Shown here in pieces: positions 1 to 64,000 of a DNA stretch of 64,000 bases. Made by a program: the position numbers and the translations under genes. This DNA is from Halanaerobium hydrogeniformans. GTDB lineage: Bacteria > Bacillota > Halanaerobiia > Halanaerobiales > Halanaerobiaceae. The DNA is taken from assembly GCF_000166415.1 (NCBI RefSeq), contig NC_014654.1, forward strand, positions 248,001 to 312,000, given 5' to 3'. The notes beneath the pieces are model-generated. The model did not search any database and had not been told where the DNA came from. It saw nothing but the letters and a program-made list of their open reading frames with translations. Numbering within the stretch: position 1 is the first letter of the stretch; the number at the start of each line of letters is the position of its first letter.

Positions 1-189
1 CTTAAAAAGTATTTAAGAACAGGGATGGGATTATGTCAGGGGAGAACCTGTACAAAGCTTATTAAAAGGATAATGGCAGAAGAATTAAAGGTAGCAGCTG
101 ATGAATTTAAAGATATTACAGCAAGGGCACCTCTGCGTCCGATTAAGATGGAGGTATATGCCAATGATGACCTTAATAATTGTGGTTAA
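1..189 (+). CDS. C-terminal end of BFD-type [2Fe-2S] oxidoreductase subunit (partial)
   Basis: The frame is open from the window edge to a TAA at 187-189, giving 62 residues. It contains GMGLCQGRTC, which matches the BFD-like [2Fe-2S] domain signature (GMG.CQGR.C) found at the end of the alpha/A subunits of sarcosine oxidase, HcnB-type and opine dehydrogenase-like enzymes. The family passes electrons from a substrate-oxidising FAD subunit. The next gene, 32 bases on, is such a DAO-type FAD subunit, so the two probably form one complex. The tail after the cysteines is short and ends in a Cys-Gly. Upstream domains lie outside the window, so the substrate cannot be stated. Confidence 0.7.
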   Translation, partial: LKKYLRTGMGLCQGRTCTKLIKRIMAEELKVAADEFKDITARAPLRPIKMEVYANDDLNNCG

Positions 190-221
190 AAAATGTAATT
201 AAATAAAGGCAGGTAATTTAA

Positions 222-1343
222 GTGAAAAAATATGATGTAATAATTGTGGGAGCAGGTGTTATAGGTTCTGCTATAGCTTATAATCTAGCAGAAAAAAATT
301 TAAAAGTTTTAGTTTTAGAAAAAGAAGAGATCGGGATAGGTGGTTCAAGCAGAAATGGGGGTGGGGTTCGTCAATCTGCTCGTAAAATAGAAGAACTTCC
401 CCTGGCTATGTATGCTGTAAATAATATCTGGCCAACTCTTGATCAAAAATTGGGTGTTAATATCGAATATCATCAGGAGGGCAATCTGCGCCTGGGAAAA
501 ACAGAAGCTCATCGCAAAATACTAGAAAAAATAGTGGCTGAAGGTAAAAAACAGAGCTTAGAATTGGATTTACTTGATAAAGACGAGGTCAAAAAAATAT
601 GCCCATATATTTCTGATGAGGTTAAATATGCCAGTTATTGTCCCACGGATGGTCATGCAAATCCAATGAAAACAACCCTGGGCTATTATAAAAAGGCACT
701 AGAACTAGGAGTCAGTTTTATTACCGGGGAAGAAGTTGAATCAGTTTTGATAGAAAAAGCTAAGATCGCAGGGGTTAAAACAAAAGATAATTCTTATTAT
801 AGCAGCAAGGTGATTTTAGCTGCTGGTTATGAGTCTAAGTATATTGCAGCTTCTGTGGGGGTTAATATTCCGATGCGCAAGCTTTTGGTAGAGGTTATGG
901 TAACAGAGCCCAGAGAATTAATGTTTGATCAGATGATAGGAACAGCGGGTTCTGATTTTTACGGACATCAGAGTGAACATGGTTCATTTGTTTTTGGTGG
1001 AATGACCGGTAATGAACCCTATAAATTTGATCAAAAAAGACGGGTCACTTTAGAAAGAACAGCACCATCAATTTCACGGGCTATTTTAAATTATTTTCCA
1101 GTTTTGAAGGACTTAAATGTGATCAGAACCTGGTCAGGTTTTCTTGATCAAACTCCTGATCACCTCCCAATCTTAAGTAAAGTAGAGGCAATTGATAATT
1201 TTTATTTAGCCTGTGGATTTAGCGGCCATGGTTTTGGTATTTCTCCAGCTGTTGGAGAATTGATGGCTGACCTGGTAGTTGAAGAAGAACCTGCATTAGA
1301 TCTGGCTAATTTCAAATATGATCGTTTTCATCCTAAGTCTTAA
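222..1343 (+). CDS. DAO-family FAD-dependent oxidoreductase (sarcosine oxidase beta-like)
   Basis: 373 residues, GTG start, with an AAAGGCAGG-like ribosome site about 8 bases upstream. The N-terminus has a dinucleotide-binding fold, GAGVIGS at residues 10-16, followed by an acidic end of the second strand (VLVLEKE). GGSSRNGGGVRQ near residue 42 and CGFSGHGFGISPAVGE near residue 340 are typical of the D-amino acid oxidase/sarcosine oxidase superfamily, which oxidises secondary or primary amines with FAD. It sits behind an iron-sulfur subunit fragment and ahead of a RidA-like protein. RidA-type proteins often accompany amine oxidases because these release imines or enamines. Exact substrate (glycine, proline, sarcosine or an opine) is not decidable from sequence alone. 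Confidence 0.85.
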   Translation: MKKYDVIIVGAGVIGSAIAYNLAEKNLKVLVLEKEEIGIGGSSRNGGGVRQSARKIEELPLAMYAVNNIWPTLDQKLGVNIEYHQEGNLRLGKTEAHRKILEKIVAEGKKQSLELDLLDKDEVKKICPYISDEVKYASYCPTDGHANPMKTTLGYYKKALELGVSFITGEEVESVLIEKAKIAGVKTKDNSYYSSKVILAAGYESKYIAASVGVNIPMRKLLVEVMVTEPRELMFDQMIGTAGSDFYGHQSEHGSFVFGGMTGNEPYKFDQKRRVTLERTAPSISRAILNYFPVLKDLNVIRTWSGFLDQTPDHLPILSKVEAIDNFYLACGFSGHGFGISPAVGELMADLVVEEEPALDLANFKYDRFHPKS

Positions 1344-1368
1344 TTTAGAAAACAAGGAGGTTATTAAA

Positions 1369-1764
1369 ATGGATTTCAAAAGAGAAAATTTTTCTTCCGG
1401 GGCACCATTAGAAGAAAAGGTTGGTTACAGCAGGGTGGTAAAGGTAGGACCTTTGGTTCATGTTGGTGGAACAACGTCTGTACAGTCAGATGGCAGTGTT
1501 TTTGGAGTAGATGATGGTTATGCTCAGACCAAATTTATTTTAGAAAAAATAGAAGATAATTTAAATAAAGCCGGGGCAGGCTTAAAAGATGTAACCAAAG
1601 TAAAAATGTATGCTGTCGATATGGGTAGAAGTTCTGAATACATAAAAGCCTATTCTGAATTCTTCAAAGAAATTAAACCCTTGTTTACCCTGGTTGGAAT
1701 TAAAGAATTGAACCGTGAAACACAGCTGCTTGAAATAGAGGTTGATGCTTTTATTAATGCTTAA
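1369..1764 (+). CDS. RidA/YjgF-like protein lacking the usual Arg
   Basis: 131 residues. I chose the ATG at 1369 because AAGGAGG sits 7 to 12 bases ahead of it; a longer frame opening at 1318 has no ribosome site and overlaps the upstream gene. The body matches the RidA/YER057c/UK114 fold (VGPLVHVGGTTSVQSDG; VTKVKMYAVD). RidA enzymes hydrolyse reactive enamines/imines. The family Arg normally found in a P-A-R-T-x-V motif is replaced: here the stretch reads KPLFTLVGI, with Phe in the Arg position. Catalytic deaminase activity is therefore doubtful and it may belong to a non-deaminase subfamily. It is probably co-transcribed with the FAD oxidoreductase, 25 bases upstream. Confidence 0.85.
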   Translation: MDFKRENFSSGAPLEEKVGYSRVVKVGPLVHVGGTTSVQSDGSVFGVDDGYAQTKFILEKIEDNLNKAGAGLKDVTKVKMYAVDMGRSSEYIKAYSEFFKEIKPLFTLVGIKELNRETQLLEIEVDAFINA

Positions 1765-1786
1765 ATTTAATAATTTAATTATTTTT

Positions 1787-1896
1787 AGTCCTGAAGATCT
1801 TCTTTTAACTTGCTGGGGCAAACTGCTAATTTGCAAACTCTACTATCTCATCCCCACCCTTCTCAAAGTTAATTGCAGATTTTCAGGACTTTTTTA
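1787..1896 (+). terminator. Terminator-like inverted repeat with long loop
   Basis: AGTCCTGAA at 1787-1795 pairs perfectly with TTCAGGACT at 1882-1890, and a run of T follows (1890-1896). The loop is about 86 bases, long for a simple terminator, and itself contains partly pairing segments. It most likely ends the oxidase/RidA transcript; a structured leader for the next gene is an alternative. Confidence 0.45.
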
Positions 1897-1998
1897 TTTT
1901 AAAAACATTAGTTCGCGACAATAAGGTGTCATAGTCTTGTGATATAATCACATCTGTAATACAATATAAGTAGTGCAGATATTCTGGGGGTGGAAAGC

Positions 1999-2535
1999 TT
2001 GAAAAAATTTTTATTGATATTAATTTTGCTCTTAATTTTTTCTCGGTCAGCAGCTGCTCAAAACTCCAGTTTTAAATTTGACTTAAATTATGGCTATGGT
2101 GGAGAATATGAAAGTCATAGTTTCGGGATGCAGATAATTAACCGGGATGATTCTGGTCTGATAAGGGGCTTTGGTGTTTTTAGTATAAGCACTGATTCTG
2201 ATTATGACAAGCCAGGTAGAGATGATCTACCTTCTAATCATCAAGTTATTGGGAGCCATGTTTCTTCTGAAACCGGCCTCTATTTCATTTTAGGAAGGCA
2301 GTTAACATCTAGGAGCAGCATCAGGGTCAATCTTGGTGGCAGTATTATTGAAGAAACTGAGGTGCTCGCTGATCCTGATAGTGGAAGTGCAATGACCTTT
2401 AAGGGAGCTGTAGATACAGAATATTTTTGGGTCTATGGAGCTGAGATAAGCTTTGGATTAACTCCAAGGCATGATCTGGCCCTAGGCTATAATAATCGGA
2501 GAGGTTTAACTACAAGTATAGCTTTGAGTTTTTAG
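1999..2535 (+). CDS. Small secreted protein, probable outer-membrane beta barrel
   Basis: I prefer the TTG start at 1999 over the GTG at 1990, because GGGGGTGG (1986-1993) lies right before the TTG and overlaps the GTG. The product begins MKKFLLILILLLIF, a signal peptide ending near AAAQ. The mature part alternates polar and hydrophobic residues with many Gly, Tyr and Phe (LNYGYGGEYESHSFGMQI; YFWVYGAEISFGL) and ends in LTTSIALSF, an aromatic C-terminus as in outer-membrane barrels. I do not recognise a named family. It stands alone between the RidA gene and the helicase gene; its TATAAT box at 1943-1948 lies inside a TGTGA-N5-TCACA palindrome, which could bind a regulator. Confidence 0.7.
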   Translation: MKKFLLILILLLIFSRSAAAQNSSFKFDLNYGYGGEYESHSFGMQIINRDDSGLIRGFGVFSISTDSDYDKPGRDDLPSNHQVIGSHVSSETGLYFILGRQLTSRSSIRVNLGGSIIEETEVLADPDSGSAMTFKGAVDTEYFWVYGAEISFGLTPRHDLALGYNNRRGLTTSIALSF

Positions 2536-2577
2536 ATGGATTAAGTGAAAAATAAATGGAATTTAGCAGGTGAAATT

Positions 2578-4983
2578 ATGATAAATGCTATTACAGGTCG
2601 TGATGTTTATTTATATGATTCTTTAATCAAAGAACTTAAAAAAGCAGAAGAAATTAAAATTATTGTTTCTTTCCTTAGAGAATCAGGAGCCCAATTGCTT
2701 GTCAGAGATTTAAAAAAACAGGCTTTAAAGGGAGCAGATATCAAGATTTTGACTTCAAGGTATTTAAATATTACAGAACCTTCTGCTATTTATCTTTTAA
2801 AAAACGAACTTGGGGATCTTGCAGAGCTGAAATTTTTTGATGATGAAGAAATATCTTTTCATCCTAAGGCATATTTTTTTAAAAATGAAACAGAAGACGT
2901 GCTTTATATTGGGTCTTCCAATATTTCTTTTTCAGCTCTTCATTATGGTGTAGAATGGAACTATCGTCTTCAGAAAGAAAAAGACCGGCAAGCTTTTGAT
3001 AATTTTTTAGTTGAATTTAATGATTTATATGATAATTATTCTATCCCTATTAGTGATAAAGTGCTAAAAAAATATGCAGATGATTGGAAAAAACCGAGTA
3101 TTAGCAGAGAAATAGATAAAAAAAGTTATATTAAAAAATCAAAAGAACAAATATTAGAAAAAGAAAAACCACATCCGCGTGGAGCTCAAATAGAGGCATT
3201 ATATGAACTTGAACTTGCCAGAGAAGAAGGGATCTCAGAAGGAATAGTTGCTGCTGCAACGGGGGTTGGCAAAACATATTTAGCCGCTTTTGACTCTATT
3301 GATTATGATAAGGTTCTTTTTGTCGCTCATAGAGAAGAAATACTAAAACAGGCTGCCGATACATACTTAGCTATAAAGCCGAATAAGAAAATATCATTTT
3401 TTAATGGTCAAAATAAGGATAAAGGTGGAGAGGTTGTTTTTGCCAGTGTCCAGACCTTACATAATGAAAGATATCTAGAGGAGTATTTTTCTCAAACAGA
3501 GTTTAATTATATAATCATTGATGAATTTCATCATGCAGCAGCTGATAGTTATCTAAGTGTTTTAAGCTATTTTGAGGCTGATTTTATGCTTGGTTTAACT
3601 GCTACTCCTTATAGAATGGATAATAAAGATATCTTTGACTTATGCAATAATAATCTTATTTACGATTTGGACTTAAGAACTGCTATAAACCGTGATCTTT
3701 TAGTTCCTTTTAGATATTTTGGAATATATGATCAAGAAGTAGATTATGAAGAAATTAATTATCAGAATGGTAAATATAACAGCAAGGAACTGGAAAAAGC
3801 TCTTTCTACTCACAAAAGAGCTGATCTTATTCTGGATAATTATAAAAAACATGCCGGAGCAAGAACCATAGGTTTTTGTGCTTCTATTAAACATGCAGAA
3901 TATATGGCAGATTATTTTAATCAAAATCAGATAAAAGCGGTTTGTGTACACAGTTCTAATGAAAAAGGCCCATATTATATGGACAGAAACAAAGCGGTAA
4001 AAAAACTAAAAAACAAAGGAATAGAAATTATATTTGCTGTTGACATCTTCAATGAAGGTGTTGATATTCCAGCTCTTGATACAGTTCTCTTTCTTAGACC
4101 AACAGAATCTTATGTAGTATTTTTACAGCAGCTGGGAAGAGGCTTAAGAAAATATCATGATAAAGAATATTTAAAAGTGTTAGATTTTATAGGTAATTAT
4201 AAGCGGGCCCATTATCTACCCTTGCTACTTTCTGGGCAAAATCCTATGGAATTTGATAGTGAAAGTTATCAGAGCAGTGGGGACTTTGAATATCCAGAGC
4301 AGTGTCAGGTAAATCTAGATTTACGGCTCATTAATTTATTTGAAGAAATGAAAGAAAATGATCCACTTGAAACAAGAATGAAAGATGAGTATTTCAGGCT
4401 TAAAGATTATTTAAGTAGAAGACCAATGCGGCTTGATATCTATAATGGGAGTGACATAGAAGTAAAGAATTATTTAAAGAGTAGATATTATAAAAAAGGT
4501 TATCTGAGATTTTTAGCTGAAATTGGAGAAATAAATGACATAGAAAAAGCCTGGTTGGATACAATTGTAGAAGAGTTTTTGCTTGAATTAGAAAACACAA
4601 GGATGAGCAAATTATATAAAATTCCAGTCCTGTTATCTTTGCTAGAGGATGGAGAACTTAAAGCAGAAGTTAGTATTGAAGAGGTAGGTCTTTCTTTTAT
4701 GAACTTTTATAAGAATAATAAGCGATTTCAAAAAGATTTAAATAATAAAAAGCATAAAGGCTGGAAAAATTGGGATAAAAAAAGATTTATTCGGGAAGCC
4801 AGAATTAATCCGGTTAAATATTTGAGCAAAAAGAAATATTTTATTTATGATGAAATCAATAAGAAATTTCTTTTACATGAAGATATAAAAAGCTATTTAA
4901 GTCATGATTTAAGTAGACATTTTAAAGATATAGTTGATTTTAGAAAGATGAGATATTACAATAACAGGCTAAAAAATATTTAA
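2578..4983 (+). CDS. PLD-nuclease / SF2 DEAD-like helicase fusion
   Basis: 801 residues from the ATG at 2578, chosen because AGGTG lies upstream and because related proteins begin MIN-x-ITG; a GTG at 2545 is possible. The N-terminal 150 residues form a phospholipase-D-type nuclease domain (HPKAYFF near 93, GSSN near 111). The helicase core follows: Walker A ATGVGKT near 227, DEFHH near 314, GLTATP near 340, motif VI GRGLRK near 519. This architecture occurs in restriction-like and repair helicases of bacteria. The C-terminal 250 residues are not recognised. It is followed after 13 bases by a HIT gene, probably the same transcript. A role in defence or DNA repair is inferred, not shown. Confidence 0.85.
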   Translation: MINAITGRDVYLYDSLIKELKKAEEIKIIVSFLRESGAQLLVRDLKKQALKGADIKILTSRYLNITEPSAIYLLKNELGDLAELKFFDDEEISFHPKAYFFKNETEDVLYIGSSNISFSALHYGVEWNYRLQKEKDRQAFDNFLVEFNDLYDNYSIPISDKVLKKYADDWKKPSISREIDKKSYIKKSKEQILEKEKPHPRGAQIEALYELELAREEGISEGIVAAATGVGKTYLAAFDSIDYDKVLFVAHREEILKQAADTYLAIKPNKKISFFNGQNKDKGGEVVFASVQTLHNERYLEEYFSQTEFNYIIIDEFHHAAADSYLSVLSYFEADFMLGLTATPYRMDNKDIFDLCNNNLIYDLDLRTAINRDLLVPFRYFGIYDQEVDYEEINYQNGKYNSKELEKALSTHKRADLILDNYKKHAGARTIGFCASIKHAEYMADYFNQNQIKAVCVHSSNEKGPYYMDRNKAVKKLKNKGIEIIFAVDIFNEGVDIPALDTVLFLRPTESYVVFLQQLGRGLRKYHDKEYLKVLDFIGNYKRAHYLPLLLSGQNPMEFDSESYQSSGDFEYPEQCQVNLDLRLINLFEEMKENDPLETRMKDEYFRLKDYLSRRPMRLDIYNGSDIEVKNYLKSRYYKKGYLRFLAEIGEINDIEKAWLDTIVEEFLLELENTRMSKLYKIPVLLSLLEDGELKAEVSIEEVGLSFMNFYKNNKRFQKDLNNKKHKGWKNWDKKRFIREARINPVKYLSKKKYFIYDEINKKFLLHEDIKSYLSHDLSRHFKDIVDFRKMRYYNNRLKNI

Positions 4984-4996
4984 GGGGCAAAAAATA

Positions 4997-5371
4997 ATGG
5001 GATGTATATTTTGTGAATATGATAAAGATAAATATATAGCTGAAAACGATCTTGCATTTGCGATTTATGATAACTTTCCGGTCAATAAAGGACATATACT
5101 TGTTATTCCAAAGCGTCATTTTAGCAGTTATTTTGAGGCAAAAGCAGCTGAAATAGAGGCAATATTTAAACTAACTAAAAGGTGTAAAGAGATACTTGAA
5201 GTTAAATATGATCCAGATGGATATAATATTGGTGTTAATGTTAATTATCCCGGTGGTCAGACAATAATGCATCTACATCAACATATAATACCAAGATATA
5301 AAGGAGATGTAGAAAACCCAAGGGGTGGTATTAGAAAACTAAAACCAAACCTGGTTGAATATGACGGCTAA
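4997..5371 (+). CDS. HIT-family nucleotide hydrolase/transferase
   Basis: 124 residues. It starts with CIFC, a metal-binding pair common in bacterial HIT proteins, and carries the histidine triad HLHQHIIPRY near residue 93. The family (Hint/Fhit/Ap4A hydrolase-like) cleaves nucleoside phosphoramidates or dinucleoside polyphosphates through a nucleotidyl-His intermediate. Length and motif spacing are normal. The gene follows the helicase gene after 13 bases and likely shares its transcript, with no clear functional link. The precise substrate cannot be assigned. The 149 bases after it are AT-rich and hold only the ribosome site of the next gene. Confidence 0.9.
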   Translation: MGCIFCEYDKDKYIAENDLAFAIYDNFPVNKGHILVIPKRHFSSYFEAKAAEIEAIFKLTKRCKEILEVKYDPDGYNIGVNVNYPGGQTIMHLHQHIIPRYKGDVENPRGGIRKLKPNLVEYDG

Positions 5372-5520
5372 ATAAAAGAAAATTGTTATTGTTAATTATT
5401 TCACTTTAGCAAATTAAAGAAGGGTTTAGTCGATATTTGTTGAATAATAAAATAAGGGAAATAAGATTAATTATTCAATATATTGCTAAAGTTTTATGTT
5501 TTATCTGGGGGTGAATTTAG

Positions 5521-5907
5521 TTGGTGACAGTACAGCCTGAAAATTCAGAAAAATATGTCAAAAGAGTTTTGAATATGCTTTTAAAACAATATGTTTTAAA
5601 TTGGCTCGGTGAGTCTCAATATCGCTCTACTTTTAAACTTTCAGAAGCTATTAATTTTTGTGGTCAGCACAAAATGGAACTTATAAAATATCATGTTGAT
5701 TCACTGCTCGAGGAAGAGGAAAATTTGGAATATGTACATGAAACAATAATGGATTTCAAAGAATTTAAAGATTTACTTAATTTTTTAGGTTCACATAAAT
5801 ATGATACACCAGAGTCAACCCTGCTTGAAATATTAAGAAATCATGAACAAATTACTATTGTTGAGCATAAAGAAAATGATAGATTTAAATATTATATAGG
5901 GGATTGA
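5521..5907 (+). CDS. Unrecognised small protein upstream of dptF
   Basis: 128 residues, TTG start (or the GTG three bases later) behind CTGGGGGTGA. I do not recognise the family. The sequence looks helical in the first half (KRVLNMLLKQYVLNWLG, then a Glu-rich LLEEEENLEY) and then alternates with short strand-like segments; no catalytic motif or membrane segment is visible. The pattern could be a winged-helix-like fold. It is 113 bases ahead of dptF and on the same strand. It does not resemble DndE or other known Dnd modification subunits, so calling it part of the Dpt system would be speculation. Confidence 0.6.
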   Translation: MVTVQPENSEKYVKRVLNMLLKQYVLNWLGESQYRSTFKLSEAINFCGQHKMELIKYHVDSLLEEEENLEYVHETIMDFKEFKDLLNFLGSHKYDTPESTLLEILRNHEQITIVEHKENDRFKYYIGD

Positions 5908-6020
5908 TGAGGTTTGATGTGAAAATTAAATTATAATAATTATTTTGAAAAAATAGTTAAAAACTCATTAGAAAACATGGAGAATAACTTTAACAATTTT
6001 GATTTAAGGTGGGTGTTAAG

Positions 6021-8207
6021 ATGAATACTTTTAGTTTTTTAAAGGAATATGAAGAATCCTTATATGTAATTGCAGAAGATATAGAAAACTTGATATATGA
6101 CCATCCTAATAGTGCTGCTAATAAAATGAGGATATTCATCGAAAAGATGATAGATATCATTATAGATATCGAAGGCTTTGATGAGGATGGTTTTGCCGGG
6201 AGAAAACTATTCGAAAAGATAAAGTTGATGGGACAAAATTATCTAGAAGAAGAAACCATTTCAAAATTACATAAGATAAGGAAGATCGGGAACAGGGCCT
6301 CGCATGATTCAGATGTAACCCAAGAAGAAGTTTTGGAAATACATGAGGATATATTCTCTTTAGCAGTTTGGTTCGTAGAATTATATATCGATTATAGTTT
6401 TGAAGAACCAAAATACCAAAAACCTAAGAAGAAAGAAGAAAGATATGAGATACATAAAAAGATCAAGGGTAGCCATCTTTTGTATCAGTTAACAAGGTTA
6501 AGTATACCGGCTAAAGAAGCGGTTGTAGGACCAAATCGGTTCAACGATTTTAAAAAATATCTTCATGTAGAAACTAAAATACAAGAAGAGATGGAGAATA
6601 TTCTCGAGAAAGCCAAGGAAGGTAATCAAAAAAAATTAGTGCTATTGTGCGGTAGCGTAGGTGATGGTAAATCACATTTGATCAGTTATCTGAACAATTT
6701 CAAGAAGTCTCTACTAGAAGATTTTCATATACATAATGATGCTACAGCGAGTTTTAATCCTGAGGATACCGATATCGATACACTATACAGATTATTATCC
6801 TCATATAAAGATGAAAAGATAGAAGGTTCGAGAAAAAATATTTTATTGGCGATAAATATTGGCGTTTTGAACAAATTTTTAGAGGATGACCGGATTGAAG
6901 AATTTGGTGAATTCGAAAATTTTATAGAATCTTCACAATTATTTGAGGAGAATAATTCAACCTTAAATATTGAAAGCAAATATTTTGAGATAATAAATTT
7001 CACGGATTATTTTCCGTTCGCAATCGGTGAAGAAGGTGCGACATCCGATTTGATGGACGGATTGCTTGAAAGATTGTGCTATGAAGATGAAGAGAATCCT
7101 TTTTATGCTGCATATTTAAAAGATGTGGATAAGAACGAATTTTACACTATATTAAATAATTTTGAGATATTAAGTCAACCTATCTTTAAGCGTAGGTTGA
7201 TAAATTTGATCATTAAGGTGATAATAAAGGATAAAATATTCTTGCCTATAAGAAATTTATTGGATTTTTTCTACAACATAATAGTACCTCCCGAATATGA
7301 GGGGGATGATATGATAGTTTCTGATTTTGAAAACATCAAAGAAAAAGAAATTGAAAAAAAATTGAACAATCACATAGTAAATTTATTGTTCGATTTTTCC
7401 AATCGTTCCGACTTTTTGGAGGGATTAAACGGGAACGATCCTTATAATACGAATAATAAAGTATTGGACAATAAAATTTTATCCTTATCAAACTCGAACG
7501 ATATACATGGTTTTTTCTCTGAGAACCTTGATATTGATTTGAACATTCTAGGAATAGATTATCTAAAAAACCTTGGTGATTTCAAAGAACTCGATGAGGG
7601 CTTACAAAGTCAAATATTTAAAACATTTATAAGATTATTTTATTTTTTTAATAGAGAGAGTAATTTTCATTTTGATGATGAGGAATATAATAATTTCATG
7701 AACTACTTGTTCTCTTTTTATACGGGTAATAAGAAAGGATTAAAGGATATACAAAAAAAATTGATAGATACCGTATCGCGTTGGAATGGTGAAGTACCAG
7801 GGAATGAAAGATATAAATACATGGATTCAAAATTCAAAAAGATAAAAATAGCTCAAAAATTAAATGTCGAAAGCTACACCGAACACATCGAACATGAAAA
7901 GAAAGCAAAAGTGAACAAATTTAAATTATACTTCACCTTGGCATTGAAGAATAAAAACACAAAAAATAAAATAGCGAAAATCAATATAGATTTCCCCTTA
8001 TATGATTTTATAGAAGATATCAACAAAGGATACATCCAGACTTCTTCAGATAAGGAGGAATCCATCAAGTTGGTAAAATTTATAGAGCAGGTAATGTCAT
8101 TCGGTGATGGAGATCAAGAGGTTTTATTAAATGATATAGAAGATGACGGTTTCTATATTTTCGAATATGATGAAGCCTTCGAATATTTTAATTTCAAGGA
8201 GTGTTGA
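6021..8207 (+). CDS. dptF: DNA phosphorothioation-dependent restriction protein DptF
   Basis: 728 residues from the ATG at 6021, which has AAGGTGGG upstream; a GTG at 6009 is less likely. The first 130 residues resemble the DUF4145 helical domain seen at the N-terminus of type I restriction HsdR subunits (IEKMIDIII; KLHKIRKIGNRASHDS). A P-loop, CGSVGDGKSH, lies near residue 210, followed by a NTPase-like body. DptF, DptG and DptH together restrict DNA lacking phosphorothioate marks. dptG follows after one base and dptH overlaps dptG, so they are one operon. No dnd modification gene is visible. Recurrent ATCGAT and TTCGA codons set this operon apart from neighbouring host genes and hint at transfer. 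Confidence 0.85.
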   Translation: MNTFSFLKEYEESLYVIAEDIENLIYDHPNSAANKMRIFIEKMIDIIIDIEGFDEDGFAGRKLFEKIKLMGQNYLEEETISKLHKIRKIGNRASHDSDVTQEEVLEIHEDIFSLAVWFVELYIDYSFEEPKYQKPKKKEERYEIHKKIKGSHLLYQLTRLSIPAKEAVVGPNRFNDFKKYLHVETKIQEEMENILEKAKEGNQKKLVLLCGSVGDGKSHLISYLNNFKKSLLEDFHIHNDATASFNPEDTDIDTLYRLLSSYKDEKIEGSRKNILLAINIGVLNKFLEDDRIEEFGEFENFIESSQLFEENNSTLNIESKYFEIINFTDYFPFAIGEEGATSDLMDGLLERLCYEDEENPFYAAYLKDVDKNEFYTILNNFEILSQPIFKRRLINLIIKVIIKDKIFLPIRNLLDFFYNIIVPPEYEGDDMIVSDFENIKEKEIEKKLNNHIVNLLFDFSNRSDFLEGLNGNDPYNTNNKVLDNKILSLSNSNDIHGFFSENLDIDLNILGIDYLKNLGDFKELDEGLQSQIFKTFIRLFYFFNRESNFHFDDEEYNNFMNYLFSFYTGNKKGLKDIQKKLIDTVSRWNGEVPGNERYKYMDSKFKKIKIAQKLNVESYTEHIEHEKKAKVNKFKLYFTLALKNKNTKNKIAKINIDFPLYDFIEDINKGYIQTSSDKEESIKLVKFIEQVMSFGDGDQEVLLNDIEDDGFYIFEYDEAFEYFNFKEC

Positions 8208-8208
8208 T

Positions 8209-8922
8209 ATGTACGCTAAACGTTTAGAAGAATTAAAGAAATATTTGAATTATGACAAGAAATTAAAACATAATAAGGGTAAAAAAGTAAACCTTTTTCC
8301 TTTTACAACGAGAAATCCTGAAAGGGCTAAATTTAAAAAAGGTTTTGATGGTGTGACTGGAGAGTTTTGTCGTTTAATAACTGATAAGAAACTCGAAGAT
8401 GATTATTCTATAAAATCATCTATTAAGAAAATGGTAGATAACGAAAATTTAGATATCGATGATGGATTGGAAAAAAAGTTCGAGAACATGTTACTCGAAT
8501 ATGTTTATCCCGAAGGAGAGCTTGAGATTTTATCGCCTCAGCTTTTCTCTTATCTACCTTTGAGCACTGGTAATGAAAGCAAAGGGGAGACAGATATAGC
8601 TTTATTCATACGAGATGTTCTCTGGGAAGAAAAAGATGAAATCAAAAATGTTATATTGAACTCTGAACCGGATATTGTGCTTACAAAATTTTTTATTCAA
8701 AATTTTGACCTATTAAAAGATAACAAAGAAAAGAAGAAAAAATATGACAAAAAACTTGATCATATTTCAGATCTTTTCATGGAAGATTTTCAATATTTAT
8801 TGAAAGATGAGGATTATTTTATCGATAATTTCAACCGACTTTTATCATATTACTATTTTTATTATATAACCCAACTTTATTTGAACCTTAAAAAAGAATC
8901 CGAGGAGAAAAAACATGAAATC
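8209..8922 (+). pseudogene. dptG: dptG, 5' part (interrupted by IS3 element)
   Basis: Start ATG at 8209 with AAGGAG 7 bases upstream, one base after the dptF stop. Codons run to 8922 and end KKHEI; an IS3-family element follows. The same six bases (GAAATC) recur at 10332-10337 and lead in frame into the rest of the protein. Removing the element plus one copy of the six bases gives an uninterrupted protein of about 454 residues, the usual DptG size. DptG is a component of the phosphorothioation-dependent restriction complex with no recognised catalytic motif. As it stands the gene should give a product of about 243 residues, truncated inside the element, so the pathway is probably inactive. 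Confidence 0.85.
8917..8922. repeat. Target-site duplication, left copy (GAAATC)
   Basis: GAAATC at 8917-8922 is repeated at 10332-10337, on either side of the IS3 element. In both places it encodes Glu-Ile in the dptG frame. This is a clean mark of a fairly recent insertion. It also defines the element ends at 8923 and 10331. Confidence 0.85.
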
Positions 8923-8991
8923 GGTTCAACCCCCTAAATATGGAAAATATGTTTGTTAAGCTCGCTCATTCTTAGTTTCTCATTTTTTGAT

Positions 8992-9950
8992 TTAGGCGAG
9001 TACTGGTTCAGCAACTATTTTTTCTGCTTTAGCCAGTTTATAAAATTTTGCTGGAGGCATATCATTAAGACTGCCATGACGGTATCTGTTGTTATAATAA
9101 TTCATATACTCACTGTACTTTTTTATAGGCGTCAATAAAACTACTGAATTCATTAATTGAATAACAATCTTTTTCTAAAACCGAATGAAATGATTCTATA
9201 TGAGCATTCATATTAGGTGTTCTAACTGGAATTCTCTGATGCTCTACCCCCAGTTTTTCACAGGTGTCTCCAAATAATTTAGAGACAAATTGTGGTCCAT
9301 TATCTGTTCTAATTTTAGGCAAATTCATGCCTTTATACAGCTTTCTTTTATTTAAAGCAGCCTTTAATACCCTGCAGGTATCTTTAGCTTTACAGCTTAG
9401 TCCCAGGTGATAATCTATAACAGTCTTATCAAAGACATCAATTACTGACATCTGGAAAAAGAACTGATCTGTTCCATTTATGTAGCCGTATTTTAAATCC
9501 ATCTGCCAGAGTTGATTTGGTTCTGTAATTTCTTCCTGTTTTGCAATCTTTTAGGTCTAAATTTTTGATTTTTCTTTGCGATCTTAATATATCCAGTTCT
9601 TTGCATAACCTGTATACTTTTTTCTTATTTATTTTCAAGTTATAGTCTTCTTTTAAACAGACTGTAAGTTTCCTGTAACCATAAGGGAAGCCATCTCCTG
9701 CAACCAGTTCTAAGAGCCATTCTTTAATCTGTTCATCAGATATTTTTTCACCTGATTCAGTTAGAGAATACCCAGGGACAGGTCTTCCTTGAGGATTATT
9801 GGAATTGCTGCTATTAGTACTTTCACTCTCAGTTTTTCTATTTATATTACTGTAGTAAGTGGAAGAATTAAGCCCAACAAAGTCTAAAACAATAGAGATT
9901 TTTATACCCTTTATTTATCCACTTTGATGCAATCTGAACTTTGAGGGCTA
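8992..9950 (-). pseudogene. IS3-family orfB transposase, frameshifted (copy 1)
   Basis: Same protein as orfB at 27750-28710: an rve integrase core with D (MDLKYG), D (RTDNGPQF) and E (HIESFHS). Here it is broken. Two one-base losses in A-runs near 9545-9565 shift the frame just before the first catalytic Asp, and a one-base gain near 9115 shifts it again near the C-terminus. The middle piece, 9110-9502, is still readable. All three changes are short indels, two of them in homopolymers. Confidence 0.85.
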
Positions 9951-10259
9951 TCGGGGGTTTACTTTATCTCTCAACTCCCTTAAAATCGCTAATTCTAATT
10001 CTTTTTCTGCTACAATTTTTCTGAGCTTATCATTTTCATCGCTCATTTTACTTAATCTATTTTCTATCTCTTTCATTTGCTTTTTTTCATCTTTAGGAAG
10101 AGATCTAACTGATCCTGTTTCTTTAGCTTTTTTGACCCAGCTGTAAACAGTATGCTTAGAAATATTATGTCGTCTTGCTACAAGAGCTGTGTTACCTATT
10201 TCGCGACATTCTTTTACAATTTGTTCTTTAGTTTCATCGGAATATTTTCTGTTTGCCAT
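9948..10259 (-). CDS. IS3-family orfA, HTH transposase subunit (copy 1)
   Basis: 103 residues from the ATG at 10259, with AAGGGGG upstream. It has an N-terminal helix-turn-helix (KYSDETKEQIVKEC; NISKHTVYSWVKKAK) followed by a coiled-coil/leucine-zipper segment (ENRLSKMSDENDKLRKIVAEKE). OrfA binds the element ends, and fusion to OrfB by -1 frameshifting makes the active transposase. It differs from the copy at 27443 by Arg for Lys in the zipper. Confidence 0.9.
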   Translation of the reverse strand: MANRKYSDETKEQIVKECREIGNTALVARRHNISKHTVYSWVKKAKETGSVRSLPKDEKKQMKEIENRLSKMSDENDKLRKIVAEKELELAILRELRDKVNPR

Positions 10260-10331
10260 TGGTGTTTCCCCCTTGTAATTAGAGTATATCACTTTCAAAC
10301 TTTTTCTCCAATTCTGTTAGGGGGCTATATA

Positions 10332-10988
10332 GAAATCTATTATATTCTTAATTGGGAATCGGCAAGCAAAAAGAGGAAGTCATATGAACATGGATACACA
10401 AAATTAATCAAATCGGGATCAGATAAATTATTATTATGGATGTATGCATTAGAGCATTTGAATTTTTTGTTCGATGAGGAAGGTAAGACCTTTTATGAAT
10501 TGAGGAATCTTTTTTATGAGATGTCTGAGGATGTTCAAAAAGAATTATTGGAAACCGTTAAAGCTTGGATTTTTGCATATAGAAAGAAAAGAGGTTTAGA
10601 TAAGAAAACTTTAGCAGATGACTATGAAGGACTGGAAAATGCGCTTATAGATTCTTTAGGTGAGGTGCACGAAAACCCTAAACTAAGCGGTACCCAATCG
10701 AGATATTTTCTGCCGTTCGACGAAATAGGTAAAAGATTCTTTTTAAAAAGCAGAGGACCTTTATCTTATGTTGGTAATATAACGCAAGACTTCCTTTTGT
10801 TTTTGACTACCATATGTGTCAAAGATAAAAGGATAAAAATTAAAGAACTTTTTCTAAGGTATGAAGAAAGGGGTATTTATTTGGACAGATATTCTAAACA
10901 TGAAGTAATAGATTTTTTGAATAAGATAAACGTATTAGACAAAAAAAGTGATAGTGGTGATGCCCAATATGTTAAACCAATCTTATAA
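10332..10988 (+). pseudogene. dptG: dptG, 3' part
   Basis: Continuation of dptG after the IS3 element, starting with the duplicated GAAATC (Glu-Ile) and reading IYYILNWESAS onward to a TAA at 10986-10988. It supplies the last 216 residues. It is cut off from its own start by the insertion; internal Met codons (for example in MYALEHLNF) have no convincing ribosome sites. The dptH start lies inside its last codons, so translation of dptH was probably coupled to dptG. Confidence 0.85.
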
Positions 10989-11280
10989 GCAACAATTTTA
11001 TGAATATTTGATCGAGAAAACTTTCGAAAGTTTTGAGAATAATCTAGGTAGTGGTGAGAGATATTATATACAATTCGAAGAGAAAGACGATGTAAAAAGT
11101 TTTTATCAGACCTTATGTGAAAATGATAGAGCGAAAGATTTCGTATATGAACATGAGCATGATGGGAAATCTTATGAGGTTTATACCACAAAATCGATCG
11201 ATTTAAACGGAAAAAAGCTTATTATAGCTGCCACCGTTGATGGTATAACTCCCAATTATTTGATAATCTTAAGAAATATG
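10969..11280 (+). pseudogene. dptH: dptH, 5' part (interrupted by second IS3-family element)
   Basis: I place the start at ATG 10969 (MLNQSYKQQF), 20 bases inside the end of dptG, because GTGGTG lies about 9 bases ahead; an ATG at 10960 is too close to it. About 104 codons run to ...ITPNYLIILRNM, then an IS element interrupts. The reading frame resumes near 12479. Family knowledge: DptH is the large ATPase of the phosphorothioation-dependent restriction system. The element boundary is known only to about 10 bases, so I cannot show a clean target duplication here. Confidence 0.8.
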
Positions 11281-12480
11281 TGGATTGTCAACCCTTTTTA
11301 CAACAATTTTTTATCGAACATTAAATATCTATATTCAACAGGTGTTAGGTAATCTAATGACCCGTGGATTCTGTGGTTATTATACCAGTTAACATAGTCA
11401 AATAGCTCATATTCCAGCTCTTGAAAACTATTAAAGATTCTATCATAAGCAAATTCAGTCTTAACTACTTTGAAGGCTGCTTCTGCAACTGCATTATCAT
11501 AAGGACAGCCTTTATTGCTTAAAGAACGCTCAATATCGAAGTTGTCTAAAATATCATCGATTGCTTTATTTTTAAATTCATTACCTCTGTCAGTATGTAA
11601 AATATTAATTTGATCCAGTGGTCTTTTAATACTTTTAAAAGCCTCAGTTACTAATTCAGCATTTTTCTTTTTGCCTGCTGCATAACCAACAAATTCGCGG
11701 TTAAAGAGGTCAATTATCAGGCAGATATAGTTCCATTTGCCCTTTACATTAACATAGGTTAGGTCACTGACAACAACATCTAGAGCTTCTTTTTTATCAA
11801 ATTCTCTGTTTACAACATTAGCTATTTTATCTTCATTACAGCTTGGAGAATGGACTTTGTATTGCTTTTTAGTGTAAGTGGAAACCAGATCATATTTTTT
11901 CATTATTTTACCTATTCTGCGTCTGGATACCTGATAGCCTTTTTTAGCTAGTTTTCTTTTGATTTTTCTGGTTCCATAATGAGTTTTATTTTCTTTAAAG
12001 ATTCTAATTATTTCACTTTCCAGTTCAATGTTAACCTGTTTTTTCTTAGGGGTATAATAGATCATACCCCTTGATATATTGAGTGCTCTGCACATGGCGC
12101 TAATACTGTATTTATCCCTGTTTGCCTTAATGACTGCTACTTTCGTCCCATTATCAGCGCCGCTTGTCTTTAAAATATCATTCTCCATTTTAAGCTGCTT
12201 GTTTTCTTTTTGTAATTTAATTAATTCTTTTTCTTTATCAGATCTATTATCTTTAGCGCTGAATGACCCTGAGTTATTATAGTCTTTTATCCATTTATGA
12301 AGTGTGGACCTTGCCATTCCATATTCATTGAGTATTTCAGTTTGATTTTTACCATTATTGGCCAGAGCAACAACCTTTCTTTTGATTTCTTCAGGATATT
12401 TTGTAGGCATGATATTTTCCTCCATTTTAGTTTGTTATTATCTTATTATATCATGTCCGAGAAAAAACTGTTTAATTAAT
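11281..12480 (-). mobile_element. IS3-family element inside dptH (about 1.2 kb)
   Basis: dptH coding stops near 11280 and resumes near 12479; between them lies one transposase gene on the minus strand. The ends show only weak inverted similarity (a T-run preceded by CAACCC on the left and, inverted, by AAACAG on the right). I could not identify a direct repeat at the junctions. It is a different IS3 subgroup from the copies at 8923 and 27371. Confidence 0.75.
11298..12410 (-). CDS. IS3-family transposase, orfA-orfB in one frame
   Basis: 370 residues from the ATG at 12410, chosen because GGAGG lies 8 bases upstream; an ATG at 12425 has none. The N-terminal 90 residues are OrfA-like (helix-turn-helix STLHKWIKDY, then the coiled coil KLQKENKQLKMENDIL). 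HTH_21 (HYGTRKIKRKL) and the rve core follow: D in VVSDLTYV, D in LHTDRGNEF, E in AVAEAAFKVVK. In most IS3 elements these two parts need a programmed -1 frameshift; here they are joined without one. It looks intact, so this copy may be mobile. Confidence 0.9.
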   Translation of the reverse strand: MPTKYPEEIKRKVVALANNGKNQTEILNEYGMARSTLHKWIKDYNNSGSFSAKDNRSDKEKELIKLQKENKQLKMENDILKTSGADNGTKVAVIKANRDKYSISAMCRALNISRGMIYYTPKKKQVNIELESEIIRIFKENKTHYGTRKIKRKLAKKGYQVSRRRIGKIMKKYDLVSTYTKKQYKVHSPSCNEDKIANVVNREFDKKEALDVVVSDLTYVNVKGKWNYICLIIDLFNREFVGYAAGKKKNAELVTEAFKSIKRPLDQINILHTDRGNEFKNKAIDDILDNFDIERSLSNKGCPYDNAVAEAAFKVVKTEFAYDRIFNSFQELEYELFDYVNWYNNHRIHGSLDYLTPVEYRYLMFDKKLL

Positions 12481-15400
12481 TATACCCGATCCAATGCTTT
12501 ATGAGGACCATGATAAATTCGAGGATGCCGCTATATTATTCGTATTCAACGAGGAGGTAGACAGCATACTAGGTGGAGCAAAAGATCTTCTGGATGAGGG
12601 ACAACCCCTATACTATGGTAGCATTTACGAGAATTTAGTAGAGGATATGGCAGAATCATCTTTAAAAAAACATGAGGAAGAGATATTGAAATTCCATATG
12701 GAGAATATTTCGGTAAAGAACCAGGGTAAAGGGTTCATTTGGGATCTTGAGGAGGTATTATCTTTCATACAAAAAGGGAATATCGAAAATATCGAATATC
12801 AAATTTTCGATATTTTTCCAGATCATGATTTATCAGGATTCCCTCCGGCCAAGATGAAAGAACGTCTGATAGATAATAACAAGATTTATGAAACGGTAGA
12901 ATCTATAAAGAAGAATAGAAATTCAGATGAGGAGTTAGCAGATAAATTTGATTCGGATGGTGCGGAAAAGTTATCAGGTGATGATTGGAAATTGAGCAAC
13001 TACGGTGATTTGAAAAAGTCATTGGATAACAAAAATAATTTTGAGCCTCTGGTTTATCTTGGCTTGGATGATAAAAGACTTCATGGAGATTTAGATATTT
13101 GGGAAAAACCAGGTAGCCAAACAAAGGCGGGACAAAGAAAAAGACATATAGTGGTTTTCAATAAAGCCGGTTTGAAAAACTATACGCTGGAGTTTGAATT
13201 CGATCAATATTTAGGAAAAGAGTTCATTGCCCCTAGAAGTGAAGATGTTATAGAAACAAAGGGAGGTAAGCGTTTATATTTTGAAATCGAAGAAGCGGAT
13301 GAACCAAAATTCATGAGCGCTATTTATAGGCATAAAGGTAAAACCCATTCAACTTATAAATTTTATGTTGCTAATTTACCAATTTCTGAAGAATCGTTAA
13401 GAGATATAAAGACTGATTATAGAATTAAAGCTTCGAATAGAAATGAATATATCGAATTGGAAGATAAATATGACGGCTTCAAGATCCCTTTAGATTATTC
13501 TGTTGTTAGTAAGAATGAAGGGGTTGAAATCATAGAAGAAGATGCTTCTTTTATAGATTTAAACAAAGAATTTTGGGAGGGTGACGAATTTCGATTTGAT
13601 CTTACGATAGATGGTCATCAGGTACCATTTCTGGTAAAAGATGAGGATAAAAAAATCGTTCCTAAACCATCCAAATGGATATGGAAAAAGAAGAGGGAGG
13701 AAAGTTCTCATTTCGAGTTTATTGATGGGAAGGTTAGGTTCCAAAACCAGGAATTTTCATTATACTCTGAATTCAAGAAATATATCCAATATGAAAAGTA
13801 TATGATAGATCAAAATATCATATATGGATCGCTTAGAGATCAAAAAATTTATGGTGAAGATCTTGAACTGCCGAATGAGGTCAAAGAAGGTTTTTTTAGG
13901 ATAACAGATTATTATAAAGAAAATGAATTGATTCCTAGCTTGGCATATATGGATGATAGTTTGAAAGAACTGGTTATAGACTTTATAAAGATCTTTAACA
14001 AAAGAATTAACGATATAGCGGAAGGATCTATTTTGCAAAATAAAGAAAAAAACCTTTTCAAAATAGGTACAATCGAGACAAATAATAAAGTCTTATTTAC
14101 ACCCTTGCACCCTTTGAACCTGATATATCAGATCAAGGTAAACGATTATTTAGATGGTGAGATAATAAGTTCTAAAATATTGGACCAATTGAATCCCATG
14201 AATCTTATCCCATATATGGTCGATGGTGAAAGGAAGATGAAACCTGTAAATCAAAACGATGCAAAAGAATGGATCATATTCGAAGATATCCAGAACCTAA
14301 AGAATGAATATTATCATGATTATATATCATTGATTATAGATGAAAAGATAGATCAATTCTTTAAACATTTTAATTATATATTCAAAGGCAAGGTCCGTCC
14401 AACGATTAAGATAAATATCATAAATGTTGAGAATGATTTAAATATTCTGGTGGGAATCATCCAAAACTTATTGAAACAATTGGAGCATAAAAATATAAAT
14501 AAGGTGACCAAATTTGAGATTAAATTTTATGATGAAGATAATAAAAATTCTTTCGACAAATTATTTTCCTTGGATACCATCGAAGAAATAGAAAAGTTCC
14601 TTGGTTTAAAATTAGATGTAAAAACCTACAGTAAATACGATGTGATCTTGAACATAAGAAAATCTATCAAGTATTATTTTGTGGAAAATAATAATTTTAA
14701 ATATGCTCACATTTCTTTTTATGAATTTAAAGAAAAGAATAAATTCGCAGCTTATGGTATGGATAACTTGGAATCTGGATTATCCATGGAAGGTCTTAAA
14801 GCATCGATAAAGTCACGTTTTGAAGATGATGATTATAGGATGGGTTTCGGTCTGAAAAACTATGATTATAAAAATAATCTATTGGTAGAGACGGCAAAAA
14901 ATTTGAACGAACTTACGAGAAATTTGGATAATCAGGCCAAAGATCCTTATCACAAAAATGAAAGCCTGGTTTCGATATATTCGCTCGAAAAGGAAGACCG
15001 GATCAAGAAAGCTTTGGATGAATCTATGTGGGTCACCTTCATAAATCCAATCGTCGACATAGATTTTTTTCAGAATATAGATGATAAGACAATTGTATTA
15101 CATTACAGTGATCAGTATACAGATTTTGATAGGTTGGATGCTATCACGATCACCAATAAATCTAAACAATATAAAGATATTATAGGGTCATTTTTGGATG
15201 ATTATGAAGGTGTGGAATATAATGATGAAACTTTGGAAGATATAATCAACATCTTTAATTCTATTAATGGAGATTGGCTGTTGAACATTTTAAGGGAAAA
15301 AAATGATTATAAAAGATCTAAGTTGAGCGAGATAGTTGCGATAAAATATATGCTCGCTTTTCTTGAAGAAGATAACATATTATGGGTTCCTATTTCTTTG

Positions 15401-17386
15401 GAAGAGATATTAAGGATAGCCGGTATAGCAGGGATAAAGAAGAAAGATGGATTGTTTTCCGCAAGCAATTTAAATGTAAAAGGAGAAATGTCCGATGATC
15501 TTTTGTTCCTAGGTATAGATACCTATGAAGATAACTTAAAATTATATATTTATCCCGTTGAGGTAAAGGTTGGCACCAATAAAATCAGCAAAGGTAAAAA
15601 CCAAGTTGGCAAAATATATGATGTGTTTCGTCAAAACCTTAGTTTTAAACTAGATTCAGGAAGAAAAGTTTTTATAAACCAGTTTTATAGAAACTTTTTC
15701 ATGCAACTATACGTCTCGAACGTAAAAAATATGGTAAGGCTAGGTATTTTTGATAAAAATAAACTTGATGTATTGAACGATGTAAAGAATAGATTGGCTA
15801 GTGATGATTATATCATAAGTGATGAGCTGGAAGGTTTGATCGGTAAAGGTACCGTGATTTCATTCGAAAGCCAGCTAAATTTCAGCGCCTGCAACCTCGA
15901 AGGGGATATGAACATTTTAAGATTCAGTGAAAAACATATTTATACAGGTTTAAGCATCAAAATTGAAGATATTAGGGGACGCTTCGTCGAAGATGTCTAC
16001 GATATAAGATCCGAGGATGTATTATCTAATAAATTAGCAAGGACGTCCTCTAAGGGGAAAGATACGAACCGGGAAGGGAATGATATAGAAGATGAAGAAT
16101 TTAACACTGAAACGGATGGGGGCGTAAAAAAACTTGGGGCTGAAGATTCGGGGAATGATGAATTGCCTGGTGAAGATGAAGAGGAACTTAAAACCGGAGC
16201 ATCTGTTGAAGGAGATGACGATGAAGACCAGGTTGAAGAATCCAATAAAAAATCAGATATTACAAACCTTTCCGATATCCGCGTTTATTTGGGGGCGGTT
16301 AAAGGCTCAAAAAAGAAGATATATTGGGAATTTGGCCATCCCAAACTTCCGAATAGGCATCTTCTTATCTCGGGGAAATCTGGACAAGGTAAAACTTATT
16401 TGATTCAGACCATCTTGTACGAATTATCGAAGAACAACATTCCTAGTTTGGTAATCGATTATACAGATGGTTTCAAGTCAGCGCAACTTGAAGAACATTT
16501 CAAGTCAAGAGTTGGTGACAGATTGAAACAATATTATCTCATCAAAGATAAGATAGGAATAAATCCTTTCAAGAGGAACGATATCGTTTTAGATGAAGAG
16601 ATGACTTTGAAAGAAGAACCTTTCGATGTAGCCGAGCGCATAAAGTCGGTAATATCTGCGATATATCCAACCTTGGGTATACAACAATTGAACAGCATAT
16701 ATAATGCGGTCCAAATCGGTATAGAGGAACATGGAGATAAGATGGATTTCGATATACTAAGAGAGAATCTGGAAAAACAAGAGTCGAGATATTCTAAAAC
16801 GGCCCTTTCGCAATTGAATTCATTCTTTAACAAACATCCTTTTAAATTCGATGAAGATTTCAGCTGGAAAAAAATAGATCAAAATGATGGGAACATCAGC
16901 ATAATTCAATTGATGGGATTTCCCCCGGACATTCAACTCTTGATAAGCGAGTTTCTGTTGTGGGATCTTTGGTATTACAAAAAACAACATGGTTCCGAAG
17001 CTAATCCTTTGACTTTGATCATAGATGAGGCACAAAACCTTGATCATAGTTCCAAATCTCCCACAGCAAAGATACTTACCGAGGGGAGAAAATTTGGGTT
17101 TTCTGGTATTTTTTCAACCCAGTTTTTACAAGGACAACTGAACAAGGATGAGATTTCAAGGTTACAGATGGCCAGTCAAAAGATATACTTTAAGCCTCCT
17201 GATAATGAGATCAATTCGATTGCTTCAGATTTCGAAGATAAAAATAGTTGGAAACAAGAACTTAAGAATTTGATAAAGGGAAGATGTGTGAACAAAGGAC
17301 ATGTGTTCGATGAAAGGTCTGACAGTTTACTGGGGGTTAGGAGCATGGTCGTCGACATAGAATCTTTCAAAGGGCGACAGGATTGA
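12479..17386 (+). pseudogene. dptH: dptH, 3' part: large HerA/FtsK-like ATPase with nuclease-like segment
   Basis: About 1,635 codons, open from the element to TGA at 17386; an ATG at 12494 could start a truncated product. C-terminal P-loop GKSGQGKT (nt 16372) and Walker B LTLIIDEAQN (nt 17011) identify a HerA/FtsK-like DNA-pumping ATPase. Before it, VEVKVG (nt 15557) follows an Asp-bearing strand (LGIDTY) and looks like a PD-(D/E)xK nuclease core, which would fit a restriction subunit. A strongly acidic linker (nt 16069-16245) separates the two. Together with the 5' part the intact protein would have about 1,740 residues, normal for DptH. The nuclease assignment is inference. Confidence 0.82.
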
Positions 17387-17461
17387 TATTATATATTGGC
17401 TCCGCGAGGTTATAGCTTCTTCGTGGAGCTTAAATAAACTTATATGAATGTGGTGTTAAAG

Positions 17462-18061
17462 TTGAAGATTTCTGATATTTTGTTGGAATGGTATGTAAAT
17501 AATAAAAGAGACTATCCTTGGCGTGAAACGGACAATAGCTTTCACGTTCTGATTGCAGAACTTTTTTTGCAGAGGACGAGGAGCGATAATGTCGTAAAGG
17601 TTTATCGTGAGTTTATAGATAATTTTGGTTCTCCTAAAGATATTTTAGAAGCAGATAAAGAAGAAATCATGGGGCATCTTTCACATCTGGGTTTGCAGAA
17701 TAGGCGATATGAGGTTCTTAAAAATATTTGTTTGGCATATGAGGAAAAGGACCAAGAAAATTTTTTCACAAAAGATGTTTTATCGAAAATAGATGGTTTG
17801 GGTGACTACATAGTTAATGCGACCTTGTGTTTCGGTGAAGAAAAAAGGTTACCCATAGTAGATACCAATACATCCCGTATAGTGAAACGATTTTATGGGA
17901 TTGATAAACACGAAGTCGAGAGCAAACTGGTAGAGATTCTACCGAATGATAGATATGTTGAGTTCAACTATGCATTGTTAGATTTCGCTTCCCTGATATG
18001 TAAAGCTTTATCACCCAAATGTTCTGAGTGTTTGATAAGTTCTGATTGCTCATATCCTTAA
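17462..18061 (+). CDS. MIG-like T:G mismatch DNA glycosylase
   Basis: About 199 residues from TTG 17462 (ATG 17444 is the alternative; neither has a strong ribosome site). HhH-GPD family: RDYPWRETDN near the start, helix-hairpin-helix GLGDYIVNA, catalytic Asp in VDTNTSRI, and an iron-sulfur loop C-x6-C-x2-C-x5-C at the end. At the position where endonuclease III has Lys and MutY has Ser (G-V-G-R-K/S), this protein has Tyr (GLGDY). This matches MIG-type thymine-DNA glycosylases, which repair T:G mismatches left by deamination of 5-methylcytosine. The C5-cytosine methyltransferase nearby makes that role very plausible. Adenine glycosylase MutY is the less likely alternative. Confidence 0.82.
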   Translation: MKISDILLEWYVNNKRDYPWRETDNSFHVLIAELFLQRTRSDNVVKVYREFIDNFGSPKDILEADKEEIMGHLSHLGLQNRRYEVLKNICLAYEEKDQENFFTKDVLSKIDGLGDYIVNATLCFGEEKRLPIVDTNTSRIVKRFYGIDKHEVESKLVEILPNDRYVEFNYALLDFASLICKALSPKCSECLISSDCSYP

Positions 18062-18083
18062 TAGTTAATGAGGTGTATAAAAT

Positions 18084-19514
18084 ATGGTTTATTATGATAT
18101 AAGTTCCTCCGAATCCATAGAAAAACATGCGAAAAAACTCGAAGGTAGTAGCATAAATGATCTTTATTCGAGATACGGCTGTTTGAACGAAAAGAACAAA
18201 GGGCGTTTGGGTTTATTGGTCGAAAGGTTACATTTTGGATTCGAAAATAATTCCGATGAGAGGCCTGATTTTCCTAAAGCTGGTGATAACGGTGTCGAAC
18301 TGAAGGTGGTTCCGATCAAGAAGATCAGGGAAAACAAGTCTTCTGATATGATCATTAAAAAAGAAGGGTTATCCGTTAAAGAAAGATTGGTTATAAAAAA
18401 AATAGATTATTTCAAGTTGGCAGAGGAAGATTGGGATGATAATACTTTGCTTCCCAAGATAACCTTGTTATTATTGATGTTCTATATGTATAAGGAAGGA
18501 CTTAATGTTGTTGATTATAAATTTTTGTTGGTCAGTTTATGGACCATACCTGAGAAAGACATGAATATAATTAGAGATGATTGGAAGAAGATAAAACGCA
18601 AAATAGAGAAAGGAGATGCTCACAAAATATCTGAAGGAGATACTCTATATTTGGGTGCCTGCACGAAAGCAGCATCTTCTTCTGATAGAACAGCCCAACC
18701 TTATTCTGAACACGAAGCAAAACCGAGAGCGTTTTCTCTTAAAAGAAGCTATATGGATGAAGTGTTTAATAGTTTGTATAAAAAAAGAAGTGATAGGAAA
18801 GAAAAGGCGCTTTTGGATACAGAAATGTCATTAAAAGAAAAATTGCAAGATATATTTGAACCTTATATTGGAATGAGGGTTGATGAGATAGAAAAACAAC
18901 TCGAAGTTGACTTAGGTACTTCAAAACAATACCTAAATATTTTGGCTAATGAAATAATGGGAGTAGATTCAGAAGATAACATAGAGGAATTCAATAAAGC
19001 GGGAATCAAGATTAAGACTATGCGTCTGAATAGAAAAGGTATACCTATCGAGAGTCTGTCCTTACCGACATTCGACTATATAGAACTGAAAGAATCGGAT
19101 TGGTTGCATTCCGAATTGTACGAAAGGTTAGAAAATACGAAATATTTTTTCGTGATATTCGATAAAATAGGAGTACAGAATACTAAGAAAAATTTAAAGC
19201 TTAAAAAAGTTAAATTGTGGAATATGCCTGCAGAAGATATAGAAAAAGCTCGACCTGTTTGGGAAGAAATGCATGATATAATGGTGAAAGGTAAAGACGG
19301 GAAGGGGATAATAAAAAAGGTAACGAAAAACGGTATTAGACGGACTAATTTTCCCGCCAAAAGCCATAGATTAAGCGAGGTTATACATGTCAGACCCCAT
19401 GCTAAAAACAAAAAAGACACATCTCCACTACCCGACACATTCGATATGCAAGGATACACTAAACATTCCTTTTGGTTCAACAACGACTATATTGCCGAAC
19501 AAATAAATGCATGA
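18084..19514 (+). CDS. Sau3AI/MutH-family type II restriction endonuclease (probable GATC)
   Basis: 476 residues, ATG with AATGAGGTG upstream, 22 bases after the glycosylase gene. The N-terminal half carries the MutH/Sau3AI catalytic signature: RPDF with Asp 62, then VELK with Glu 72 and Lys 74. A second, diverged half-repeat starts near residue 250, as in Sau3AI, where a second MutH-like domain serves as allosteric DNA-binding domain. Length equals the family norm (about 490). Sau3AI cuts at GATC, so GATC is the expected target. It converges with the methyltransferase gene, the two separated by a bidirectional terminator. Specificity is an inference from the family. Confidence 0.87.
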   Translation: MVYYDISSSESIEKHAKKLEGSSINDLYSRYGCLNEKNKGRLGLLVERLHFGFENNSDERPDFPKAGDNGVELKVVPIKKIRENKSSDMIIKKEGLSVKERLVIKKIDYFKLAEEDWDDNTLLPKITLLLLMFYMYKEGLNVVDYKFLLVSLWTIPEKDMNIIRDDWKKIKRKIEKGDAHKISEGDTLYLGACTKAASSSDRTAQPYSEHEAKPRAFSLKRSYMDEVFNSLYKKRSDRKEKALLDTEMSLKEKLQDIFEPYIGMRVDEIEKQLEVDLGTSKQYLNILANEIMGVDSEDNIEEFNKAGIKIKTMRLNRKGIPIESLSLPTFDYIELKESDWLHSELYERLENTKYFFVIFDKIGVQNTKKNLKLKKVKLWNMPAEDIEKARPVWEEMHDIMVKGKDGKGIIKKVTKNGIRRTNFPAKSHRLSEVIHVRPHAKNKKDTSPLPDTFDMQGYTKHSFWFNNDYIAEQINA

Positions 19515-19608
19515 TATTTTTAAATGAGCTAATTTAATGATACCTAATAAGTAAATCATTAATTCTTGAATAATTTGAATGCAAATGGAAAAATATATAT
19601 GGACAAAT

Positions 19609-19642
19609 AATATAAAGAAGGGGTTATTACCTTCTTTATATT
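19609..19642. terminator. Bidirectional terminator between endonuclease and methyltransferase
   Basis: Perfect 12-bp inverted repeat, AATATAAAGAAG at 19609-19620 and CTTCTTTATATT at 19631-19642. It lies between the convergent genes and touches the methyltransferase stop codon. It can serve both strands. Confidence 0.75.
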
Positions 19643-20861
19643 ATTCATTTTCGATAATTTGTTCAAGTTTTTCTCCCATCAATTCGATTAAACCAACAAC
19701 CAATGCATTACCCATCGCAAAGTATCTAAATGAGTGGGACATCGTTTCGGTGTTCGTCCAACCATCGGGGAAGCAGTTTAACCTTTCACACTCTTTAGGT
19801 GTTAATTTTCTTAATTTGCCCGTATCTTCATCTTCAATTATATGTGTGCTCCGATTTTTAGATCTTTCGCTGGTCAATATGGTCCTTGCAGGTTCATCAA
19901 CCGAATCCGGAAATGGGATAGCCCCTTCTCTGAATGTATATTCATGACCATTTTTGGCTACCCTTTTTTCGGCTTTAGCACCTTTCATGTATTCCCAATC
20001 TTCAAGTTCTTTATCAGATAAATAATATCTTTTTGGCACATTAGATTCCAGGATATCCTTAATCTTAGTTTTTTTTGCCTCGCCCACCTCTTTTGGATCA
20101 ACTGCACTTGTATATATCTCACCATCTTTTTGAAATCCAGCTATTTCAAAATCGAACTCAAATTTTTTTGTAGCATCTACAAGATTTTCTGGAACCTTTG
20201 TAGAATTCATCTCGTATTTTTCATTTTCGACTATGGGAAAGATAGAAGAAAAAAATCCATCTTTAGTGATTATCTCCATACCATTGTTTTCGAAATATAT
20301 TTTGGCATAATTGGTGTTCTTCCTGGTTGCAAAAATGAAAACTCGTCTTCTTTTTTGTGGGAAGCCATAATCGGCAGCATTTATTACACGCCATTCAACC
20401 GTATAATCAAGGTTGTTTAAAGAAGAAAGCATAATACCAAAATCCCTACCTCGCTGATCGGAAGGTGATCTCAATAATCTATTTACATTTTCAAGCAATA
20501 CGAAGGGCGGTTTTTTAGCTTTTAAAATCCTATGAATATCCCACCACAATACCCCTTTTTTGCCTCGGATACCTTCAGCATTAGTCCTTGCAACGGAATA
20601 ATCCTGACAGGGGAATCCACCTACCAAAAGGTTATGATCAGGGATGACCGAGGTATCTACCTCGCTTATATCTGTATTACTAAAAAGGTTGATAGCCTTA
20701 TCTTTGCCGAAATTTTCTATGTAGCATTCGTAAGCCCATTGTGATTTTCTTGTTGGTTCCCATTGGTTCATCCAAACGGTTTTCCATTCTTCTGAGCTTT
20801 TTTCAAGACCCAACCTGAAACCACCAACTCCTGCAAAAAGTTCACAAACTGTTTTTTTCAT
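19641..20861 (-). CDS. C5-cytosine DNA methyltransferase (probable GATC, M.Sau3AI-like)
   Basis: 406 residues. All hallmark motifs are present in order: SAM-binding ELFAGVGGFRLGLE at residues 7-20, the catalytic loop GGFPCQDYS with Cys 85, LLENV with Glu 124, the QKRRRVF motif, and a C-terminal GNALVV. The domain between residues 200 and 340 would be the target-recognition region. It methylates cytosine at carbon 5 to protect against the partner endonuclease, presumably giving GATm5C. It is transcribed towards the endonuclease gene and thus from its own promoter, which would allow the mark to be laid before the nuclease appears. Confidence 0.9.
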   Translation of the reverse strand: MKKTVCELFAGVGGFRLGLEKSSEEWKTVWMNQWEPTRKSQWAYECYIENFGKDKAINLFSNTDISEVDTSVIPDHNLLVGGFPCQDYSVARTNAEGIRGKKGVLWWDIHRILKAKKPPFVLLENVNRLLRSPSDQRGRDFGIMLSSLNNLDYTVEWRVINAADYGFPQKRRRVFIFATRKNTNYAKIYFENNGMEIITKDGFFSSIFPIVENEKYEMNSTKVPENLVDATKKFEFDFEIAGFQKDGEIYTSAVDPKEVGEAKKTKIKDILESNVPKRYYLSDKELEDWEYMKGAKAEKRVAKNGHEYTFREGAIPFPDSVDEPARTILTSERSKNRSTHIIEDEDTGKLRKLTPKECERLNCFPDGWTNTETMSHSFRYFAMGNALVVGLIELMGEKLEQIIENE

Positions 20862-21335
20862 TTAATATCAAAACCCCTCATATTAAAACATTTATGTATA
20901 TAATATTATAATAAAATAATAATAATTACAAATTGTTTCTTCGATAATTATAACATAAAAAAAAACTTAAATCAAACACATGTACATAAAAATCAAGCGT
21001 TCGTTATTAGACTCCAATTATCCACTTATAAGCAATAAAAGGTTTGCATAAAAATATATTAACTTGGTTAATTATATTTTTGATATGCAAGCATAAGATA
21101 GGTTCTCAATCCTTGTAAGAAATTTTTTCCTTTTAAATTATAAATAAAAAAATAACATCAAAAACGATAAGGATGTCAGTGTTATTTATTAATCAAATTA
21201 GTTTGGTTAATGGCAATAGGCTTAGCACACACAAAAAATTAAATGATTTATATATAGAGCAGGACCATCATAAAATAATACTTATTATTTATATGGTGTT
21301 ATGTTATAATATATAATTAATAAGGGGGAAATATA
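20862..21335. other. Intergenic, AT-rich, no gene seen
   Basis: 474 bases between the divergent methyltransferase gene and a small gene. Both promoters must lie here. I see no open frame, repeat or structured RNA that I would defend. The ribosome site AAGGGGGAAA of the next gene ends it. Confidence 0.6.
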
Positions 21336-21572
21336 ATGGATGATCATTTTGAATTATTAGAAGAAATAGTTGATTATAATAGAGGTTTATTAGAACAAGC
21401 AGATGGCGAGTTTGATGAAGTTATCAATAAAATGATAACTTTTAGATTTGAAGGTTATGATATTTGGAATCCGCTTACAGATGAAAGTTCCAGATTTGCA
21501 GTGGATCCTTTTAAAAAATATGGGGACAAAAATATCGAAAAGATGATAAATGAATATAGGAACTTGGATTAA
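21336..21572 (+). CDS. Small acidic protein of unknown function
   Basis: 78 residues, ATG behind AAGGGGGAAATATA. Acidic and mostly helical (MDDHFELLEEIVDYNRGLLEQ; IEKMINEYRNLD), no membrane segment, no motif I recognise. It sits alone between the restriction module and a phage-like region. The good ribosome site and compact, biased composition support a real gene. It could be an accessory defence protein, an antitoxin-like protein or a phage protein; nothing decides between these. Confidence 0.55.
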   Translation: MDDHFELLEEIVDYNRGLLEQADGEFDEVINKMITFRFEGYDIWNPLTDESSRFAVDPFKKYGDKNIEKMINEYRNLD

Positions 21573-21689
21573 AAATTAAAATTGTTTTTTTGCAAGTTTA
21601 AATTCCAGATTTTTGCAAGTCTTTTTAACAGTCTCCCAATTTGGGAAAATTAAAGTTAATTTTGGGCTCTTTTAATTAATGAATATTTG

Positions 21690-21781
21690 TTTCTCTGAGA
21701 CTTTCGCGAGGAAGGACAAGCAAAAGGTCGGGGTGCACCAATCTATGGATTGAAGCACCTGAAATTTGCTCATCAGAGAAA
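21690..21781 (+). ncRNA. Candidate structured RNA (unassigned)
   Basis: Four nested stems are visible. Outer: TTTCTCTGA (21690-21698) with TCAGAGAAA (21773-21781), 9 bp perfect. Next: AGCAAA (21719-21724) with TTTGCT (21765-21770). Then GGTGC (21732-21736) with GCACC (21755-21759), and CAATC (21739-21743) with GATTG (21748-21752) around a TATG loop. A purine-rich asymmetric bulge (CGCGAGGAAGG) faces the stem. A T-tailed hairpin follows at 21833-21868. Composition is clearly richer in G and C than its surroundings. I do not recognise an Rfam family. Its position next to phage replication genes suggests a phage or mobile-element RNA, or a leader for the gene at 22011. Confidence 0.5.
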
Positions 21782-21832
21782 ATATTACCGAACACAACAA
21801 ATGCTTTTTTGTTAAGCTAAATATTAAATTTA

Positions 21833-21868
21833 AGCAGTTCTTTTTTTATAAAAGAGCTGTTTTTTTAT
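21833..21868 (+). terminator. Rho-independent terminator behind the candidate RNA
   Basis: AGCAGTTC near 21833-21840 pairs with GAGCTG near 21856-21861 (one G-U pair), a T/A-rich loop lies between, and a run of seven T follows. This gives the upstream RNA candidate its own 3' end and separates it from the gene at 22011. Confidence 0.6.
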
Positions 21869-22010
21869 GAATAAAATTACAAAAAAATGGTCTTGAAAAC
21901 ATAAAAAAGAAATGGTATAATAAATTTAATGGTAAAAAAAGTAAATAAAAGAATAAAATACTAAATAAGGAGGTGCGGTGTTTTTAATATAATAAGGAAG
22001 GGTGTTTATT

Positions 22011-23084
22011 ATGAAATATAATAAAGTTCAGTCAAATTTTTGGATAAGTAACAAAGTTATAAGATGGGACAAAAACACAATATTTATTGCCCTTTATATT
22101 TTAACCAATCAACATCGCAGTTCTGAAGGTATTTATAGATTACCAAAATCATATGTTTCTGAAGATACAAATTTTACAACTCAAGAAGTTGAAGAAGCCT
22201 TTGAAGAACTTATTGAATCTGATTTCGTAAGGTATGATATTGAGACTTCAGTAATAATGATAACTAAAGCTTTAAAATATCAATCAATAAATAATCCTAA
22301 TCATCAAAAAGCAGCATTGAAAATATTAAAAGCTCTACCAACAAGTTATTTATTGATCGATTTTTTAGAACAAGCTGATAAATACTGCAGATTATTCAAG
22401 GAGTTTCTATTAGAATTCTTGGAAGATGAACTTTTGTCTGAAGCACAAAATAAGAAAGATAATATCTTTAAAAGCGAAGACAATGGTTTATCCGATGGTA
22501 TTAATAATGCCATTACTGATCCACCATCACTAACTCCAGCACTAACAACACAAACACAAAAACAAAAACTATCACAAGAACGTTGCCAAAAAAAATTTTT
22601 GGCTAATTCAAATACTGAAATTGATGAAAATGATCGCTTTTATGATGTGAAATTAAAATCTAACGACCATCTTTATAAGAAAAATCAAAAAAGTCAAGCA
22701 TTAGAGTTAACTAAATATTTGATAGAGAAGATAAAAGATAATAACCATAGGGCGAGAGTTCCAGAAATTGACCTCAATAATGATTTATTCATTAAATGGA
22801 TAAAAGAAATGGAAAAACTTAATAATATCGGCCCTGTTGGAGCTAAAAAAGATGATAACAAAGGTTACAGCTGGCAAGAGATTAAAAAGATAATAGATTT
22901 TAGTCAGGATGATGAGTTTTGGAGTTCAAACATTTTAAGTGCTAAAAAATTAAGAAAACAGGTTATTAAACTTGAAAACCAGATGAACAAAAGCGGGAAA
23001 TCTGAGTCAACGAAAAGAATGGATATGCTTGCCGAGTTATATGTCGAATACTTAAACGAGGAGCAAAATGATGACGAAGAATAA
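22011..23084 (+). CDS. Phage-type replication protein (replisome organizer / DnaD-like)
   Basis: 357 residues from ATG 22011, which has AAGGAAGG 10 bases upstream. The first 110 residues look like the winged-helix domain of phage replisome organizers (FWISNKVIRWDKNTIFIALYILTNQ in part; GIYRLPKSYVSE). A Gln/Ser/Thr-rich low-complexity linker lies near residues 170-200, and a helical DnaD-like C-terminal part follows. Such proteins bind the phage origin and recruit the helicase loader. The next gene overlaps it by 17 bases and encodes a probable helicase loader, the usual gene order in Firmicute prophages. No integrase or capsid gene is nearby, so this is a remnant or part of a satellite. Confidence 0.65.
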   Translation: MKYNKVQSNFWISNKVIRWDKNTIFIALYILTNQHRSSEGIYRLPKSYVSEDTNFTTQEVEEAFEELIESDFVRYDIETSVIMITKALKYQSINNPNHQKAALKILKALPTSYLLIDFLEQADKYCRLFKEFLLEFLEDELLSEAQNKKDNIFKSEDNGLSDGINNAITDPPSLTPALTTQTQKQKLSQERCQKKFLANSNTEIDENDRFYDVKLKSNDHLYKKNQKSQALELTKYLIEKIKDNNHRARVPEIDLNNDLFIKWIKEMEKLNNIGPVGAKKDDNKGYSWQEIKKIIDFSQDDEFWSSNILSAKKLRKQVIKLENQMNKSGKSESTKRMDMLAELYVEYLNEEQNDDEE

Positions 23085-23607
23085 TATAATTGAACTATTA
23101 AGTTATTTAAGCAATTGTTATTCTGGAAGAATGAAATTTCCTAAGAGCGATAAAAGAGAAAATAAAATGATGGTAGAAGTTTGGTATGATTTTTTGAAAT
23201 CTTATGACCGTGAAATAATAGATCTTGCAGCAAAAAAATTAGTTATTAATAATTCTAAATGGCCTCCATCCGTAGGAGAGATAATAAAAGAAGTCAAGAA
23301 CCTTCAAAAAGCTCCAGAAGAAAAGCTGAGCCCAGGTATGGCTTGGAGTTTAGTCTTAAGTGCCGTCAGAAAATATGGATATTATAATTCTAAAGAGGGT
23401 ATGGAATCCTTGCCTCCTAAAGTTAGAGAAACTGTAGAACACTATGGAGGATTTGCTTCAATCTGTCATAGTGAGGAGAATAATGTATATGTTAAAAATC
23501 AGTTCTTTAGACTTTTTAAAGAAGTCAATCGACACAATAGAGATTTAGAGTACCTTCCTCCGGGATTGAAAAAAGAATTATTTTTGATTTCCAGTGATAT
23601 GGGTTGA
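23068..23607 (+). CDS. Phage helicase loader-like protein (G39P-type)
   Basis: 179 residues; GAGGAG precedes ATG 23068, and the start overlaps the previous gene. The N-terminal half has the pattern of the G39P helicase-loader/inhibitor domain: MVEVWYDFLKSYDREIIDLAAKKL followed by WPPSVGEIIKEVKNL, as in phage and Firmicute proteins that load the DnaB-type helicase. The C-terminal half (GMAWSLVLSAVRKYGYY) resembles other replication-related phage proteins. It works presumably with the replisome organizer encoded just upstream. The gene pair is intact, so it could still be expressed. Confidence 0.6.
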   Translation: MMTKNNIIELLSYLSNCYSGRMKFPKSDKRENKMMVEVWYDFLKSYDREIIDLAAKKLVINNSKWPPSVGEIIKEVKNLQKAPEEKLSPGMAWSLVLSAVRKYGYYNSKEGMESLPPKVRETVEHYGGFASICHSEENNVYVKNQFFRLFKEVNRHNRDLEYLPPGLKKELFLISSDMG

Positions 23608-23652
23608 CAAAAAATTCAATAAAATAATACAGGTTTATTTACCCCACCCCTT

Positions 23653-23679
23653 AGCGGCCTCTATATAATGGAGGCTGCT
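23653..23679. terminator. Hairpin after the phage replication genes
   Basis: AGCGGCCTC (23653-23661) pairs with GAGGCTGCT (23671-23679) around a nine-base AT loop; one G-T pair. There is no clear T run on either side, so it may be a weak terminator or a palindromic site between the convergent genes. Confidence 0.4.
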
Positions 23680-23686
23680 TAATCAA

Positions 23687-23869
23687 TTAATGGAGGTGTT
23701 TTTGTTTTTGAAGACTTGTTTTATTATACCGGTCTGAATTATTAATGAATATTAGTGTGTCTATCGATTTCTTAAGTTCTCGAATCAAGGTTTCAAAACG
23801 CATAAGCAAGTAAATACAGAGGACCATCGGAAAACCATATGTGCTTATCAGGCTAAATAATTCTTCCAT
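23687..23869 (-). CDS. YvrJ-family small membrane protein (holin-like)
   Basis: 60 residues from the ATG at 23869; GGAGG lies about 8 bases ahead, while the ATG at 23875 touches it. One membrane segment, near residues 8-25 (TYGFPMVLCIYLLMRFE), is followed by a charged amphipathic helix. This is the YvrJ pattern, MEELxxLIxxYGFPxxxxxYLLxR, common in Firmicutes and their prophages and sometimes compared with holins. It is convergent with the replication genes. The function is not established. Confidence 0.7.
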   Translation of the reverse strand: MEELFSLISTYGFPMVLCIYLLMRFETLIRELKKSIDTLIFINNSDRYNKTSLQKQKHLH

Positions 23870-23879
23870 TTTCATTCCT

Positions 23880-24187
23880 CCTTTTTTGAACTTATGTTTT
23901 ATTAATCTATTATATCACTTTTTAAATGGAAATAAAAGTAAAAATATAAATTATTTTCTTTAATTATGTTTTTTATATCTAATTCTTGCTTTTATCAATC
24001 TGCTTACTATAGCGTCCATCTTTTTCCAGTTATTTCTCGGATTACAGGCTGGGTTTAATTAATTTTTCGCTTGGCAAATGCAAATGGAATTTCTGTTTTT
24101 CGTTAACTATAAAAAGGACTTTTAGTTTTATTAATGAATTAGTAATATATAGAAAATTCAGCTTCAAATCAATTATGGAGTATTATT
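23880..24187. other. Intergenic, no gene seen
   Basis: 308 bases between the YvrJ gene and the first attC-like site. AT-rich, no open frame of note. It should contain the minus-strand promoter of the YvrJ gene. This is also where the boundary between phage-like DNA and the cassette array must lie; I see no recognisable junction. Confidence 0.5.
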
Positions 24188-24241
24188 TTACAACTAATGG
24201 TGATATTCACGAAAGTTAGTACGTGAATATTAGAGTTAGGC
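24188..24241 (+). other. attC-like recombination site 1 (short, about 54 bp)
   Basis: Ends in GTTAGGC (24235-24241), a perfect GTTRRRY core. Inner arms GATATTCACG (24202-24211) and CGTGAATATT (24222-24231) pair almost fully, with a ten-base loop. The left core (TACAAC, ending near 24194) keeps only the AAC of RYYYAAC. Layout and length match short attC sites (59-base elements). It would be the end of a lost upstream cassette; the PIN gene begins 33 bases after it, as expected for the next cassette. Confidence 0.6.
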
Positions 24242-24274
24242 GGAATTCCTTAGTTTAATAATTGGAGGTTTAAT

Positions 24275-25327
24275 ATGAATGAAATAAAAAAGAAGGGTAA
24301 AGACAAAAAAACATGCATAATATTAGATACAAATATTTGGATTTATAGGACAAAGTTATTGAGAAGTATATTAGGAGCAGCTTTTCTTTATGTATTATAT
24401 AAAAGTGATAATTTATTATTAGGGTTGCCGGAAGTTGTAGAGTTAGAAATGAAAAAGCATGCTAAAAAGTCTGGGATGAAAGCTTCAAAAGAAATCAAGG
24501 AACAATATTCAATAATTGAAAAATTAATTGGTTCTAGAGATGAATATAATTTACCTTCTATAGAAGATTTTGAGCAAGCAGTTGAAGATAGAATAGAAGA
24601 ATTGAAAGAAAAGATATTTGAAATACCTTTTAAATTTTCACATGCTAAAGGAGCTTTAGGAAGAGTTATGGATGAAACTGCACCTAATTCTTATAAAAAT
24701 CAACAATTTAAAGATTCAGCTATTTGGGAATCAATCCTAGAAATTAGTAAAAAATATAATATTATTTTTATAACTGAAGATAAATCATTTTTTAAAAATA
24801 GAAGTTATAATAAAGGGTTAGCTTCGAATTTAGAAGAGGAAGTTAAAAAAAATAGAACTAATATAAGGATTTATCATAGTATAGAAGACTATTTAAAAGA
24901 AATTAAGCAAAATCCACCTAAGCTGAATGAGCATAAAATTATTAAATTAATAGAGAAATTATTGACTCCTGAAATTGAAAATCAAGTAGAAAATGCAAAA
25001 ATTAATGAAATTTCTAATTTTACTATTTCACCATTTTTAACGGAATCACCAAAAATAGTAGCATTAAATTTCAATGTTACTTATGATTTAACTTTAATTG
25101 ATGACTTAAATGAAGATGAATGGATCGGGACATTAACTGTTGAAGGAGAATGCTTATTGGATATAAAAAAATATTCAATTTCAAATTTACAACTTAATTC
25201 ATTTATAGTAACTACTCCAGAAAATTGTCCAATTCCTAATAAAAAAACTGCTTATTCAAGACTATCAACAATAAATTCAGGACAAAGAAAAATTAAATAT
25301 ACATTTAAAGAACCTTTAGATTTATAA
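24275..25327 (+). CDS. PIN-domain ribonuclease-like protein in a gene cassette
   Basis: 350 residues, ATG behind GGAGG. The PIN nuclease core fills the first 190 residues: ILDTN with Asp 18, an acidic VVELEMKKH near 55, DSAIWE near 150 and TEDKSF near 167, giving the acidic metal-binding set. It resembles larger PIN proteins of the DUF4935 kind. The C-terminal 150 residues look beta-rich and are not recognised. It stands alone between attC-like sites at 24188 and 25365, so it is a one-gene integron cassette. A toxin or defence RNase role is the best guess; no separate antitoxin gene is seen. Confidence 0.8.
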   Translation: MNEIKKKGKDKKTCIILDTNIWIYRTKLLRSILGAAFLYVLYKSDNLLLGLPEVVELEMKKHAKKSGMKASKEIKEQYSIIEKLIGSRDEYNLPSIEDFEQAVEDRIEELKEKIFEIPFKFSHAKGALGRVMDETAPNSYKNQQFKDSAIWESILEISKKYNIIFITEDKSFFKNRSYNKGLASNLEEEVKKNRTNIRIYHSIEDYLKEIKQNPPKLNEHKIIKLIEKLLTPEIENQVENAKINEISNFTISPFLTESPKIVALNFNVTYDLTLIDDLNEDEWIGTLTVEGECLLDIKKYSISNLQLNSFIVTTPENCPIPNKKTAYSRLSTINSGQRKIKYTFKEPLDL

Positions 25328-25364
25328 ATAATTATGAAATTTTTAATTTTTAGTCATGAACTTC

Positions 25365-25384
25365 GCCTAACATGAGATTGGCTG
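25365..25384 (+). other. attC-like site 2, left half only (cut by IS21)
   Basis: GCCTAAC (25365-25371) is a perfect RYYYAAC core and is followed by ATGAGATTGGC, matching the left half of the sites at 29441 and 33564 (ATGGGATTGGC). After about 20 bases the IS21 end begins and the right half is missing. It marks the end of the PIN cassette. Confidence 0.7.
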
Positions 25385-25432
25385 TGAATGTCAAATAATA
25401 TTTTACACTTTTCGTTAAATAAGATTTTACAC

Positions 25433-26188
25433 CTAAGATTTTCCAAAAATGGTTTCTCTGTGAGTCAATCTATAGCTATCACCATCTAAATTGATGATTT
25501 CGCACTTATGAATTATGCGATCTAAAATTGCAGCTGTAATTGCTTGATCACCTATTAATTCACCCCAATCTGAAGGACCTTTATTCGAGGTGATAATGAT
25601 TGAGGTCTGACCATACAGTTTGTTTATCAGCTGGAAAAATAGATTAGATTCCTGTTTCTCCATTGCCATAAACATGATATCATCGATAATTAGAAGATCA
25701 CACTTTAAAACTCTATTGAGTTTAGTCTTAGAAGATCTAATCATTTCAGCAGTTTTAAGCCAGTAAATTAAATCACTGATTGCTGCAAAGATTACTTTGT
25801 AACCTTCATTAATGGCATGAATTCCCAGACCTATGCTTAATAATGTCTTGCCAACTCCTGTAGGTCCGAGCAGGACTATGTTGTAGCCCCGCTCAAGCCA
25901 GGATAGTTCTTTAAGCTGGTTAAACTGTTTTTTAGATAAAGTCTGCTGTTCTTCAAGATTAAACTCAGCCAGAGTTTTATACTCTGGGAATGCAGCCTGT
26001 TTTAAGTATTTTTCCAGTCGAGCTGCTTCTCGTGCTTTAATTTCTTGGTCTAATATATATTCTATTAGTTTTTCGCTAGAAAAGGCATTTTCAACAGCAT
26101 GAGATAACATTTCTGATATATTTTCAGAGGCGTTTTTTAACTTTAAAACTTTAAATTTATCTTTTAGATTTTCAATTGTGGTTGTCAT
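25433..26188 (-). CDS. istB: IS21 helper ATPase IstB
   Basis: 251 residues, DnaC/DnaA-like AAA+ ATPase that directs IstA transposase. Walker A LGPTGVGKT near residue 106, Walker B CDLLIIDDIMF near 168, and the sensor region SIIITSNKGPSDWGE. Complete, with a GGAGGT-type site upstream. It lies 14 bases after istA, the normal order. It cannot drive transposition alone, since istA here lacks its N-terminus. Confidence 0.92.
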   Translation of the reverse strand: MTTTIENLKDKFKVLKLKNASENISEMLSHAVENAFSSEKLIEYILDQEIKAREAARLEKYLKQAAFPEYKTLAEFNLEEQQTLSKKQFNQLKELSWLERGYNIVLLGPTGVGKTLLSIGLGIHAINEGYKVIFAAISDLIYWLKTAEMIRSSKTKLNRVLKCDLLIIDDIMFMAMEKQESNLFFQLINKLYGQTSIIITSNKGPSDWGELIGDQAITAAILDRIIHKCEIINLDGDSYRLTHRETIFGKS

Positions 26189-26202
26189 TTATACCTCCAA
26201 AT

Positions 26203-27369
26203 TTAATTGTCAAATATCTTTTGATACACATCAAGATCTCTTACTGCTGGTTTAGCAGCAAGTTTGGCCTTATCTTTTTCATTTAAGGCTATATTATCAG
26301 CTACCAGTAAAATATCATCATTTTTAGACTTGAATTTTTCTTTATCGTAATAACTGATGATATCCCTAAAATCACTGGCACTGTAGAGTTTATTACCTAT
26401 ACAGTATTCTAATGCTTTTGTGATAGTTTCAGAAACTTTATCTTCTAAAGCTTTTTCTATTACCAGCAGTTGATCCCTGATATATCGCTGTTTTTCTTTT
26501 CTGATTATGGATAAAAATTTATCTGCTCTTTTGTGTTCAGGGAAGAGAAAAGTTATCTTTTCTATCAGTTTGTCTATATTATCAGATTTCTTTCTGCCGT
26601 GATCTCTATTTTTAGAGAGTTTACCTTTAGTTCTTATTATTTTATGTTCTGCCAGTTTAGCTGTACTTTCAAAATCATATATCAGGTATTTATCACTGTC
26701 TTCAAGCACTTTAACATAGCTTTCAGGCCCTTGATAGGTGCCTAAAGGAACAGAATATCTGTTACCTTTTATCGGGATAGTATTGTCTTTTCTCACCTGA
26801 TAAGTTATACTTAAGTCAGAAGAATTATTTTTAATTTTTTCGGATACTGGCTTCAGGTATTTCTTTTCGACGGTGAATACCTGAGCTGGTATTTTTTTCG
26901 TTGTGCCATGTATTTTCCCATTAGCACGGCGTTCAAGCCACTTAAGACAATCCTCATTCCACTTTTCTAAATTGATAAATGTTCTATGAGCTGCAAAATT
27001 ATTTTTTACATAGCCAACAACATTTTCAATACGGCCTTTAGATTCAGGATCAGCTGCCCTACACATATATACCTTGAATTTTCTTTCAAGCCTGTATGAT
27101 GCAAATTGATGAGTGTAGATTAGATCACCATAGTTTTCACTGTACAAGATTAAACTGTCCTGATCATATACTGCCTCATTAGGCATACCTTCAAAGTATT
27201 CAAATACATTTTCATGAGCTGCTACTACATCAGCTGTAGTTAATGGTCTGTCAAACCATTCTACATACTTGAAGCGAGAATTAGAAAGAACAAAGGCAAT
27301 GAGATAGAGCTTAACTCTGGTGATTTTATCTGATTTGTAGACCCATTTTTCACCCATATCAACCTGCAT
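26203..27369 (-). pseudogene. istA: IS21 transposase IstA, N-terminus lost
   Basis: 388 residues remain of roughly 500. The first catalytic Asp (QVDMGEKW) lies right at the break. The second (NEAVYDQDSL) and the Glu region (DPESKGRIENVVGYVKNN) are present. The missing part is the DNA-binding helix-turn-helix that would precede it. The break coincides with the start of IS3 copy 2 at 27371, and no istA N-terminal sequence appears on the other side of that element. Confidence 0.85.
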
Positions 27370-27442
27370 CTATATAGCCCCCTAACAGAATTGGAGAAAA
27401 AGTTTGAAAGTGATATACTCTAATTACAAGGGGGAAACACCA

Positions 27443-27754
27443 ATGGCAAACAGAAAATATTCCGATGAAACTAAAGAACAAATTGTAAAAGAATGTCGCG
27501 AAATAGGTAACACAGCTCTTGTAGCAAGACGACATAATATTTCTAAGCATACTGTTTACAGCTGGGTCAAAAAAGCTAAAGAAACAGGATCAGTTAGATC
27601 TCTTCCTAAAGATGAAAAAAAGCAAATGAAAGAGATAGAAAATAGATTAAGTAAAATGAGCGATGAAAATGATAAGCTCAAAAAAATTGTAGCAGAAAAA
27701 GAATTAGAATTAGCGATTTTAAGGGAGTTGAGAGATAAAGTAAACCCCCGATAG
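27443..27754 (+). CDS. IS3-family orfA (copy 2)
   Basis: 103 residues from ATG 27443, with AAGGGGG upstream. Helix-turn-helix plus leucine-zipper protein, as copy 1, with Lys in place of Arg in the zipper. It ends in KVNPR followed by TAG. Just before the stop the sequence AAACCCCC could serve as a slippery site: orfB is open in the -1 frame across this point, which fits the usual IS3 way of making the OrfAB transposase. Confidence 0.92.
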   Translation: MANRKYSDETKEQIVKECREIGNTALVARRHNISKHTVYSWVKKAKETGSVRSLPKDEKKQMKEIENRLSKMSDENDKLKKIVAEKELELAILRELRDKVNPR

Positions 27755-28710
27755 CCCTCAAAGTTCAGATTGCATCAAAGTGGATAAATAAAGGGTATAA
27801 AATCTCTATTGTTTTAGACTTTGTTGGGCTTAATTCTTCCACTTACTACAGTAATATAAATAGAAAAACTGAGAGTGAAAGTACTAATAGCAGCAATTCC
27901 AATAATCCTCAAGGAAGACCTGTCCCTGGGTATTCTCTAACTGAATCAGGTGAAAAAATATCTGATGAACAGATTAAAGAATGGCTCTTAGAACTGGTTG
28001 CAGGAGATGGCTTCCCTTATGGTTACAGGAAACTTACAGTCTGTTTAAAAGAAGACTATAACTTGAAAATAAATAAGAAAAAAGTATACAGGTTATGCAA
28101 AGAACTGGATATATTAAGATCGCAAAGAAAAATCAAAAAATTTAGACCTAAAAAGATTGCAAAACAGGAAGAAATTACAGAACCAAATCAACTCTGGCAG
28201 ATGGATTTAAAATACGGCTACATAAATGGAACAGATCAGTTCTTTTTCCAGATGTCAGTAATTGATGTCTTTGATAAGACTGTTATAGATTATCACCTGG
28301 GACTAAGCTGTAAAGCTAAAGATACCTGCAGGGTATTAAAGGCTGCTTTAAATAAAAGAAAGCTGTATAAAGGCATGAATTTGCCTAAAATTAGAACAGA
28401 TAATGGACCACAATTTGTCTCTAAATTATTTGGAGACACCTGTGAAAAACTGGGGGTAGAGCATCAGAGAATTCCAGTTAGAACACCTAATATGAATGCT
28501 CATATAGAATCATTTCATTCGGTTTTAGAAAAAGATTGTTATTCAATTAATGAATTCAGTAGTTTTATTGACGCCTATAAAAAAGTCAGTGAGTATATGA
28601 ATTATTATAACAACAGATACCGTCATGGCAGTCTTAATGATATGCCTCCAGCAAAATTTTATAAACTGGCTAAAGCAGAAAAAATAGTTGCTGAACCAGT
28701 ACTCGCCTAA
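27750..28710 (+). CDS. IS3-family orfB transposase (copy 2, intact)
   Basis: The frame is open from about 27750, inside the end of orfA, in the -1 frame, to TAA at 28710: about 320 codons. An internal ATG at 28063 exists, but the preceding codons (GYRKLTVCLKEDYNLKINKKK) belong to the HTH_21 region, so expression as an OrfAB fusion is likely. DDE core: D in QMDLKYG, D in RTDNGPQF, E in HIESFHS. Unlike copy 1 it carries no frameshift, so it could supply transposase for both copies. Confidence 0.88.
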
Positions 28711-28779
28711 ATCAAAAAATGAGAAACTAAGAATGAGCGAGCTTAACAAACATATTTTCCATATTTAGGGGGTTGAACC

Positions 28780-29258
28780 GATCTTTCTCTGTGAGTCATT
28801 GCTACTCTTAAATCTGCATATTCTTTTTCTGGCATATGCGGTATTGAATATCTACCATCTATTACAAGTTTGGCGATGACTTTAGCATCTTTTCTGTCAG
28901 TTTTAGTTGGTGAATTATCATCTAAAGACTTGCTCTTTTTGACATGAGCAGTATTTACAACTACTCTCATAAAGTTTGTCTTTCTTCTTAGATATTCTTC
29001 TAAAGGTAACCAGTAATGACCGGTTGGCTCCATTCCAACTATTACATCAGTTTTATTTTTCTTCTCACTTACTTTTTTTATCCAATTTAGAAGTTTCTTA
29101 AAACCAGCTTCATTGTTTTCAAAAAAGATTACTTTATCATATTCTATCCCTCTAAAATTGAAGGCTCTTGCTGCATGTTTATCCTTTGCGATATCCACTC
29201 CCACTACCAGTGTTGAAACTTTTACTTGCATAATCTTTTTGTTTTGAGTATAATTCAT
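28780..29258 (-). pseudogene. IS110-family transposase, C-terminal part lost
   Basis: About 160 residues remain; the start at 29258 has AAGGAGG 8 bases upstream. The N-terminal DEDD RuvC-like domain is complete: VGVDIAKDKH, GMEPTGHYW, KTDRKDAKVIAKL. The Ser-bearing Transposase_20 domain is missing, cut at MTHRERS by IS3 copy 2. IS110 elements use a bridge RNA made from their non-coding end; the upstream stretch to about 29350 keeps hairpin-forming sequence (AGATCAGAATGACCTCTGAT) and may be what is left of that region. Inactive as it stands. Confidence 0.85.
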
Positions 29259-29440
29259 ATTAGATACCTCCTTGGTTTTTTAGAGATCAGAATGACCTCT
29301 GATACTCCGTATTATACCAAGGGGGTATTTTTTTGTCGATATTGATTTTTATTCATTACAGGAATGCTCCTATAGAATGATACAAGTCAAAACACCGTGG
29401 TAGTAACTAATGAATAGAATTAAATAAAACACCGCACTTC

Positions 29441-29573
29441 ACCTAACATGGGATTGGCGTCATGCCTTCTGTCATAAAGCTTGCAGGTTAACCAATTACG
29501 GATATGAAAACGCAAACTTTACGCCAGTTCCTGAGGGAACCAGGCACGAGCGCAAATCCCAGGAACGTTAGGT
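29441..29573 (+). other. attC-like recombination site 3 (complete, 133 bp)
   Basis: Left core ACCTAAC (29441-29447, RYYYAAC) and right core GTTAGGT (29567-29573, GTTRRRY) are perfect complements, extended to 9 bp by the bases outside. Inner boxes TGGGATT (29449-29455) and AATCCCA (29555-29561) are also perfect complements, with unequal spacers between cores and boxes (1 against 5 bases). Further in, GGCGTCATGCC pairs with GGCACGAGCGC. A small hairpin (GTTCC/GGAAC) sits in the middle. This is the full R''-L''-L'-R' plan of an attC site. The DUF2971 cassette gene begins 63 bases after it. Confidence 0.78.
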
Positions 29574-29636
29574 GACATACTAGTTATTATTATTTAACGA
29601 GCATATATTATTTTATAAAATAAGAAGGGGATTTTT

Positions 29637-30638
29637 ATGCAGAATAAAACAATATGGAGATATATGTCATTAGCAAAATATATTGATTTATTAAGAACCG
29701 ACTCTCTTTATTTTCCAAAAGCATCTTGTTTTAACGATGAAACAGAAGGAAAATGGGCACTTCATTCTTTCTTGATTGCCAACAAAATTAGATTGACTAA
29801 AATGAAAGAAAATAAAAAAGTAATAGAGAGAATTCTTGATAAAACAAATAATAATGTTCAATTATATAACCAAGTTATAAAGGCATTAAATGAAGGAGAG
29901 ATAAATGATAGGCTCAAAGAAACATTAGAAAGATTTAAATTCTACCATAATAATAATCCAGAGCATAAAGGAAGAAAACATTTAGAAAACTTAGTTAGTG
30001 GATGGAGCAAGCAAATTAATAATTACTCTGAAACTAAAGAAGAACATATTTCACAGGCGGCGACCCATAGAGAGTCAACATATATAAGTTGTTGGTATAG
30101 TGCTGATGAAATGTCTTTGGCTATGTGGAAATTATTTGGAGGTGGAAAAGAATCTGTAGCAATCCGTACTAAAATAAATAAATTAAAAGATATTATTGAA
30201 AAAAATGATGATTGTTTAAATAATAAGGGGTATGAGGGTGATGTTTCAGAGGTTGAATATATTTCTGACTTAAAAGAACCAGATGAGAAAACGAGAGAAA
30301 AAATTATAAGTATTCTTACGAAAGGTAAGACTGCTAATGTTGGACAATTTTGCATAAAACCTAAAGAATATGAATATGAAAGTGAAGTGCGGACGATTAT
30401 TTATCCTAAAAAGGATATATATGATAAAGTGGTTGATCCTGACCCTGATAAAGATAGTTTTAGTATTCCTATTGTAACTGGTATGGAACAATTTATTGAT
30501 GAGGTTTATATTCATCCTTTGGAAGATAAAGATTCCATGATATTTAAAGTGATTAAAGAAATAAACAAATCATTTGATGTTGAAATTCCTATAATATCAA
30601 ACTCTATTGAAGCTTTTGGGGATGAGATAGATCTTTAA
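29637..30638 (+). CDS. DUF2971-family protein in a gene cassette
   Basis: 333 residues, ATG behind AAGGGGAT. DUF2971 features: WRYMSLAKYIDLLRTDSLYFPKASCFNDETEGKW in pieces near the N-terminus, the conserved Cys-Trp and Met-x-Met-Trp region (YISCWYSADEMSLAMWKLFG) near residue 150, and GGGKESVAIRTK after it. Function is unknown; family members are frequent in defence islands and on mobile elements. It is the first gene after the attC-like site at 29441, and a DUF4238 gene follows 44 bases later in the same orientation, so one cassette carries two genes. Confidence 0.8.
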   Translation: MQNKTIWRYMSLAKYIDLLRTDSLYFPKASCFNDETEGKWALHSFLIANKIRLTKMKENKKVIERILDKTNNNVQLYNQVIKALNEGEINDRLKETLERFKFYHNNNPEHKGRKHLENLVSGWSKQINNYSETKEEHISQAATHRESTYISCWYSADEMSLAMWKLFGGGKESVAIRTKINKLKDIIEKNDDCLNNKGYEGDVSEVEYISDLKEPDEKTREKIISILTKGKTANVGQFCIKPKEYEYESEVRTIIYPKKDIYDKVVDPDPDKDSFSIPIVTGMEQFIDEVYIHPLEDKDSMIFKVIKEINKSFDVEIPIISNSIEAFGDEIDL

Positions 30639-30682
30639 TATGATTTTTGAATAGTTAAAAACATTTTTTTGAGGTGTAAAAT

Positions 30683-31340
30683 ATGGAAGAAAGCTATGTT
30701 AAAAATCAACATTATATATCTCGGGGTATTTTAAAAAACTTTGCTTATGATAATTCTCATGTATATGAGTGCTTAGTTGAAAAAGAAAGAATCTATCCCA
30801 CCAATTATGCAAATTCAATGTCAGAGAAATATATCTATGAGCATTCTAAAATTGAAATAAATAAAGTAGAAAAATTTTTTAGTAGAATAGAAAATTATAT
30901 TTGCCCAGCAATAAATAAATTAATAAATAATTTGGAAAGTGAAAATCCTAATTTTAAAAAAATCAAAAGCAAAATAGAATATTATATGAGAGAATTTTTA
31001 ATCTTTTATTATAGGAGTGGAGCATTACTCCATGAGTTTTCATATAATATAAAAAATAAGAAAAATAAGATATTTTTATTACTTGAGAACATATTAAATT
31101 CTAATTATTTAGAAACTCTTAAAAAAGTAATAATAAATAATTATAAGTTTGCAATACTTAAGAGTGATAATGATTTTATTATGAGTGATCAATATTTTTC
31201 TACTGCAACATTAGGGATTAAAGGCAGATTCACAAATATTAATAATAGATATATAGGACTAAAAGATGTAATCATTTTTATTCCTTTATCAAGTAAATTT
31301 GTTACGTCAAATCTAATAGTTTTTTCAAAAATATTAATAG
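30683..31340 (+). pseudogene. DUF4238-family protein, 5' part (interrupted by IS6-like element)
   Basis: About 219 residues before the element. The start shows the DUF4238 pattern (VKNQHYISRGILKNFAYDN), a helical middle follows, and a later MSDQYFSTAT with FIPLSSKF matches the family's C-terminal strand region. Function of DUF4238 is unknown. The IS6-like element begins near 31340; the remainder of the gene, with a SEC-C zinc motif, follows the element. Confidence 0.75.
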
Positions 31341-32967
31341 TTATCATAGTTGTCAGGCTAGGAATCTCCATAAAAAGAAGGAATCCCTCCCCCTGAGCTA
31401 GTAAATAGTAATTGAGAAAGTCACAACCTACTAGACCCAGAAAGGAAGGGATGTAAGTTATGTTTTCTCGAAAAATACCTAATTTCCTGCTTAAACCTAT
31501 CATGAATTTTGTTCTTTTGACCTATCTTTTTTTCGCCAGACTTTTCCAGGTTGATTTTGAACCCAATAATAAACTCGATGATAGTTATACTAAATTTAAC
31601 AGTTTTGATGACCCACAACCTATTATAGAATATAATCAGGTTGACTATCGCGATATTCTAGCTGAAGCTGAAAAAAATGGTGAAACTATTCAGCCTGTTA
31701 ATCGCAATAAACCTCTAACTGTAAAGGTTGAGGAGTGCTCTCAATGTGGAGCTCCCAAAAAATATCTCTACAGTTTCGGTCATGATCCAGATGGATACCA
31801 AAAGTTCCAGTGTAAACTCTGTAAACATCAGTGGGCTCCTAAGAAACCTAAAAAACCTAAGAACCACCCTACATATCGCTGTCCTTTCTGCAACTATGCT
31901 CTTGCTAAAGAGAAAAAGCGCAAGCATTTTACCAAGTATAAATGCCGCAATGATGACTGTTCTAAATGGAAAAATGAACATAAGCGTTATCGCTACAGAG
32001 CCTATAATTTTGATATCAATAAGCTTGAAGTTTCCAGACCTGATAAAGAACCTGTTAACCTTGATAATTCTCACTATGGAAACTTTACCATCTCTAAAGC
32101 TATTGACTTTTATGTCAGTCTTGGTCTTTCTTTAAGACAGGCTGAAGAGCTCTTAAACTTGCCTATGGTGTTTCACCTTCAGCTCAAACCATCCAAAACT
32201 GGACTGTCTCTTTAGCTTACAGACTTGCTCCTAAAATCAATGAGCTTGATCTGCCTTTATCTGGTATTGTTGCTGTTGATGAAACATATATTAAAATAAA
32301 AGGCAGCTGGCATTATCTTTTTACTGCCATAGATGGTGAAAATGGCTGTGTTATCGCTCAGCATCTTTCTAAAAATCGCGACGCTAAAGGTGCAATAACC
32401 ATTTTAAAAAGAATAATCGACCAATATCAAGACCAAAAATTTGTTCTAGTTACTGATATGGCTCCAATTTACAGAGCTGCTGTCCATGCTGCTAAAGTGT
32501 TTTTGAAAACCAATATTGACCACAAACAACTTAAGGGGCTATTTGCTAACGATGATAACTCAGATGAAATTTACAGACCTTATAAAAACATCATTGAAAG
32601 GTTTTTCGGTACTTATAAAGCCCATTACAAACGCCATAAAAGCTTTAGCTCTTTTGATGGTGCACTTACTCATATAACTCTTTATCAGCTCTATTTTAAT
32701 TATTTAAAACCTCATAGTTCCTTTAATGATAAACCACCACTGATAGTGGAAGGAGCAAGAGGTCAGCCTATCGAATCCTGGGCCCAACTTATCAGATGGA
32801 TCACCAAAACTGATAGGTAATTAAATATCTTTTAGAAAAATCATGTTTTATCTCTTTAGATATTTATAATCACTAAATACCATTTTCTTACTTTATTTAC
32901 AACTTTAAACTTTTGACATTCTGATCATTTTCATTATAATCGTAATTAGTGGTGCTCTATTACTATT
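31341..32967 (+). mobile_element. IS6-like element interrupting the DUF4238 gene
   Basis: Left end near ATAGTTGTC (31347), right end near GGTAACTAT (32978): short inverted similarity ATAGTT. One transposase frame on the plus strand. Exact ends and a target duplication could not be fixed. The genes on both sides read as one DUF4238/SEC-C protein, which supports insertion. Confidence 0.7.
31460..32820 (+). pseudogene. IS6-like DDE transposase with zinc-finger N-terminus, frameshifted
   Basis: The first part (to 32215) has three CxxC/CxxxxC zinc-binding groups (ECSQCGA; QCKLCKHQW; RCPFCNY) and a helix-turn-helix-like tail. Near 32165 the frame shifts by one base; the other frame continues YGVSPSAQTIQNWTV and contains the DDE core: D in AVDETYIKIKG, D in VTDMAPIYR, E in NIIERFFGTYK. 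Domain order matches IS6/IS240-type transposases. Inactive unless the shift is a sequencing error. Confidence 0.78.
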
Positions 32968-33521
32968 TGCTTACATTTTATGGTAACTATCATATTTTAT
33001 TTGACGTTATCAGTAAATTTTATGCTGTATATTTTAATGGTAATAATCCTAGCTATATTAAAGCTAATAAGATAAATAACTTAAGTAAACTAGAGGTTGA
33101 AGAAATAAACAATACTATTATCAATAACTCATATGTAAAAGTAGTTGGACAAAAAAAGAACTTGTTAAAAAAAGCATTATCAAATTATACTTATCATTCC
33201 CCAATAGGTAGTATTGCAAAATATAGCTCAGGTAAAGTCTCAAATGCAACAGTAAAAAAAGAAGTCTTTTTTTATAAGAAAGATAAAGAGATATTTGATT
33301 TTTTTACTTCACATAAATGGATTGAATATAAAGATTTAGGAAGAAATGATAAATGTTTATGTGGGAGTGGTGAAAAATTCAAAAGATGTTGCTTAGATAA
33401 ATATGATGCTGTTAAGTCAGTTATTAATAATATTCAAATGAGAAATCCTAGAAATGAAATAGTGGTTAATAAAAATGCTATGTTTGAAAAAAGCATAGGT
33501 GAATTTATCTATTATGAATAA
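32968..33521 (+). pseudogene. DUF4238 gene, 3' part with SEC-C zinc motif
   Basis: About 180 codons after the IS6-like element, ending at 33521. The early part (YAVYFNGNNPSYIKANKINNL) fits the end of a DUF4238 protein. The later part carries a clear SEC-C motif, GRNDKCLCGSGEKFKRCC, a zinc-binding module known from SecA and many defence or uncharacterised proteins. The start near 32949 lies in the element and has no ribosome site, so it is not an independent gene. The stop lies 43 bases before the attC-like site at 33564. Confidence 0.72.
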
Positions 33522-33563
33522 TTATATTTTAACAATGTGATAATCAAAATCATGGGGAACGTC

Positions 33564-33693
33564 ACCTAGCATGGGATTGGCGTCATGCCTTCTGCCATAA
33601 AGCTTGCAGGCTAACCAATCACGGATATAAAAAAGTAAACTTTACTCCAGTTCCTAAAAGAACCAGCCACGAGTTCAAATCCTAGTAACCGTT
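33564..33693 (+). other. attC-like site 4 (cut at the right core)
   Basis: Strongly similar to the site at 29441 over its whole length. Left core ACCTAGC (one change from RYYYAAC), boxes TGGGATT and AATCCTA (one G-U pair), inner stem CATGCC/AGCCACG. The right core begins GTT at 33691-33693, but then runs into IS21-derived sequence instead of RRRY, so the site ends at the position where integron recombination normally cuts. Confidence 0.7.
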
Positions 33694-33696
33694 CTA

Positions 33697-33817
33697 TGAA
33701 TGTCCAATAATGCTTTCTCTGTAGATTAATCTGTAGATGTCGCCATCTAAATTGATAATCTCGCACTTATAAATTATGCGGCTTATTTATTTCATAATAT
33801 AATTACCTGGACATTCA
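33697..33817. mobile_element. Miniature IS21 remnant (121 bp)
   Basis: Flanked by TGAATGTCC (33697-33705) and GGACATTCA (33809-33817), a perfect inverted repeat that equals the IS21 end at 25383. The inside (33707-33783) matches the last codons of istB and their downstream sequence, with most of the element deleted. It is a MITE-like derivative or decay product of an IS21 related to the one at 25383. Confidence 0.65.
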
Positions 33818-34039
33818 CAGAAGCATTCCTGTAAGTTGCAGATTAAAAAATCATTGATGAAAGTAACCCAAAATTCACTTTAATTTTCCTTTGTTGGGTG
33901 ACTGACGAAAAAAATGCAAAAACCAGGAATTTTAACTTTTTAAAAAATTATTTAAAACAAATATTTTGTTAATAAACAGGTACTCCCATATTTACATTGA
34001 ATAAAATACATATAAAGGGTCTTGAGAGGGGGTTTCCAG

Positions 34040-36793
34040 GTGAAGACTAAAGTTTTTTTAAAAGAAGAACAGGAATTTAAAGAAGTTATGATTACAGATC
34101 CAGCTAAACCAGAGATAAAAGATGAATTTTTAAGTAAATGGCAGAATCTAATTAATATAGCAGCTAATATTATCGGTGTATCTGCTGCTTTAATAATGAA
34201 AATAAATCAAGGGTCGATGGAGGTTTTTTTAAATAGTCAAAACAAAGATACCCCTTATAAGGCAGGCGGTAGTTATTCATTAGGCCATGGTCTTTACTGT
34301 GAAACCGTTATTGCAAAAAATAAAGAACTTTATATTAAAAATGCTTTAGAAGATGAAACCTGGAAGGACAATCCAGATATTAATTTAAATATGATTTCCT
34401 ATTATGGATTACCTCTTAACTGGCCAGATGGTAAGTCTTTTGGTACAATTTGTATTCTTGATGATAAAAGTATGGACTTAAATCAAGATAACAGACAATT
34501 ATTGAAAGAATTTAGAAGTGTTATTGAAGCTGATTTTAGCTTATTGATCAAACAACAAGAATTGAAAATCAAAAACAAAGCAATTGAAAATTCTTTAGCT
34601 GGTATAGCATTTTCAAATATGCAGGGAGAAATCTTTTATGTTAATGATTCATTTTTAAAATTGTTTGGACATAAAACACCCGAAGAAATTTATGATGCTA
34701 AAATTACTCCTTTAGATTTAATCCCTGAAACAGAATTCGATAAAATCAAAAAAGCCATCGAAATTACCATAGAAAAAGGAAAGTGGAAGGGTGAATCAAA
34801 AGCTTTAAAGAAAAGTGGCGAACAAATTCACATTCAAATTTCTGCAAGTTTGGTCAAAGATGATAATGGGCATGAAATTTGTATGATGGCTTCATTTGAA
34901 GATATTACTGAAAGAAAAGAACAGGAAATAAACCTTAAAAAGCAAAAAGACAAATTAAACTTTATAATCAAGGGAACAGATGCAGGAACCTGGGAATGGA
35001 ATGTACAGACAGGTGAAATAATTTGTAACGAAAAATATGAAGAAATATTAGGTTATGAATTAGAAAAACTAAAGCCAATTACTATTGAAACCTGGATAGA
35101 GTTGACTCATCCAGAAGATTTGAAAAAAGTAGAGCAGCTTTTAAAAGACCATTTTAAAGGAGAAATAACTCAATATGATTTAGATATTAGGATGAAACAC
35201 AAAAAAGGGCACTGGGTTTGGTTGAATGCTCGTGGTAGATTAATTTCGTTAACAGATACTGGTGAACCTTATAAAATGTTTGGTGTTCATATCGATATTT
35301 CTAAACAGAAAAAACATGAGCAGATTATAAAAGAACTTCATAAAGTAGCTATTGAGTTTCAAAATCTTGATAATGAAAAGGAAATATGTCAGAAAACTAT
35401 TGAAACAGCCAGAGATATATTAGATTTCGATTTATCCCACATAAGCTTAGTTAAGGACCAAAAATTTATTCCAGCAGTTGTTACTGAGGGCATGAAACCA
35501 GAAATATTGTCTTTAGATTATGGAGTTATTGGTAAGGCATTTAAAAATAACAAAAGTTATCTTGTTTTAGATGCAGAAGAAAATCCTGATGCTAAACCAA
35601 CAGATAAAACATATAGGTCAGCTATAGCAGTACCTATTAAAGATATTGGTGTTTTTCTTGCTATATCTACTAATAAAAATGGTTTTAATCAAAAAGATTT
35701 AGAACTTGCTGAAATTCTTATTTCAAATACTAAAGCAGCTTTAGATAAACTTTACTATCAAAAAGAATTAGAATATAAATCTTTTCATGATAGCTTAACT
35801 AACTTATATAACCGCAGGTTTTTTGAAGAAGAAATAAAAAGGTTAGATACCAAACGACAGCTGCCAATCAGTATTATTATGGCTGATCTTAATGGTTTAA
35901 AATTAATCAATGACAGCTACGGCCATGATGTAGGTGATGAATTGCTAAAAAAGATAGCAAAAATTTTAGAAAGTTCTATTCGAAAAGAAGATATTGCCGC
36001 CCGCCAGGGTGGAGATGAGTTTGCAATTTTGCTACCTAAGACAAACAGAGAGCAATTAAGCAAGATAATAAAACGGATTAAAGATAAAGTAGAACGGATA
36101 AATCATCAAGCAGATATTCCGATATCTATTGCTCTAGGTTCAGCGATTAAAGAAGATTCTGCAGAAGATATCAATGAGATACTCAAAAAAGCAGATGACA
36201 ATATGTATCAAAACAAATTATCAGAAAGCAGGAGTACTAAAAGCAGGATAGTCCAGGGATTATTAAACAGTTTAAATGCAAAAAGCAATGAGACCAAAGA
36301 ACATGCGTTAAGAATGCGCGATTTAGCTGTTAAATTCGGTAACAAATTAAAGCTTACTTATTCTGAAATTAATAGGCTTTCATTGCTGGCGACAATGCAT
36401 GATATTGGCAAAACCACAATTTCAGAAGAAATATTAACTAAAGCTGCTAAGCTAGATGAAAAAGAATGGATGATAATGAAAAAGCATTCAGAACAGGGAT
36501 ATAAAATAGCTTCTGCATCTGAAGAGTTCATATTGGTAGCAGAAGATATATTAGCTCATCATGAACACTGGGATGGCAGCGGCTATCCTCGAGGTTTAAG
36601 TGGAGAAGAAATTCCTTATTTAGCTCGCATAATTTCTATAGTAGATGCTTATGATGTCATGACTAATGATCGCCCATACAGTAAAGCTATTTCTATGGAA
36701 GAAGCTTTGAAGGAAATAAAAAGTTGTGCTGGTAGTCAGTTTGATCCAGAATTAGCAGATAAATTCATAGAAATGATGAATAATGAGTTTTAA
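34040..36793 (+). CDS. Cyclic-di-GMP enzyme: GAF-PAS-PAS-GAF-GGDEF-HD-GYP
   Basis: 917 residues from GTG 34040, with GAGAGGGGG about 9 bases upstream; a TTG at 34022 is too close to it. Order: GAF (20-170), two PAS domains with PAC-type tails (180-290, 300-430), a second GAF (440-560), GGDEF (590-740) and HD-GYP (750-910). The GGDEF motif is intact (near 656), with an inhibitory site RKED five residues ahead. HDIGK (near 786) and HHEHWDGSGYP (near 839) make the phosphodiesterase motif intact as well. It could therefore make and degrade cyclic-di-GMP, depending on sensor input. No membrane segment, so it is cytoplasmic. A cyclic-di-GMP riboswitch is found at 51141. Confidence 0.9.
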   Translation: MKTKVFLKEEQEFKEVMITDPAKPEIKDEFLSKWQNLINIAANIIGVSAALIMKINQGSMEVFLNSQNKDTPYKAGGSYSLGHGLYCETVIAKNKELYIKNALEDETWKDNPDINLNMISYYGLPLNWPDGKSFGTICILDDKSMDLNQDNRQLLKEFRSVIEADFSLLIKQQELKIKNKAIENSLAGIAFSNMQGEIFYVNDSFLKLFGHKTPEEIYDAKITPLDLIPETEFDKIKKAIEITIEKGKWKGESKALKKSGEQIHIQISASLVKDDNGHEICMMASFEDITERKEQEINLKKQKDKLNFIIKGTDAGTWEWNVQTGEIICNEKYEEILGYELEKLKPITIETWIELTHPEDLKKVEQLLKDHFKGEITQYDLDIRMKHKKGHWVWLNARGRLISLTDTGEPYKMFGVHIDISKQKKHEQIIKELHKVAIEFQNLDNEKEICQKTIETARDILDFDLSHISLVKDQKFIPAVVTEGMKPEILSLDYGVIGKAFKNNKSYLVLDAEENPDAKPTDKTYRSAIAVPIKDIGVFLAISTNKNGFNQKDLELAEILISNTKAALDKLYYQKELEYKSFHDSLTNLYNRRFFEEEIKRLDTKRQLPISIIMADLNGLKLINDSYGHDVGDELLKKIAKILESSIRKEDIAARQGGDEFAILLPKTNREQLSKIIKRIKDKVERINHQADIPISIALGSAIKEDSAEDINEILKKADDNMYQNKLSESRSTKSRIVQGLLNSLNAKSNETKEHALRMRDLAVKFGNKLKLTYSEINRLSLLATMHDIGKTTISEEILTKAAKLDEKEWMIMKKHSEQGYKIASASEEFILVAEDILAHHEHWDGSGYPRGLSGEEIPYLARIISIVDAYDVMTNDRPYSKAISMEEALKEIKSCAGSQFDPELADKFIEMMNNEF

Positions 36794-36875
36794 GATTTTT
36801 TCAAAAATATGGCTATTTGCAAAAGCACCTCTTGATTTGCAATGATAGATATTATTTAAATAGAAAGATTAGCTG

Positions 36876-36917
36876 AAAGAGAATTAATTTCACAATTTTA
36901 TGAAATTAATTCTCTTT
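36876..36917. terminator. Perfect 17-bp inverted repeat, likely terminator
   Basis: The arms at 36876-36892 and 36901-36917 are exact complements, with an eight-base loop. It lies after the cyclic-di-GMP enzyme gene and just ahead of the next promoter. The T-tail is short (TTTATA), so a bidirectional terminator or an operator-like role is possible. Confidence 0.6.
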
Positions 36918-36923
36918 ATAACC

Positions 36924-36953
36924 TTGACAGCTTGTATAGTTCTTTTTTATAAT
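36924..36953 (+). promoter_or_regulatory. Sigma-70 type promoter of the gldA-like gene
   Basis: TTGACA at 36924-36929 and TATAAT at 36948-36953, spacer 18. Both boxes match consensus. The start codon lies 70 bases downstream behind AAGGAGGAG. Confidence 0.8.
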
Positions 36954-37022
36954 AAAAACAGAAGATATTTTTTTAATCATAATAGTGAATAATTTCACAA
37001 TTATTTCTATAAGGAGGAGATA

Positions 37023-38147
37023 ATGATGACAAAAAGATCTTCTATAACAAGAGCTTTTTCTTCACCTGGCAAGTACATTCAGGGTCCTGGAGAACTGGAT
37101 AGGCTTACAGAGCATACAGAAAAATTTGGTGAAAATGTTTTTGCCCTAATTGATCCTTACTTTTATGAATCCATGTCAAAAAAACTTGAAAAACAGTACA
37201 ACAATTCGGATTCATTTATCGAAACAGAAGAATTTGGGGGAGAAATATCTGAAGCTGAAATTGAAAGACTGACAGAACTTGCTAGAAAAAAAGATTTTGA
37301 TGTTGTCCTTGGAATCGGTGGTGGCAAAACATTAGATACAATTAAAGTTGTTGGAAACAATATAGATGCTAAAATTGTTATAATTCCTACAGCTGCTTCA
37401 ACTGATGCTCCTACCAGTGCTCTTTCCGTAATATATACAGAAGAAGGAGTTCACAGTCATGAAATATTCTTTGAGAGCAACCCTGATTTAGTATTATTAG
37501 ATACCGAAATTGTTGCTAAAGCTCCGGTGAAATTATTAATAGCTGGAATTGGTGATGCTTTAGCTACTTATTTTGAAGCTAGAGCAAACGAAGAAGCAAA
37601 CTCAAACAATTTAGTTGGAGATGGTTACAAAAGAACTTTAACTGCTCAAGCAATTGCTGAATTAGCTTACAATACTTTACTGGAAGAAGGGGTTAAAGCT
37701 AAATTGGCCGCTGAAGCTGGTGTATGTACTGAAGCTTTAGAGAATGTTATTGAAGCTAATACTTTGCTTAGTGGATTAGGATTTGAAAGTACAGGTGTAG
37801 CTGGAGCTCATGCAATTCATGATGCCTTTACAATTCTAGATGACTGTCATGATTTGTATCATGGAGAAAAAGTTGCATTTGGTACTATCTGTCAGCTAGT
37901 TTTAGAAAATAGATCTAAATCAGAAATTAAAAAAGTAATTGAATTTTGTCAGGAAATAGGTTTGCCAACTACCCTAAAAGATATGGGTATTACAGAAGAT
38001 GTAAAAACAAAAATAAAAGCTGTTTCTGAAGAAGTAATCAATTCACCTCTAATAGATTCTGAACCTTTTGAGGTAAGCACCGAACAGGTATTAGGAGCAA
38101 TTTTAACCGCTGATGCTTTAGGAAAACATTTTAAGGATCAAAAATAA
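37023..38147 (+). CDS. gldA: Glycerol-dehydrogenase-like iron/zinc alcohol dehydrogenase
   Basis: 374 residues, ATG behind AAGGAGGAG. NAD-binding GIGGGKTLDT near residue 98 and the second nucleotide loop PTAASTDAPTSA near 121 are typical of GldA. Metal ligands: Asp in GIGDALATYFEAR, His in GAHAIHD near 262 and His in LYHGEKVAFGT near 279. The enzyme oxidises glycerol or related diols to the ketone with NAD. Length is the family norm. It has its own promoter and no obvious partner; dihydroxyacetone kinase genes are not adjacent. A DeoC-like aldolase and an FGGY kinase lie 2.5 kb on, beyond an IS element. A different polyol substrate is possible. Confidence 0.88.
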   Translation: MMTKRSSITRAFSSPGKYIQGPGELDRLTEHTEKFGENVFALIDPYFYESMSKKLEKQYNNSDSFIETEEFGGEISEAEIERLTELARKKDFDVVLGIGGGKTLDTIKVVGNNIDAKIVIIPTAASTDAPTSALSVIYTEEGVHSHEIFFESNPDLVLLDTEIVAKAPVKLLIAGIGDALATYFEARANEEANSNNLVGDGYKRTLTAQAIAELAYNTLLEEGVKAKLAAEAGVCTEALENVIEANTLLSGLGFESTGVAGAHAIHDAFTILDDCHDLYHGEKVAFGTICQLVLENRSKSEIKKVIEFCQEIGLPTTLKDMGITEDVKTKIKAVSEEVINSPLIDSEPFEVSTEQVLGAILTADALGKHFKDQK

Positions 38148-38211
38148 GTTTGGCTTTCACTTGAAAAGTCAGATAGATAATTTAGTTAAAAAAGGAGGCA
38201 TCACGGGGGCA

Positions 38212-38394
38212 ATGAAACCAAGCAAAATTATGATTGTTATATTAGGAGTTATTTTTGTTCTAGCATTTAATATTGCAGTTGCTTCTGAAAAAGACATTAC
38301 AATTACAGAATCAGTTATAGCAGTTCCAAAAAATAATGCAACTTCCGAAGGTGAATCTTCACCAAATTTAACAGTCTGGATCATTAACCCTTAA
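38212..38394 (+). CDS. Small secreted or membrane-anchored peptide
   Basis: 60 residues from ATG 38212. AAAGGAGG lies 13 bases upstream and GGGGG two bases upstream, so the start is not certain. The product begins with a signal peptide or membrane segment (KIMIVILGVIFVLAFNIAVAS) and has a short polar tail ending TVWIINP. I do not recognise it. It is 64 bases after the gldA-like gene and is closed by a strong hairpin, so it may be the last gene of that transcript. Confidence 0.5.
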   Translation: MKPSKIMIVILGVIFVLAFNIAVASEKDITITESVIAVPKNNATSEGESSPNLTVWIINP

Positions 38395-38401
38395 TAAATA
38401 G

Positions 38402-38436
38402 CAGAGACCTCCCGCTTTTTACGGGAGGTTTCTGCA
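38402..38436 (+). terminator. Strong hairpin after the small peptide gene
   Basis: GCAGAGACCTCCCG (38402-38415) pairs with CGGGAGGTTTCTGC (38423-38436) with one G-T pair, loop CTTTTTA. The T-tail is poor, but the stem is by far the most stable in the area. A second hairpin (GCCAGCATT/AATGCTGAC) follows near 38510. Confidence 0.65.
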
Positions 38437-38546
38437 TTAAATTTTATAATTTTTCTGCAGGACAAACTGAAATGCAGTTGATAGCCTACGGTGATTAAAA
38501 TAATAAACGCCAGCATTATTAATGCTGACGCATAGGGGAGCTTATA

Positions 38547-38592
38547 TTAAACTGTCATTCCACCATCAATTACATGTTTTGCTTCAGTTGTG
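38547..38592 (-). pseudogene. Short-chain dehydrogenase remnant, last 14 codons
   Basis: On the minus strand the codons read TEAKHVIDGGMTV and a stop, the hallmark end of SDR-family oxidoreductases (VxDGGMTV). The rest of that end lies beyond the IS200/IS605 element, near 40340-40450. The gene has been split and has lost its N-terminal two thirds. Confidence 0.65.
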
Positions 38593-38619
38593 AACCTCTC
38601 CACCTAAATCAAAACCAAG

Positions 38620-38750
38620 ATTTGCATCAAAAGAGATGCTAGCTTCGCGTCGGATGGAGCTTCTAACTGCTTCATATAGATTAAAGTTCAACCTATATTA
38701 CTAGGTCAGTTTACAAGATGTTTGGCTTTTAAGTTTTGCTCCTAATAGTT
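38620..38750 (-). ncRNA. Possible omega-RNA region of TnpB
   Basis: In IS200/IS605 elements the guide (omega) RNA is made from the 3' end of tnpB and the following right end. This stretch follows the tnpB stop on the minus strand, is non-coding, and keeps short paired segments. It is placed by family knowledge only; no boundary can be read from the sequence. Confidence 0.35.
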
Positions 38751-40004
38751 TAGGATACCCTTAATCTTGAAGGATTGTCCACAAATCCATTATCTCTCGC
38801 CTCTTTGATAGGTCTGAGAATACATTTATCGTTATGGTATTTACGAAGTATATTAAAACTACCATTCTGATCAGCATTAATTAATAGGCCCTCGTTAGTT
38901 TTAAAGAGACCTCTAGCAATTCTTCTGGATTTATCATAGTTACTTTTATTTATTTTTTCCAGATCTACTGAACTACACCCAGAAGTATAGCTTTCATCAA
39001 TTTCAACAACTTTGATACCTTTTAGTTTAGCTTTGTATTCAATTAATTTTTTTAATCTCTGGATTGGTATTTGGACAAAAGATTTAAGTTTGCTGCATTG
39101 TTTAATATTTTTTATATCTCCAATTACAATAGTTTCTACTTGATTTTCAATTGCTAAATCAACTATTTTGCAACTAGCTTTATGGAGATAATCTCTAATA
39201 TAATTTCTTCTCTTTAATCTCAGATATTTTATTCGTTTAGTATCTCTAATTTTACTGGTAGCTAACTGCCTCATTCTAATGCTTTGTAGTCTGGCAATTT
39301 CTTTATTAAAATAAGAATTTTTGGATTTAATAGTTTTACCATTGATAATATAACAATCAGAATTGTTTTTAAATGTTAAAGTAGCCAAATTATCAAGGCC
39401 TAAATCAACTGCCATTATGTTAGGGTTATTATTTTCTTTTATTTCCTCGGTTTTATAGATGATTAGTAGATACCATCTTTTAGAAATACGGTCCTGCTTT
39501 ATCTTTATCTGCTGGACAGCATCTAAATCTATAATGCTTTGAACTGCTTTCAGGCAGCTCAAATTAAGAGCTTTTCACATTATATTTAGATTGTATCTTT
39601 TTAGATAAGGATAAGAGTAATTTGTTATCTCTAATTCTAACAGCTAAATTGGTAAAAATTATTTCACAGGGATTGCTGTTCATATGTTTAAAATTAGGTG
39701 GTCCTGGCTGACCCTTATATTTTTGAGGATTCTTTTTATAATCTTTGAGAGAATTAAAAAAACTTTTCCAGTCCTGAGCTAACTGCTTTAATGCCTGCTG
39801 TCTGTTATGGGAGTGAAGGTAGTCATTATGCCAGTTATTTTTATATCTAGTTTCTAATTCAGTATAGACAACTTTTACATCTTTATTATTTTTAATCTGA
39901 TAATTGACTATATTATATAATTTAGAGCAATGCCAGGCTAATTCATTAATTATTACTAATTGCTTATGGCTTAATTTAGGCTTGAATTTAAATGATAATC
40001 GCAT
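38750..40004 (-). pseudogene. tnpB: TnpB RNA-guided nuclease, one-base frameshift, no zinc finger
   Basis: The N-terminal part (39564-40004) and the RuvC part (38750-39562) are joined by a one-base shift in an A-run near 39580; dropping one A gives VKALNLSCLKAV and a single protein of about 417 residues. RuvC-I Asp is in MAVDLGLDNL and RuvC-III Asp in NADQNGSFNI. At RuvC-II the text reads IVIGDIKNI, with Gly where many TnpB proteins have Glu. The usual Cys-x2-Cys zinc finger is replaced (GCSSVDLEKINK; GLFKTNEGLLI), as in the finger-less subgroup of TnpB. Probably inactive if the shift is real. Confidence 0.82.
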
Positions 40005-40044
40005 TGATTTTTCACCTCCATCCTACTATAATTATATCATACAT

Positions 40045-40305
40045 ATGTTTGCTTGTAAAAGAAAAAATGGAGGAGAAAAAGATCATGTGCATATCCTCTT
40101 TGAAACTCCATCTCAGGTACAATTATCTAAGTTAGTTAATATATTAAAAACTGTATCTTCAAGACTTATCAAAAAGCAATATGAACACCATCTGAAAAAA
40201 TATTATTGGAAACCTGCTTTTTGGTCTAGAAGCTACTGCATTTTGTCTACTGGTGGTGCTACTATTGAGACAATTAAAAAGTATATTGAAAATCAGAATA
40301 AATAG
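40045..40305 (+). pseudogene. tnpA: TnpA Y1 transposase, N-terminus lost
   Basis: 86 residues remain of about 135-150. The HUH motif (KDHVHILFE) and the C-terminal Tyr helix (IKKYIENQ) are present, with the conserved YYWKPAFWSRSYCILSTGGA between them. The N-terminal strand and helix ahead of the HUH motif are missing, replaced by a short CKRKNGG stretch. Single-strand cutting and joining would need the lost part. Confidence 0.85.
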
Positions 40306-40339
40306 CCAATTCATCTCCACCCAATGCATAGCTTGGATG

Positions 40340-40460
40340 GGGTTTTCTTGGCAGTTTTAGATAAAGCAAGATCTGCCATTTCTTCATTCTTGCCATAACG
40401 TCCTAGTGGGATAGATTTTTCAAATTGTTCTTTAGCACCTTTAGTTAACATTTTTTTCAA
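40340..40460 (-). pseudogene. Short-chain dehydrogenase remnant, penultimate part
   Basis: Minus-strand codons MLTKGAKEQFEKSIPLGRYGKNEEMADLAL match the SDR region IPLGRxGxPEEMAxLxLFL. Upstream of this no further SDR sequence can be found, so the gene was truncated before or after the IS605 insertion. It is next to the DeoC-like gene and may once have been part of the same pathway. Confidence 0.6.
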
Positions 40461-40626
40461 GTTTATGAAGTTAAATATAATACTATCAATTTTTGAATGC
40501 TTGAGTGGCATATTCTGATATAGTAATAGAGAATTTAAATCTAAATATATATTCATTTTTTGCAGGTTATTTTTCGCCTTTATATAATCCTATAAATATA
40601 AGTATTATTTAAAAGGGGAGATTAGC

Positions 40627-41316
40627 ATGAAAATTACGGTTGATAATATTGCTCAAATGATTGATCAGAGTAAACTTGATCCCTATGTGACAGAAAAAGA
40701 GATCATAGAATTTTGCAAGGAGGTAAACGAATATGATTTTATCGCTGCATTTGTGCTGCCAGCAAACCTGCCCATAGCAAAAAAAGAACTTAAAAATAGT
40801 TCAGTAAAACTGGGGACAGGGATAGGCTTTCCTTTTGGGACTACGACCACTAAATCTAAACTACAGGAATGTGAAGAAGCACTTGGGTTAGGAGTGGATG
40901 AACTGGATACCGTAATAAACATTGGTGCTTTGAAATCTGGAAAGTATGAATATGTATATAATGAACTAAAGCAAATGGTAGAGCTAATAGCACCAAAACC
41001 CTTAAAGGTAATTTTGGAAGTATCTTATCTTACTCCCGAGGAAATCAAAGAAGGTACCAGAATCGGCTGTAAAGCCGGTGTAGAATATGTTAAAACCGGT
41101 ACTGGCTATGGGGGAAGAGATACAAACCTCTTTGATATTAATTTAATTGCTGAAGCTATTGATGAAGATACTAAGATCAAAGCAGCAGGTGGTATAAGGG
41201 ATATCTATACATTAATTGAAATGTATAAACTAGGTGTGCGTCGTTTTGGTGTAAGCAGAGGACCGAAAATTGTAGAGCAATTCAAAAAATATTTTCCTGA
41301 TGGGATTGAAATCTAG
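40627..41316 (+). CDS. deoC: DeoC-family aldolase (deoxyribose-phosphate aldolase-like)
   Basis: 229 residues, ATG behind AAAGGGGAG. TIM-barrel class I aldolase: DQSKLDP near residue 13, GFPFGTTTTKSK near 68, EVSYLTPEE near 139, and the Schiff-base Lys in VEYVKTGTGYGGR near 158. DeoC splits 2-deoxyribose-5-phosphate into glyceraldehyde-3-phosphate and acetaldehyde. An FGGY kinase gene follows after 30 bases, so the real substrate may be a different sugar or polyol phosphate made by that kinase. The SDR remnant upstream and the gldA-like gene further on suggest a former sugar-alcohol pathway. Confidence 0.85.
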   Translation: MKITVDNIAQMIDQSKLDPYVTEKEIIEFCKEVNEYDFIAAFVLPANLPIAKKELKNSSVKLGTGIGFPFGTTTTKSKLQECEEALGLGVDELDTVINIGALKSGKYEYVYNELKQMVELIAPKPLKVILEVSYLTPEEIKEGTRIGCKAGVEYVKTGTGYGGRDTNLFDINLIAEAIDEDTKIKAAGGIRDIYTLIEMYKLGVRRFGVSRGPKIVEQFKKYFPDGIEI

Positions 41317-41346
41317 TCAAACAACCATAATAAAAGGAGGATACAA

Positions 41347-42885
41347 ATGTCAAAAAAAATTATCGCCTGGGACTTAGGAACTGGTGGAAACAAAACCTCA
41401 CTTTATGATATTGACGGTAATTGTTTGGAGGAAACCTATCAATCTTATGAGACAAGCTATCCACATCATGGCTGGCATGAACAAAAGCCTAATGATTGGT
41501 GGCAGGCTGTAGTTAAAAGTACAAAAAGGTTATTAGATAAAGAAAATGTTGATAAAGATGAAATTGTAGCCTGTGGTATTTCAGGTCATAGCTTAGGGGT
41601 AGTTCCTGTGAACAAAGAAGGAGAATTGTTAAGAGAAAACACACCTATTTGGTCAGATGGACGGGCTGTTAAACAGGCTGATAAATTTTTTGAAAGATAT
41701 GATGAAAGCAAATGGTACAATATCACCGGAAATGGTTTTAGTCCACAGTTATATTCCGTTTTTAAAATTATGTGGTATAGAGATAATGAACCTGAAATGT
41801 ATAAAAAAATAGACAAAATAATCGGAACAAAAGATTATATAAATTATAAATTAACAGGGAAGATCGTGACAGATCAATCTTATGCATCTGGCTCAGGAGT
41901 ATACAACTTAAAAGAAGGAACATATGAGAATGAGTTAATAGAAGCCAGTAATTTACCACCTTCTATATTCCCTGAAATTGTTCCTTCAACAGAAGTAATT
42001 GGAACAATCAAAAAAGAAGTTGCTGAAGAAATCGGGCTTAATGAAACAACAAAAGTTGTTGCTGGTGGAGTTGATAATTCCTGTATGGCTTTAGGTGCTC
42101 TAGCTTATAAAGAAGGACGAATCTATAACTCATTGGGTTCTTCTTCCTGGATAGCGGTTTCTTCAAGTGAGCCCTTATTGGAAGCTAATTCCAGACCATA
42201 TGTTTTTGCTCATGTTGTTCCCGGTATGTTTGCCTCCGCATTAGCTATTGCGTCTGCTGGAACTAGTTTTGAATGGGTAAAAAATAATATGGCAAAAGAT
42301 CTTATAAATAGAGCCGAAAAAGAAAATATAAATGTATATGATTTAATAGATGAAGAGGCATCAACTTCACCTGTTGGAGCGAATAAACTACTTTTTAACC
42401 CCAGTTTAGGTGGTGGCATGCCGATGGACAAAAGTCCTAATATAAGAGGTGCTTTTATAGGTCTTGACTTAAAACATACTCGGGCAGATATTTTAAGGTC
42501 TTCTATGGAAGGTATTTCCCTGGGTTTAAGACTTTGTCTGAACAAATTAAGAGGAATGACAGATATCCATGATGAAATCCTATTAGTTGGTGGGGGCAGT
42601 AAAAGTCCACTCTGGCGGCAAATATATGCTGATGTATATGAGATGAAAATTATCAAATCAAATATTGACCAGCAGGCAGCTGCTTTAGGAGCAGCAGCAG
42701 TAGCTGCAGTTGGAACTGGACTCTGGAAAAACTTCGATAAAATTGATGAAGTTCACGATATTTCAGAAGAAGTTCCCCCTATTTTAGAAAATGTGAAAAA
42801 ATATAATAAACTTTTAAGCATTTACAAAAAAGCAGCAGTCTATCAATCTGAATTGGGAGATATGTTAATACCATTAGAACTTTAA
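41347..42885 (+). CDS. FGGY-family carbohydrate kinase (xylulokinase-like)
   Basis: 512 residues, ATG behind AAAAGGAGG. N-terminal phosphate-1 loop AWDLGTGGNKTSLYD, HGWHEQKPNDWW, the substrate region GISGHSLGVVPV and IWSDGRAV, then ATP-binding GGVDNSCMALGA and the C-terminal GGGSKSPLWRQIYADV. All are FGGY hallmarks. These kinases phosphorylate pentuloses, polyols or related compounds. It lies 30 bases after the DeoC-like gene, so the two form an operon. Xylulose, ribulose, erythritol-type substrates or even an LsrK-like role are open; sequence alone does not decide. Confidence 0.87.
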   Translation: MSKKIIAWDLGTGGNKTSLYDIDGNCLEETYQSYETSYPHHGWHEQKPNDWWQAVVKSTKRLLDKENVDKDEIVACGISGHSLGVVPVNKEGELLRENTPIWSDGRAVKQADKFFERYDESKWYNITGNGFSPQLYSVFKIMWYRDNEPEMYKKIDKIIGTKDYINYKLTGKIVTDQSYASGSGVYNLKEGTYENELIEASNLPPSIFPEIVPSTEVIGTIKKEVAEEIGLNETTKVVAGGVDNSCMALGALAYKEGRIYNSLGSSSWIAVSSSEPLLEANSRPYVFAHVVPGMFASALAIASAGTSFEWVKNNMAKDLINRAEKENINVYDLIDEEASTSPVGANKLLFNPSLGGGMPMDKSPNIRGAFIGLDLKHTRADILRSSMEGISLGLRLCLNKLRGMTDIHDEILLVGGGSKSPLWRQIYADVYEMKIIKSNIDQQAAALGAAAVAAVGTGLWKNFDKIDEVHDISEEVPPILENVKKYNKLLSIYKKAAVYQSELGDMLIPLEL

Positions 42886-42944
42886 GTTTTCTCTATTAAA
42901 ATATTTTAGCTAGCTTTCTCTGTTGTAGTGTTGTTTTAGTTCAC

Positions 42945-42973
42945 TTGACAGCATTTAATGCACCATTTATAAT
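42945..42973 (+). promoter_or_regulatory. Sigma-70 type promoter of the secreted hydrolase gene
   Basis: TTGACA at 42945-42950 and TATAAT at 42968-42973, spacer 17, all consensus. The start codon of the hydrolase gene lies 69 bases on. Confidence 0.85.
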
Positions 42974-43042
42974 AAATATAAATAATATTGGAATAATTGC
43001 AAAAAATAAAAATATTAACACAAATTAGAAAGGGGTATTTTC

Positions 43043-44590
43043 ATGAGAGAAAAACAATTATTAAGTCTGAAGATACTTATTACTTTGCTGACTGTTGTTA
43101 TTATTTTTAGTGGGGGAATGAATGAGGCTTCTGCTAATGCAAATAGGATGAGTATAAGTGGGGAGATATCGCTTTATGAAGGAACAGCTGATTTAAGCGA
43201 AGCTACAGTTCAATTAACAAAAGATGGAGCTGAAGTAGGAGAACCAGTTCATCCTTCAGCAGATGGAAGTTACAATATTCCTTCAGTAGAACCTGGTGAA
43301 GACTATAATATTACAGTAAGTTTGGATGGATACTATGATGAAACCACTCTACAATTTGAAGTTGTGAATCAAAATGTGACAGGTAAGGATATTATTTTGC
43401 AAAGAAGAGAACCAATTATTGTAACTCCTACTCCTACTACTATATCAAAAGGTGATTCTGGAGTAAGTTTAGTAGTTGAATTATCAGAAATATCTGGTCT
43501 GGAAAACACATATGAAGATGAAGAAGTGGTGACTGATTTATCTAACTGGGAAATAGATACAAACGATACAGGCTTAACTGTAAATAGAATAATTAGAAAT
43601 AGCGATACCAAGGTTACAATTGATTTTATTGGCACCGCTTCAAAAGCTAGAGCAATTAAAATACAAGCTAAACCAGAGGTAATAAATAACGCCCAGGGGC
43701 TTGCAAGCAACGATATTAATTTAAGTGTTGTTGAGGATGAATATATAACTTCATCTAATCCGGATTTACAAACATATTATACAAAAAATGTTGATGTTGA
43801 TGGAGAACTTAATGGTATAGTAGTTATAGTTCACGGGTTAGCTGAACATCTTGGCAGATATAATTATACAACTGAAAAATTGAATCAAGCAGGATATGGA
43901 GTTTATAGGCTTGATAACAAGGGGCATGGGAAAACAGAAAAAACGGTAATTAATGGACGAGCTGTAGATGGTTATGTGGAAGATTTTAATGAGTATTTAG
44001 ATGATCCAAATATAATTGTGAATATGATCAAAGAAGATTATCCTGACCAAAAAATCTTTATGTTGGGTCACAGCATGGGGGGAAGAATAGTTGCTTCCTA
44101 TGGAATGAAATATCCAGATCAATTAGATGGACAACTTTTTACAGGAGCTGCAGTAAAATACCAGGATCAGTTTGTAGAATATCGTGATAGTGAAGAGCAG
44201 TCTCCTTTCGAGGGTGAAAAAGCCACCGAAATGATTCCTAATGAGTTAGCGGATACAATTTGTAGAGATGCTGCCATTAGAGCTCAATATAGTGCTGACC
44301 CTCTTAATCTAAATCAATTTGCAAACAAGTTGTTGCATGAATATAGAGTTGAACTGGGAGGTTATTTGAGTGATCATATCGAGGAATATGAATATCCTGC
44401 TTTGATTTTACATGGGGCGGATGATAGGATTGTACCTAAAGAATTCTCTGAGTGGTTCTATGAAGGAATTGCTTCTAATGACAAGGAAATAAAAATGTAT
44501 CCAGATGCTTATCATGAAATACTGAATGAAAGAAAAGAGAAATATGAAGTATTTGAAGATATGATTGATTGGATGGACGAAAGATTGTAA
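43043..44590 (+). CDS. Secreted alpha/beta hydrolase with N-terminal beta domain (monoacylglycerol-lipase-like)
   Basis: 515 residues, ATG behind AAAGGGG. A signal peptide (LKILITLLTVVIIFSGG) is followed by a carboxypeptidase-regulatory-like beta domain (residues 38-115: GEISLYEGTADLSEATVQL; GSYNIPSVEPG) and an Ig-like domain (120-230). The hydrolase domain has an oxyanion HGLAEHLGRYNY, the nucleophile elbow GHSMGG, Asp in HGADDRIVP and His in DAYHEIL. This is the Hydrolase_4 type, acting on monoacylglycerols or lysophospholipids, here outside the cytoplasm. It has its own promoter and terminator. The added beta domains suggest attachment to a surface or polymer. Confidence 0.85.
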   Translation: MREKQLLSLKILITLLTVVIIFSGGMNEASANANRMSISGEISLYEGTADLSEATVQLTKDGAEVGEPVHPSADGSYNIPSVEPGEDYNITVSLDGYYDETTLQFEVVNQNVTGKDIILQRREPIIVTPTPTTISKGDSGVSLVVELSEISGLENTYEDEEVVTDLSNWEIDTNDTGLTVNRIIRNSDTKVTIDFIGTASKARAIKIQAKPEVINNAQGLASNDINLSVVEDEYITSSNPDLQTYYTKNVDVDGELNGIVVIVHGLAEHLGRYNYTTEKLNQAGYGVYRLDNKGHGKTEKTVINGRAVDGYVEDFNEYLDDPNIIVNMIKEDYPDQKIFMLGHSMGGRIVASYGMKYPDQLDGQLFTGAAVKYQDQFVEYRDSEEQSPFEGEKATEMIPNELADTICRDAAIRAQYSADPLNLNQFANKLLHEYRVELGGYLSDHIEEYEYPALILHGADDRIVPKEFSEWFYEGIASNDKEIKMYPDAYHEILNERKEKYEVFEDMIDWMDERL

Positions 44591-44649
44591 GCTTATAGCT
44601 TATTTGATGGTTAAATGTTCGAATGACAATTCTAATATATAATAAGATG

Positions 44650-44680
44650 AGCTCAGGTCTTCCTGGGCTTATTTTTTTTT
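44650..44680 (+). terminator. Rho-independent terminator after the hydrolase gene
   Basis: AGCTCAGG (44650-44657) pairs with CCTGGGCT (44662-44669) around TCTT, followed by TATTTTTTTTT. Confidence 0.85.
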
Positions 44681-44800
44681 GAATTATTAAAGTGTTTCAG
44701 TGAATATTTAGCCGAAAGATGTTATTTTTTACTTGTTTTAAAATTATTTTTATTCTATAATATTTATATATTATAAATAAATAGGAGTGATTTTTTCAAG

Positions 44801-45571
44801 ATGTTAGAAATTTTTATTATACTTATTGCAGGTTTTGGAGCTGGAGTGGTAACCGGATTAGTGGGCGCTTCGGCAGTAGTTATTGTAACACCCTTTTTAG
44901 TGACCTTTTTAGGCTATGATCCCTACTCAGCTATTGGAATTAGTCTTGCTACTGATGTAGTTGCTTCTTCAGTTTCTGCTTATACATATAAGTCTCATGG
45001 TAATATAAATATCAAGGGAGGACTTTTAATAGCTATCAGTGCGGTAACAGCTGCGATTATTGGCAGCTGGTTCTCGGGTGGTATGAATTCCACTACTTTA
45101 GGTGGTATGACCGGGGTGATAATTTTGCTGACAGGGATTTCGTTTACCAGAAAGCCTATCAATCAGCGAGTAGAAGAATTCAAGAATAAATTTGATTTAA
45201 ATTTTTTTAGAGAAAGAACAAGATTTTCTTCCATTTTATTTGGAACATTAATTGGTTTAATGACAGGTGTTTTTGGTGCCGGTGGTGGAGTAATGATCTT
45301 AATAGTTTTAACCTTTGTTTTAGATTATAAAACTCATATTGCAATTGGAACTTCTGTTTTAATTATGGCCTTTACCGCCTTTTTTGGTTCAGCAAGTCAT
45401 TTTATAGTTGAACAGCATTTTCCCTATCTTGAATTAATTTTAAGTGGTTCCGCTGCTTTTTTGGGTGCTTTAACCGCAGCAGCTTTTGCCAATGGAGCCT
45501 CCGAAAAGAAATTGTCTAAAGCTATAGGTACTGCTTTTATTTTTCTGGGTCTGGTAGTTATTTTAAATTAA
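44801..45571 (+). CDS. TauE/SafE-family membrane permease
   Basis: 256 residues, ATG after AGGAGTGATTTTTTCAAG. About eight membrane segments in two related halves; each half starts with the family motif (GAGVVTGLVGASAVVIVTPFL near 10; GLMTGVFGAGGGVMILIVL near 150). The family exports or imports sulfite, sulfoacetate, or other small sulfur or carboxylate anions. It stands as a single gene with a terminator right behind it, so the substrate cannot be read from context. Confidence 0.88.
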   Translation: MLEIFIILIAGFGAGVVTGLVGASAVVIVTPFLVTFLGYDPYSAIGISLATDVVASSVSAYTYKSHGNINIKGGLLIAISAVTAAIIGSWFSGGMNSTTLGGMTGVIILLTGISFTRKPINQRVEEFKNKFDLNFFRERTRFSSILFGTLIGLMTGVFGAGGGVMILIVLTFVLDYKTHIAIGTSVLIMAFTAFFGSASHFIVEQHFPYLELILSGSAAFLGALTAAAFANGASEKKLSKAIGTAFIFLGLVVILN

Positions 45572-45604
45572 AGATTTCCTGATCAGCATAATAATTAATC
45601 AGAT

Positions 45605-45630
45605 CTCCTCATTTTGAGGAGCTTTTTTTT
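45605..45630 (+). terminator. Rho-independent terminator after the TauE/SafE gene
   Basis: CTCCTC (45605-45610) pairs with GAGGAG (45616-45621) around ATTTT, followed by CTTTTTTTT. The end of the T-run overlaps the -35 box of the next promoter. Confidence 0.88.
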
Positions 45631-45657
45631 GACAAATTTGATTAAGTAAAGTATAAT
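45629..45657 (+). promoter_or_regulatory. Sigma-70 type promoter of the ABC exporter operon
   Basis: TTGACA at 45629-45634 and TATAAT at 45652-45657, spacer 17. The start codon is 38 bases further on. Confidence 0.85.
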
Positions 45658-45695
45658 TTAATTTAGCATATACTTAATTAAATTGGGGTGAGAAA

Positions 45696-47522
45696 ATGAA
45701 TAAAAATCAGGAGAATACAGTATTGAGAATTATTAGTTATGCATTCAACCATCAGAAAAAACTATTCATTACTGCAGCAGCAGTTATTATTTCGACTTTG
45801 CTGGGTTTAGTACCTCCACTTTTTATCAGACAGGGGATAGATGAATACATAGCTCAGGGAGAATTAACTAAACTTTTTATTGCTGCAGCACTGATGGTTT
45901 TTGTGATCTTAATTAAAGGAATTTTTGATTTCATCAAAAGTTATTTTGCAGAATACATAGCTCAAAATATTATTCATGATCTCAGGGTCGAATTATATCA
46001 GCACTTAAACAGTCTTTCTTTTTCTTTTTTTGATAGTTCTGAAACAGGTGATCTGATGTCCAGGCTGACAGCAGATGCAGATACTTTAAGGAAGTTTATA
46101 AACCGGGGCAGTACATTTATTACCGCCAATCTTTTGACTATAGCAGCCATTTTTTTTATCAGTTATTCCTGGGATTACAGGCTTGGTTTAATTTATCTCT
46201 TAATGCTGCCTTTAATGATTTTAGGAATAACCGTTTATGCCAGAAGGGTAAGACCGATGTTTAAAATAGTACGCAAAAGTTTTGGCAGACTGACCGGTAT
46301 GATCAGAGAAAGTTTTATCGGGATCGAGGTAATCAAACTTTTTGGTAGAGAAGATTATGAATTTGAAAAATTTAAAAAGGAAAATCAAAAATATCTTAAT
46401 ATCAATCTTGAAGCAGCAAAGGTTTCTGCTTTCTGGATGCCCTATGTTAATTTCTTTATGGGGCTTGGTACAGCAGCAGTAATCTGGTATGGAGGTAGGC
46501 TGGTAATTACCGATCAGATATCTCTGGGTATTTTAGCAGCTTTTATCAGCTATATTTCTATGCTCTTGCGTCCGGTTAGACAGACCGGGATGTTAATAAG
46601 TTTTGGCAGTCAGGCTTCAGCGGCAGCAGAAAGAATATTCGAGGTTTTAGATCGTGAATCTGATGTTAAAGAAGCTGAAAAACCACTGGAATTAGATAAG
46701 ATTAATGGTGAGGTAGAATATAAAGATCTGAGCTTTTCCTACCAAAAGGGAAAAGAAGTCTTAAAAAATATTAATTTGAAGGTTAAAGCCAAGGAGACGA
46801 TCGCTGTAGTTGGTCCTACAGGAGCCGGGAAAACAACCCTGCTCCATCTTTTACCTCGGTTTTATGATCCAGATCAGGGGCAATTATTAATCGATGGTCA
46901 TGATATCAGAGAGCTTAAGCTTGACTCACTGAGGCGGGAGATCGGAATAGTGATGCAGAAGAGCTTCTTATTTGCTGCTTCAATCAGAGAAAATATTTCT
47001 TATGGTAGACCTGAAGCCAGTTTTGATGAGATCAAAAAGGCTGCTCAGGTGGCCCAGATTGATGATTTTATAGAGTCACTGCCTTTAGGATATGAAACTC
47101 CGGTTGGAGAAAGAGGTGTCAGCCTCTCCGGTGGTCAGAAGCAGCGGCTTGCTATTGCCCGGGTATTATTGACTAAGCCTTCACTGTTGATTTTGGATGA
47201 GCCAACTTCCAGCATCGATGCTGCTACAGAAGAAAAACTTAATCAAGCCCTAGATAAGGTTTTAGAAGACAGAACAAGCTTTATCATCGCCCACAGGCTC
47301 TGGACGGTAAGAATGGCAGATAAGATTATTGTAATTAAAGATGGGGAAATAATAGAGTCAGGTAGTTATCAGGAGCTGAAGTCTCAGGATTCCTACTTTA
47401 ATAAATTAGAAAGCAGCTTAAGAAGTGATTCAGCTAATGAGGACAATAATGATTTGAAAAATATTGAAAAAAGCCAAAAAAGTGGACAAGGAAAAGAAGG
47501 TAAGGGAGGTGGTTTAAAATGA
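45696..47522 (+). CDS. ABC exporter subunit 1 (MsbA/LmrA type)
   Basis: 608 residues, ATG behind TTGGGGTGAG. Six membrane helices in the first 320 residues, then the ATPase: Walker A GPTGAGKTT near 373, Q-loop VMQKSFLF, signature LSGGQKQR near 477, Walker B SLLILDEPTSS, H-loop IIAHR. All catalytic residues including the Walker B Glu are present. The C-terminus ends in a Lys/Gly-rich tail. It overlaps the next gene by four bases (ATGA), so the two are translated together and most likely form a heterodimeric exporter of drugs, lipids or peptides. The degenerate site seen in one subunit of many heterodimers is not evident here. Confidence 0.92.
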   Translation: MNKNQENTVLRIISYAFNHQKKLFITAAAVIISTLLGLVPPLFIRQGIDEYIAQGELTKLFIAAALMVFVILIKGIFDFIKSYFAEYIAQNIIHDLRVELYQHLNSLSFSFFDSSETGDLMSRLTADADTLRKFINRGSTFITANLLTIAAIFFISYSWDYRLGLIYLLMLPLMILGITVYARRVRPMFKIVRKSFGRLTGMIRESFIGIEVIKLFGREDYEFEKFKKENQKYLNINLEAAKVSAFWMPYVNFFMGLGTAAVIWYGGRLVITDQISLGILAAFISYISMLLRPVRQTGMLISFGSQASAAAERIFEVLDRESDVKEAEKPLELDKINGEVEYKDLSFSYQKGKEVLKNINLKVKAKETIAVVGPTGAGKTTLLHLLPRFYDPDQGQLLIDGHDIRELKLDSLRREIGIVMQKSFLFAASIRENISYGRPEASFDEIKKAAQVAQIDDFIESLPLGYETPVGERGVSLSGGQKQRLAIARVLLTKPSLLILDEPTSSIDAATEEKLNQALDKVLEDRTSFIIAHRLWTVRMADKIIVIKDGEIIESGSYQELKSQDSYFNKLESSLRSDSANEDNNDLKNIEKSQKSGQGKEGKGGGLK

Positions 47523-49339
47523 GAGGTGGATTTGGGAGAAGAATGACTTCTGAAGGTGAAAAAGAATTTTCGCTGCAGGAATTGGATAAACAAACGATTA
47601 AATTCTTTTTTTCCTATTTAAAAGCATATAAGCTAAAAATTATCTTTGCAGTACTGGCAATGCTGATGGTTAGTCTGGCCTCTCTAGCCGCTCCTTATTT
47701 ATCAAAAGTAGCAGTAGATGACTATATCGCACAGGGAGATTTGGGAGGTTTAAATTTAATTGCGCTTTTGATCGTTTTATCTTATCTTGTCTACTGGCTT
47801 TTTTCCTATCATCAGACATATTTAGCGAGTTATATCGGTCAGCATGTTATAGCTGAGATCAGAGAAGATCTCTATCAGCATCTTCAGGATCTTTCGATGC
47901 GTTTTTACACAAAAGAAAGTACAGGTAATGTCATGTCTACTGTAACCCATGATGTAAATGAACTGACTGACCTTTTATCTACAGGCTTTATTCATCTGCT
48001 CAATGACTTCTTTACGATCAGTGGGATTGTAATCGTGATGCTTTATTTAGATTACAGGCTGGCTCTACTTAGCTTTATAGTTATTCCCTTTGTACTATTT
48101 TCTGTTAGATTTCTCGGGAAGAGAATGCGCAGCGCTTATAGTGATGTCAGACAGAAACTGGCAGAGTTGAATGCCGATGTAGAAGAAAATTTATCCGGGA
48201 TCAGGTTGATCCAGGCACTAAATAGGGAAGCTAAAAATGAAGGTGATTTTAAAAATTTAAGCTGGAAAAATTTCAAGGCCAATCTGGCAGCAGCATCCTA
48301 TTTTGCCCTGCTTTTTCCTTTGATGGAATTGGCAAAGGTTTTAGGGGAGGCTATCGTTCTTGCAGCAGGTGGGGCAGCAGTGATCAGCGGCAGAATATCT
48401 TTAGGTATTATAATTGCCTTTATGGCTTATGTGCGGAGATTTTTTGCTCCTTTAGCTGATTTAAGCCAGGTCTATAATACATATCAGTCGGCTGGGGCAG
48501 CTCTCGATCGAATTAACGGTTATCTTAAAGTCGATGATAAATTACAGAAAGCAGAGCAGGGAGAATTCGCAACAGCAGCTGGAGAAAAAATTAAAGCTGA
48601 ATTTAAACCTGAGATTAAATTCAAAGCTATTAGTTTTGCCTATGAAAAGCAGAAGGTAATCGATAATTTAAATCTCGAAATAAAAGCTGGGGAAGTTTTT
48701 GCTCTGGTAGGTGAAACAGGGGCCGGCAAATCCACCCTGGCCAAGTTATTAGCCCGCCTTTATGATGTTGATCAAGGTGAACTACTGCTTTCTGGAATCA
48801 ATATCAAAGATATTCCACTTGCCGTTCTTCGCAAAAAAATTGCGGTTGTTCCGCAGAACGTATTCTTATTTGATACTACGATTTTAGAAAATATTCGTTA
48901 TGCTGCTCCAGAAGCAACCCAAGCAGAGGTGGAGGCAATTTGCAGGAAAATAAATGCCGATCATTTTATTCAAAAGATGCCTGAAGGGTATCAGACAGAG
49001 GTTGGTGAAAATGGTGTTAAACTATCAGGTGGCCAGAAACAGCTGCTTTCTTTTGCCAGAGCAATGCTGGTTGACCCGGAAATATTGATTTTAGATGAAG
49101 CCACTTCAAGTGTTGATCTTTACACAGAAAAGCTGATCCAGGAGGCTATGGATGAACTTCTGGCAGGAAGAACGGTTTTAATAATTGCCCATCGTTTTGC
49201 AACCCTAAAGAAGGCAAAAAGAATCGGGGTTCTTAAAGCAGGGAAACTGCTTGCTGTGGGAGAACATGAAAACCTTGTGAAAGAAAATGAGATATATATA
49301 GAGCTGGTAGATAAGCAGTTGCTCAAAAATGGTCAGTAG
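47519..49339 (+). CDS. ABC exporter subunit 2 (MsbA/LmrA type)
   Basis: 606 residues, ATG overlapping the stop of subunit 1, with GGGAGGT just upstream. Six membrane helices (residues 30-340) are followed by the ATPase: Walker A GETGAGKST near 398, VVPQNVFLF, signature LSGGQKQL near 502, Walker B EILILDEATSS, H-loop IIAHR. The signature ends in Leu where subunit 1 has Arg. The ATPase site looks complete. Together with subunit 1 it should form a full exporter in the cytoplasmic membrane. An ArsR-type regulator gene follows 57 bases later and may control the operon. Confidence 0.92.
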   Translation: MRGGFGRRMTSEGEKEFSLQELDKQTIKFFFSYLKAYKLKIIFAVLAMLMVSLASLAAPYLSKVAVDDYIAQGDLGGLNLIALLIVLSYLVYWLFSYHQTYLASYIGQHVIAEIREDLYQHLQDLSMRFYTKESTGNVMSTVTHDVNELTDLLSTGFIHLLNDFFTISGIVIVMLYLDYRLALLSFIVIPFVLFSVRFLGKRMRSAYSDVRQKLAELNADVEENLSGIRLIQALNREAKNEGDFKNLSWKNFKANLAAASYFALLFPLMELAKVLGEAIVLAAGGAAVISGRISLGIIIAFMAYVRRFFAPLADLSQVYNTYQSAGAALDRINGYLKVDDKLQKAEQGEFATAAGEKIKAEFKPEIKFKAISFAYEKQKVIDNLNLEIKAGEVFALVGETGAGKSTLAKLLARLYDVDQGELLLSGINIKDIPLAVLRKKIAVVPQNVFLFDTTILENIRYAAPEATQAEVEAICRKINADHFIQKMPEGYQTEVGENGVKLSGGQKQLLSFARAMLVDPEILILDEATSSVDLYTEKLIQEAMDELLAGRTVLIIAHRFATLKKAKRIGVLKAGKLLAVGEHENLVKENEIYIELVDKQLLKNGQ

Positions 49340-49396
49340 AATATGACAATCTGCTTGGAGTAAATAACATATGAAACTAGGAAAGAGGTGTTAATT

Positions 49397-49672
49397 TTGG
49401 CGAAAATAATTGAGCTACTTAAAGCTTTAGGAGATAAGAGACGGCTGGAAATCATAGAATTGCTTTTGCAGAAAAGGTTCTGTGTCAGGGCCCTGGCAAA
49501 AAGATTGGATATATCGGAATCAGCAGTCTCTCAGCAGCTAAAAATTTTAAGAGAAACTGGTCTTGTCCTTGGTGAAAAAAAGGGTTATTTTGTTCATTAT
49601 ACTGTCCAAAAAGAGCGTTTAAAAGAAGCAGCTCAGTATTTATATGAACTGAGCCAAAAAAACAGTAGATAA
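49397..49672 (+). CDS. ArsR/SmtB-type winged-helix regulator
   Basis: 91 residues from the TTG at 49397, with GAAAGAGGTG 6 bases upstream; a GTG at 49388 overlaps that site. Winged helix: KALGDKRRLEIIELLL, recognition helix SESAVSQQLKILRETGLV, wing GEKKGYFVHYTV. The metal-binding ELCVCD motif of classical ArsR is reduced to RFCVRAL with one Cys, so a metal effector is not obvious. It may sense the compound pumped by the ABC exporter encoded just ahead, or regulate that operon by another signal. Confidence 0.85.
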   Translation: MAKIIELLKALGDKRRLEIIELLLQKRFCVRALAKRLDISESAVSQQLKILRETGLVLGEKKGYFVHYTVQKERLKEAAQYLYELSQKNSR

Positions 49673-49856
49673 AGAGAATTAATATATAAATTATCTTTGA
49701 TATACTAATGAGTTTGACTAACTCAAATTCTTTTACTCAACAAAGATTAGCTAGATATTTCCAAACGAATTTATTGTACAATAATCACTATTAAGTAAAT
49801 AATCTTAATAATATTTGAATTGTATAATTAAATGCACGCGGTGATTAGATAAAAAA

Positions 49857-51022
49857 ATAGACACATACCTGTACCTTTTGTATAATGTTAATAGCGACAA
49901 AAACATTAGGAGGTACAGAATATGTGTCAAAGTAATTGTAACACAAAACGAAGCAAAGGAAAACACCTGAATTTTGATGATCGCAAATTAATTAAACATT
50001 TATATAATGTCCAAGAAAAAAATTATACTGAAATAGGCGAAGAATTAAACTGCCATAGAACAACAATCAGTCGAGAAATAAAAAAAGGTGAGGTAGAACT
50101 TGATAATGGTGATGGAACAACCAGAAAAGAATATGTACCAGAGATAGCACAGAAAGTATATGAATTTAATAATTCGAATAAAGGCCCTGATTTAAAAATC
50201 GATAAAAATAAAGAGTTAGCAGAATTTATAGAAGAAAAAATCAAGGAATTAAGATCTCCTGCAGCAGTGGCAAAAGACATTGAAGAATCAGATAAATTTG
50301 AAATTCAATTACACTGGAAAACAATCTATAATTACATAGATAAAGGTGTTTTGAATATAGACAGAAGCGATCTCCCACATGGTAATTATAAAACTGGGAA
50401 AGACAGACCAAAAGAAAGTGAAAGCACTACGAGGCGTAAGGAAGGTCGTACAATTAGAGATAGGCCTGAAGGAGCTGATACCAGGGAGGAATTTGGGCAT
50501 TGGGAGATGGACTTAGTAGAAGGGTTAAAACAAAAAGATGAACCTGCCTTACTAGTGCTGACAGAAAGACAAACTAGGCAGGAAATCATAGAAAAAATAC
50601 CAAACAAAAAAGCAAAGTCAGTGGTAAAAGGACTTGATCGTATAGAAAGACGATTTGGGGTTGTTAATTTTAGGGAAACATTTAAATCGATTACTACAGA
50701 CAACGGTTCAGAATTTGCAGATTATGAAGGTATAGAACAATCATATACAGGTAGCAGTATACCTAGAACTAGTTTGTATTATTGTGATGCATACTGTAGC
50801 TGGCAAAGGGGATCAAATGAAGTAGCTAATAAGTTTATCAGAAGATTTTTACCTAAAGGCACAAGTTTTAAAGGTATTAAGAGAAAACTGATAAAAAAGA
50901 TTCAGGATTTTATAAATACTTATCCTAGAAAAATGTTTAACTATGAAAACTCAGATAAATTATTTAAAGAGAAATTAAGCTTTAGTGTCTAGAAGTAATG
51001 AAGGTACAGGTGATTTTAAGAA
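49857..51022 (+). mobile_element. IS30-family element
   Basis: Inverted repeat ACCTGTACCTT (49868-49878) and AAGGTACAGGT (51002-51012) flank one transposase gene. The bases outside these, AATGCACGC on the left (49830-49840 area) and GCGTGCATT on the right (near 51036), are inverted copies of each other, so the element may have entered a palindromic site, a preference known for IS30 relatives. No clean target duplication identified. Confidence 0.8.
49922..50992 (+). CDS. IS30-family transposase
   Basis: 356 residues, ATG behind TTAGGAGGT. N-terminal helix-turn-helix (HLNFDDRKLIKHLYN; CHRTTISREIKKG), then the DDE core: D in GHWEMDLVEG, D in TTDNGSEFADY, E in GSNEVANKFIRRFLPKG. Length and motifs are complete, so the element is probably functional. 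It lies 250 bases after the ArsR gene and just ahead of the riboswitch-controlled surface operon, without disrupting either. Confidence 0.93.
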   Translation: MCQSNCNTKRSKGKHLNFDDRKLIKHLYNVQEKNYTEIGEELNCHRTTISREIKKGEVELDNGDGTTRKEYVPEIAQKVYEFNNSNKGPDLKIDKNKELAEFIEEKIKELRSPAAVAKDIEESDKFEIQLHWKTIYNYIDKGVLNIDRSDLPHGNYKTGKDRPKESESTTRRKEGRTIRDRPEGADTREEFGHWEMDLVEGLKQKDEPALLVLTERQTRQEIIEKIPNKKAKSVVKGLDRIERRFGVVNFRETFKSITTDNGSEFADYEGIEQSYTGSSIPRTSLYYCDAYCSWQRGSNEVANKFIRRFLPKGTSFKGIKRKLIKKIQDFINTYPRKMFNYENSDKLFKEKLSFSV

Positions 51023-51084
51023 AGATTAAAAAAGCGTGCATTGCATGTTGCAATTCACCTAATCTTAATAATAATAATTATTTT

Positions 51085-51113
51085 TTGCAATCTGATTATT
51101 TTTTATGTATAAT
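51085..51113 (+). promoter_or_regulatory. Promoter ahead of the cyclic-di-GMP riboswitch
   Basis: TTGCAA at 51085-51090 and TATAAT at 51108-51113, spacer 17. The riboswitch begins about 28 bases after the -10 box, the normal distance for a leader RNA. Confidence 0.7.
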
Positions 51114-51140
51114 TAACTAATAATAAAATAAAAAAATAAA

Positions 51141-51214
51141 AGGCAATTCAATCGAAAGGTTGTTACGCAAAAGTCTGAATCTACGGGGGTACCCTATGAT
51201 TGTCAGCTTGCCTC
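51141..51214 (+). promoter_or_regulatory. Cyclic-di-GMP-I riboswitch (GEMM)
   Basis: Closing stem AGGCAA (51141-51146) with TTGCCT (51208-51213). Inside: the CGAAAGG tetraloop region, the conserved TACGCAAAAGTC segment, a second stem GGGTACCC region, and TGTCAGCTTGCC at the 3' side. These match the GEMM plan: GAAA tetraloop docking into the receptor, ACGCAAAG ligand strand, and the GTCAGC return strand. It binds cyclic-di-GMP. A terminator follows 13 bases later, so control is most likely by transcription termination, acting on the surface-protein operon downstream. Confidence 0.85.
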
Positions 51215-51226
51215 AGGCTATAAACT

Positions 51227-51254
51227 GTCAAAGTGATTTCACTTTGGCTTTTTT
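51227..51254 (+). terminator. Riboswitch expression-platform terminator
   Basis: TCAAAGTGA (51228-51236) pairs with TCACTTTGG (51239-51247, last pair a mismatch or wobble) and is followed by CTTTTTT. It lies between the riboswitch and the start codon at 51298, so it must be read through for expression. Confidence 0.8.
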
Positions 51255-51297
51255 GATGTCTATATAATTTTTTAACAAGGGGACAGGAGATGAAATT

Positions 51298-53958
51298 ATG
51301 AAAACAAAAAAAATATTATCAAGCATTATAATAACTTTTCTATTTTTATTATTCTTTTCAATGTTGATTAGTGCAACAGAAACTAACAACAATGATTTTT
51401 ATAAGGGAGAATTCTTTGTTGGTTTTGCAGAATTATATTTTGGAGAAAATAACTTATCTGGAGATATTGAACTCATTGAAGATAGTGATCGATTTCAGGA
51501 AAAAGTTGATATGGGGAGAATTAATTTTTATCTTCGCGGCAAAATTAGAGGTAAATACTTAATTACTGCCTGGCTTGATACAGAAGAACAAAGTTTAGGT
51601 GAAATTTTTAAGAATTTGGGTGATCGTAAAGTTAACACTCCTTTTGAAAAAATAGATGCAGAAAAATATTACCCTGTTTACGGTGATGATTCTTCTGTGG
51701 TTTCCGAGATTGATACAGCAGGTAAATTATATTTAAAATTAGAATCTGAAGAATTAAATGCTATATGGGGTAACTATAATTTAACTTATAACAACAATGA
51801 ATTAATAAATCTTAGAAAAAATATTTATGGTGCAAATATAAATTATCAAAATGATCTAGCTATTAATACACACTGGTATCAACCTTTTTCAACTCAGACT
51901 AGAGATGAGTTGGAGTTAACAGGGGGTATATTATATTATTTGAGGCAGGATGATTTAATAGCAGGTAGTGAAAATATTAAATTAGAGCTGAGAGATTCCA
52001 GTACAGATAGGGTTTTAGAAAGCATAAATTTAGTTGCTGGCAGAGATTATGAAATTAATTACCTGCAGGGAAGAATTATTTTAAAAAGAAATATAAAAAC
52101 TTTAAGAGATAATGGTTTAATAAAAGATAAAGATGGAGAAAACAAATATTTTATGATAGTAGATTATCAATATGATTATGATAGTAGTGATAACCAGCAG
52201 AACAATTATGGTTTAGAAACAGAATATAATATTACAGATAATTTATCATTAGGTGCTAATTATCTGGAAGAAAGTAATGATGAAATAAACGAATACAGTC
52301 TTTGGGGATTAAATTTAATTTATCGAACTCCTGAAGGCACTTTATTTAGAGTTGATTATGCAGAATCTGAAAATGCAATCACCGATAAATATTTTTCTGA
52401 TGATGGTGGGATAAGTTATCAAAAGATAAATCTTAATGATGATGAAAAAGCACAAGCCTGGAATATTGAATTTAATAAAATGCTGGCCGAGGAACGAGAC
52501 CTAGAATTAAAAACTTTTTATTCTAATAAAGAATCAGGCTTTAACAGCGGGAGCCAGTACTTAGAAAATGATAAAGAAAATTATGGTCTGGCTCTAATTC
52601 AAGATAAAGAGAGAAAAGAGAATCAGGTATCATATGAAAAAGATATAAGTGGAGAAAATGAAACGGATATCTATAATTTGAGATTCTGGAGACAGCAAAC
52701 TGAGCAAAGAAGCTATGAACTTGAGGTAGAAAATAAAGTTAAAACTGCAGAAGATAAAGAAGATGCAAGAACCCTAAATAGTGCCTTTGGTTTTGAGCAG
52801 CAATTTGATAGTGGGAACAGAATTTATGGTAGTCAGCAGTTTACATTATATAAAAGTGATGAAGCTGAAAGAAATAACATAACAACCTTAGGTGGAGAAA
52901 TAAAGAGAGAAAAATGGCGCTACAGTGCTGAAGGTAGTGTAGGCGACAAAGAAAAAATACTGCTTGGAGCAGGATATATGCTCAATGAAAATAGTGAAAT
53001 ATATACAAATTTAGAAAGAGAGTATAAAGATCAGACTTCAACAGAAACTACTTTTGGAGCTAAGAGTGAATTAACAGAAAAAACCACTGTAAGTGCCGAG
53101 CATAGAATATTTGATAATGAAAATAAAAATGAGACAAGTAATGTTATTGGTCTTGATTATTTAGCTTCTGATAATCTTGTTCTTGCATTTGATTACAGTC
53201 GCAGTGATGTAGAAAGAGATAATTCTGAAGATTTCAAGCGCGACATTATTGGTGGAGCTGTAAATTATACGAAAAACAACTTCAGAACATCTAACAGGAT
53301 TGAATATAGAATTGATGATAAGGTTCAAGATTTTGAACAGATTGTTTTCAAATCTAATTCAAAATGGAGATATAATGATGAATTTAATTATATCTCAGAA
53401 ATAGAATATTCAAAGGAAAAAGAAGATAGTGAAGACCGCTATTTTGAAGGTACTATAGGCATGGCTTATAGGCCGATTGAAAATAATAGATTAAATTATT
53501 TATTTAAATACACATACTTGGACCAAAAGAATTACTTAAACCAGGATTCTATTCCAGAACTGGGAGATTATGCAGCTGAGAAATCACAGATTTTTTCCTT
53601 AGATTTAATCTTTGAATTTAATCCAAAGTGGCAGCTCACAGAAAAAATAGCTTATAAAAATTCTGAAGTTAAACTTCATAGTTCTGAAGATAGCTGGGCA
53701 AGAAGCGAAACTTATCTCTGGGTTAATAAATTAGATTATACTTTAAGAGATGATTTCAATCTTTTTGTAGAATATCGGATACTGGAAAATAAATTGGCAG
53801 ATGATAGACGAGATGGTTTCTTGCTTGGAGCATATAAAGATTTTGATAACAATACTAAATTGGGAATCGGATATAATTTTACCGACTTTAATGATGATTT
53901 AACTAACTTAAGTTATGAAGCAAAAGGCTGGTTTGTCAATTTGATTAAAGCCTGGTAG
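51298..53958 (+). CDS. Large outer-membrane beta-barrel-like protein
   Basis: 886 residues, ATG behind GGGGACAGGAGATGAAATT. A signal peptide (IIITFLFLLFFSMLISAT) is followed by a globular part to about 250 and then by some 600 residues of alternating strands with repeated pattern (LELKTFYSNKESG; WRYSAEGSVGDKEKILLGAGY; LVLAFDYSRSDVERD). It ends in VNLIKAW, an aromatic last residue typical of barrel proteins inserted by BamA. I do not recognise a named family. It is the first gene behind the cyclic-di-GMP riboswitch, and a giant surface protein gene follows 51 bases on; it may anchor or export that protein. This is inference. Confidence 0.75.
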   Translation: MKTKKILSSIIITFLFLLFFSMLISATETNNNDFYKGEFFVGFAELYFGENNLSGDIELIEDSDRFQEKVDMGRINFYLRGKIRGKYLITAWLDTEEQSLGEIFKNLGDRKVNTPFEKIDAEKYYPVYGDDSSVVSEIDTAGKLYLKLESEELNAIWGNYNLTYNNNELINLRKNIYGANINYQNDLAINTHWYQPFSTQTRDELELTGGILYYLRQDDLIAGSENIKLELRDSSTDRVLESINLVAGRDYEINYLQGRIILKRNIKTLRDNGLIKDKDGENKYFMIVDYQYDYDSSDNQQNNYGLETEYNITDNLSLGANYLEESNDEINEYSLWGLNLIYRTPEGTLFRVDYAESENAITDKYFSDDGGISYQKINLNDDEKAQAWNIEFNKMLAEERDLELKTFYSNKESGFNSGSQYLENDKENYGLALIQDKERKENQVSYEKDISGENETDIYNLRFWRQQTEQRSYELEVENKVKTAEDKEDARTLNSAFGFEQQFDSGNRIYGSQQFTLYKSDEAERNNITTLGGEIKREKWRYSAEGSVGDKEKILLGAGYMLNENSEIYTNLEREYKDQTSTETTFGAKSELTEKTTVSAEHRIFDNENKNETSNVIGLDYLASDNLVLAFDYSRSDVERDNSEDFKRDIIGGAVNYTKNNFRTSNRIEYRIDDKVQDFEQIVFKSNSKWRYNDEFNYISEIEYSKEKEDSEDRYFEGTIGMAYRPIENNRLNYLFKYTYLDQKNYLNQDSIPELGDYAAEKSQIFSLDLIFEFNPKWQLTEKIAYKNSEVKLHSSEDSWARSETYLWVNKLDYTLRDDFNLFVEYRILENKLADDRRDGFLLGAYKDFDNNTKLGIGYNFTDFNDDLTNLSYEAKGWFVNLIKAW

Positions 53959-54009
53959 ATTATAAAATCCGAAGATATATAAAATGGTTTAAAGAAAGAG
54001 GGGAAAAGC

Positions 54010-57000
54010 ATGAAAATTAATAGTAAAAATATATTAACTATTTTAATAGTACTAGTTATGATATTTACTCTTAACTCAGCAGTTATGGCACAGAATGGTG
54101 GAGTAACTATTGAGCAAACTATACCAGATGAGATATATCCAAATGATGATCTAGGGCAGGAGTATGTGATATCAATAACTAATGACTCTGGAGAAGAAAT
54201 TGATAATCTAGAGGTAGTACTGGATATTGCAGATGGTTTTATTTTTGATGAAGATAAGATAAATTCAATTACAATAGAAGGAAATACAGTATCTGATTAT
54301 ACAGTATCTGAGGATACTAATAAATATACAATATCTTTTGAAGAAAATGACATTGATGATATACCACTAGCAGATGGTTCAAGTCTGGAGATTGATTATA
54401 AACTTTCTACAGCTGATGACTTAAATGATCAGGAAAAAGACCTTGAGATAACTTTTAAATATGAAGATGAAGATAATGAAAGACAAGAAGTAACAGATAC
54501 AGAAAACCTTAATGACAGAATTTTATTTGGTGAACTAGATATAGATTTATCTTTAAACCCTCAGCCTATGCATAGAGGTGGCGAATTTACAGTTACAGCA
54601 ACCATTACTAATGAAGGCGAAGGGAAGCTATTTAATACTACTCTAACACCTAATCAGAGTTCTGGTTTTAGTGAACCTTTATTTGATGATGGAGATGGAG
54701 ATAATTATAATGAAGAAAATTGGCCTGAATATTTAATACCAGAATTAGAAGCTAACGATACTTATACATTTATTAAATATACCTATACTGTTGTTGATAA
54801 AGAGAACTTTGAAACTTTAGAGCTTAAAGCTGAAAATCCTGCGACAGAGGTTTCTGATGTAACTGAATCAGCTAACTTTAGATTTAATCCACGGAAGCCA
54901 TTTATAGAGATAGATCCTCAAACTGATCCAGCAACAATTGATTTTGATACTTCAGAAGAGATTGATATTGAAATAACAAATACTAATGTAGGTGATGGTC
55001 CTGCCAGGGATTTTAAGATTAATACTAATATTCCTGCATCTTATGATGTAATTGAGCTTTCAGAGGGTTGGTCATATGCAGATGGTGTATTTACTTATGA
55101 TGCAGAAAATTTTCCTCCAGGCGAAAATGATGAAGGCTATTCTGAAACCCTATCTTTTAAGTTACAGACAGATGACCCTTTAAACCAAAGTGCTGGAACA
55201 ATAACTTTGCAGGCAGAATACACCGATGATGAAGATAATCCATTTAGTAGGCCTTTTGAGACCTTTGATTATAATGTTACAGGAATTCCGACTCTGAATA
55301 TTGAAAGCACAGCTTCTACTACAGCGGATCATGGTGATACTGATCGGATGTATTTAGGAGAAAATATATCTTATGAATATACTTTGTCTTTAACAGAAAT
55401 TGATAGATTTGCTGATGATGAAGACATTGTTGTTGAGTTAACTGAATTTGATGATGATAGATTAACTATTTCAGAAGACACACCAGACCCTGATGCTGGA
55501 ACTTTCAATAAAGATAATAAGACCTGGACTTTATCTAAAGATGATTTTTTGGATAATGGAGAAGTTCAAAATTTGTCTATCAAAATGGATTTTGAAATAA
55601 CTGAAGATATAAATAATGCTAAAAGCATTGTTACAACTACTGCTAATGCCAGTGGTAAACTAGAACTTACTGTTGACGAGGAAGATTTAATAAGTATAAA
55701 TGATACAACATCCGATTCATTTTACCTTCAAAGCAGGTATGAGGAAGTAAAATTAGGCGAACAGACTAAAGAGATAGATAATCTGCCGGATGAAGGTAGT
55801 TTTGATTACACCAGAACTGATGATAAACATAGGGTGGAGTATATTGTAAGTTATAGCTTTGAAGAGAATTCTGCTGGTACCTGGACAGGGAGCATTATAA
55901 CCGATGATATGGATAATGATCAGATTTATAATGACGATGATGGATTTATTCAATATTCAACTGATGGTGGTTCGACATGGGAGGATGTTCCAACAGTCAA
56001 TATTATTTCAACAGAAGGTGATTTACAGTTTGAGCTTGACTTTCTAGCAGATGACGATAATTTTGATGATGATGATGTCGCCGGAGAGACTGTCCATTTT
56101 AGATATAAACTTGAAGTTACTCAAGCAGGAGATATTGATTCCTGGACTACCCTTAATCTAAATGGGGTTAATGGTTCAACCGAGTTTTATCAGGTTGTCA
56201 GAGTTCCTGTAAGTGGAGCTTCTGCCAATGTTAGTGTTGAGGTTCAAAAAGATGCCAGTAGAGCTAATGATATAGATAGAGGAGAATTAGTAGATCTTGT
56301 AATTAATGTAACTAAGAATCCTTGGTTGATAGACAATTTGATAGTTGAAGTTGATCCTGGTGGTTACACTTATATTGATTACAGTGATATAAATGACTTA
56401 TATATAGAAGTAACTGGCTTTAAAGAGCATGATCCAGAAATTTCTTATGAAGATGGAATATTTACTTTTAACTTTACTGGTGCTGGAAAATTTAAAGATG
56501 AAGATCTTGGTACTATAAAACTAAATAATATCGCAAAAGATTGTTCTGATAATTTCAAAGCTAGTGCAGACATATCGTATAAACACGGGCTTCACAGAGA
56601 TGCAGTTGAAGATGACTTTAAAATAGATGAACCTATTGAAAAAACTAGCAATTCATCTGAGCCTACAATCAAAAGAAAATCAGATTTAATAATAAGAGCA
56701 GTTAATCCAGTTATTGTTGACGAGAAGCAAGTAACCTGGGAAATTAATGTTACCAATACTGACATTGGAACTGCTCGTAATGTAGAATTTATAGGAACTT
56801 TTGGAGAAGTTTTTGCTTATGAATCATCAAAAATAGAAGGAGTAGAAGCTGAACTCTCAAACTCAAATGATGAATATACATGGGATTTGGATGAAATTGA
56901 ATCTGGTACAACTAAGACAATTGAAATAACAGCAGACATAACTGATGCAGATAGTAGGGATGATTTTCTTGAAGAAGCCTTTGATTCCACAGTCAAATGG

Positions 57001-60000
57001 TATACAGCTGAGGTTAATGGTCAAAAGGAAGAATGTGGTGAAAATGATAAAGGGTTTTTCCCAAGATTCGTTGAACCCAGTCAAGATACAGATATGACAG
57101 TTAGAAATAATTTAGAATTACCTTCAGAGCTTAATATCTGTGATGAAGGAAGACTTGAAATAATTATTAAAAATAGAGGAGAAGTAACAAATTACAATGT
57201 TGAAGTCATTCAAGATTTTTTAGATACAGGTATAAGTTATGATAGTGATAAAGATATTGAAGTTGACGGAACATCAATTAATTCAAATGGTGATCCTGAG
57301 ATTATAAATGATGAGAGCAAATTAATCTTTGATGAAGAATTGATATCTGAACTTAATGAAATGAGTCCAGGAGAAGAAGTGAAAATTAGTTTTGGAATAA
57401 AGACCGGTACTAATTTCAATGATAATAATATCGTTCAGCCTACAGTTAATTGGAATCCACCTTCTTATTACGATCAAGATGACCAAGAAAAGTCTAGAGG
57501 AGGTAGAGAATATGCTATTCCACGGATCAGACCAGAGATTAATCTTGAACTTAAGGGAAGAAATGAAAGTATAGATGAGACAGAATTTGTTGATAATCCT
57601 GCTGCGTTTGCTGGAGAAGATAAAGTTCTCTGGAGATTTGAGATTGAAAATGTCGGCGATGGAGAAGCAAAAAATGTCAGGTTGAATAGTAGTGATTTTG
57701 GCAATGATGTTGAACTTTATAATGATGAAGAATTAAGTAGTAATGGAATAACAAATGAAAATGGCTACTGGGAGATAGAAAATATTGCTGCCAATGATAC
57801 TAAAACTTATTATCTTGCATATGTAGTACCTTCAGATAGTAATGACACTGTAGAATTTAATGCTAATGTAACTTGGGGTTGTGAGGATGATGACAACAGA
57901 TTGAACAGTCCTGGTGATCCAGATGATTATAACATACTCACTACAGTTCCTGCTATTGATATCGATCACTCAGTAGAAGAACTAACCAGAAAAGACGGTA
58001 CAGTTAGAATTACTTTAGAAAATACTGGTGCACCTATATATAATCTTGAAATAAATTATAATCTTGATGAAAGATACCAGCTCAAAAAAATTGCTGAATA
58101 TGAATCTGAATTAAATAATGAAGATACAAGTTCAGCTAATACCTGGACTGATATTGAAGGGACTGATGATGAACCTTCCACAGGAACTGACGATGATAGT
58201 TTTGTTCAAGGTGGTTCTGCAGATGATTTAACCTGGAATTGGGATGGCCCGATACCAGCCGGAACTCATAAAATCACTTTTGAATTAGTAGATTCTGGTG
58301 AGAATAAAGTTGATTTAGATGCTGCAAAACTAGAATCAAAAGTTACTGCAGAAGTTTATGATATAAATGAAGAATCAATTATATCGAATGAAGATATTTT
58401 AAATATAACACCGGAAATAGTTAATCTAACTGCAACTATGACTCCAGAACAACAGGTCATATCAGATATCAATTTGGATGAAAATGTTGAGTGGGATATC
58501 ACTGTAGAGAATGAAGGTAATGCTCCTGCAGAAAATGTCAAGATTGAGTTAGATCTTGGTGATGGTTTCAAAAGTACTGATTCTGATATAAACTACAGTT
58601 TTGAAAATGATAATGAGCCTATTGAATTTGATGATAATGATTTTAAAATTGAAAATGGAAAATTAATCTGGGAAAATCTTGACTTTGGAGATTCTGATCA
58701 GATAGATATTAATGTTACTACAAAAATGAATGCTACTGGAGACCATTCTGCCCAATTAAACGCAGAAGAGATTTCACCGCATACTGGAGCTACAGAAGAC
58801 AGTATTGAAGAACAGTCTGCTTATGCTGCTGCTTTTTTACTGGAGAAAGAAATAACTGATGAACCAGAGTCAAGCTATTATACTCCAGGCGAGAAAGTAG
58901 AATATACTCTGACCATGAACTTTATTGGTGAGGTTGAATATGAGAGCTTCACTTTAGAAGATATTTTGCCAGATGGTCTTGAGTATATTGATGATAGTCA
59001 GAATAAACCTGGTGATTGGACTTTTGAGCAGGATGATAAGAGTTTATCCTGGGATATAAATGAGTTGGATATATCTGATTCAGAAAATGAAAGGTCAATA
59101 AATTATCAGGCAATAATTGTAAAAGATGGAGATGTTAGTAAAGGCAGTAATGTTGAGAATACTGCTAAAGCAGAATTTAATATTGAGTATGGAGATGGAA
59201 TAAAAAAAGCATATGATAGTGATGAATTTGATAGTCTAAAAGCTTCTGAAGAATTCAGATTTCAGGAACCAAAACTCACTATTGTAAGAAGTGCTGAAAA
59301 TGAGAATACTAATATAGTTGCTGGAACAGTTATAAATCACACTATTACTGTTTCTAATGAAGATGGTGATCAATACTCACCTGCTTATGAAACTAAAATA
59401 ATCGAAACTATTCCAGAAGGTTTTAGAGATAAGGCAGAAAATATTAAAGAAACAGTTGCCATAGAAAAAAATAATGAAAGTTTAGAAGAAGATACAGATT
59501 TTGATGTTAGTTATGATAGTGATAGTGGTGAGTTAACTATTACTTTTGAAGATACTGATAAAGGAACTCTTGAACCTGGTGAAGAATTCATAATAACATT
59601 CAATTCTGAAGCTAATAATGCAGAGAATATTGAATCAGGAACTGAATATACCTTTAGCGCTGAGATTCAAGAATATTATTCATTAGAGAGTAATACAGAG
59701 GATGTTGAAGATTACCCCGATGAAGTAGTTAAAGCAGAAATAACATTTAATGCCACTAGTTCTGTATTTGAGGCAACTGCAGACAAAGAAAATGTTGCTC
59801 CAGGAGATTTAGTTACATTTACACTTGAATTTGAAGTCCCTGCAAATACAACCATTAATGAATTTGCTCTAAGTGGAGAACTCCCAGAAGGATTGGAGTA
59901 TGAGGGTAATGTTTCTGGACCGGGAACTCCTGAAGATAATGAGAATGATAATGATCTTGGCCAGTGGGATGTTAACACAAGTGGTGATCCAGAAGCTGAC

Positions 60001-63000
60001 GGTCAAGATATAATTTTTGATGCTAACGAAGCTTCTATAACTAATGATACAGATGAACCTTATGAATATGAAATAACATTTGATGCCAGGGTCTTGAATA
60101 TAAGTTCAATACAAAAAAGCACAGATTTAAATGCGAATTTCACTTATGAATATAATGAAAATCAAATTGAAGATAGTGTTGAACTTTCAGTAATAGAACC
60201 AGAACTTGAAGTGAATAAGAGCTTTGAAGAAGACAGCTATGAAGCAGGAGACACAGTAGACTATACTATAACTATCAATCACACGGGCGCTTCAACAGCA
60301 GATGCCTATGATGTTGTAATAGAAGATGTAATACCAGAGGGCATGAGTTATGTTGAAAACAGTATGACAGATGATTACGATGATTTGAATATTACAGTAA
60401 GCACAGAGAATGATGATGAGAAGTTAATTTGGGAGATTGAAGAGATTGGTAAAGATAGCTATGGTACAGGAAATGAAATAGAGTTGACCTATCAAGTTAC
60501 AATAGATGACAGTGTAGAGCCTGCAGAAGTGTTAACCAATGAGGTTGAGCTTACCTGGACATCACAACCTGGTGACGATAATACTGAGCAAAGAACAGGT
60601 ATTGAAGATGATGAATTAAATGATTACATCCAAACAACTGAGACTGATCTTACTATCAATGATGCTATTGATATCAGTAAAGAAATAACCAGTACAGGAA
60701 CTGAATATGCAATTGGAGATACCGTAGGCTATAGAGTAACAATAGACCTTATTAAAGGAACAATTCAGGAAGGCTTAAAGGTTACAGATTTAGTTCCTGA
60801 AGGTTTGAAATCAGATGGTTTCACCTTAAAAGACGGTAATGGTGATAATTTAGAGATATCAAATTATCTAAGTGATGATGATATAACTGATAACGAATTA
60901 GTATTCAATGAGATTGTTAATTCAGCTGATAATGGTATAGCCGGTGATGAGATACAAATTGAATTTGATGCAGTAGTTGAAAATATTGAAGCTAATCAAA
61001 ATAATGATGAAATAGGAATTGCTTCTAAACTGATTTATACTGATGGTCAAGAGATCGAAAATACAATAACTTCAGAAGATCAAGCAACTATAAGAATAAT
61101 TGAACCAGATCTTGAAGTGAGTAAGGACTTTGGAGATGGAAGTTATGAAGCAGGAGATACAGTAGAATATACAATAACTATCAATCACACAGATGATTCA
61201 ACAGCAGATGCCTATGATGTTGTAATAGAAGATGTAATACCAGAGGGCATGAGTTATGTTGAAAACAGTATGACAGATGATTACGATGATTTGAATATTA
61301 CAGTAAGCACAGAGAATGATGATGAGAAGTTAATTTGGGAGATTGAAGAGATTGGTAAAGATAGCTATGGTACAGGAAATGAAATAGAGTTGACCTATCA
61401 AGTTACAATAGATGACAGTGTAGAGCCTGCAGAAGTGTTAACCAATGAGGTTGAGCTTACCTGGACATCACAACCTGGTGACGATAATACTGAGCAAAGA
61501 ACAGGTATTGAAGATGATGAATTAAATGATTACATCCAAACAACTGAGACTGATCTTACTATCAATGATGCTATTGATATCAGTAAAGAAATAACCAGTA
61601 CAGGAACTGAATATGCAATTGGAGATACCGTAAGCTATAGAGTAACAATAGACCTTATTAAAGGAACAATTCAGGAAGGCTTAAAGGTTACAGATTTAGT
61701 TCCTGAAGGTTTGAAATCAGATGGTTTCACCTTAAAAGACGGTAATGGTGATAATTTAGAGATATCAAATTATCTAAGTGATGATGATATAACTGATAAC
61801 GAATTAGTATTCAATGAGATTGTTAATTCAGCTGATAATGGTATAGCCGGTGATGAGATACAAATTGAATTTGATGCAGTAGTTGAAAATATTGAAGCTA
61901 ATCAAAATAATGATGAAATAGGAATTGCTTCTAAACTGATTTATACTGATGGTCAAGAGATCGAAAATACAATAACTTCAGAAGATCAAGCAACTATAAG
62001 AATAATTGAACCAGATCTTGAAGTGAGTAAGGACTTTGAAGCTGGAAGTTATGAAGCAGGAGATACAGTAGAATATACAATAACTATCAATCACACAGAT
62101 GATTCAACAGCAGATGCCTATGATGTTGTTGTAAAAGATGTTATACCAGAGGGTATGAGTTATGTTGATGAAAGTATGACAACATCAGTTGGAGATTCTA
62201 ATATAATTACAAGTACAGAAGTTGATGATCAGACTTTAAACTGGAATATTGAAGAATTTGGGCAGGATGATGGTCCAGTAGAGTTGACCTATCAAGTTAC
62301 AATAGATGCAGATGTTAGAGGTTCAATAGAACTTGAAAATCAATTTGTAGTAAACTGGGATTCACAGAGTGGTAATGTAGATGAACAAAGAGAATATAGT
62401 GAAAGCAGTTCAGTTATATTGACTACTATACCGGATTTAACTGTAAATGATAAATTAACGAATAATAACACACCGACAATTTCCGGTACAACAAATCCAG
62501 AACAGGAAGGAAGCACAGTAACAATAACTGTAGACGGCGAAGAATATACAGGAACAGTTGAAAGTGATGGCACCTGGTCGATAGAAGTAACAGATGAGTT
62601 AGACGATGGGGATTACACTGTGGATGCAGAGATTACTGATGAAGCAGGGAACAAAACAGAAGCTGAAGGTGACCTTACAATAGATACGGAGGCCCCAAGT
62701 TTAACAGTAGAAGACAAAGTTACCAATAATACAACACCGACAATCACAGGAACAACAGATGAGCCGGAAGGAAGCACAGTAACAATAACTGTAGACGGCG
62801 AAGAATATACAGGAACAGTTGAAAGTGATGGCACCTGGTCGATAGAAGTAACAGATGAGTTAGACGATGGGGATTACACTGTGGATGCAGAGATTACTGA
62901 TGAAGCAGGGAACAAAACAGAAGCTGAAGGTGACCTTACAATAGATACGGAGGCCCCAAGTTTAACAGTAGAAGACAAAGTTACCAATAATACAACACCG

Positions 63001-64000
63001 ACAATCACAGGAACAACAGATGAGCCGGAAGGAAGCACAGTAACAATAACTGTAGACGGCGAAGAATATACAGGAACAGTTGAAAGTGATGGCACCTGGT
63101 CGATAGAAGTAACAGATGAGTTAGACGATGGGGATTACACTGTGGATGCAGAGATTACTGATGAAGCAGGGAACAAAACAGAAGCTGAAGGTGATCTTAC
63201 AATAGATACGGAGGCCCCAAGTTTAACAGTAGAAGACAAAGTTACTAATAATACAACACCGACAATCACAGGAACAACAGATGAGCCGGAAGGAAGCACA
63301 GTTGATGTTGTTATAACTGACGAAGAGGGTGATGAAGTCTTCTCAGGTGAAGCAACAGTAGACGAAGATGGCAACTGGTCAGTAGATGTTTCTGATGAAG
63401 ATGAATTAGCTGAAGGTGATTATACTGTAGAAGCAGAGATTACCGATGAAGCAGGGAACACAACAAAAACTGAAGGTAGTCTTGAGATAGATACAACACC
63501 TCCAGGTCTAACAGTAGATGACAAAGTTACCAATAATACAACACCGACAATCACTGGTAGAACTGATGAGCCAGATGGTAGTGAAGTTACTGTTAGAGTT
63601 AATGGTAAAGAATATACTGCTATAGTAGAAGATGGTGGATGGAGTGTTGAGATACCTGAAGGGAATGAGTTAGCTGAAGGTAATTATACTGTGAATGCAG
63701 AGATCACTGATGAAGCAGGTAATACAACGACTTCAACTGGAAATCTAAGAGTTGATACAACACCTCCAGAACTCACAGTTAATGATAAGATAACCAATAA
63801 TACAACACCGACAATCACAGGAACAAGTGATGAGATAGGTGGTACTGTAACCATAACTGTAGACGGCAAAGAATATACAGGAACAGTTGAAAGTGATGGC
63901 ACCTGGTCAATAGATATAGATGATGAACTAGAAGAAGGAATATATGAAGTGTTTGCAGAAATTACTGATAAAGCAGGTAATACAACAAATGCTGAAGGCA
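54010..64000 (+). CDS. Giant repeat-rich surface protein / adhesin (partial, runs off window)
   Basis: Open in one frame from ATG 54010 (GAGGGGAAAAGC upstream) to the window end, over 3,330 codons; I checked the frame at several points. A signal peptide (ILTILIVLVMIFTLNSAVMAQ) is followed by many DUF11-type domains (for example SYEAGDTVEYTITINHT, DLVPEGL), the fold of many bacterial surface and adhesion proteins. From about 60202 two nearly identical 302-residue units occur in tandem. From 62437 on, 87-residue Ig-like domains repeat (NNTTPTITGTTDEPEGS; ITDEAGNKTE). Very acidic. It probably forms a long fibre outside the cell, controlled with the barrel protein by cyclic-di-GMP. The C-terminal anchor is outside the window. 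Confidence 0.88.
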   Translation, partial: MKINSKNILTILIVLVMIFTLNSAVMAQNGGVTIEQTIPDEIYPNDDLGQEYVISITNDSGEEIDNLEVVLDIADGFIFDEDKINSITIEGNTVSDYTVSEDTNKYTISFEENDIDDIPLADGSSLEIDYKLSTADDLNDQEKDLEITFKYEDEDNERQEVTDTENLNDRILFGELDIDLSLNPQPMHRGGEFTVTATITNEGEGKLFNTTLTPNQSSGFSEPLFDDGDGDNYNEENWPEYLIPELEANDTYTFIKYTYTVVDKENFETLELKAENPATEVSDVTESANFRFNPRKPFIEIDPQTDPATIDFDTSEEIDIEITNTNVGDGPARDFKINTNIPASYDVIELSEGWSYADGVFTYDAENFPPGENDEGYSETLSFKLQTDDPLNQSAGTITLQAEYTDDEDNPFSRPFETFDYNVTGIPTLNIESTASTTADHGDTDRMYLGENISYEYTLSLTEIDRFADDEDIVVELTEFDDDRLTISEDTPDPDAGTFNKDNKTWTLSKDDFLDNGEVQNLSIKMDFEITEDINNAKSIVTTTANASGKLELTVDEEDLISINDTTSDSFYLQSRYEEVKLGEQTKEIDNLPDEGSFDYTRTDDKHRVEYIVSYSFEENSAGTWTGSIITDDMDNDQIYNDDDGFIQYSTDGGSTWEDVPTVNIISTEGDLQFELDFLADDDNFDDDDVAGETVHFRYKLEVTQAGDIDSWTTLNLNGVNGSTEFYQVVRVPVSGASANVSVEVQKDASRANDIDRGELVDLVINVTKNPWLIDNLIVEVDPGGYTYIDYSDINDLYIEVTGFKEHDPEISYEDGIFTFNFTGAGKFKDEDLGTIKLNNIAKDCSDNFKASADISYKHGLHRDAVEDDFKIDEPIEKTSNSSEPTIKRKSDLIIRAVNPVIVDEKQVTWEINVTNTDIGTARNVEFIGTFGEVFAYESSKIEGVEAELSNSNDEYTWDLDEIESGTTKTIEITADITDADSRDDFLEEAFDSTVKWYTAEVNGQKEECGENDKGFFPRFVEPSQDTDMTVRNNLELPSELNICDEGRLEIIIKNRGEVTNYNVEVIQDFLDTGISYDSDKDIEVDGTSINSNGDPEIINDESKLIFDEELISELNEMSPGEEVKISFGIKTGTNFNDNNIVQPTVNWNPPSYYDQDDQEKSRGGREYAIPRIRPEINLELKGRNESIDETEFVDNPAAFAGEDKVLWRFEIENVGDGEAKNVRLNSSDFGNDVELYNDEELSSNGITNENGYWEIENIAANDTKTYYLAYVVPSDSNDTVEFNANVTWGCEDDDNRLNSPGDPDDYNILTTVPAIDIDHSVEELTRKDGTVRITLENTGAPIYNLEINYNLDERYQLKKIAEYESELNNEDTSSANTWTDIEGTDDEPSTGTDDDSFVQGGSADDLTWNWDGPIPAGTHKITFELVDSGENKVDLDAAKLESKVTAEVYDINEESIISNEDILNITPEIVNLTATMTPEQQVISDINLDENVEWDITVENEGNAPAENVKIELDLGDGFKSTDSDINYSFENDNEPIEFDDNDFKIENGKLIWENLDFGDSDQIDINVTTKMNATGDHSAQLNAEEISPHTGATEDSIEEQSAYAAAFLLEKEITDEPESSYYTPGEKVEYTLTMNFIGEVEYESFTLEDILPDGLEYIDDSQNKPGDWTFEQDDKSLSWDINELDISDSENERSINYQAIIVKDGDVSKGSNVENTAKAEFNIEYGDGIKKAYDSDEFDSLKASEEFRFQEPKLTIVRSAENENTNIVAGTVINHTITVSNEDGDQYSPAYETKIIETIPEGFRDKAENIKETVAIEKNNESLEEDTDFDVSYDSDSGELTITFEDTDKGTLEPGEEFIITFNSEANNAENIESGTEYTFSAEIQEYYSLESNTEDVEDYPDEVVKAEITFNATSSVFEATADKENVAPGDLVTFTLEFEVPANTTINEFALSGELPEGLEYEGNVSGPGTPEDNENDNDLGQWDVNTSGDPEADGQDIIFDANEASITNDTDEPYEYEITFDARVLNISSIQKSTDLNANFTYEYNENQIEDSVELSVIEPELEVNKSFEEDSYEAGDTVDYTITINHTGASTADAYDVVIEDVIPEGMSYVENSMTDDYDDLNITVSTENDDEKLIWEIEEIGKDSYGTGNEIELTYQVTIDDSVEPAEVLTNEVELTWTSQPGDDNTEQRTGIEDDELNDYIQTTETDLTINDAIDISKEITSTGTEYAIGDTVGYRVTIDLIKGTIQEGLKVTDLVPEGLKSDGFTLKDGNGDNLEISNYLSDDDITDNELVFNEIVNSADNGIAGDEIQIEFDAVVENIEANQNNDEIGIASKLIYTDGQEIENTITSEDQATIRIIEPDLEVSKDFGDGSYEAGDTVEYTITINHTDDSTADAYDVVIEDVIPEGMSYVENSMTDDYDDLNITVSTENDDEKLIWEIEEIGKDSYGTGNEIELTYQVTIDDSVEPAEVLTNEVELTWTSQPGDDNTEQRTGIEDDELNDYIQTTETDLTINDAIDISKEITSTGTEYAIGDTVSYRVTIDLIKGTIQEGLKVTDLVPEGLKSDGFTLKDGNGDNLEISNYLSDDDITDNELVFNEIVNSADNGIAGDEIQIEFDAVVENIEANQNNDEIGIASKLIYTDGQEIENTITSEDQATIRIIEPDLEVSKDFEAGSYEAGDTVEYTITINHTDDSTADAYDVVVKDVIPEGMSYVDESMTTSVGDSNIITSTEVDDQTLNWNIEEFGQDDGPVELTYQVTIDADVRGSIELENQFVVNWDSQSGNVDEQREYSESSSVILTTIPDLTVNDKLTNNNTPTISGTTNPEQEGSTVTITVDGEEYTGTVESDGTWSIEVTDELDDGDYTVDAEITDEAGNKTEAEGDLTIDTEAPSLTVEDKVTNNTTPTITGTTDEPEGSTVTITVDGEEYTGTVESDGTWSIEVTDELDDGDYTVDAEITDEAGNKTEAEGDLTIDTEAPSLTVEDKVTNNTTPTITGTTDEPEGSTVTITVDGEEYTGTVESDGTWSIEVTDELDDGDYTVDAEITDEAGNKTEAEGDLTIDTEAPSLTVEDKVTNNTTPTITGTTDEPEGSTVDVVITDEEGDEVFSGEATVDEDGNWSVDVSDEDELAEGDYTVEAEITDEAGNTTKTEGSLEIDTTPPGLTVDDKVTNNTTPTITGRTDEPDGSEVTVRVNGKEYTAIVEDGGWSVEIPEGNELAEGNYTVNAEITDEAGNTTTSTGNLRVDTTPPELTVNDKITNNTTPTITGTSDEIGGTVTITVDGKEYTGTVESDGTWSIDIDDELEEGIYEVFAEITDKAGNTTNAEG
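60202..62013 (+). repeat. Two tandem 906-bp repeats, nearly identical, third copy starting
   Basis: The start of the unit occurs at 60202, 61108 and 62014, exactly 906 bases apart (302 codons). Units 1 and 2 are nearly identical base for base, except for a few changes near their 5' ends (for example TCACACGGGCGC against TCACACAGATGAT). Unit 3 follows them for about 110 bases and then diverges. Such conservation indicates recent duplication or ongoing recombination. Confidence 0.9.
62437..64000 (+). repeat. Array of 261-264-bp Ig-like repeats, running off the window
   Basis: Unit starts at 62437, 62701, 62962 and 63223, then more variable units at about 63509 and 63770. The units at 62701 and 62962 are nearly identical. 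Each encodes about 87 residues of a bacterial Ig-like domain with the motif VTNNTTPTITG and the end EAGNKTEAEG. The number of repeats cannot be known, because the array continues beyond 64000. Confidence 0.9.

What the first reader, a model, noticed from the sequence alone, without database searches (positions are those of the whole stretch)
17462..20861. GATC restriction-modification module with its own T:G repair glycosylase
A Sau3AI-like endonuclease, a C5-cytosine methyltransferase and a MIG-like glycosylase are adjacent. The glycosylase has Tyr at the residue that separates MIG (Tyr) from endonuclease III (Lys) and MutY (Ser). Methylated cytosines deaminate to T, and this enzyme would repair those mismatches. 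The combination is logical and known from few systems.
Basis: partly seen in the sequence, partly recalled or inferred. Interest (0 to 1): 0.52.

Follow-up and report, generated by a model that had tools for sequence, protein, structure and literature searches.

The report
GATC restriction system with MIG-type glycosylase
A bacterium carries a DNA-cutting defence system for the sequence GATC together with a small enzyme that probably repairs the mutations this system's own DNA methylation causes; that kind of pairing is known and common, but its use with a GATC system looks rare.

Summary
Three intact genes lie together: an HhH-GPD glycosylase (17444-18061 +), a Sau3AI-family GATC endonuclease (18084-19514 +) and a C5-cytosine methyltransferase of the Sau3AI-linked type (19641-20861 -). 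Other evidence supports MIG anyway: the specificity pocket (Y, R, S, Y at MIG positions 27, 47, 50, 187), no MutY C-terminal domain, a place outside the MutY and Nth clades, and MIG (1kea) as nearest solved structure. Genome-wide, this is the only C5-methyltransferase, the glycosylase is the only non-Nth HhH-GPD protein found, and Vsr is absent. Elsewhere, MIG-pocket glycosylases sit by C5-methyltransferases in 27 of 29 loci (MutY-pocket: 0 of 19), once fused to one. Among 95 Sau3AI stretches none has a MIG-type glycosylase, but 14 have Vsr. Best reading: the repair slot of a GATm5C system, filled elsewhere sometimes by Vsr, is here filled by a MIG-type T/U:G glycosylase. Known kind of module; the pairing with a GATC system is new in what I searched. 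No biochemical specificity was tested.

The parts
17444..18061 (+).
18084..19514 (+). Sau3AI-family GATC restriction endonuclease, 476 aa; 22 bp after the glycosylase stop, same strand, GAGGTG before the ATG
19641..20861 (-). M.Sau3AI-type C5-cytosine methyltransferase, 406 aa, convergent with the endonuclease; predicted product GATm5C
   Evidence: literature anchors
17398..17430 (+). hairpin (12 bp, -19.9 kcal/mol for 17387-17443) between the dptH remnant and the glycosylase; role unknown, not followed by a U run

Best explanation
This is a horizontally acquired Type II restriction-modification system for GATC that carries its own mismatch repair enzyme. Shown by sequence: the genes, their families, catalytic residues and linkage. 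Inferred: (1) the methyltransferase makes GATm5C and blocks the Sau3AI-like enzyme, which cuts unmodified GATC; (2) deamination of m5C in GATC leaves a T opposite G; (3) the glycosylase, a MIG-type thymine/uracil glycosylase without the lysine of a bifunctional lyase, removes that T; (4) the host's ordinary base excision repair restores C. It does the job that Vsr does beside some other Sau3AI systems. Whether it recognises GATC context or any T:G pair is unknown.
For: Nearest solved structure by sequence is MIG 1kea (109 bits; best MutY 79.6; best endonuclease III 55.1), also first by fold though tied with MutY (Z 23.4 against 23.1). Pocket residues at MIG F27/E42/R47/A50/Y126/D144/L187 are Y/E/R/S/Y/D/Y; the MutY residues L, Q, V, Q are absent (residue roles from passages of PMC2714593). 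Tree of 54 rows: MutY one clade (100/98), Nth one clade (100/100), window protein in neither. No C-terminal MutY domain (205 aa). Linkage: C5-methyltransferase in the fetched stretch for 27 of 29 MIG-pocket loci, 0 of 19 MutY-pocket, 0 of 1 Nth; one natural MTase-glycosylase fusion, L122. Own genome: one C5-methyltransferase, this one; two HhH-GPD matches, this and a Nth-like one; no Vsr. In the genus the MIG protein occurs only here: in the other 11 of 12 genomes only the short Nth-like match or none. 14 of 95 Sau3AI stretches carry Vsr, so GATC systems do take a T:G repair partner. GATm5C: MTase target domain 33-45% identical to seven methyltransferases taken from records with a Sau3AI-type endonuclease, including M. 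hyorhinis 37%, against 9-13% for four others; M. hyorhinis has a GATC-specific 5mC enzyme (passages of PMC4636357) and M. hominis DCM2 with a Sau3AI homolog gives GATmC (passages of PMC10305163).
Against: Position 187 is Tyr, not Leu as in MIG, and 50 is Ser, not Ala, so the pocket is not identical to a tested enzyme; the branch is long (1.96) and its place within the MIG grade is unresolved. No GATC depletion or GATT excess marks the genome: GATC observed/expected 0.91 in 400 kb of own genome against 1.01 in a congener, GATT 0.84 against 0.86, so in vivo methylation has no visible footprint. A congener (G007) has a C5-methyltransferase with neither a MIG-type protein nor Vsr, so such a partner is not obligatory. 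No other Sau3AI locus examined has a MIG-type glycosylase, so the partnership cannot be confirmed by conservation.
Confidence: 0.76

Rival explanations
1. The glycosylase is a truncated MutY-like adenine glycosylase (A:G or A:8-oxoG) that happens to sit beside the system.
For: Tyr at 126 is shared with MutY; best NCBIfam model is mutY at 113.9 bits; no separate MutY was seen in the genome.
Against: mutY score far below the cut-off of 286.5; none of the four MutY pocket residues L22, Q42, V45, Q182 is present; lacks the MutY C-terminal domain; outside the MutY clade at 100/98; MIG-pocket proteins track C5-methyltransferases and MutY-pocket ones do not.
Confidence: 0.08
2. The glycosylase belongs to the dptFGH restriction locus directly upstream, 57 bp after the dptH stop, not to the GATC system.
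For: Same strand, close spacing.
Against: None of four other DptFGH loci looked at has a glycosylase near it: none in L211/L212 by profile, none annotated in L213-L215. The Dpt locus here is broken by two insertion elements, whereas the glycosylase is intact and only 22 bp before the endonuclease.
Confidence: 0.05
3. The glycosylase is an attacking enzyme that excises modified or mismatched bases from phage DNA, a second arm of defence rather than repair.
For: It lies in a defence island; PADLOC files its family under 'Type II nicking endonuclease'; base-excising restriction exists in another fold, PabI (passages of PMC4081073).
Against: Pocket of the MIG type and tight linkage to C5-methyltransferases; fused to a methyltransferase in L122.
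Confidence: 0.06
4. The methyltransferase has another target than GATC, so the endonuclease and methyltransferase are not a pair.
For: Its target domain was not tested biochemically; no GATC footprint in the genome.
Against: 75 of 80 Sau3AI loci carry a strong relative of this methyltransferase; target domain similarity to Sau3AI-linked enzymes.
Confidence: 0.05

Closest known systems
MIG (Mig.MthI) with the MthTI restriction-modification system on plasmid pFV1 of Methanothermobacter
   Same: HhH-GPD glycosylase of about 210-220 aa with Tyr/Asp catalytic residues beside a C5-methyltransferase and an endonuclease; nearest solved structure 1kea
   Different: pFV1 has an NgoPII-family endonuclease (GGCC specificity recalled), here a Sau3AI-family one; pocket residues 27, 50 and 187 differ
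Sau3AI restriction-modification
   Same: endonuclease over the family cut-off, catalytic D...ExK, two MutH-like halves, cognate methyltransferase type
   Different: no MIG-type glycosylase in any of 95 other Sau3AI stretches
Vsr endonuclease with Dcm, and with some Sau3AI systems
   Same: a T:G mismatch enzyme kept next to a C5-methyltransferase (L216; 14 of 95 Sau3AI stretches)
   Different: Vsr is an unrelated nicking endonuclease (PD-(D/E)XK-related, recalled; grouped so in a table note of PMC12898733); here a base-removing glycosylase does the job
MutY
   Same: fold, FeS cluster, Glu and Asp catalytic residues, and in most members the Tyr
   Different: pocket residues, no C-terminal domain, separate clade

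Membership tests
MIG-type thymine/uracil glycosylase | HhH-GPD fold with [4Fe-4S] cysteines | tested here: met
MIG-type thymine/uracil glycosylase | catalytic Asp144 and Tyr126, no Lys (monofunctional) | tested here: met
   D140 and Y122
MIG-type thymine/uracil glycosylase | pocket unlike MutY at 27, 47, 50, 187 (F, R, A, L in MIG) | tested here: met
   Y, R, S, Y: none is the MutY residue; only R is identical to MIG. Tyr at 187 also occurs in seven other methyltransferase-linked rows: L122, L140, L141, L142, L145, L146, L148
MIG-type thymine/uracil glycosylase | excises T or U opposite G | not testable with these tools
   needs purified enzyme
MutY | V45/Q182 pocket and C-terminal 8-oxoG domain | tested here: not met
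   S47, Y176; protein ends after the FeS motif
Endonuclease III | catalytic Lys at 120 | tested here: not met
   Tyr
Sau3AI family endonuclease | curated NCBIfam score and active site | tested here: met
   435.7 over 300 bits; D62/E72/K74
GATm5C methyltransferase | C5 motifs and target domain of Sau3AI-linked enzymes | tested here: met
   PCQ, ENV, motifs VIII and IX; target domain 33-45% identical
GATm5C methyltransferase | methylates C of GATC | not testable with these tools
   needs bisulfite or nanopore data

The most novel reading that the evidence does not exclude
The glycosylase is not (only) a repair enzyme but a second, base-excising arm of the GATC system that attacks phage DNA carrying substituted pyrimidines which Sau3AI-type cutting misses.
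Probability: 0.06. Interest if true: 0.75.

Novelty: new member of a known kind. Interest (0 to 1): 0.36.

Why it matters
It shows two unrelated enzymes, Vsr and a MIG-type glycosylase, filling the same neighbourhood of GATC C5 systems, which makes 'methylation brings its own repair' testable as a general rule. It also corrects a tempting shortcut: Tyr at the catalytic position does not tell MIG from MutY; the pocket positions 27, 47, 50 and 187 and the methyltransferase linkage do better, and short proteins annotated MutY beside C5-methyltransferases are probably often T:G glycosylases (inference).

Tried and rejected
Tyr as sole discriminator: rejected. GATC depletion or GATT excess as proof of methylation: weak or no signal (the 64-kb window alone gives GATC 0.74, which I do not lean on). 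Single-sequence scan of genome contigs with the glycosylase found no relative; I used the second scan on the endonuclease alignment instead, so the count of 0 covers only the best 80 of 554 relatives, of which 58 have 3 kb or more on both sides. The only HhH-GPD protein near a Sau3AI gene (L059) is MutY with a NUDIX_4 domain. Fold comparison does not separate MIG from MutY (Z tied). Dpt membership of the glycosylase: rejected.

Selection and circularity: the seven methyltransferase queries were the window's own and those next to six of the MIG-pocket plasmid loci, so those six match themselves (they were also annotated as methyltransferases in their records). The phylum loci were picked by profile score and frame length, not by neighbours: of those, 15 fell in the MIG class (14 with a methyltransferase) and 19 in the MutY class (0). 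The MIG class is 'neither MutY nor Nth by rule'; L237 (no methyltransferase) and L100 have mixed residues. L148's methyltransferase match is weak (35 bits, at the edge of the stretch), and in L143, L144, L147 and L148 it lies 5-6 kb away. The 95 Sau3AI stretches include two from one plasmid (L012, L018). The 29 glycosylase loci scanned for Vsr are not the same 29 as: they include L138 and L139 (MutY-pocket) and L151 (Nth).

Full report
What is there. The window holds three intact genes: an HhH-GPD glycosylase (17444-18061 +), a Sau3AI-family endonuclease (18084-19514 +) and a C5-methyltransferase (19641-20861 -). The glycosylase ends 22 bp before the endonuclease start, which has a GAGGTG ahead of it, so the two are probably one transcript; the methyltransferase faces them. 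In the 75 of 80 Sau3AI loci with the methyltransferase, it is on the endonuclease's strand in 67, convergent (as here) in 6 and divergent in 2.

The endonuclease and methyltransferase. The endonuclease scores 435.7 bits (cut-off 300) for the Sau3AI family, aligns over its length with solved Sau3AI 4pxg and has D62, E72 and K74. Of 19 plasmid records with a Sau3AI-type gene, 18 also carry one of the roughly 39-58% identical methyltransferases in the list. In 80 genome loci, 75 have such a methyltransferase. The target domain of the window methyltransferase is 33-45% identical to seven methyltransferases from records with a Sau3AI-type endonuclease and 9-13% to four other C5 enzymes. One of the seven comes from Mesomycoplasma hyorhinis, a species whose GATC-specific 5mC enzyme Mhy3 is described in passages of PMC4636357; that the fetched gene is Mhy3 is my inference, from its Sau3AI neighbour. 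Passages of PMC10305163 assign GATmC to M. hominis DCM2, an Mhy3 homolog with a Sau3AI homolog beside it. GATm5C is thus a good prediction, not a measurement.

The glycosylase. By sequence the nearest solved structure is MIG 1kea (109 bits), then Geobacillus-type MutY (79.6), then E. coli MutY (67.9) and endonuclease III (55.1). The predicted model (pLDDT 88.6) has 1kea first but tied with MutY. In an alignment of 54 proteins, 22 of 23 MutY-pocket rows also have Tyr; only E. coli has Ser, and PMC2714593 makes the same point for BsMutY (passages). Tyr therefore excludes endonuclease III only. Residues that paper discusses for base specificity do separate the groups: MutY rows have L or M, Q, V or I, Q or E at MIG positions 27, 47, 50 and 187; MIG-pocket rows have mostly F or Y, K/R/Q, A/S/G, and L/Y/W/F. 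The window protein has Y, R, S, Y. In a maximum-likelihood tree MutY is one clade (100/98), Nth another (100/100), and the window protein is in neither, on a long branch in an unresolved MIG grade.

Linkage. I fetched surroundings of MIG-pocket and MutY-pocket genes and searched them with the same queries. A C5-methyltransferase lay in the stretch for 27 of 29 MIG-pocket loci (22 within 2 kb), 0 of 19 MutY-pocket loci and 0 of 1 Nth locus. In L122 one 606-aa protein holds both domains. The genome of the window has a single C5-methyltransferase, this one, only two HhH-GPD matches, this one and a Nth-like protein, one UDG-family protein and no Vsr. Of the 12 genomes of the genus, only this one has the MIG-type gene, and of 61 genomes searched (own included) only this one has the Sau3AI-type gene: the module is recently acquired or sporadically kept. 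Against necessity, congener G007 has a C5-methyltransferase with neither a MIG-type gene nor Vsr.

What is unusual. In 95 Sau3AI stretches (80 genome loci, 5 viral, 4 from the phylum sample, 6 plasmid stretches of which two are one plasmid) no MIG-type glycosylase was found, but 14 carry Vsr. Of 29 glycosylase loci scanned for Vsr, 1 has it. So GATC systems sometimes keep a T:G repair partner, elsewhere Vsr; here it is a MIG-type glycosylase. This reading, a non-homologous replacement, is the best-supported explanation, at about 0.76; the weakest steps are the enzyme's actual substrate and whether methylation is active in the host, since GATC shows almost no depletion (0.91, against 1.01 in a congener) and GATT no excess.

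Known or new. R-M plus MIG-type glycosylase is known since pFV1 (record seen; the original papers are recalled, not read). I searched the held library for the combination and saw no paper in those listings on a glycosylase paired with a Sau3AI-type system; the listings cover open-licence papers only, and PADLOC already files the family with restriction systems. I therefore call it a new member of a known kind.

Noticed in passing
6009-17386: dptF, dptG and dptH relatives: dptG is split (8143-8937 and 10152-10988) and dptH is split (10948-11352 and 12494-17386) by two IS3-like elements; no DndC over the cut-off exists in the genome, so this is a broken, orphan phosphorothioation-dependent restriction locus.
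   Followed up: partly
8920-10333 and 27369-28782: Two copies of one IS3-like element, 99.6% identical over 1.4 kb, so the element that broke dptG moved recently.
   Followed up: yes
L122 (G187), 266-2083 +: A 606-aa natural fusion of a C5-methyltransferase and a MIG-type glycosylase.
   Followed up: partly
L012/L018 (Paraclostridium plasmid NZ_CP079741): A DndB-annotated gene lies between a Sau3AI-type endonuclease and its methyltransferase; here too Dnd/Dpt relatives neighbour a Sau3AI system.
   Followed up: no
Sau3AI loci such as L020, L052, L077, L096: Vsr genes next to Sau3AI-type systems, 14 of 95 stretches.
   Followed up: partly
2545-4983: Helicase with a PLD nuclease domain, PADLOC type IV restriction-like, at the edge of the same defence island.
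   Followed up: no
22002-23607: Phage replication genes (a G39P-type helicase loader) without the rest of a phage nearby.
   Followed up: no
54010-63999: Very long secreted-looking repeat protein, over 3330 aa and running off the window, with near-identical repeated blocks.
   Followed up: no
17398-17430: Strong 12-bp hairpin between dptH and the glycosylase, unique in the window and not followed by a U run.
   Followed up: partly

Follow-up and report, generated by a model that had tools for sequence, protein, structure and literature searches.

In Halanaerobium hydrogeniformans, a c-di-GMP-sensing riboswitch and a transcription terminator probably control a two-gene operon for an outer-membrane barrel and a surface fibre docked to it. 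The first gene encodes a predicted very large barrel and the second a Sec-exported, repeat-built fibre, whose SdrD_B-like C-terminal domain (the dock) belongs with the barrel and would most likely hold the fibre at or in the barrel pore, thereby leaving the repeats outside the cell. The operon is located at the end of a window of 64,000 nucleotides that corresponds to positions 248001-312000 of the 2,613,117-base genome, a single contig (Table 1). That the two genes form one machine is supported best by the pairing of barrel and dock, which recurs in split or fused form across phyla.

The riboswitch, barrel and fibre genes

An earlier note on this DNA had placed a promoter, a GEMM riboswitch, a terminator, a barrel gene and a surface-protein gene in one line. 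Every one of these elements is present. Promoter-like sites are no more common in the region than expected by chance (22 observed, 22.8 expected), so that it is only its place, ending 18 bases 5' of the aptamer, that speaks for this one as the promoter. The aptamer is the sole Rfam match within the window and covers the full length of the model (1-87, E 1.1e-8), by which score the leader is assigned to the c-di-GMP-I riboswitches. The stem of the terminator occupies 51227-51248 and is followed by TTTTTT. The leader thus resembles known c-di-GMP-I riboswitches in its full-length match above the curated cut-off and in the terminator behind it, whereas the target, a barrel-fibre pair, is different; no published barrel-fibre pair under c-di-GMP control was found in the open-licence PMC papers searched.

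Table 1. Features of the window discussed in the text (window coordinates).
Feature	Position	Strand	Remarks
GAF/PAS-GGDEF-HD-GYP protein	34022..36793	+	possible c-di-GMP enzyme; not linked to the operon
Promoter-like site TTGCAA-17-TATAAT	51085..51113	+	10/12 consensus matches; supported by position only
c-di-GMP-I (GEMM-I) riboswitch aptamer	51132..51215	+	RF01051, 57.7 bits versus gathering score 35
Intrinsic terminator (expression platform)	51227..51254	+	9-pair stem and U tract
Outer-membrane barrel protein, predicted	51298..53958	+	886 aa; signal peptide; without named family
Giant surface fibre gene	54010..64000	+	first 3,330 of 3,769 codons in window; signal peptide, DUF11, RrgB isopeptide and Ca_tandemer repeats

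Several further elements were noted around the leader and elsewhere in the genome. An IS30-type element (window about 49850-51062), of which the genome holds six more near-identical copies, stops some 20 bases short of the riboswitch's -35 box, so that the promoter lies outside the element. At 51141-51146 the window aptamer reads GGCAA, while AGCAA is present in the genome's other two aptamers and in most pilB aptamers; a position probably near this difference tunes c-di-GMP versus 3',3'-cGAMP. The second of the three c-di-GMP-I aptamers in the genome lies just beyond the fibre gene and a gene for a short-chain dehydrogenase and precedes, with its own terminator, a PAS-GGDEF gene. The third (L006:7414-8723) is directly followed by an IS3-type element that cuts off its original target gene, and no terminator was seen behind it. 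The GGDEF/HD-GYP enzyme with an inhibitory site to which the earlier note had drawn attention is encoded by a real gene, with RKED five residues before GGDEF, but finding it near the operon carries little weight and is not specific evidence because the genome contains 28 GGDEF domains. A defence island at 2545-19514 of the window comprises DndF-, DndG- and DndH-like genes (phosphorothioate restriction) together with type IV and type II restriction genes as recognized by PADLOC models.

The description of the first gene product as barrel-like agrees with its AlphaFold2 model (pLDDT 79, pTM 0.72), which is nearly all beta and finds its best structural matches among outer-membrane barrels of many kinds, none of them close. 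Generic porins, LptD, ushers and TonB receptors, all with low TM-scores, are among the matches listed in the fold search; SprA is absent from the matches listed, which does not exclude SprA. A sequence search against the PDB matched no solved structure. Read off the predicted secondary structure, the model has about 40 membrane-type strands, with a small beta domain inserted at residues 186-236, and the predicted fold is a single very large outer-membrane barrel. The middling confidence of the model and the lack of a close solved barrel count against our overall reading. The window protein matched none of the Pfam and NCBIfam models above cut-off, and when 23 members of the barrel family were scanned, only scattered generic barrel models appeared, none in more than eight proteins and without any family in common.

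The fibre gene follows on the same strand after a gap of 51 bases and ends at genome position 313319 (window-equivalent 65319). The surface protein of more than 3,330 residues announced in the earlier note is therefore, in full, a product of 3,769 residues with a signal peptide. Its composition is very acidic and its repeats, as identified with Pfam and NCBIfam, are of the DUF11, RrgB-type isopeptide and Ca_tandemer/Big_13 kinds. As an LPXTG motif was not found in the fibre, we reject sortase anchoring. The dock (residues 3668-3769) lies beyond the window end; its AlphaFold2 model is a beta-sandwich (pLDDT 91) and its best match is SdrD of staphylococci.

Pairing of barrel and dock

Of 38 Halanaerobiales genomes searched, six carry the barrel, at seven loci in all. 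A secreted protein is encoded downstream on the same strand at all seven, and at five of them the dock is seen directly at the end of that protein. In G007 and G019, both of them fragmented assemblies, the contig ends within the downstream gene and the dock sits on another contig, while in G013 a gene for 337 amino acids is inserted between the barrel gene and that of the secreted protein. Within the order, the dock profile is confined to barrel-bearing genomes and G020, an assembly of 75% completeness in which no barrel is present. A second barrel-fibre copy is present in the H. hydrogeniformans genome itself (L013:5011-13124), with the fibre split over two frames and with GGDEF and response-regulator genes on its flanks; neither this paralogue nor the G013 copy has a riboswitch.

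The barrel's last 247 residues alone served as query in a wider scan of 84,980 species, which yielded 75 barrel loci, mostly from Proteobacteria but also from Nitrospirota, Planctomycetota, Myxococcota and Verrucomicrobiota. Fifty-seven of these loci, all found by the barrel alone, have enough upstream sequence to be assessed, and 55 of them contain the dock, either in a separate open frame upstream (49 loci) or in the barrel's own frame (6 loci). Since the association is this close, barrel and fibre are dedicated partners. Vibrio species feature the split form in reversed gene order, the fibre likewise ending at the dock, and in a fused Nitrospirae protein the domains are arranged in the order Calx-beta, SdrD_B, dock, OmpA and barrel. 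An unlinked pair in relatives had been set as the refuting result for the original proposal; this did not arise, as linkage holds at all Halanaerobiales loci read and the partners are neighbours or parts of one chain in other phyla.

Recruitment and direction of the riboswitch

Aptamers of the c-di-GMP-I class are present in 34 of the 38 Halanaerobiales genomes, where they precede, with names given from sequence, flagellar flgB operons, type IV pilus genes and genes for chemoreceptors, GGDEF proteins and small secreted proteins. At the other Halanaerobiales barrel loci that could be read no such aptamer was found, the closest copy (77% identity) ending at a contig edge. Conservation of the riboswitch together with the pair in this order is therefore rejected, the window locus being the only one with an aptamer among the copies read. 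Outside the order, 22 other barrel-bearing genomes contain c-di-GMP-I aptamers, and in three of them an aptamer lies directly before the fibre gene: 73 bases before the homologous fibre gene in Povalibacter uvarum, 60 bases in a Woeseiaceae genome, and ahead of a fused gene whose product has about 5,100 residues in a Myxococcota genome (G063, G068 and G070, respectively). A further genome, G060, has an aptamer at the end of a contig, ahead of a similar start with a signal peptide, and is likely the fourth case. By chance, 0.002 such cases would be expected, or 0.04 when aptamers are assigned to operons at random. In a phylogenetic tree the riboswitch-bearing members from Proteobacteria and Myxococcota make up one well-supported clade far from Halanaerobium, which means that riboswitch control of the barrel-fibre operon arose at least twice. 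The proposed c-di-GMP switch on barrel and surface protein thus gains an independent riboswitch on a homologous operon in a distant clade but loses the idea that the riboswitch is part of the conserved pair.

Two related genomes provide further cases of aptamers before genes for secreted or fibre-like products. In G021 (L171:6120-6644), c-di-GMP-I aptamers precede the gene of a small protein with curlin-like repeats, again in a diderm Firmicute. In G020 (L168:1076-4072), an aptamer with the same platform type as in the window is located before a gene for a secreted protein of 998 amino acids with a beta-helix region, possibly another riboswitch-controlled surface protein.

The expression platforms behind Halanaerobium aptamers fall into three types. 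In type A, TGCCTC(A/G)GG is followed by a terminator, and this arrangement is found before the window barrel as well as before pilB, pilus-like and GGDEF genes; type B has a different terminator and precedes flgB, and in type C a ribosome-binding site is located directly behind the aptamer. By its platform the window riboswitch is thus grouped with those of pili and not with those of flagella. Static folding of the window leader revealed neither an antiterminator nor a pairing mutually exclusive with the terminator, so that neither its direction nor the act of switching itself can be read from the fold and induction by c-di-GMP is a matter of judgement. On balance we lean towards rising c-di-GMP turning the operon on. 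The opposite, a riboswitch that shuts the operon off at high c-di-GMP so that the fibre serves the free-living state, strikes us as rather unlikely. It would agree with a terminator that does not overlap the closing helix of the aptamer and forms in the fold whatever the aptamer does, but the platform is of the kind found with pilus and GGDEF genes and differs from that of flagellar genes, and c-di-GMP usually promotes surface fibres rather than lowering them. In the pilB leaders L124, L129, L138 and L155 (alignment A5), the 5' edge of the aptamer (e.g. TAAAAGCAAA) is complementary to bases after the terminator (TTTTTTGCTTTA), and L138 features an apparent matched change in this complementarity, so that an alternative pairing is possible there.

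Proposed display of the fibre and comparison with known systems

With about 3,700 residues of Ig-like repeats, the fibre would be too long to stand in the periplasm. Because of this length, the Sec signal, the near-constant barrel companion and a dock at the membrane end, the most economical view is that the fibre is presented on, or through, its own barrel, with the dock keeping it in place. We consider physical binding of the dock to the barrel fairly likely, whereas export or threading of the fibre through the barrel is conceivable at somewhat less than even chances. Adhesion is quite probably the purpose of the fibre.

The barrel might, with lower probability, be an anchor or receptor onto which the dock clips after the fibre has crossed the outer membrane by another route. 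An SdrD_B-like dock, a domain typical of surface stalks, would suit such a role, as would the OmpA (cell-wall binding) domains between dock and barrel in the fused member, which is an anchoring layout. However, no other exporter for the fibre is encoded beside the operon, and for the fused members the way across the membrane would have to lead through their own barrel or past it. That the barrel is an ordinary uptake porin sharing an operon with a surface protein by happenstance is very improbable. The similarity of the window barrel to Porin_4, weak and below cut-off, and the two copies without a riboswitch are compatible with it, but it would leave unaccounted for both the linkage of barrel and dock, with its one-chain fusions, and the repeated recruitment of riboswitches in a distant clade.

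The designation of the organism as a diderm Firmicute is in line with an outer-membrane assembly barrel (Omp85/BamA) encoded at 477555-478415 (PF01103, E 1.9e-55), from which a diderm cell can be deduced. It is the only Omp85 in the genome. The operon shares with type Vb two-partner secretion (TpsB/TpsA) the combination of a barrel gene and a gene for a giant surface protein; in contrast, the window barrel yields no Omp85 match in the Pfam and NCBIfam scan, the pairing domain resides at the C-terminus, and no N-terminal TPS domain was found on the fibre, the first 496 residues of which gave DUF11 only in a Pfam scan. Two-partner export in the type Vb sense, as suggested earlier, is thus excluded. 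The fused members resemble type Va autotransporters in that passenger and barrel form one chain with the barrel last. This type is rejected as well, because barrel and fibre have separate genes in the window and about 40 strands are predicted where an autotransporter has a 12-strand C-terminal barrel; in addition, a fused member carries OmpA domains between dock and barrel.

Type 9 secretion relies on the 36-strand SprA, on substrates with C-terminal domains and on a proton-driven motor (PMC10994853). One very large barrel and a C-terminal beta-sandwich on the cargo are common to both systems, whereas the barrel described here has no sequence similarity to any solved structure and no carrier or plug protein was identified. 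A proton-channel cluster nearby adds to the likeness in one clade only: in the riboswitch-bearing Proteobacteria and Myxococcota, genes for TPR proteins, ExbB, two ExbD and a TonB-like (TonB_C) protein are located directly upstream of the fibre-barrel operon (L202, L203, L204, L205 and L193). This ExbB-ExbD-ExbD-TonB cluster would suit an energised step in its clade; none is present beside the window operon. We draw this comparison at the level of working style only, and a relationship to SprA would be conjectural. In Clostridioides difficile, the adhesin CD2831 is under the control of a c-di-GMP riboswitch and is a sortase substrate (PMC6447587). Both are Firmicute surface adhesins under such a riboswitch, if the adhesin role we infer for the fibre holds, but C. 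difficile has one membrane and a sortase, while the H. hydrogeniformans fibre combines the lack of an LPXTG motif with an outer-membrane barrel partner.

More speculatively, and with considerable doubt, the barrel family may be a new kind of outer-membrane protein exporter, in which a single giant barrel with about 40 strands moves a giant Ig-repeat fibre to the surface and retains it through the C-terminal dock. Such an exporter would occur in two-gene or one-chain form across several phyla, would draw energy in some lineages from an ExbB/ExbD/TonB complex of its own and would repeatedly have come under the control of c-di-GMP riboswitches. The family is widespread across several phyla, yet it is without a Pfam or NCBIfam model. 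If dock and barrel indeed work together, this small pair of only two genes would offer diderm bacteria, including diderm Firmicutes, a route for displaying fibres of several thousand residues that is neither type Vb secretion nor an ordinary autotransporter. That two distant lineages captured c-di-GMP riboswitches independently suggests that the pair takes part in changes between the free and the attached state.
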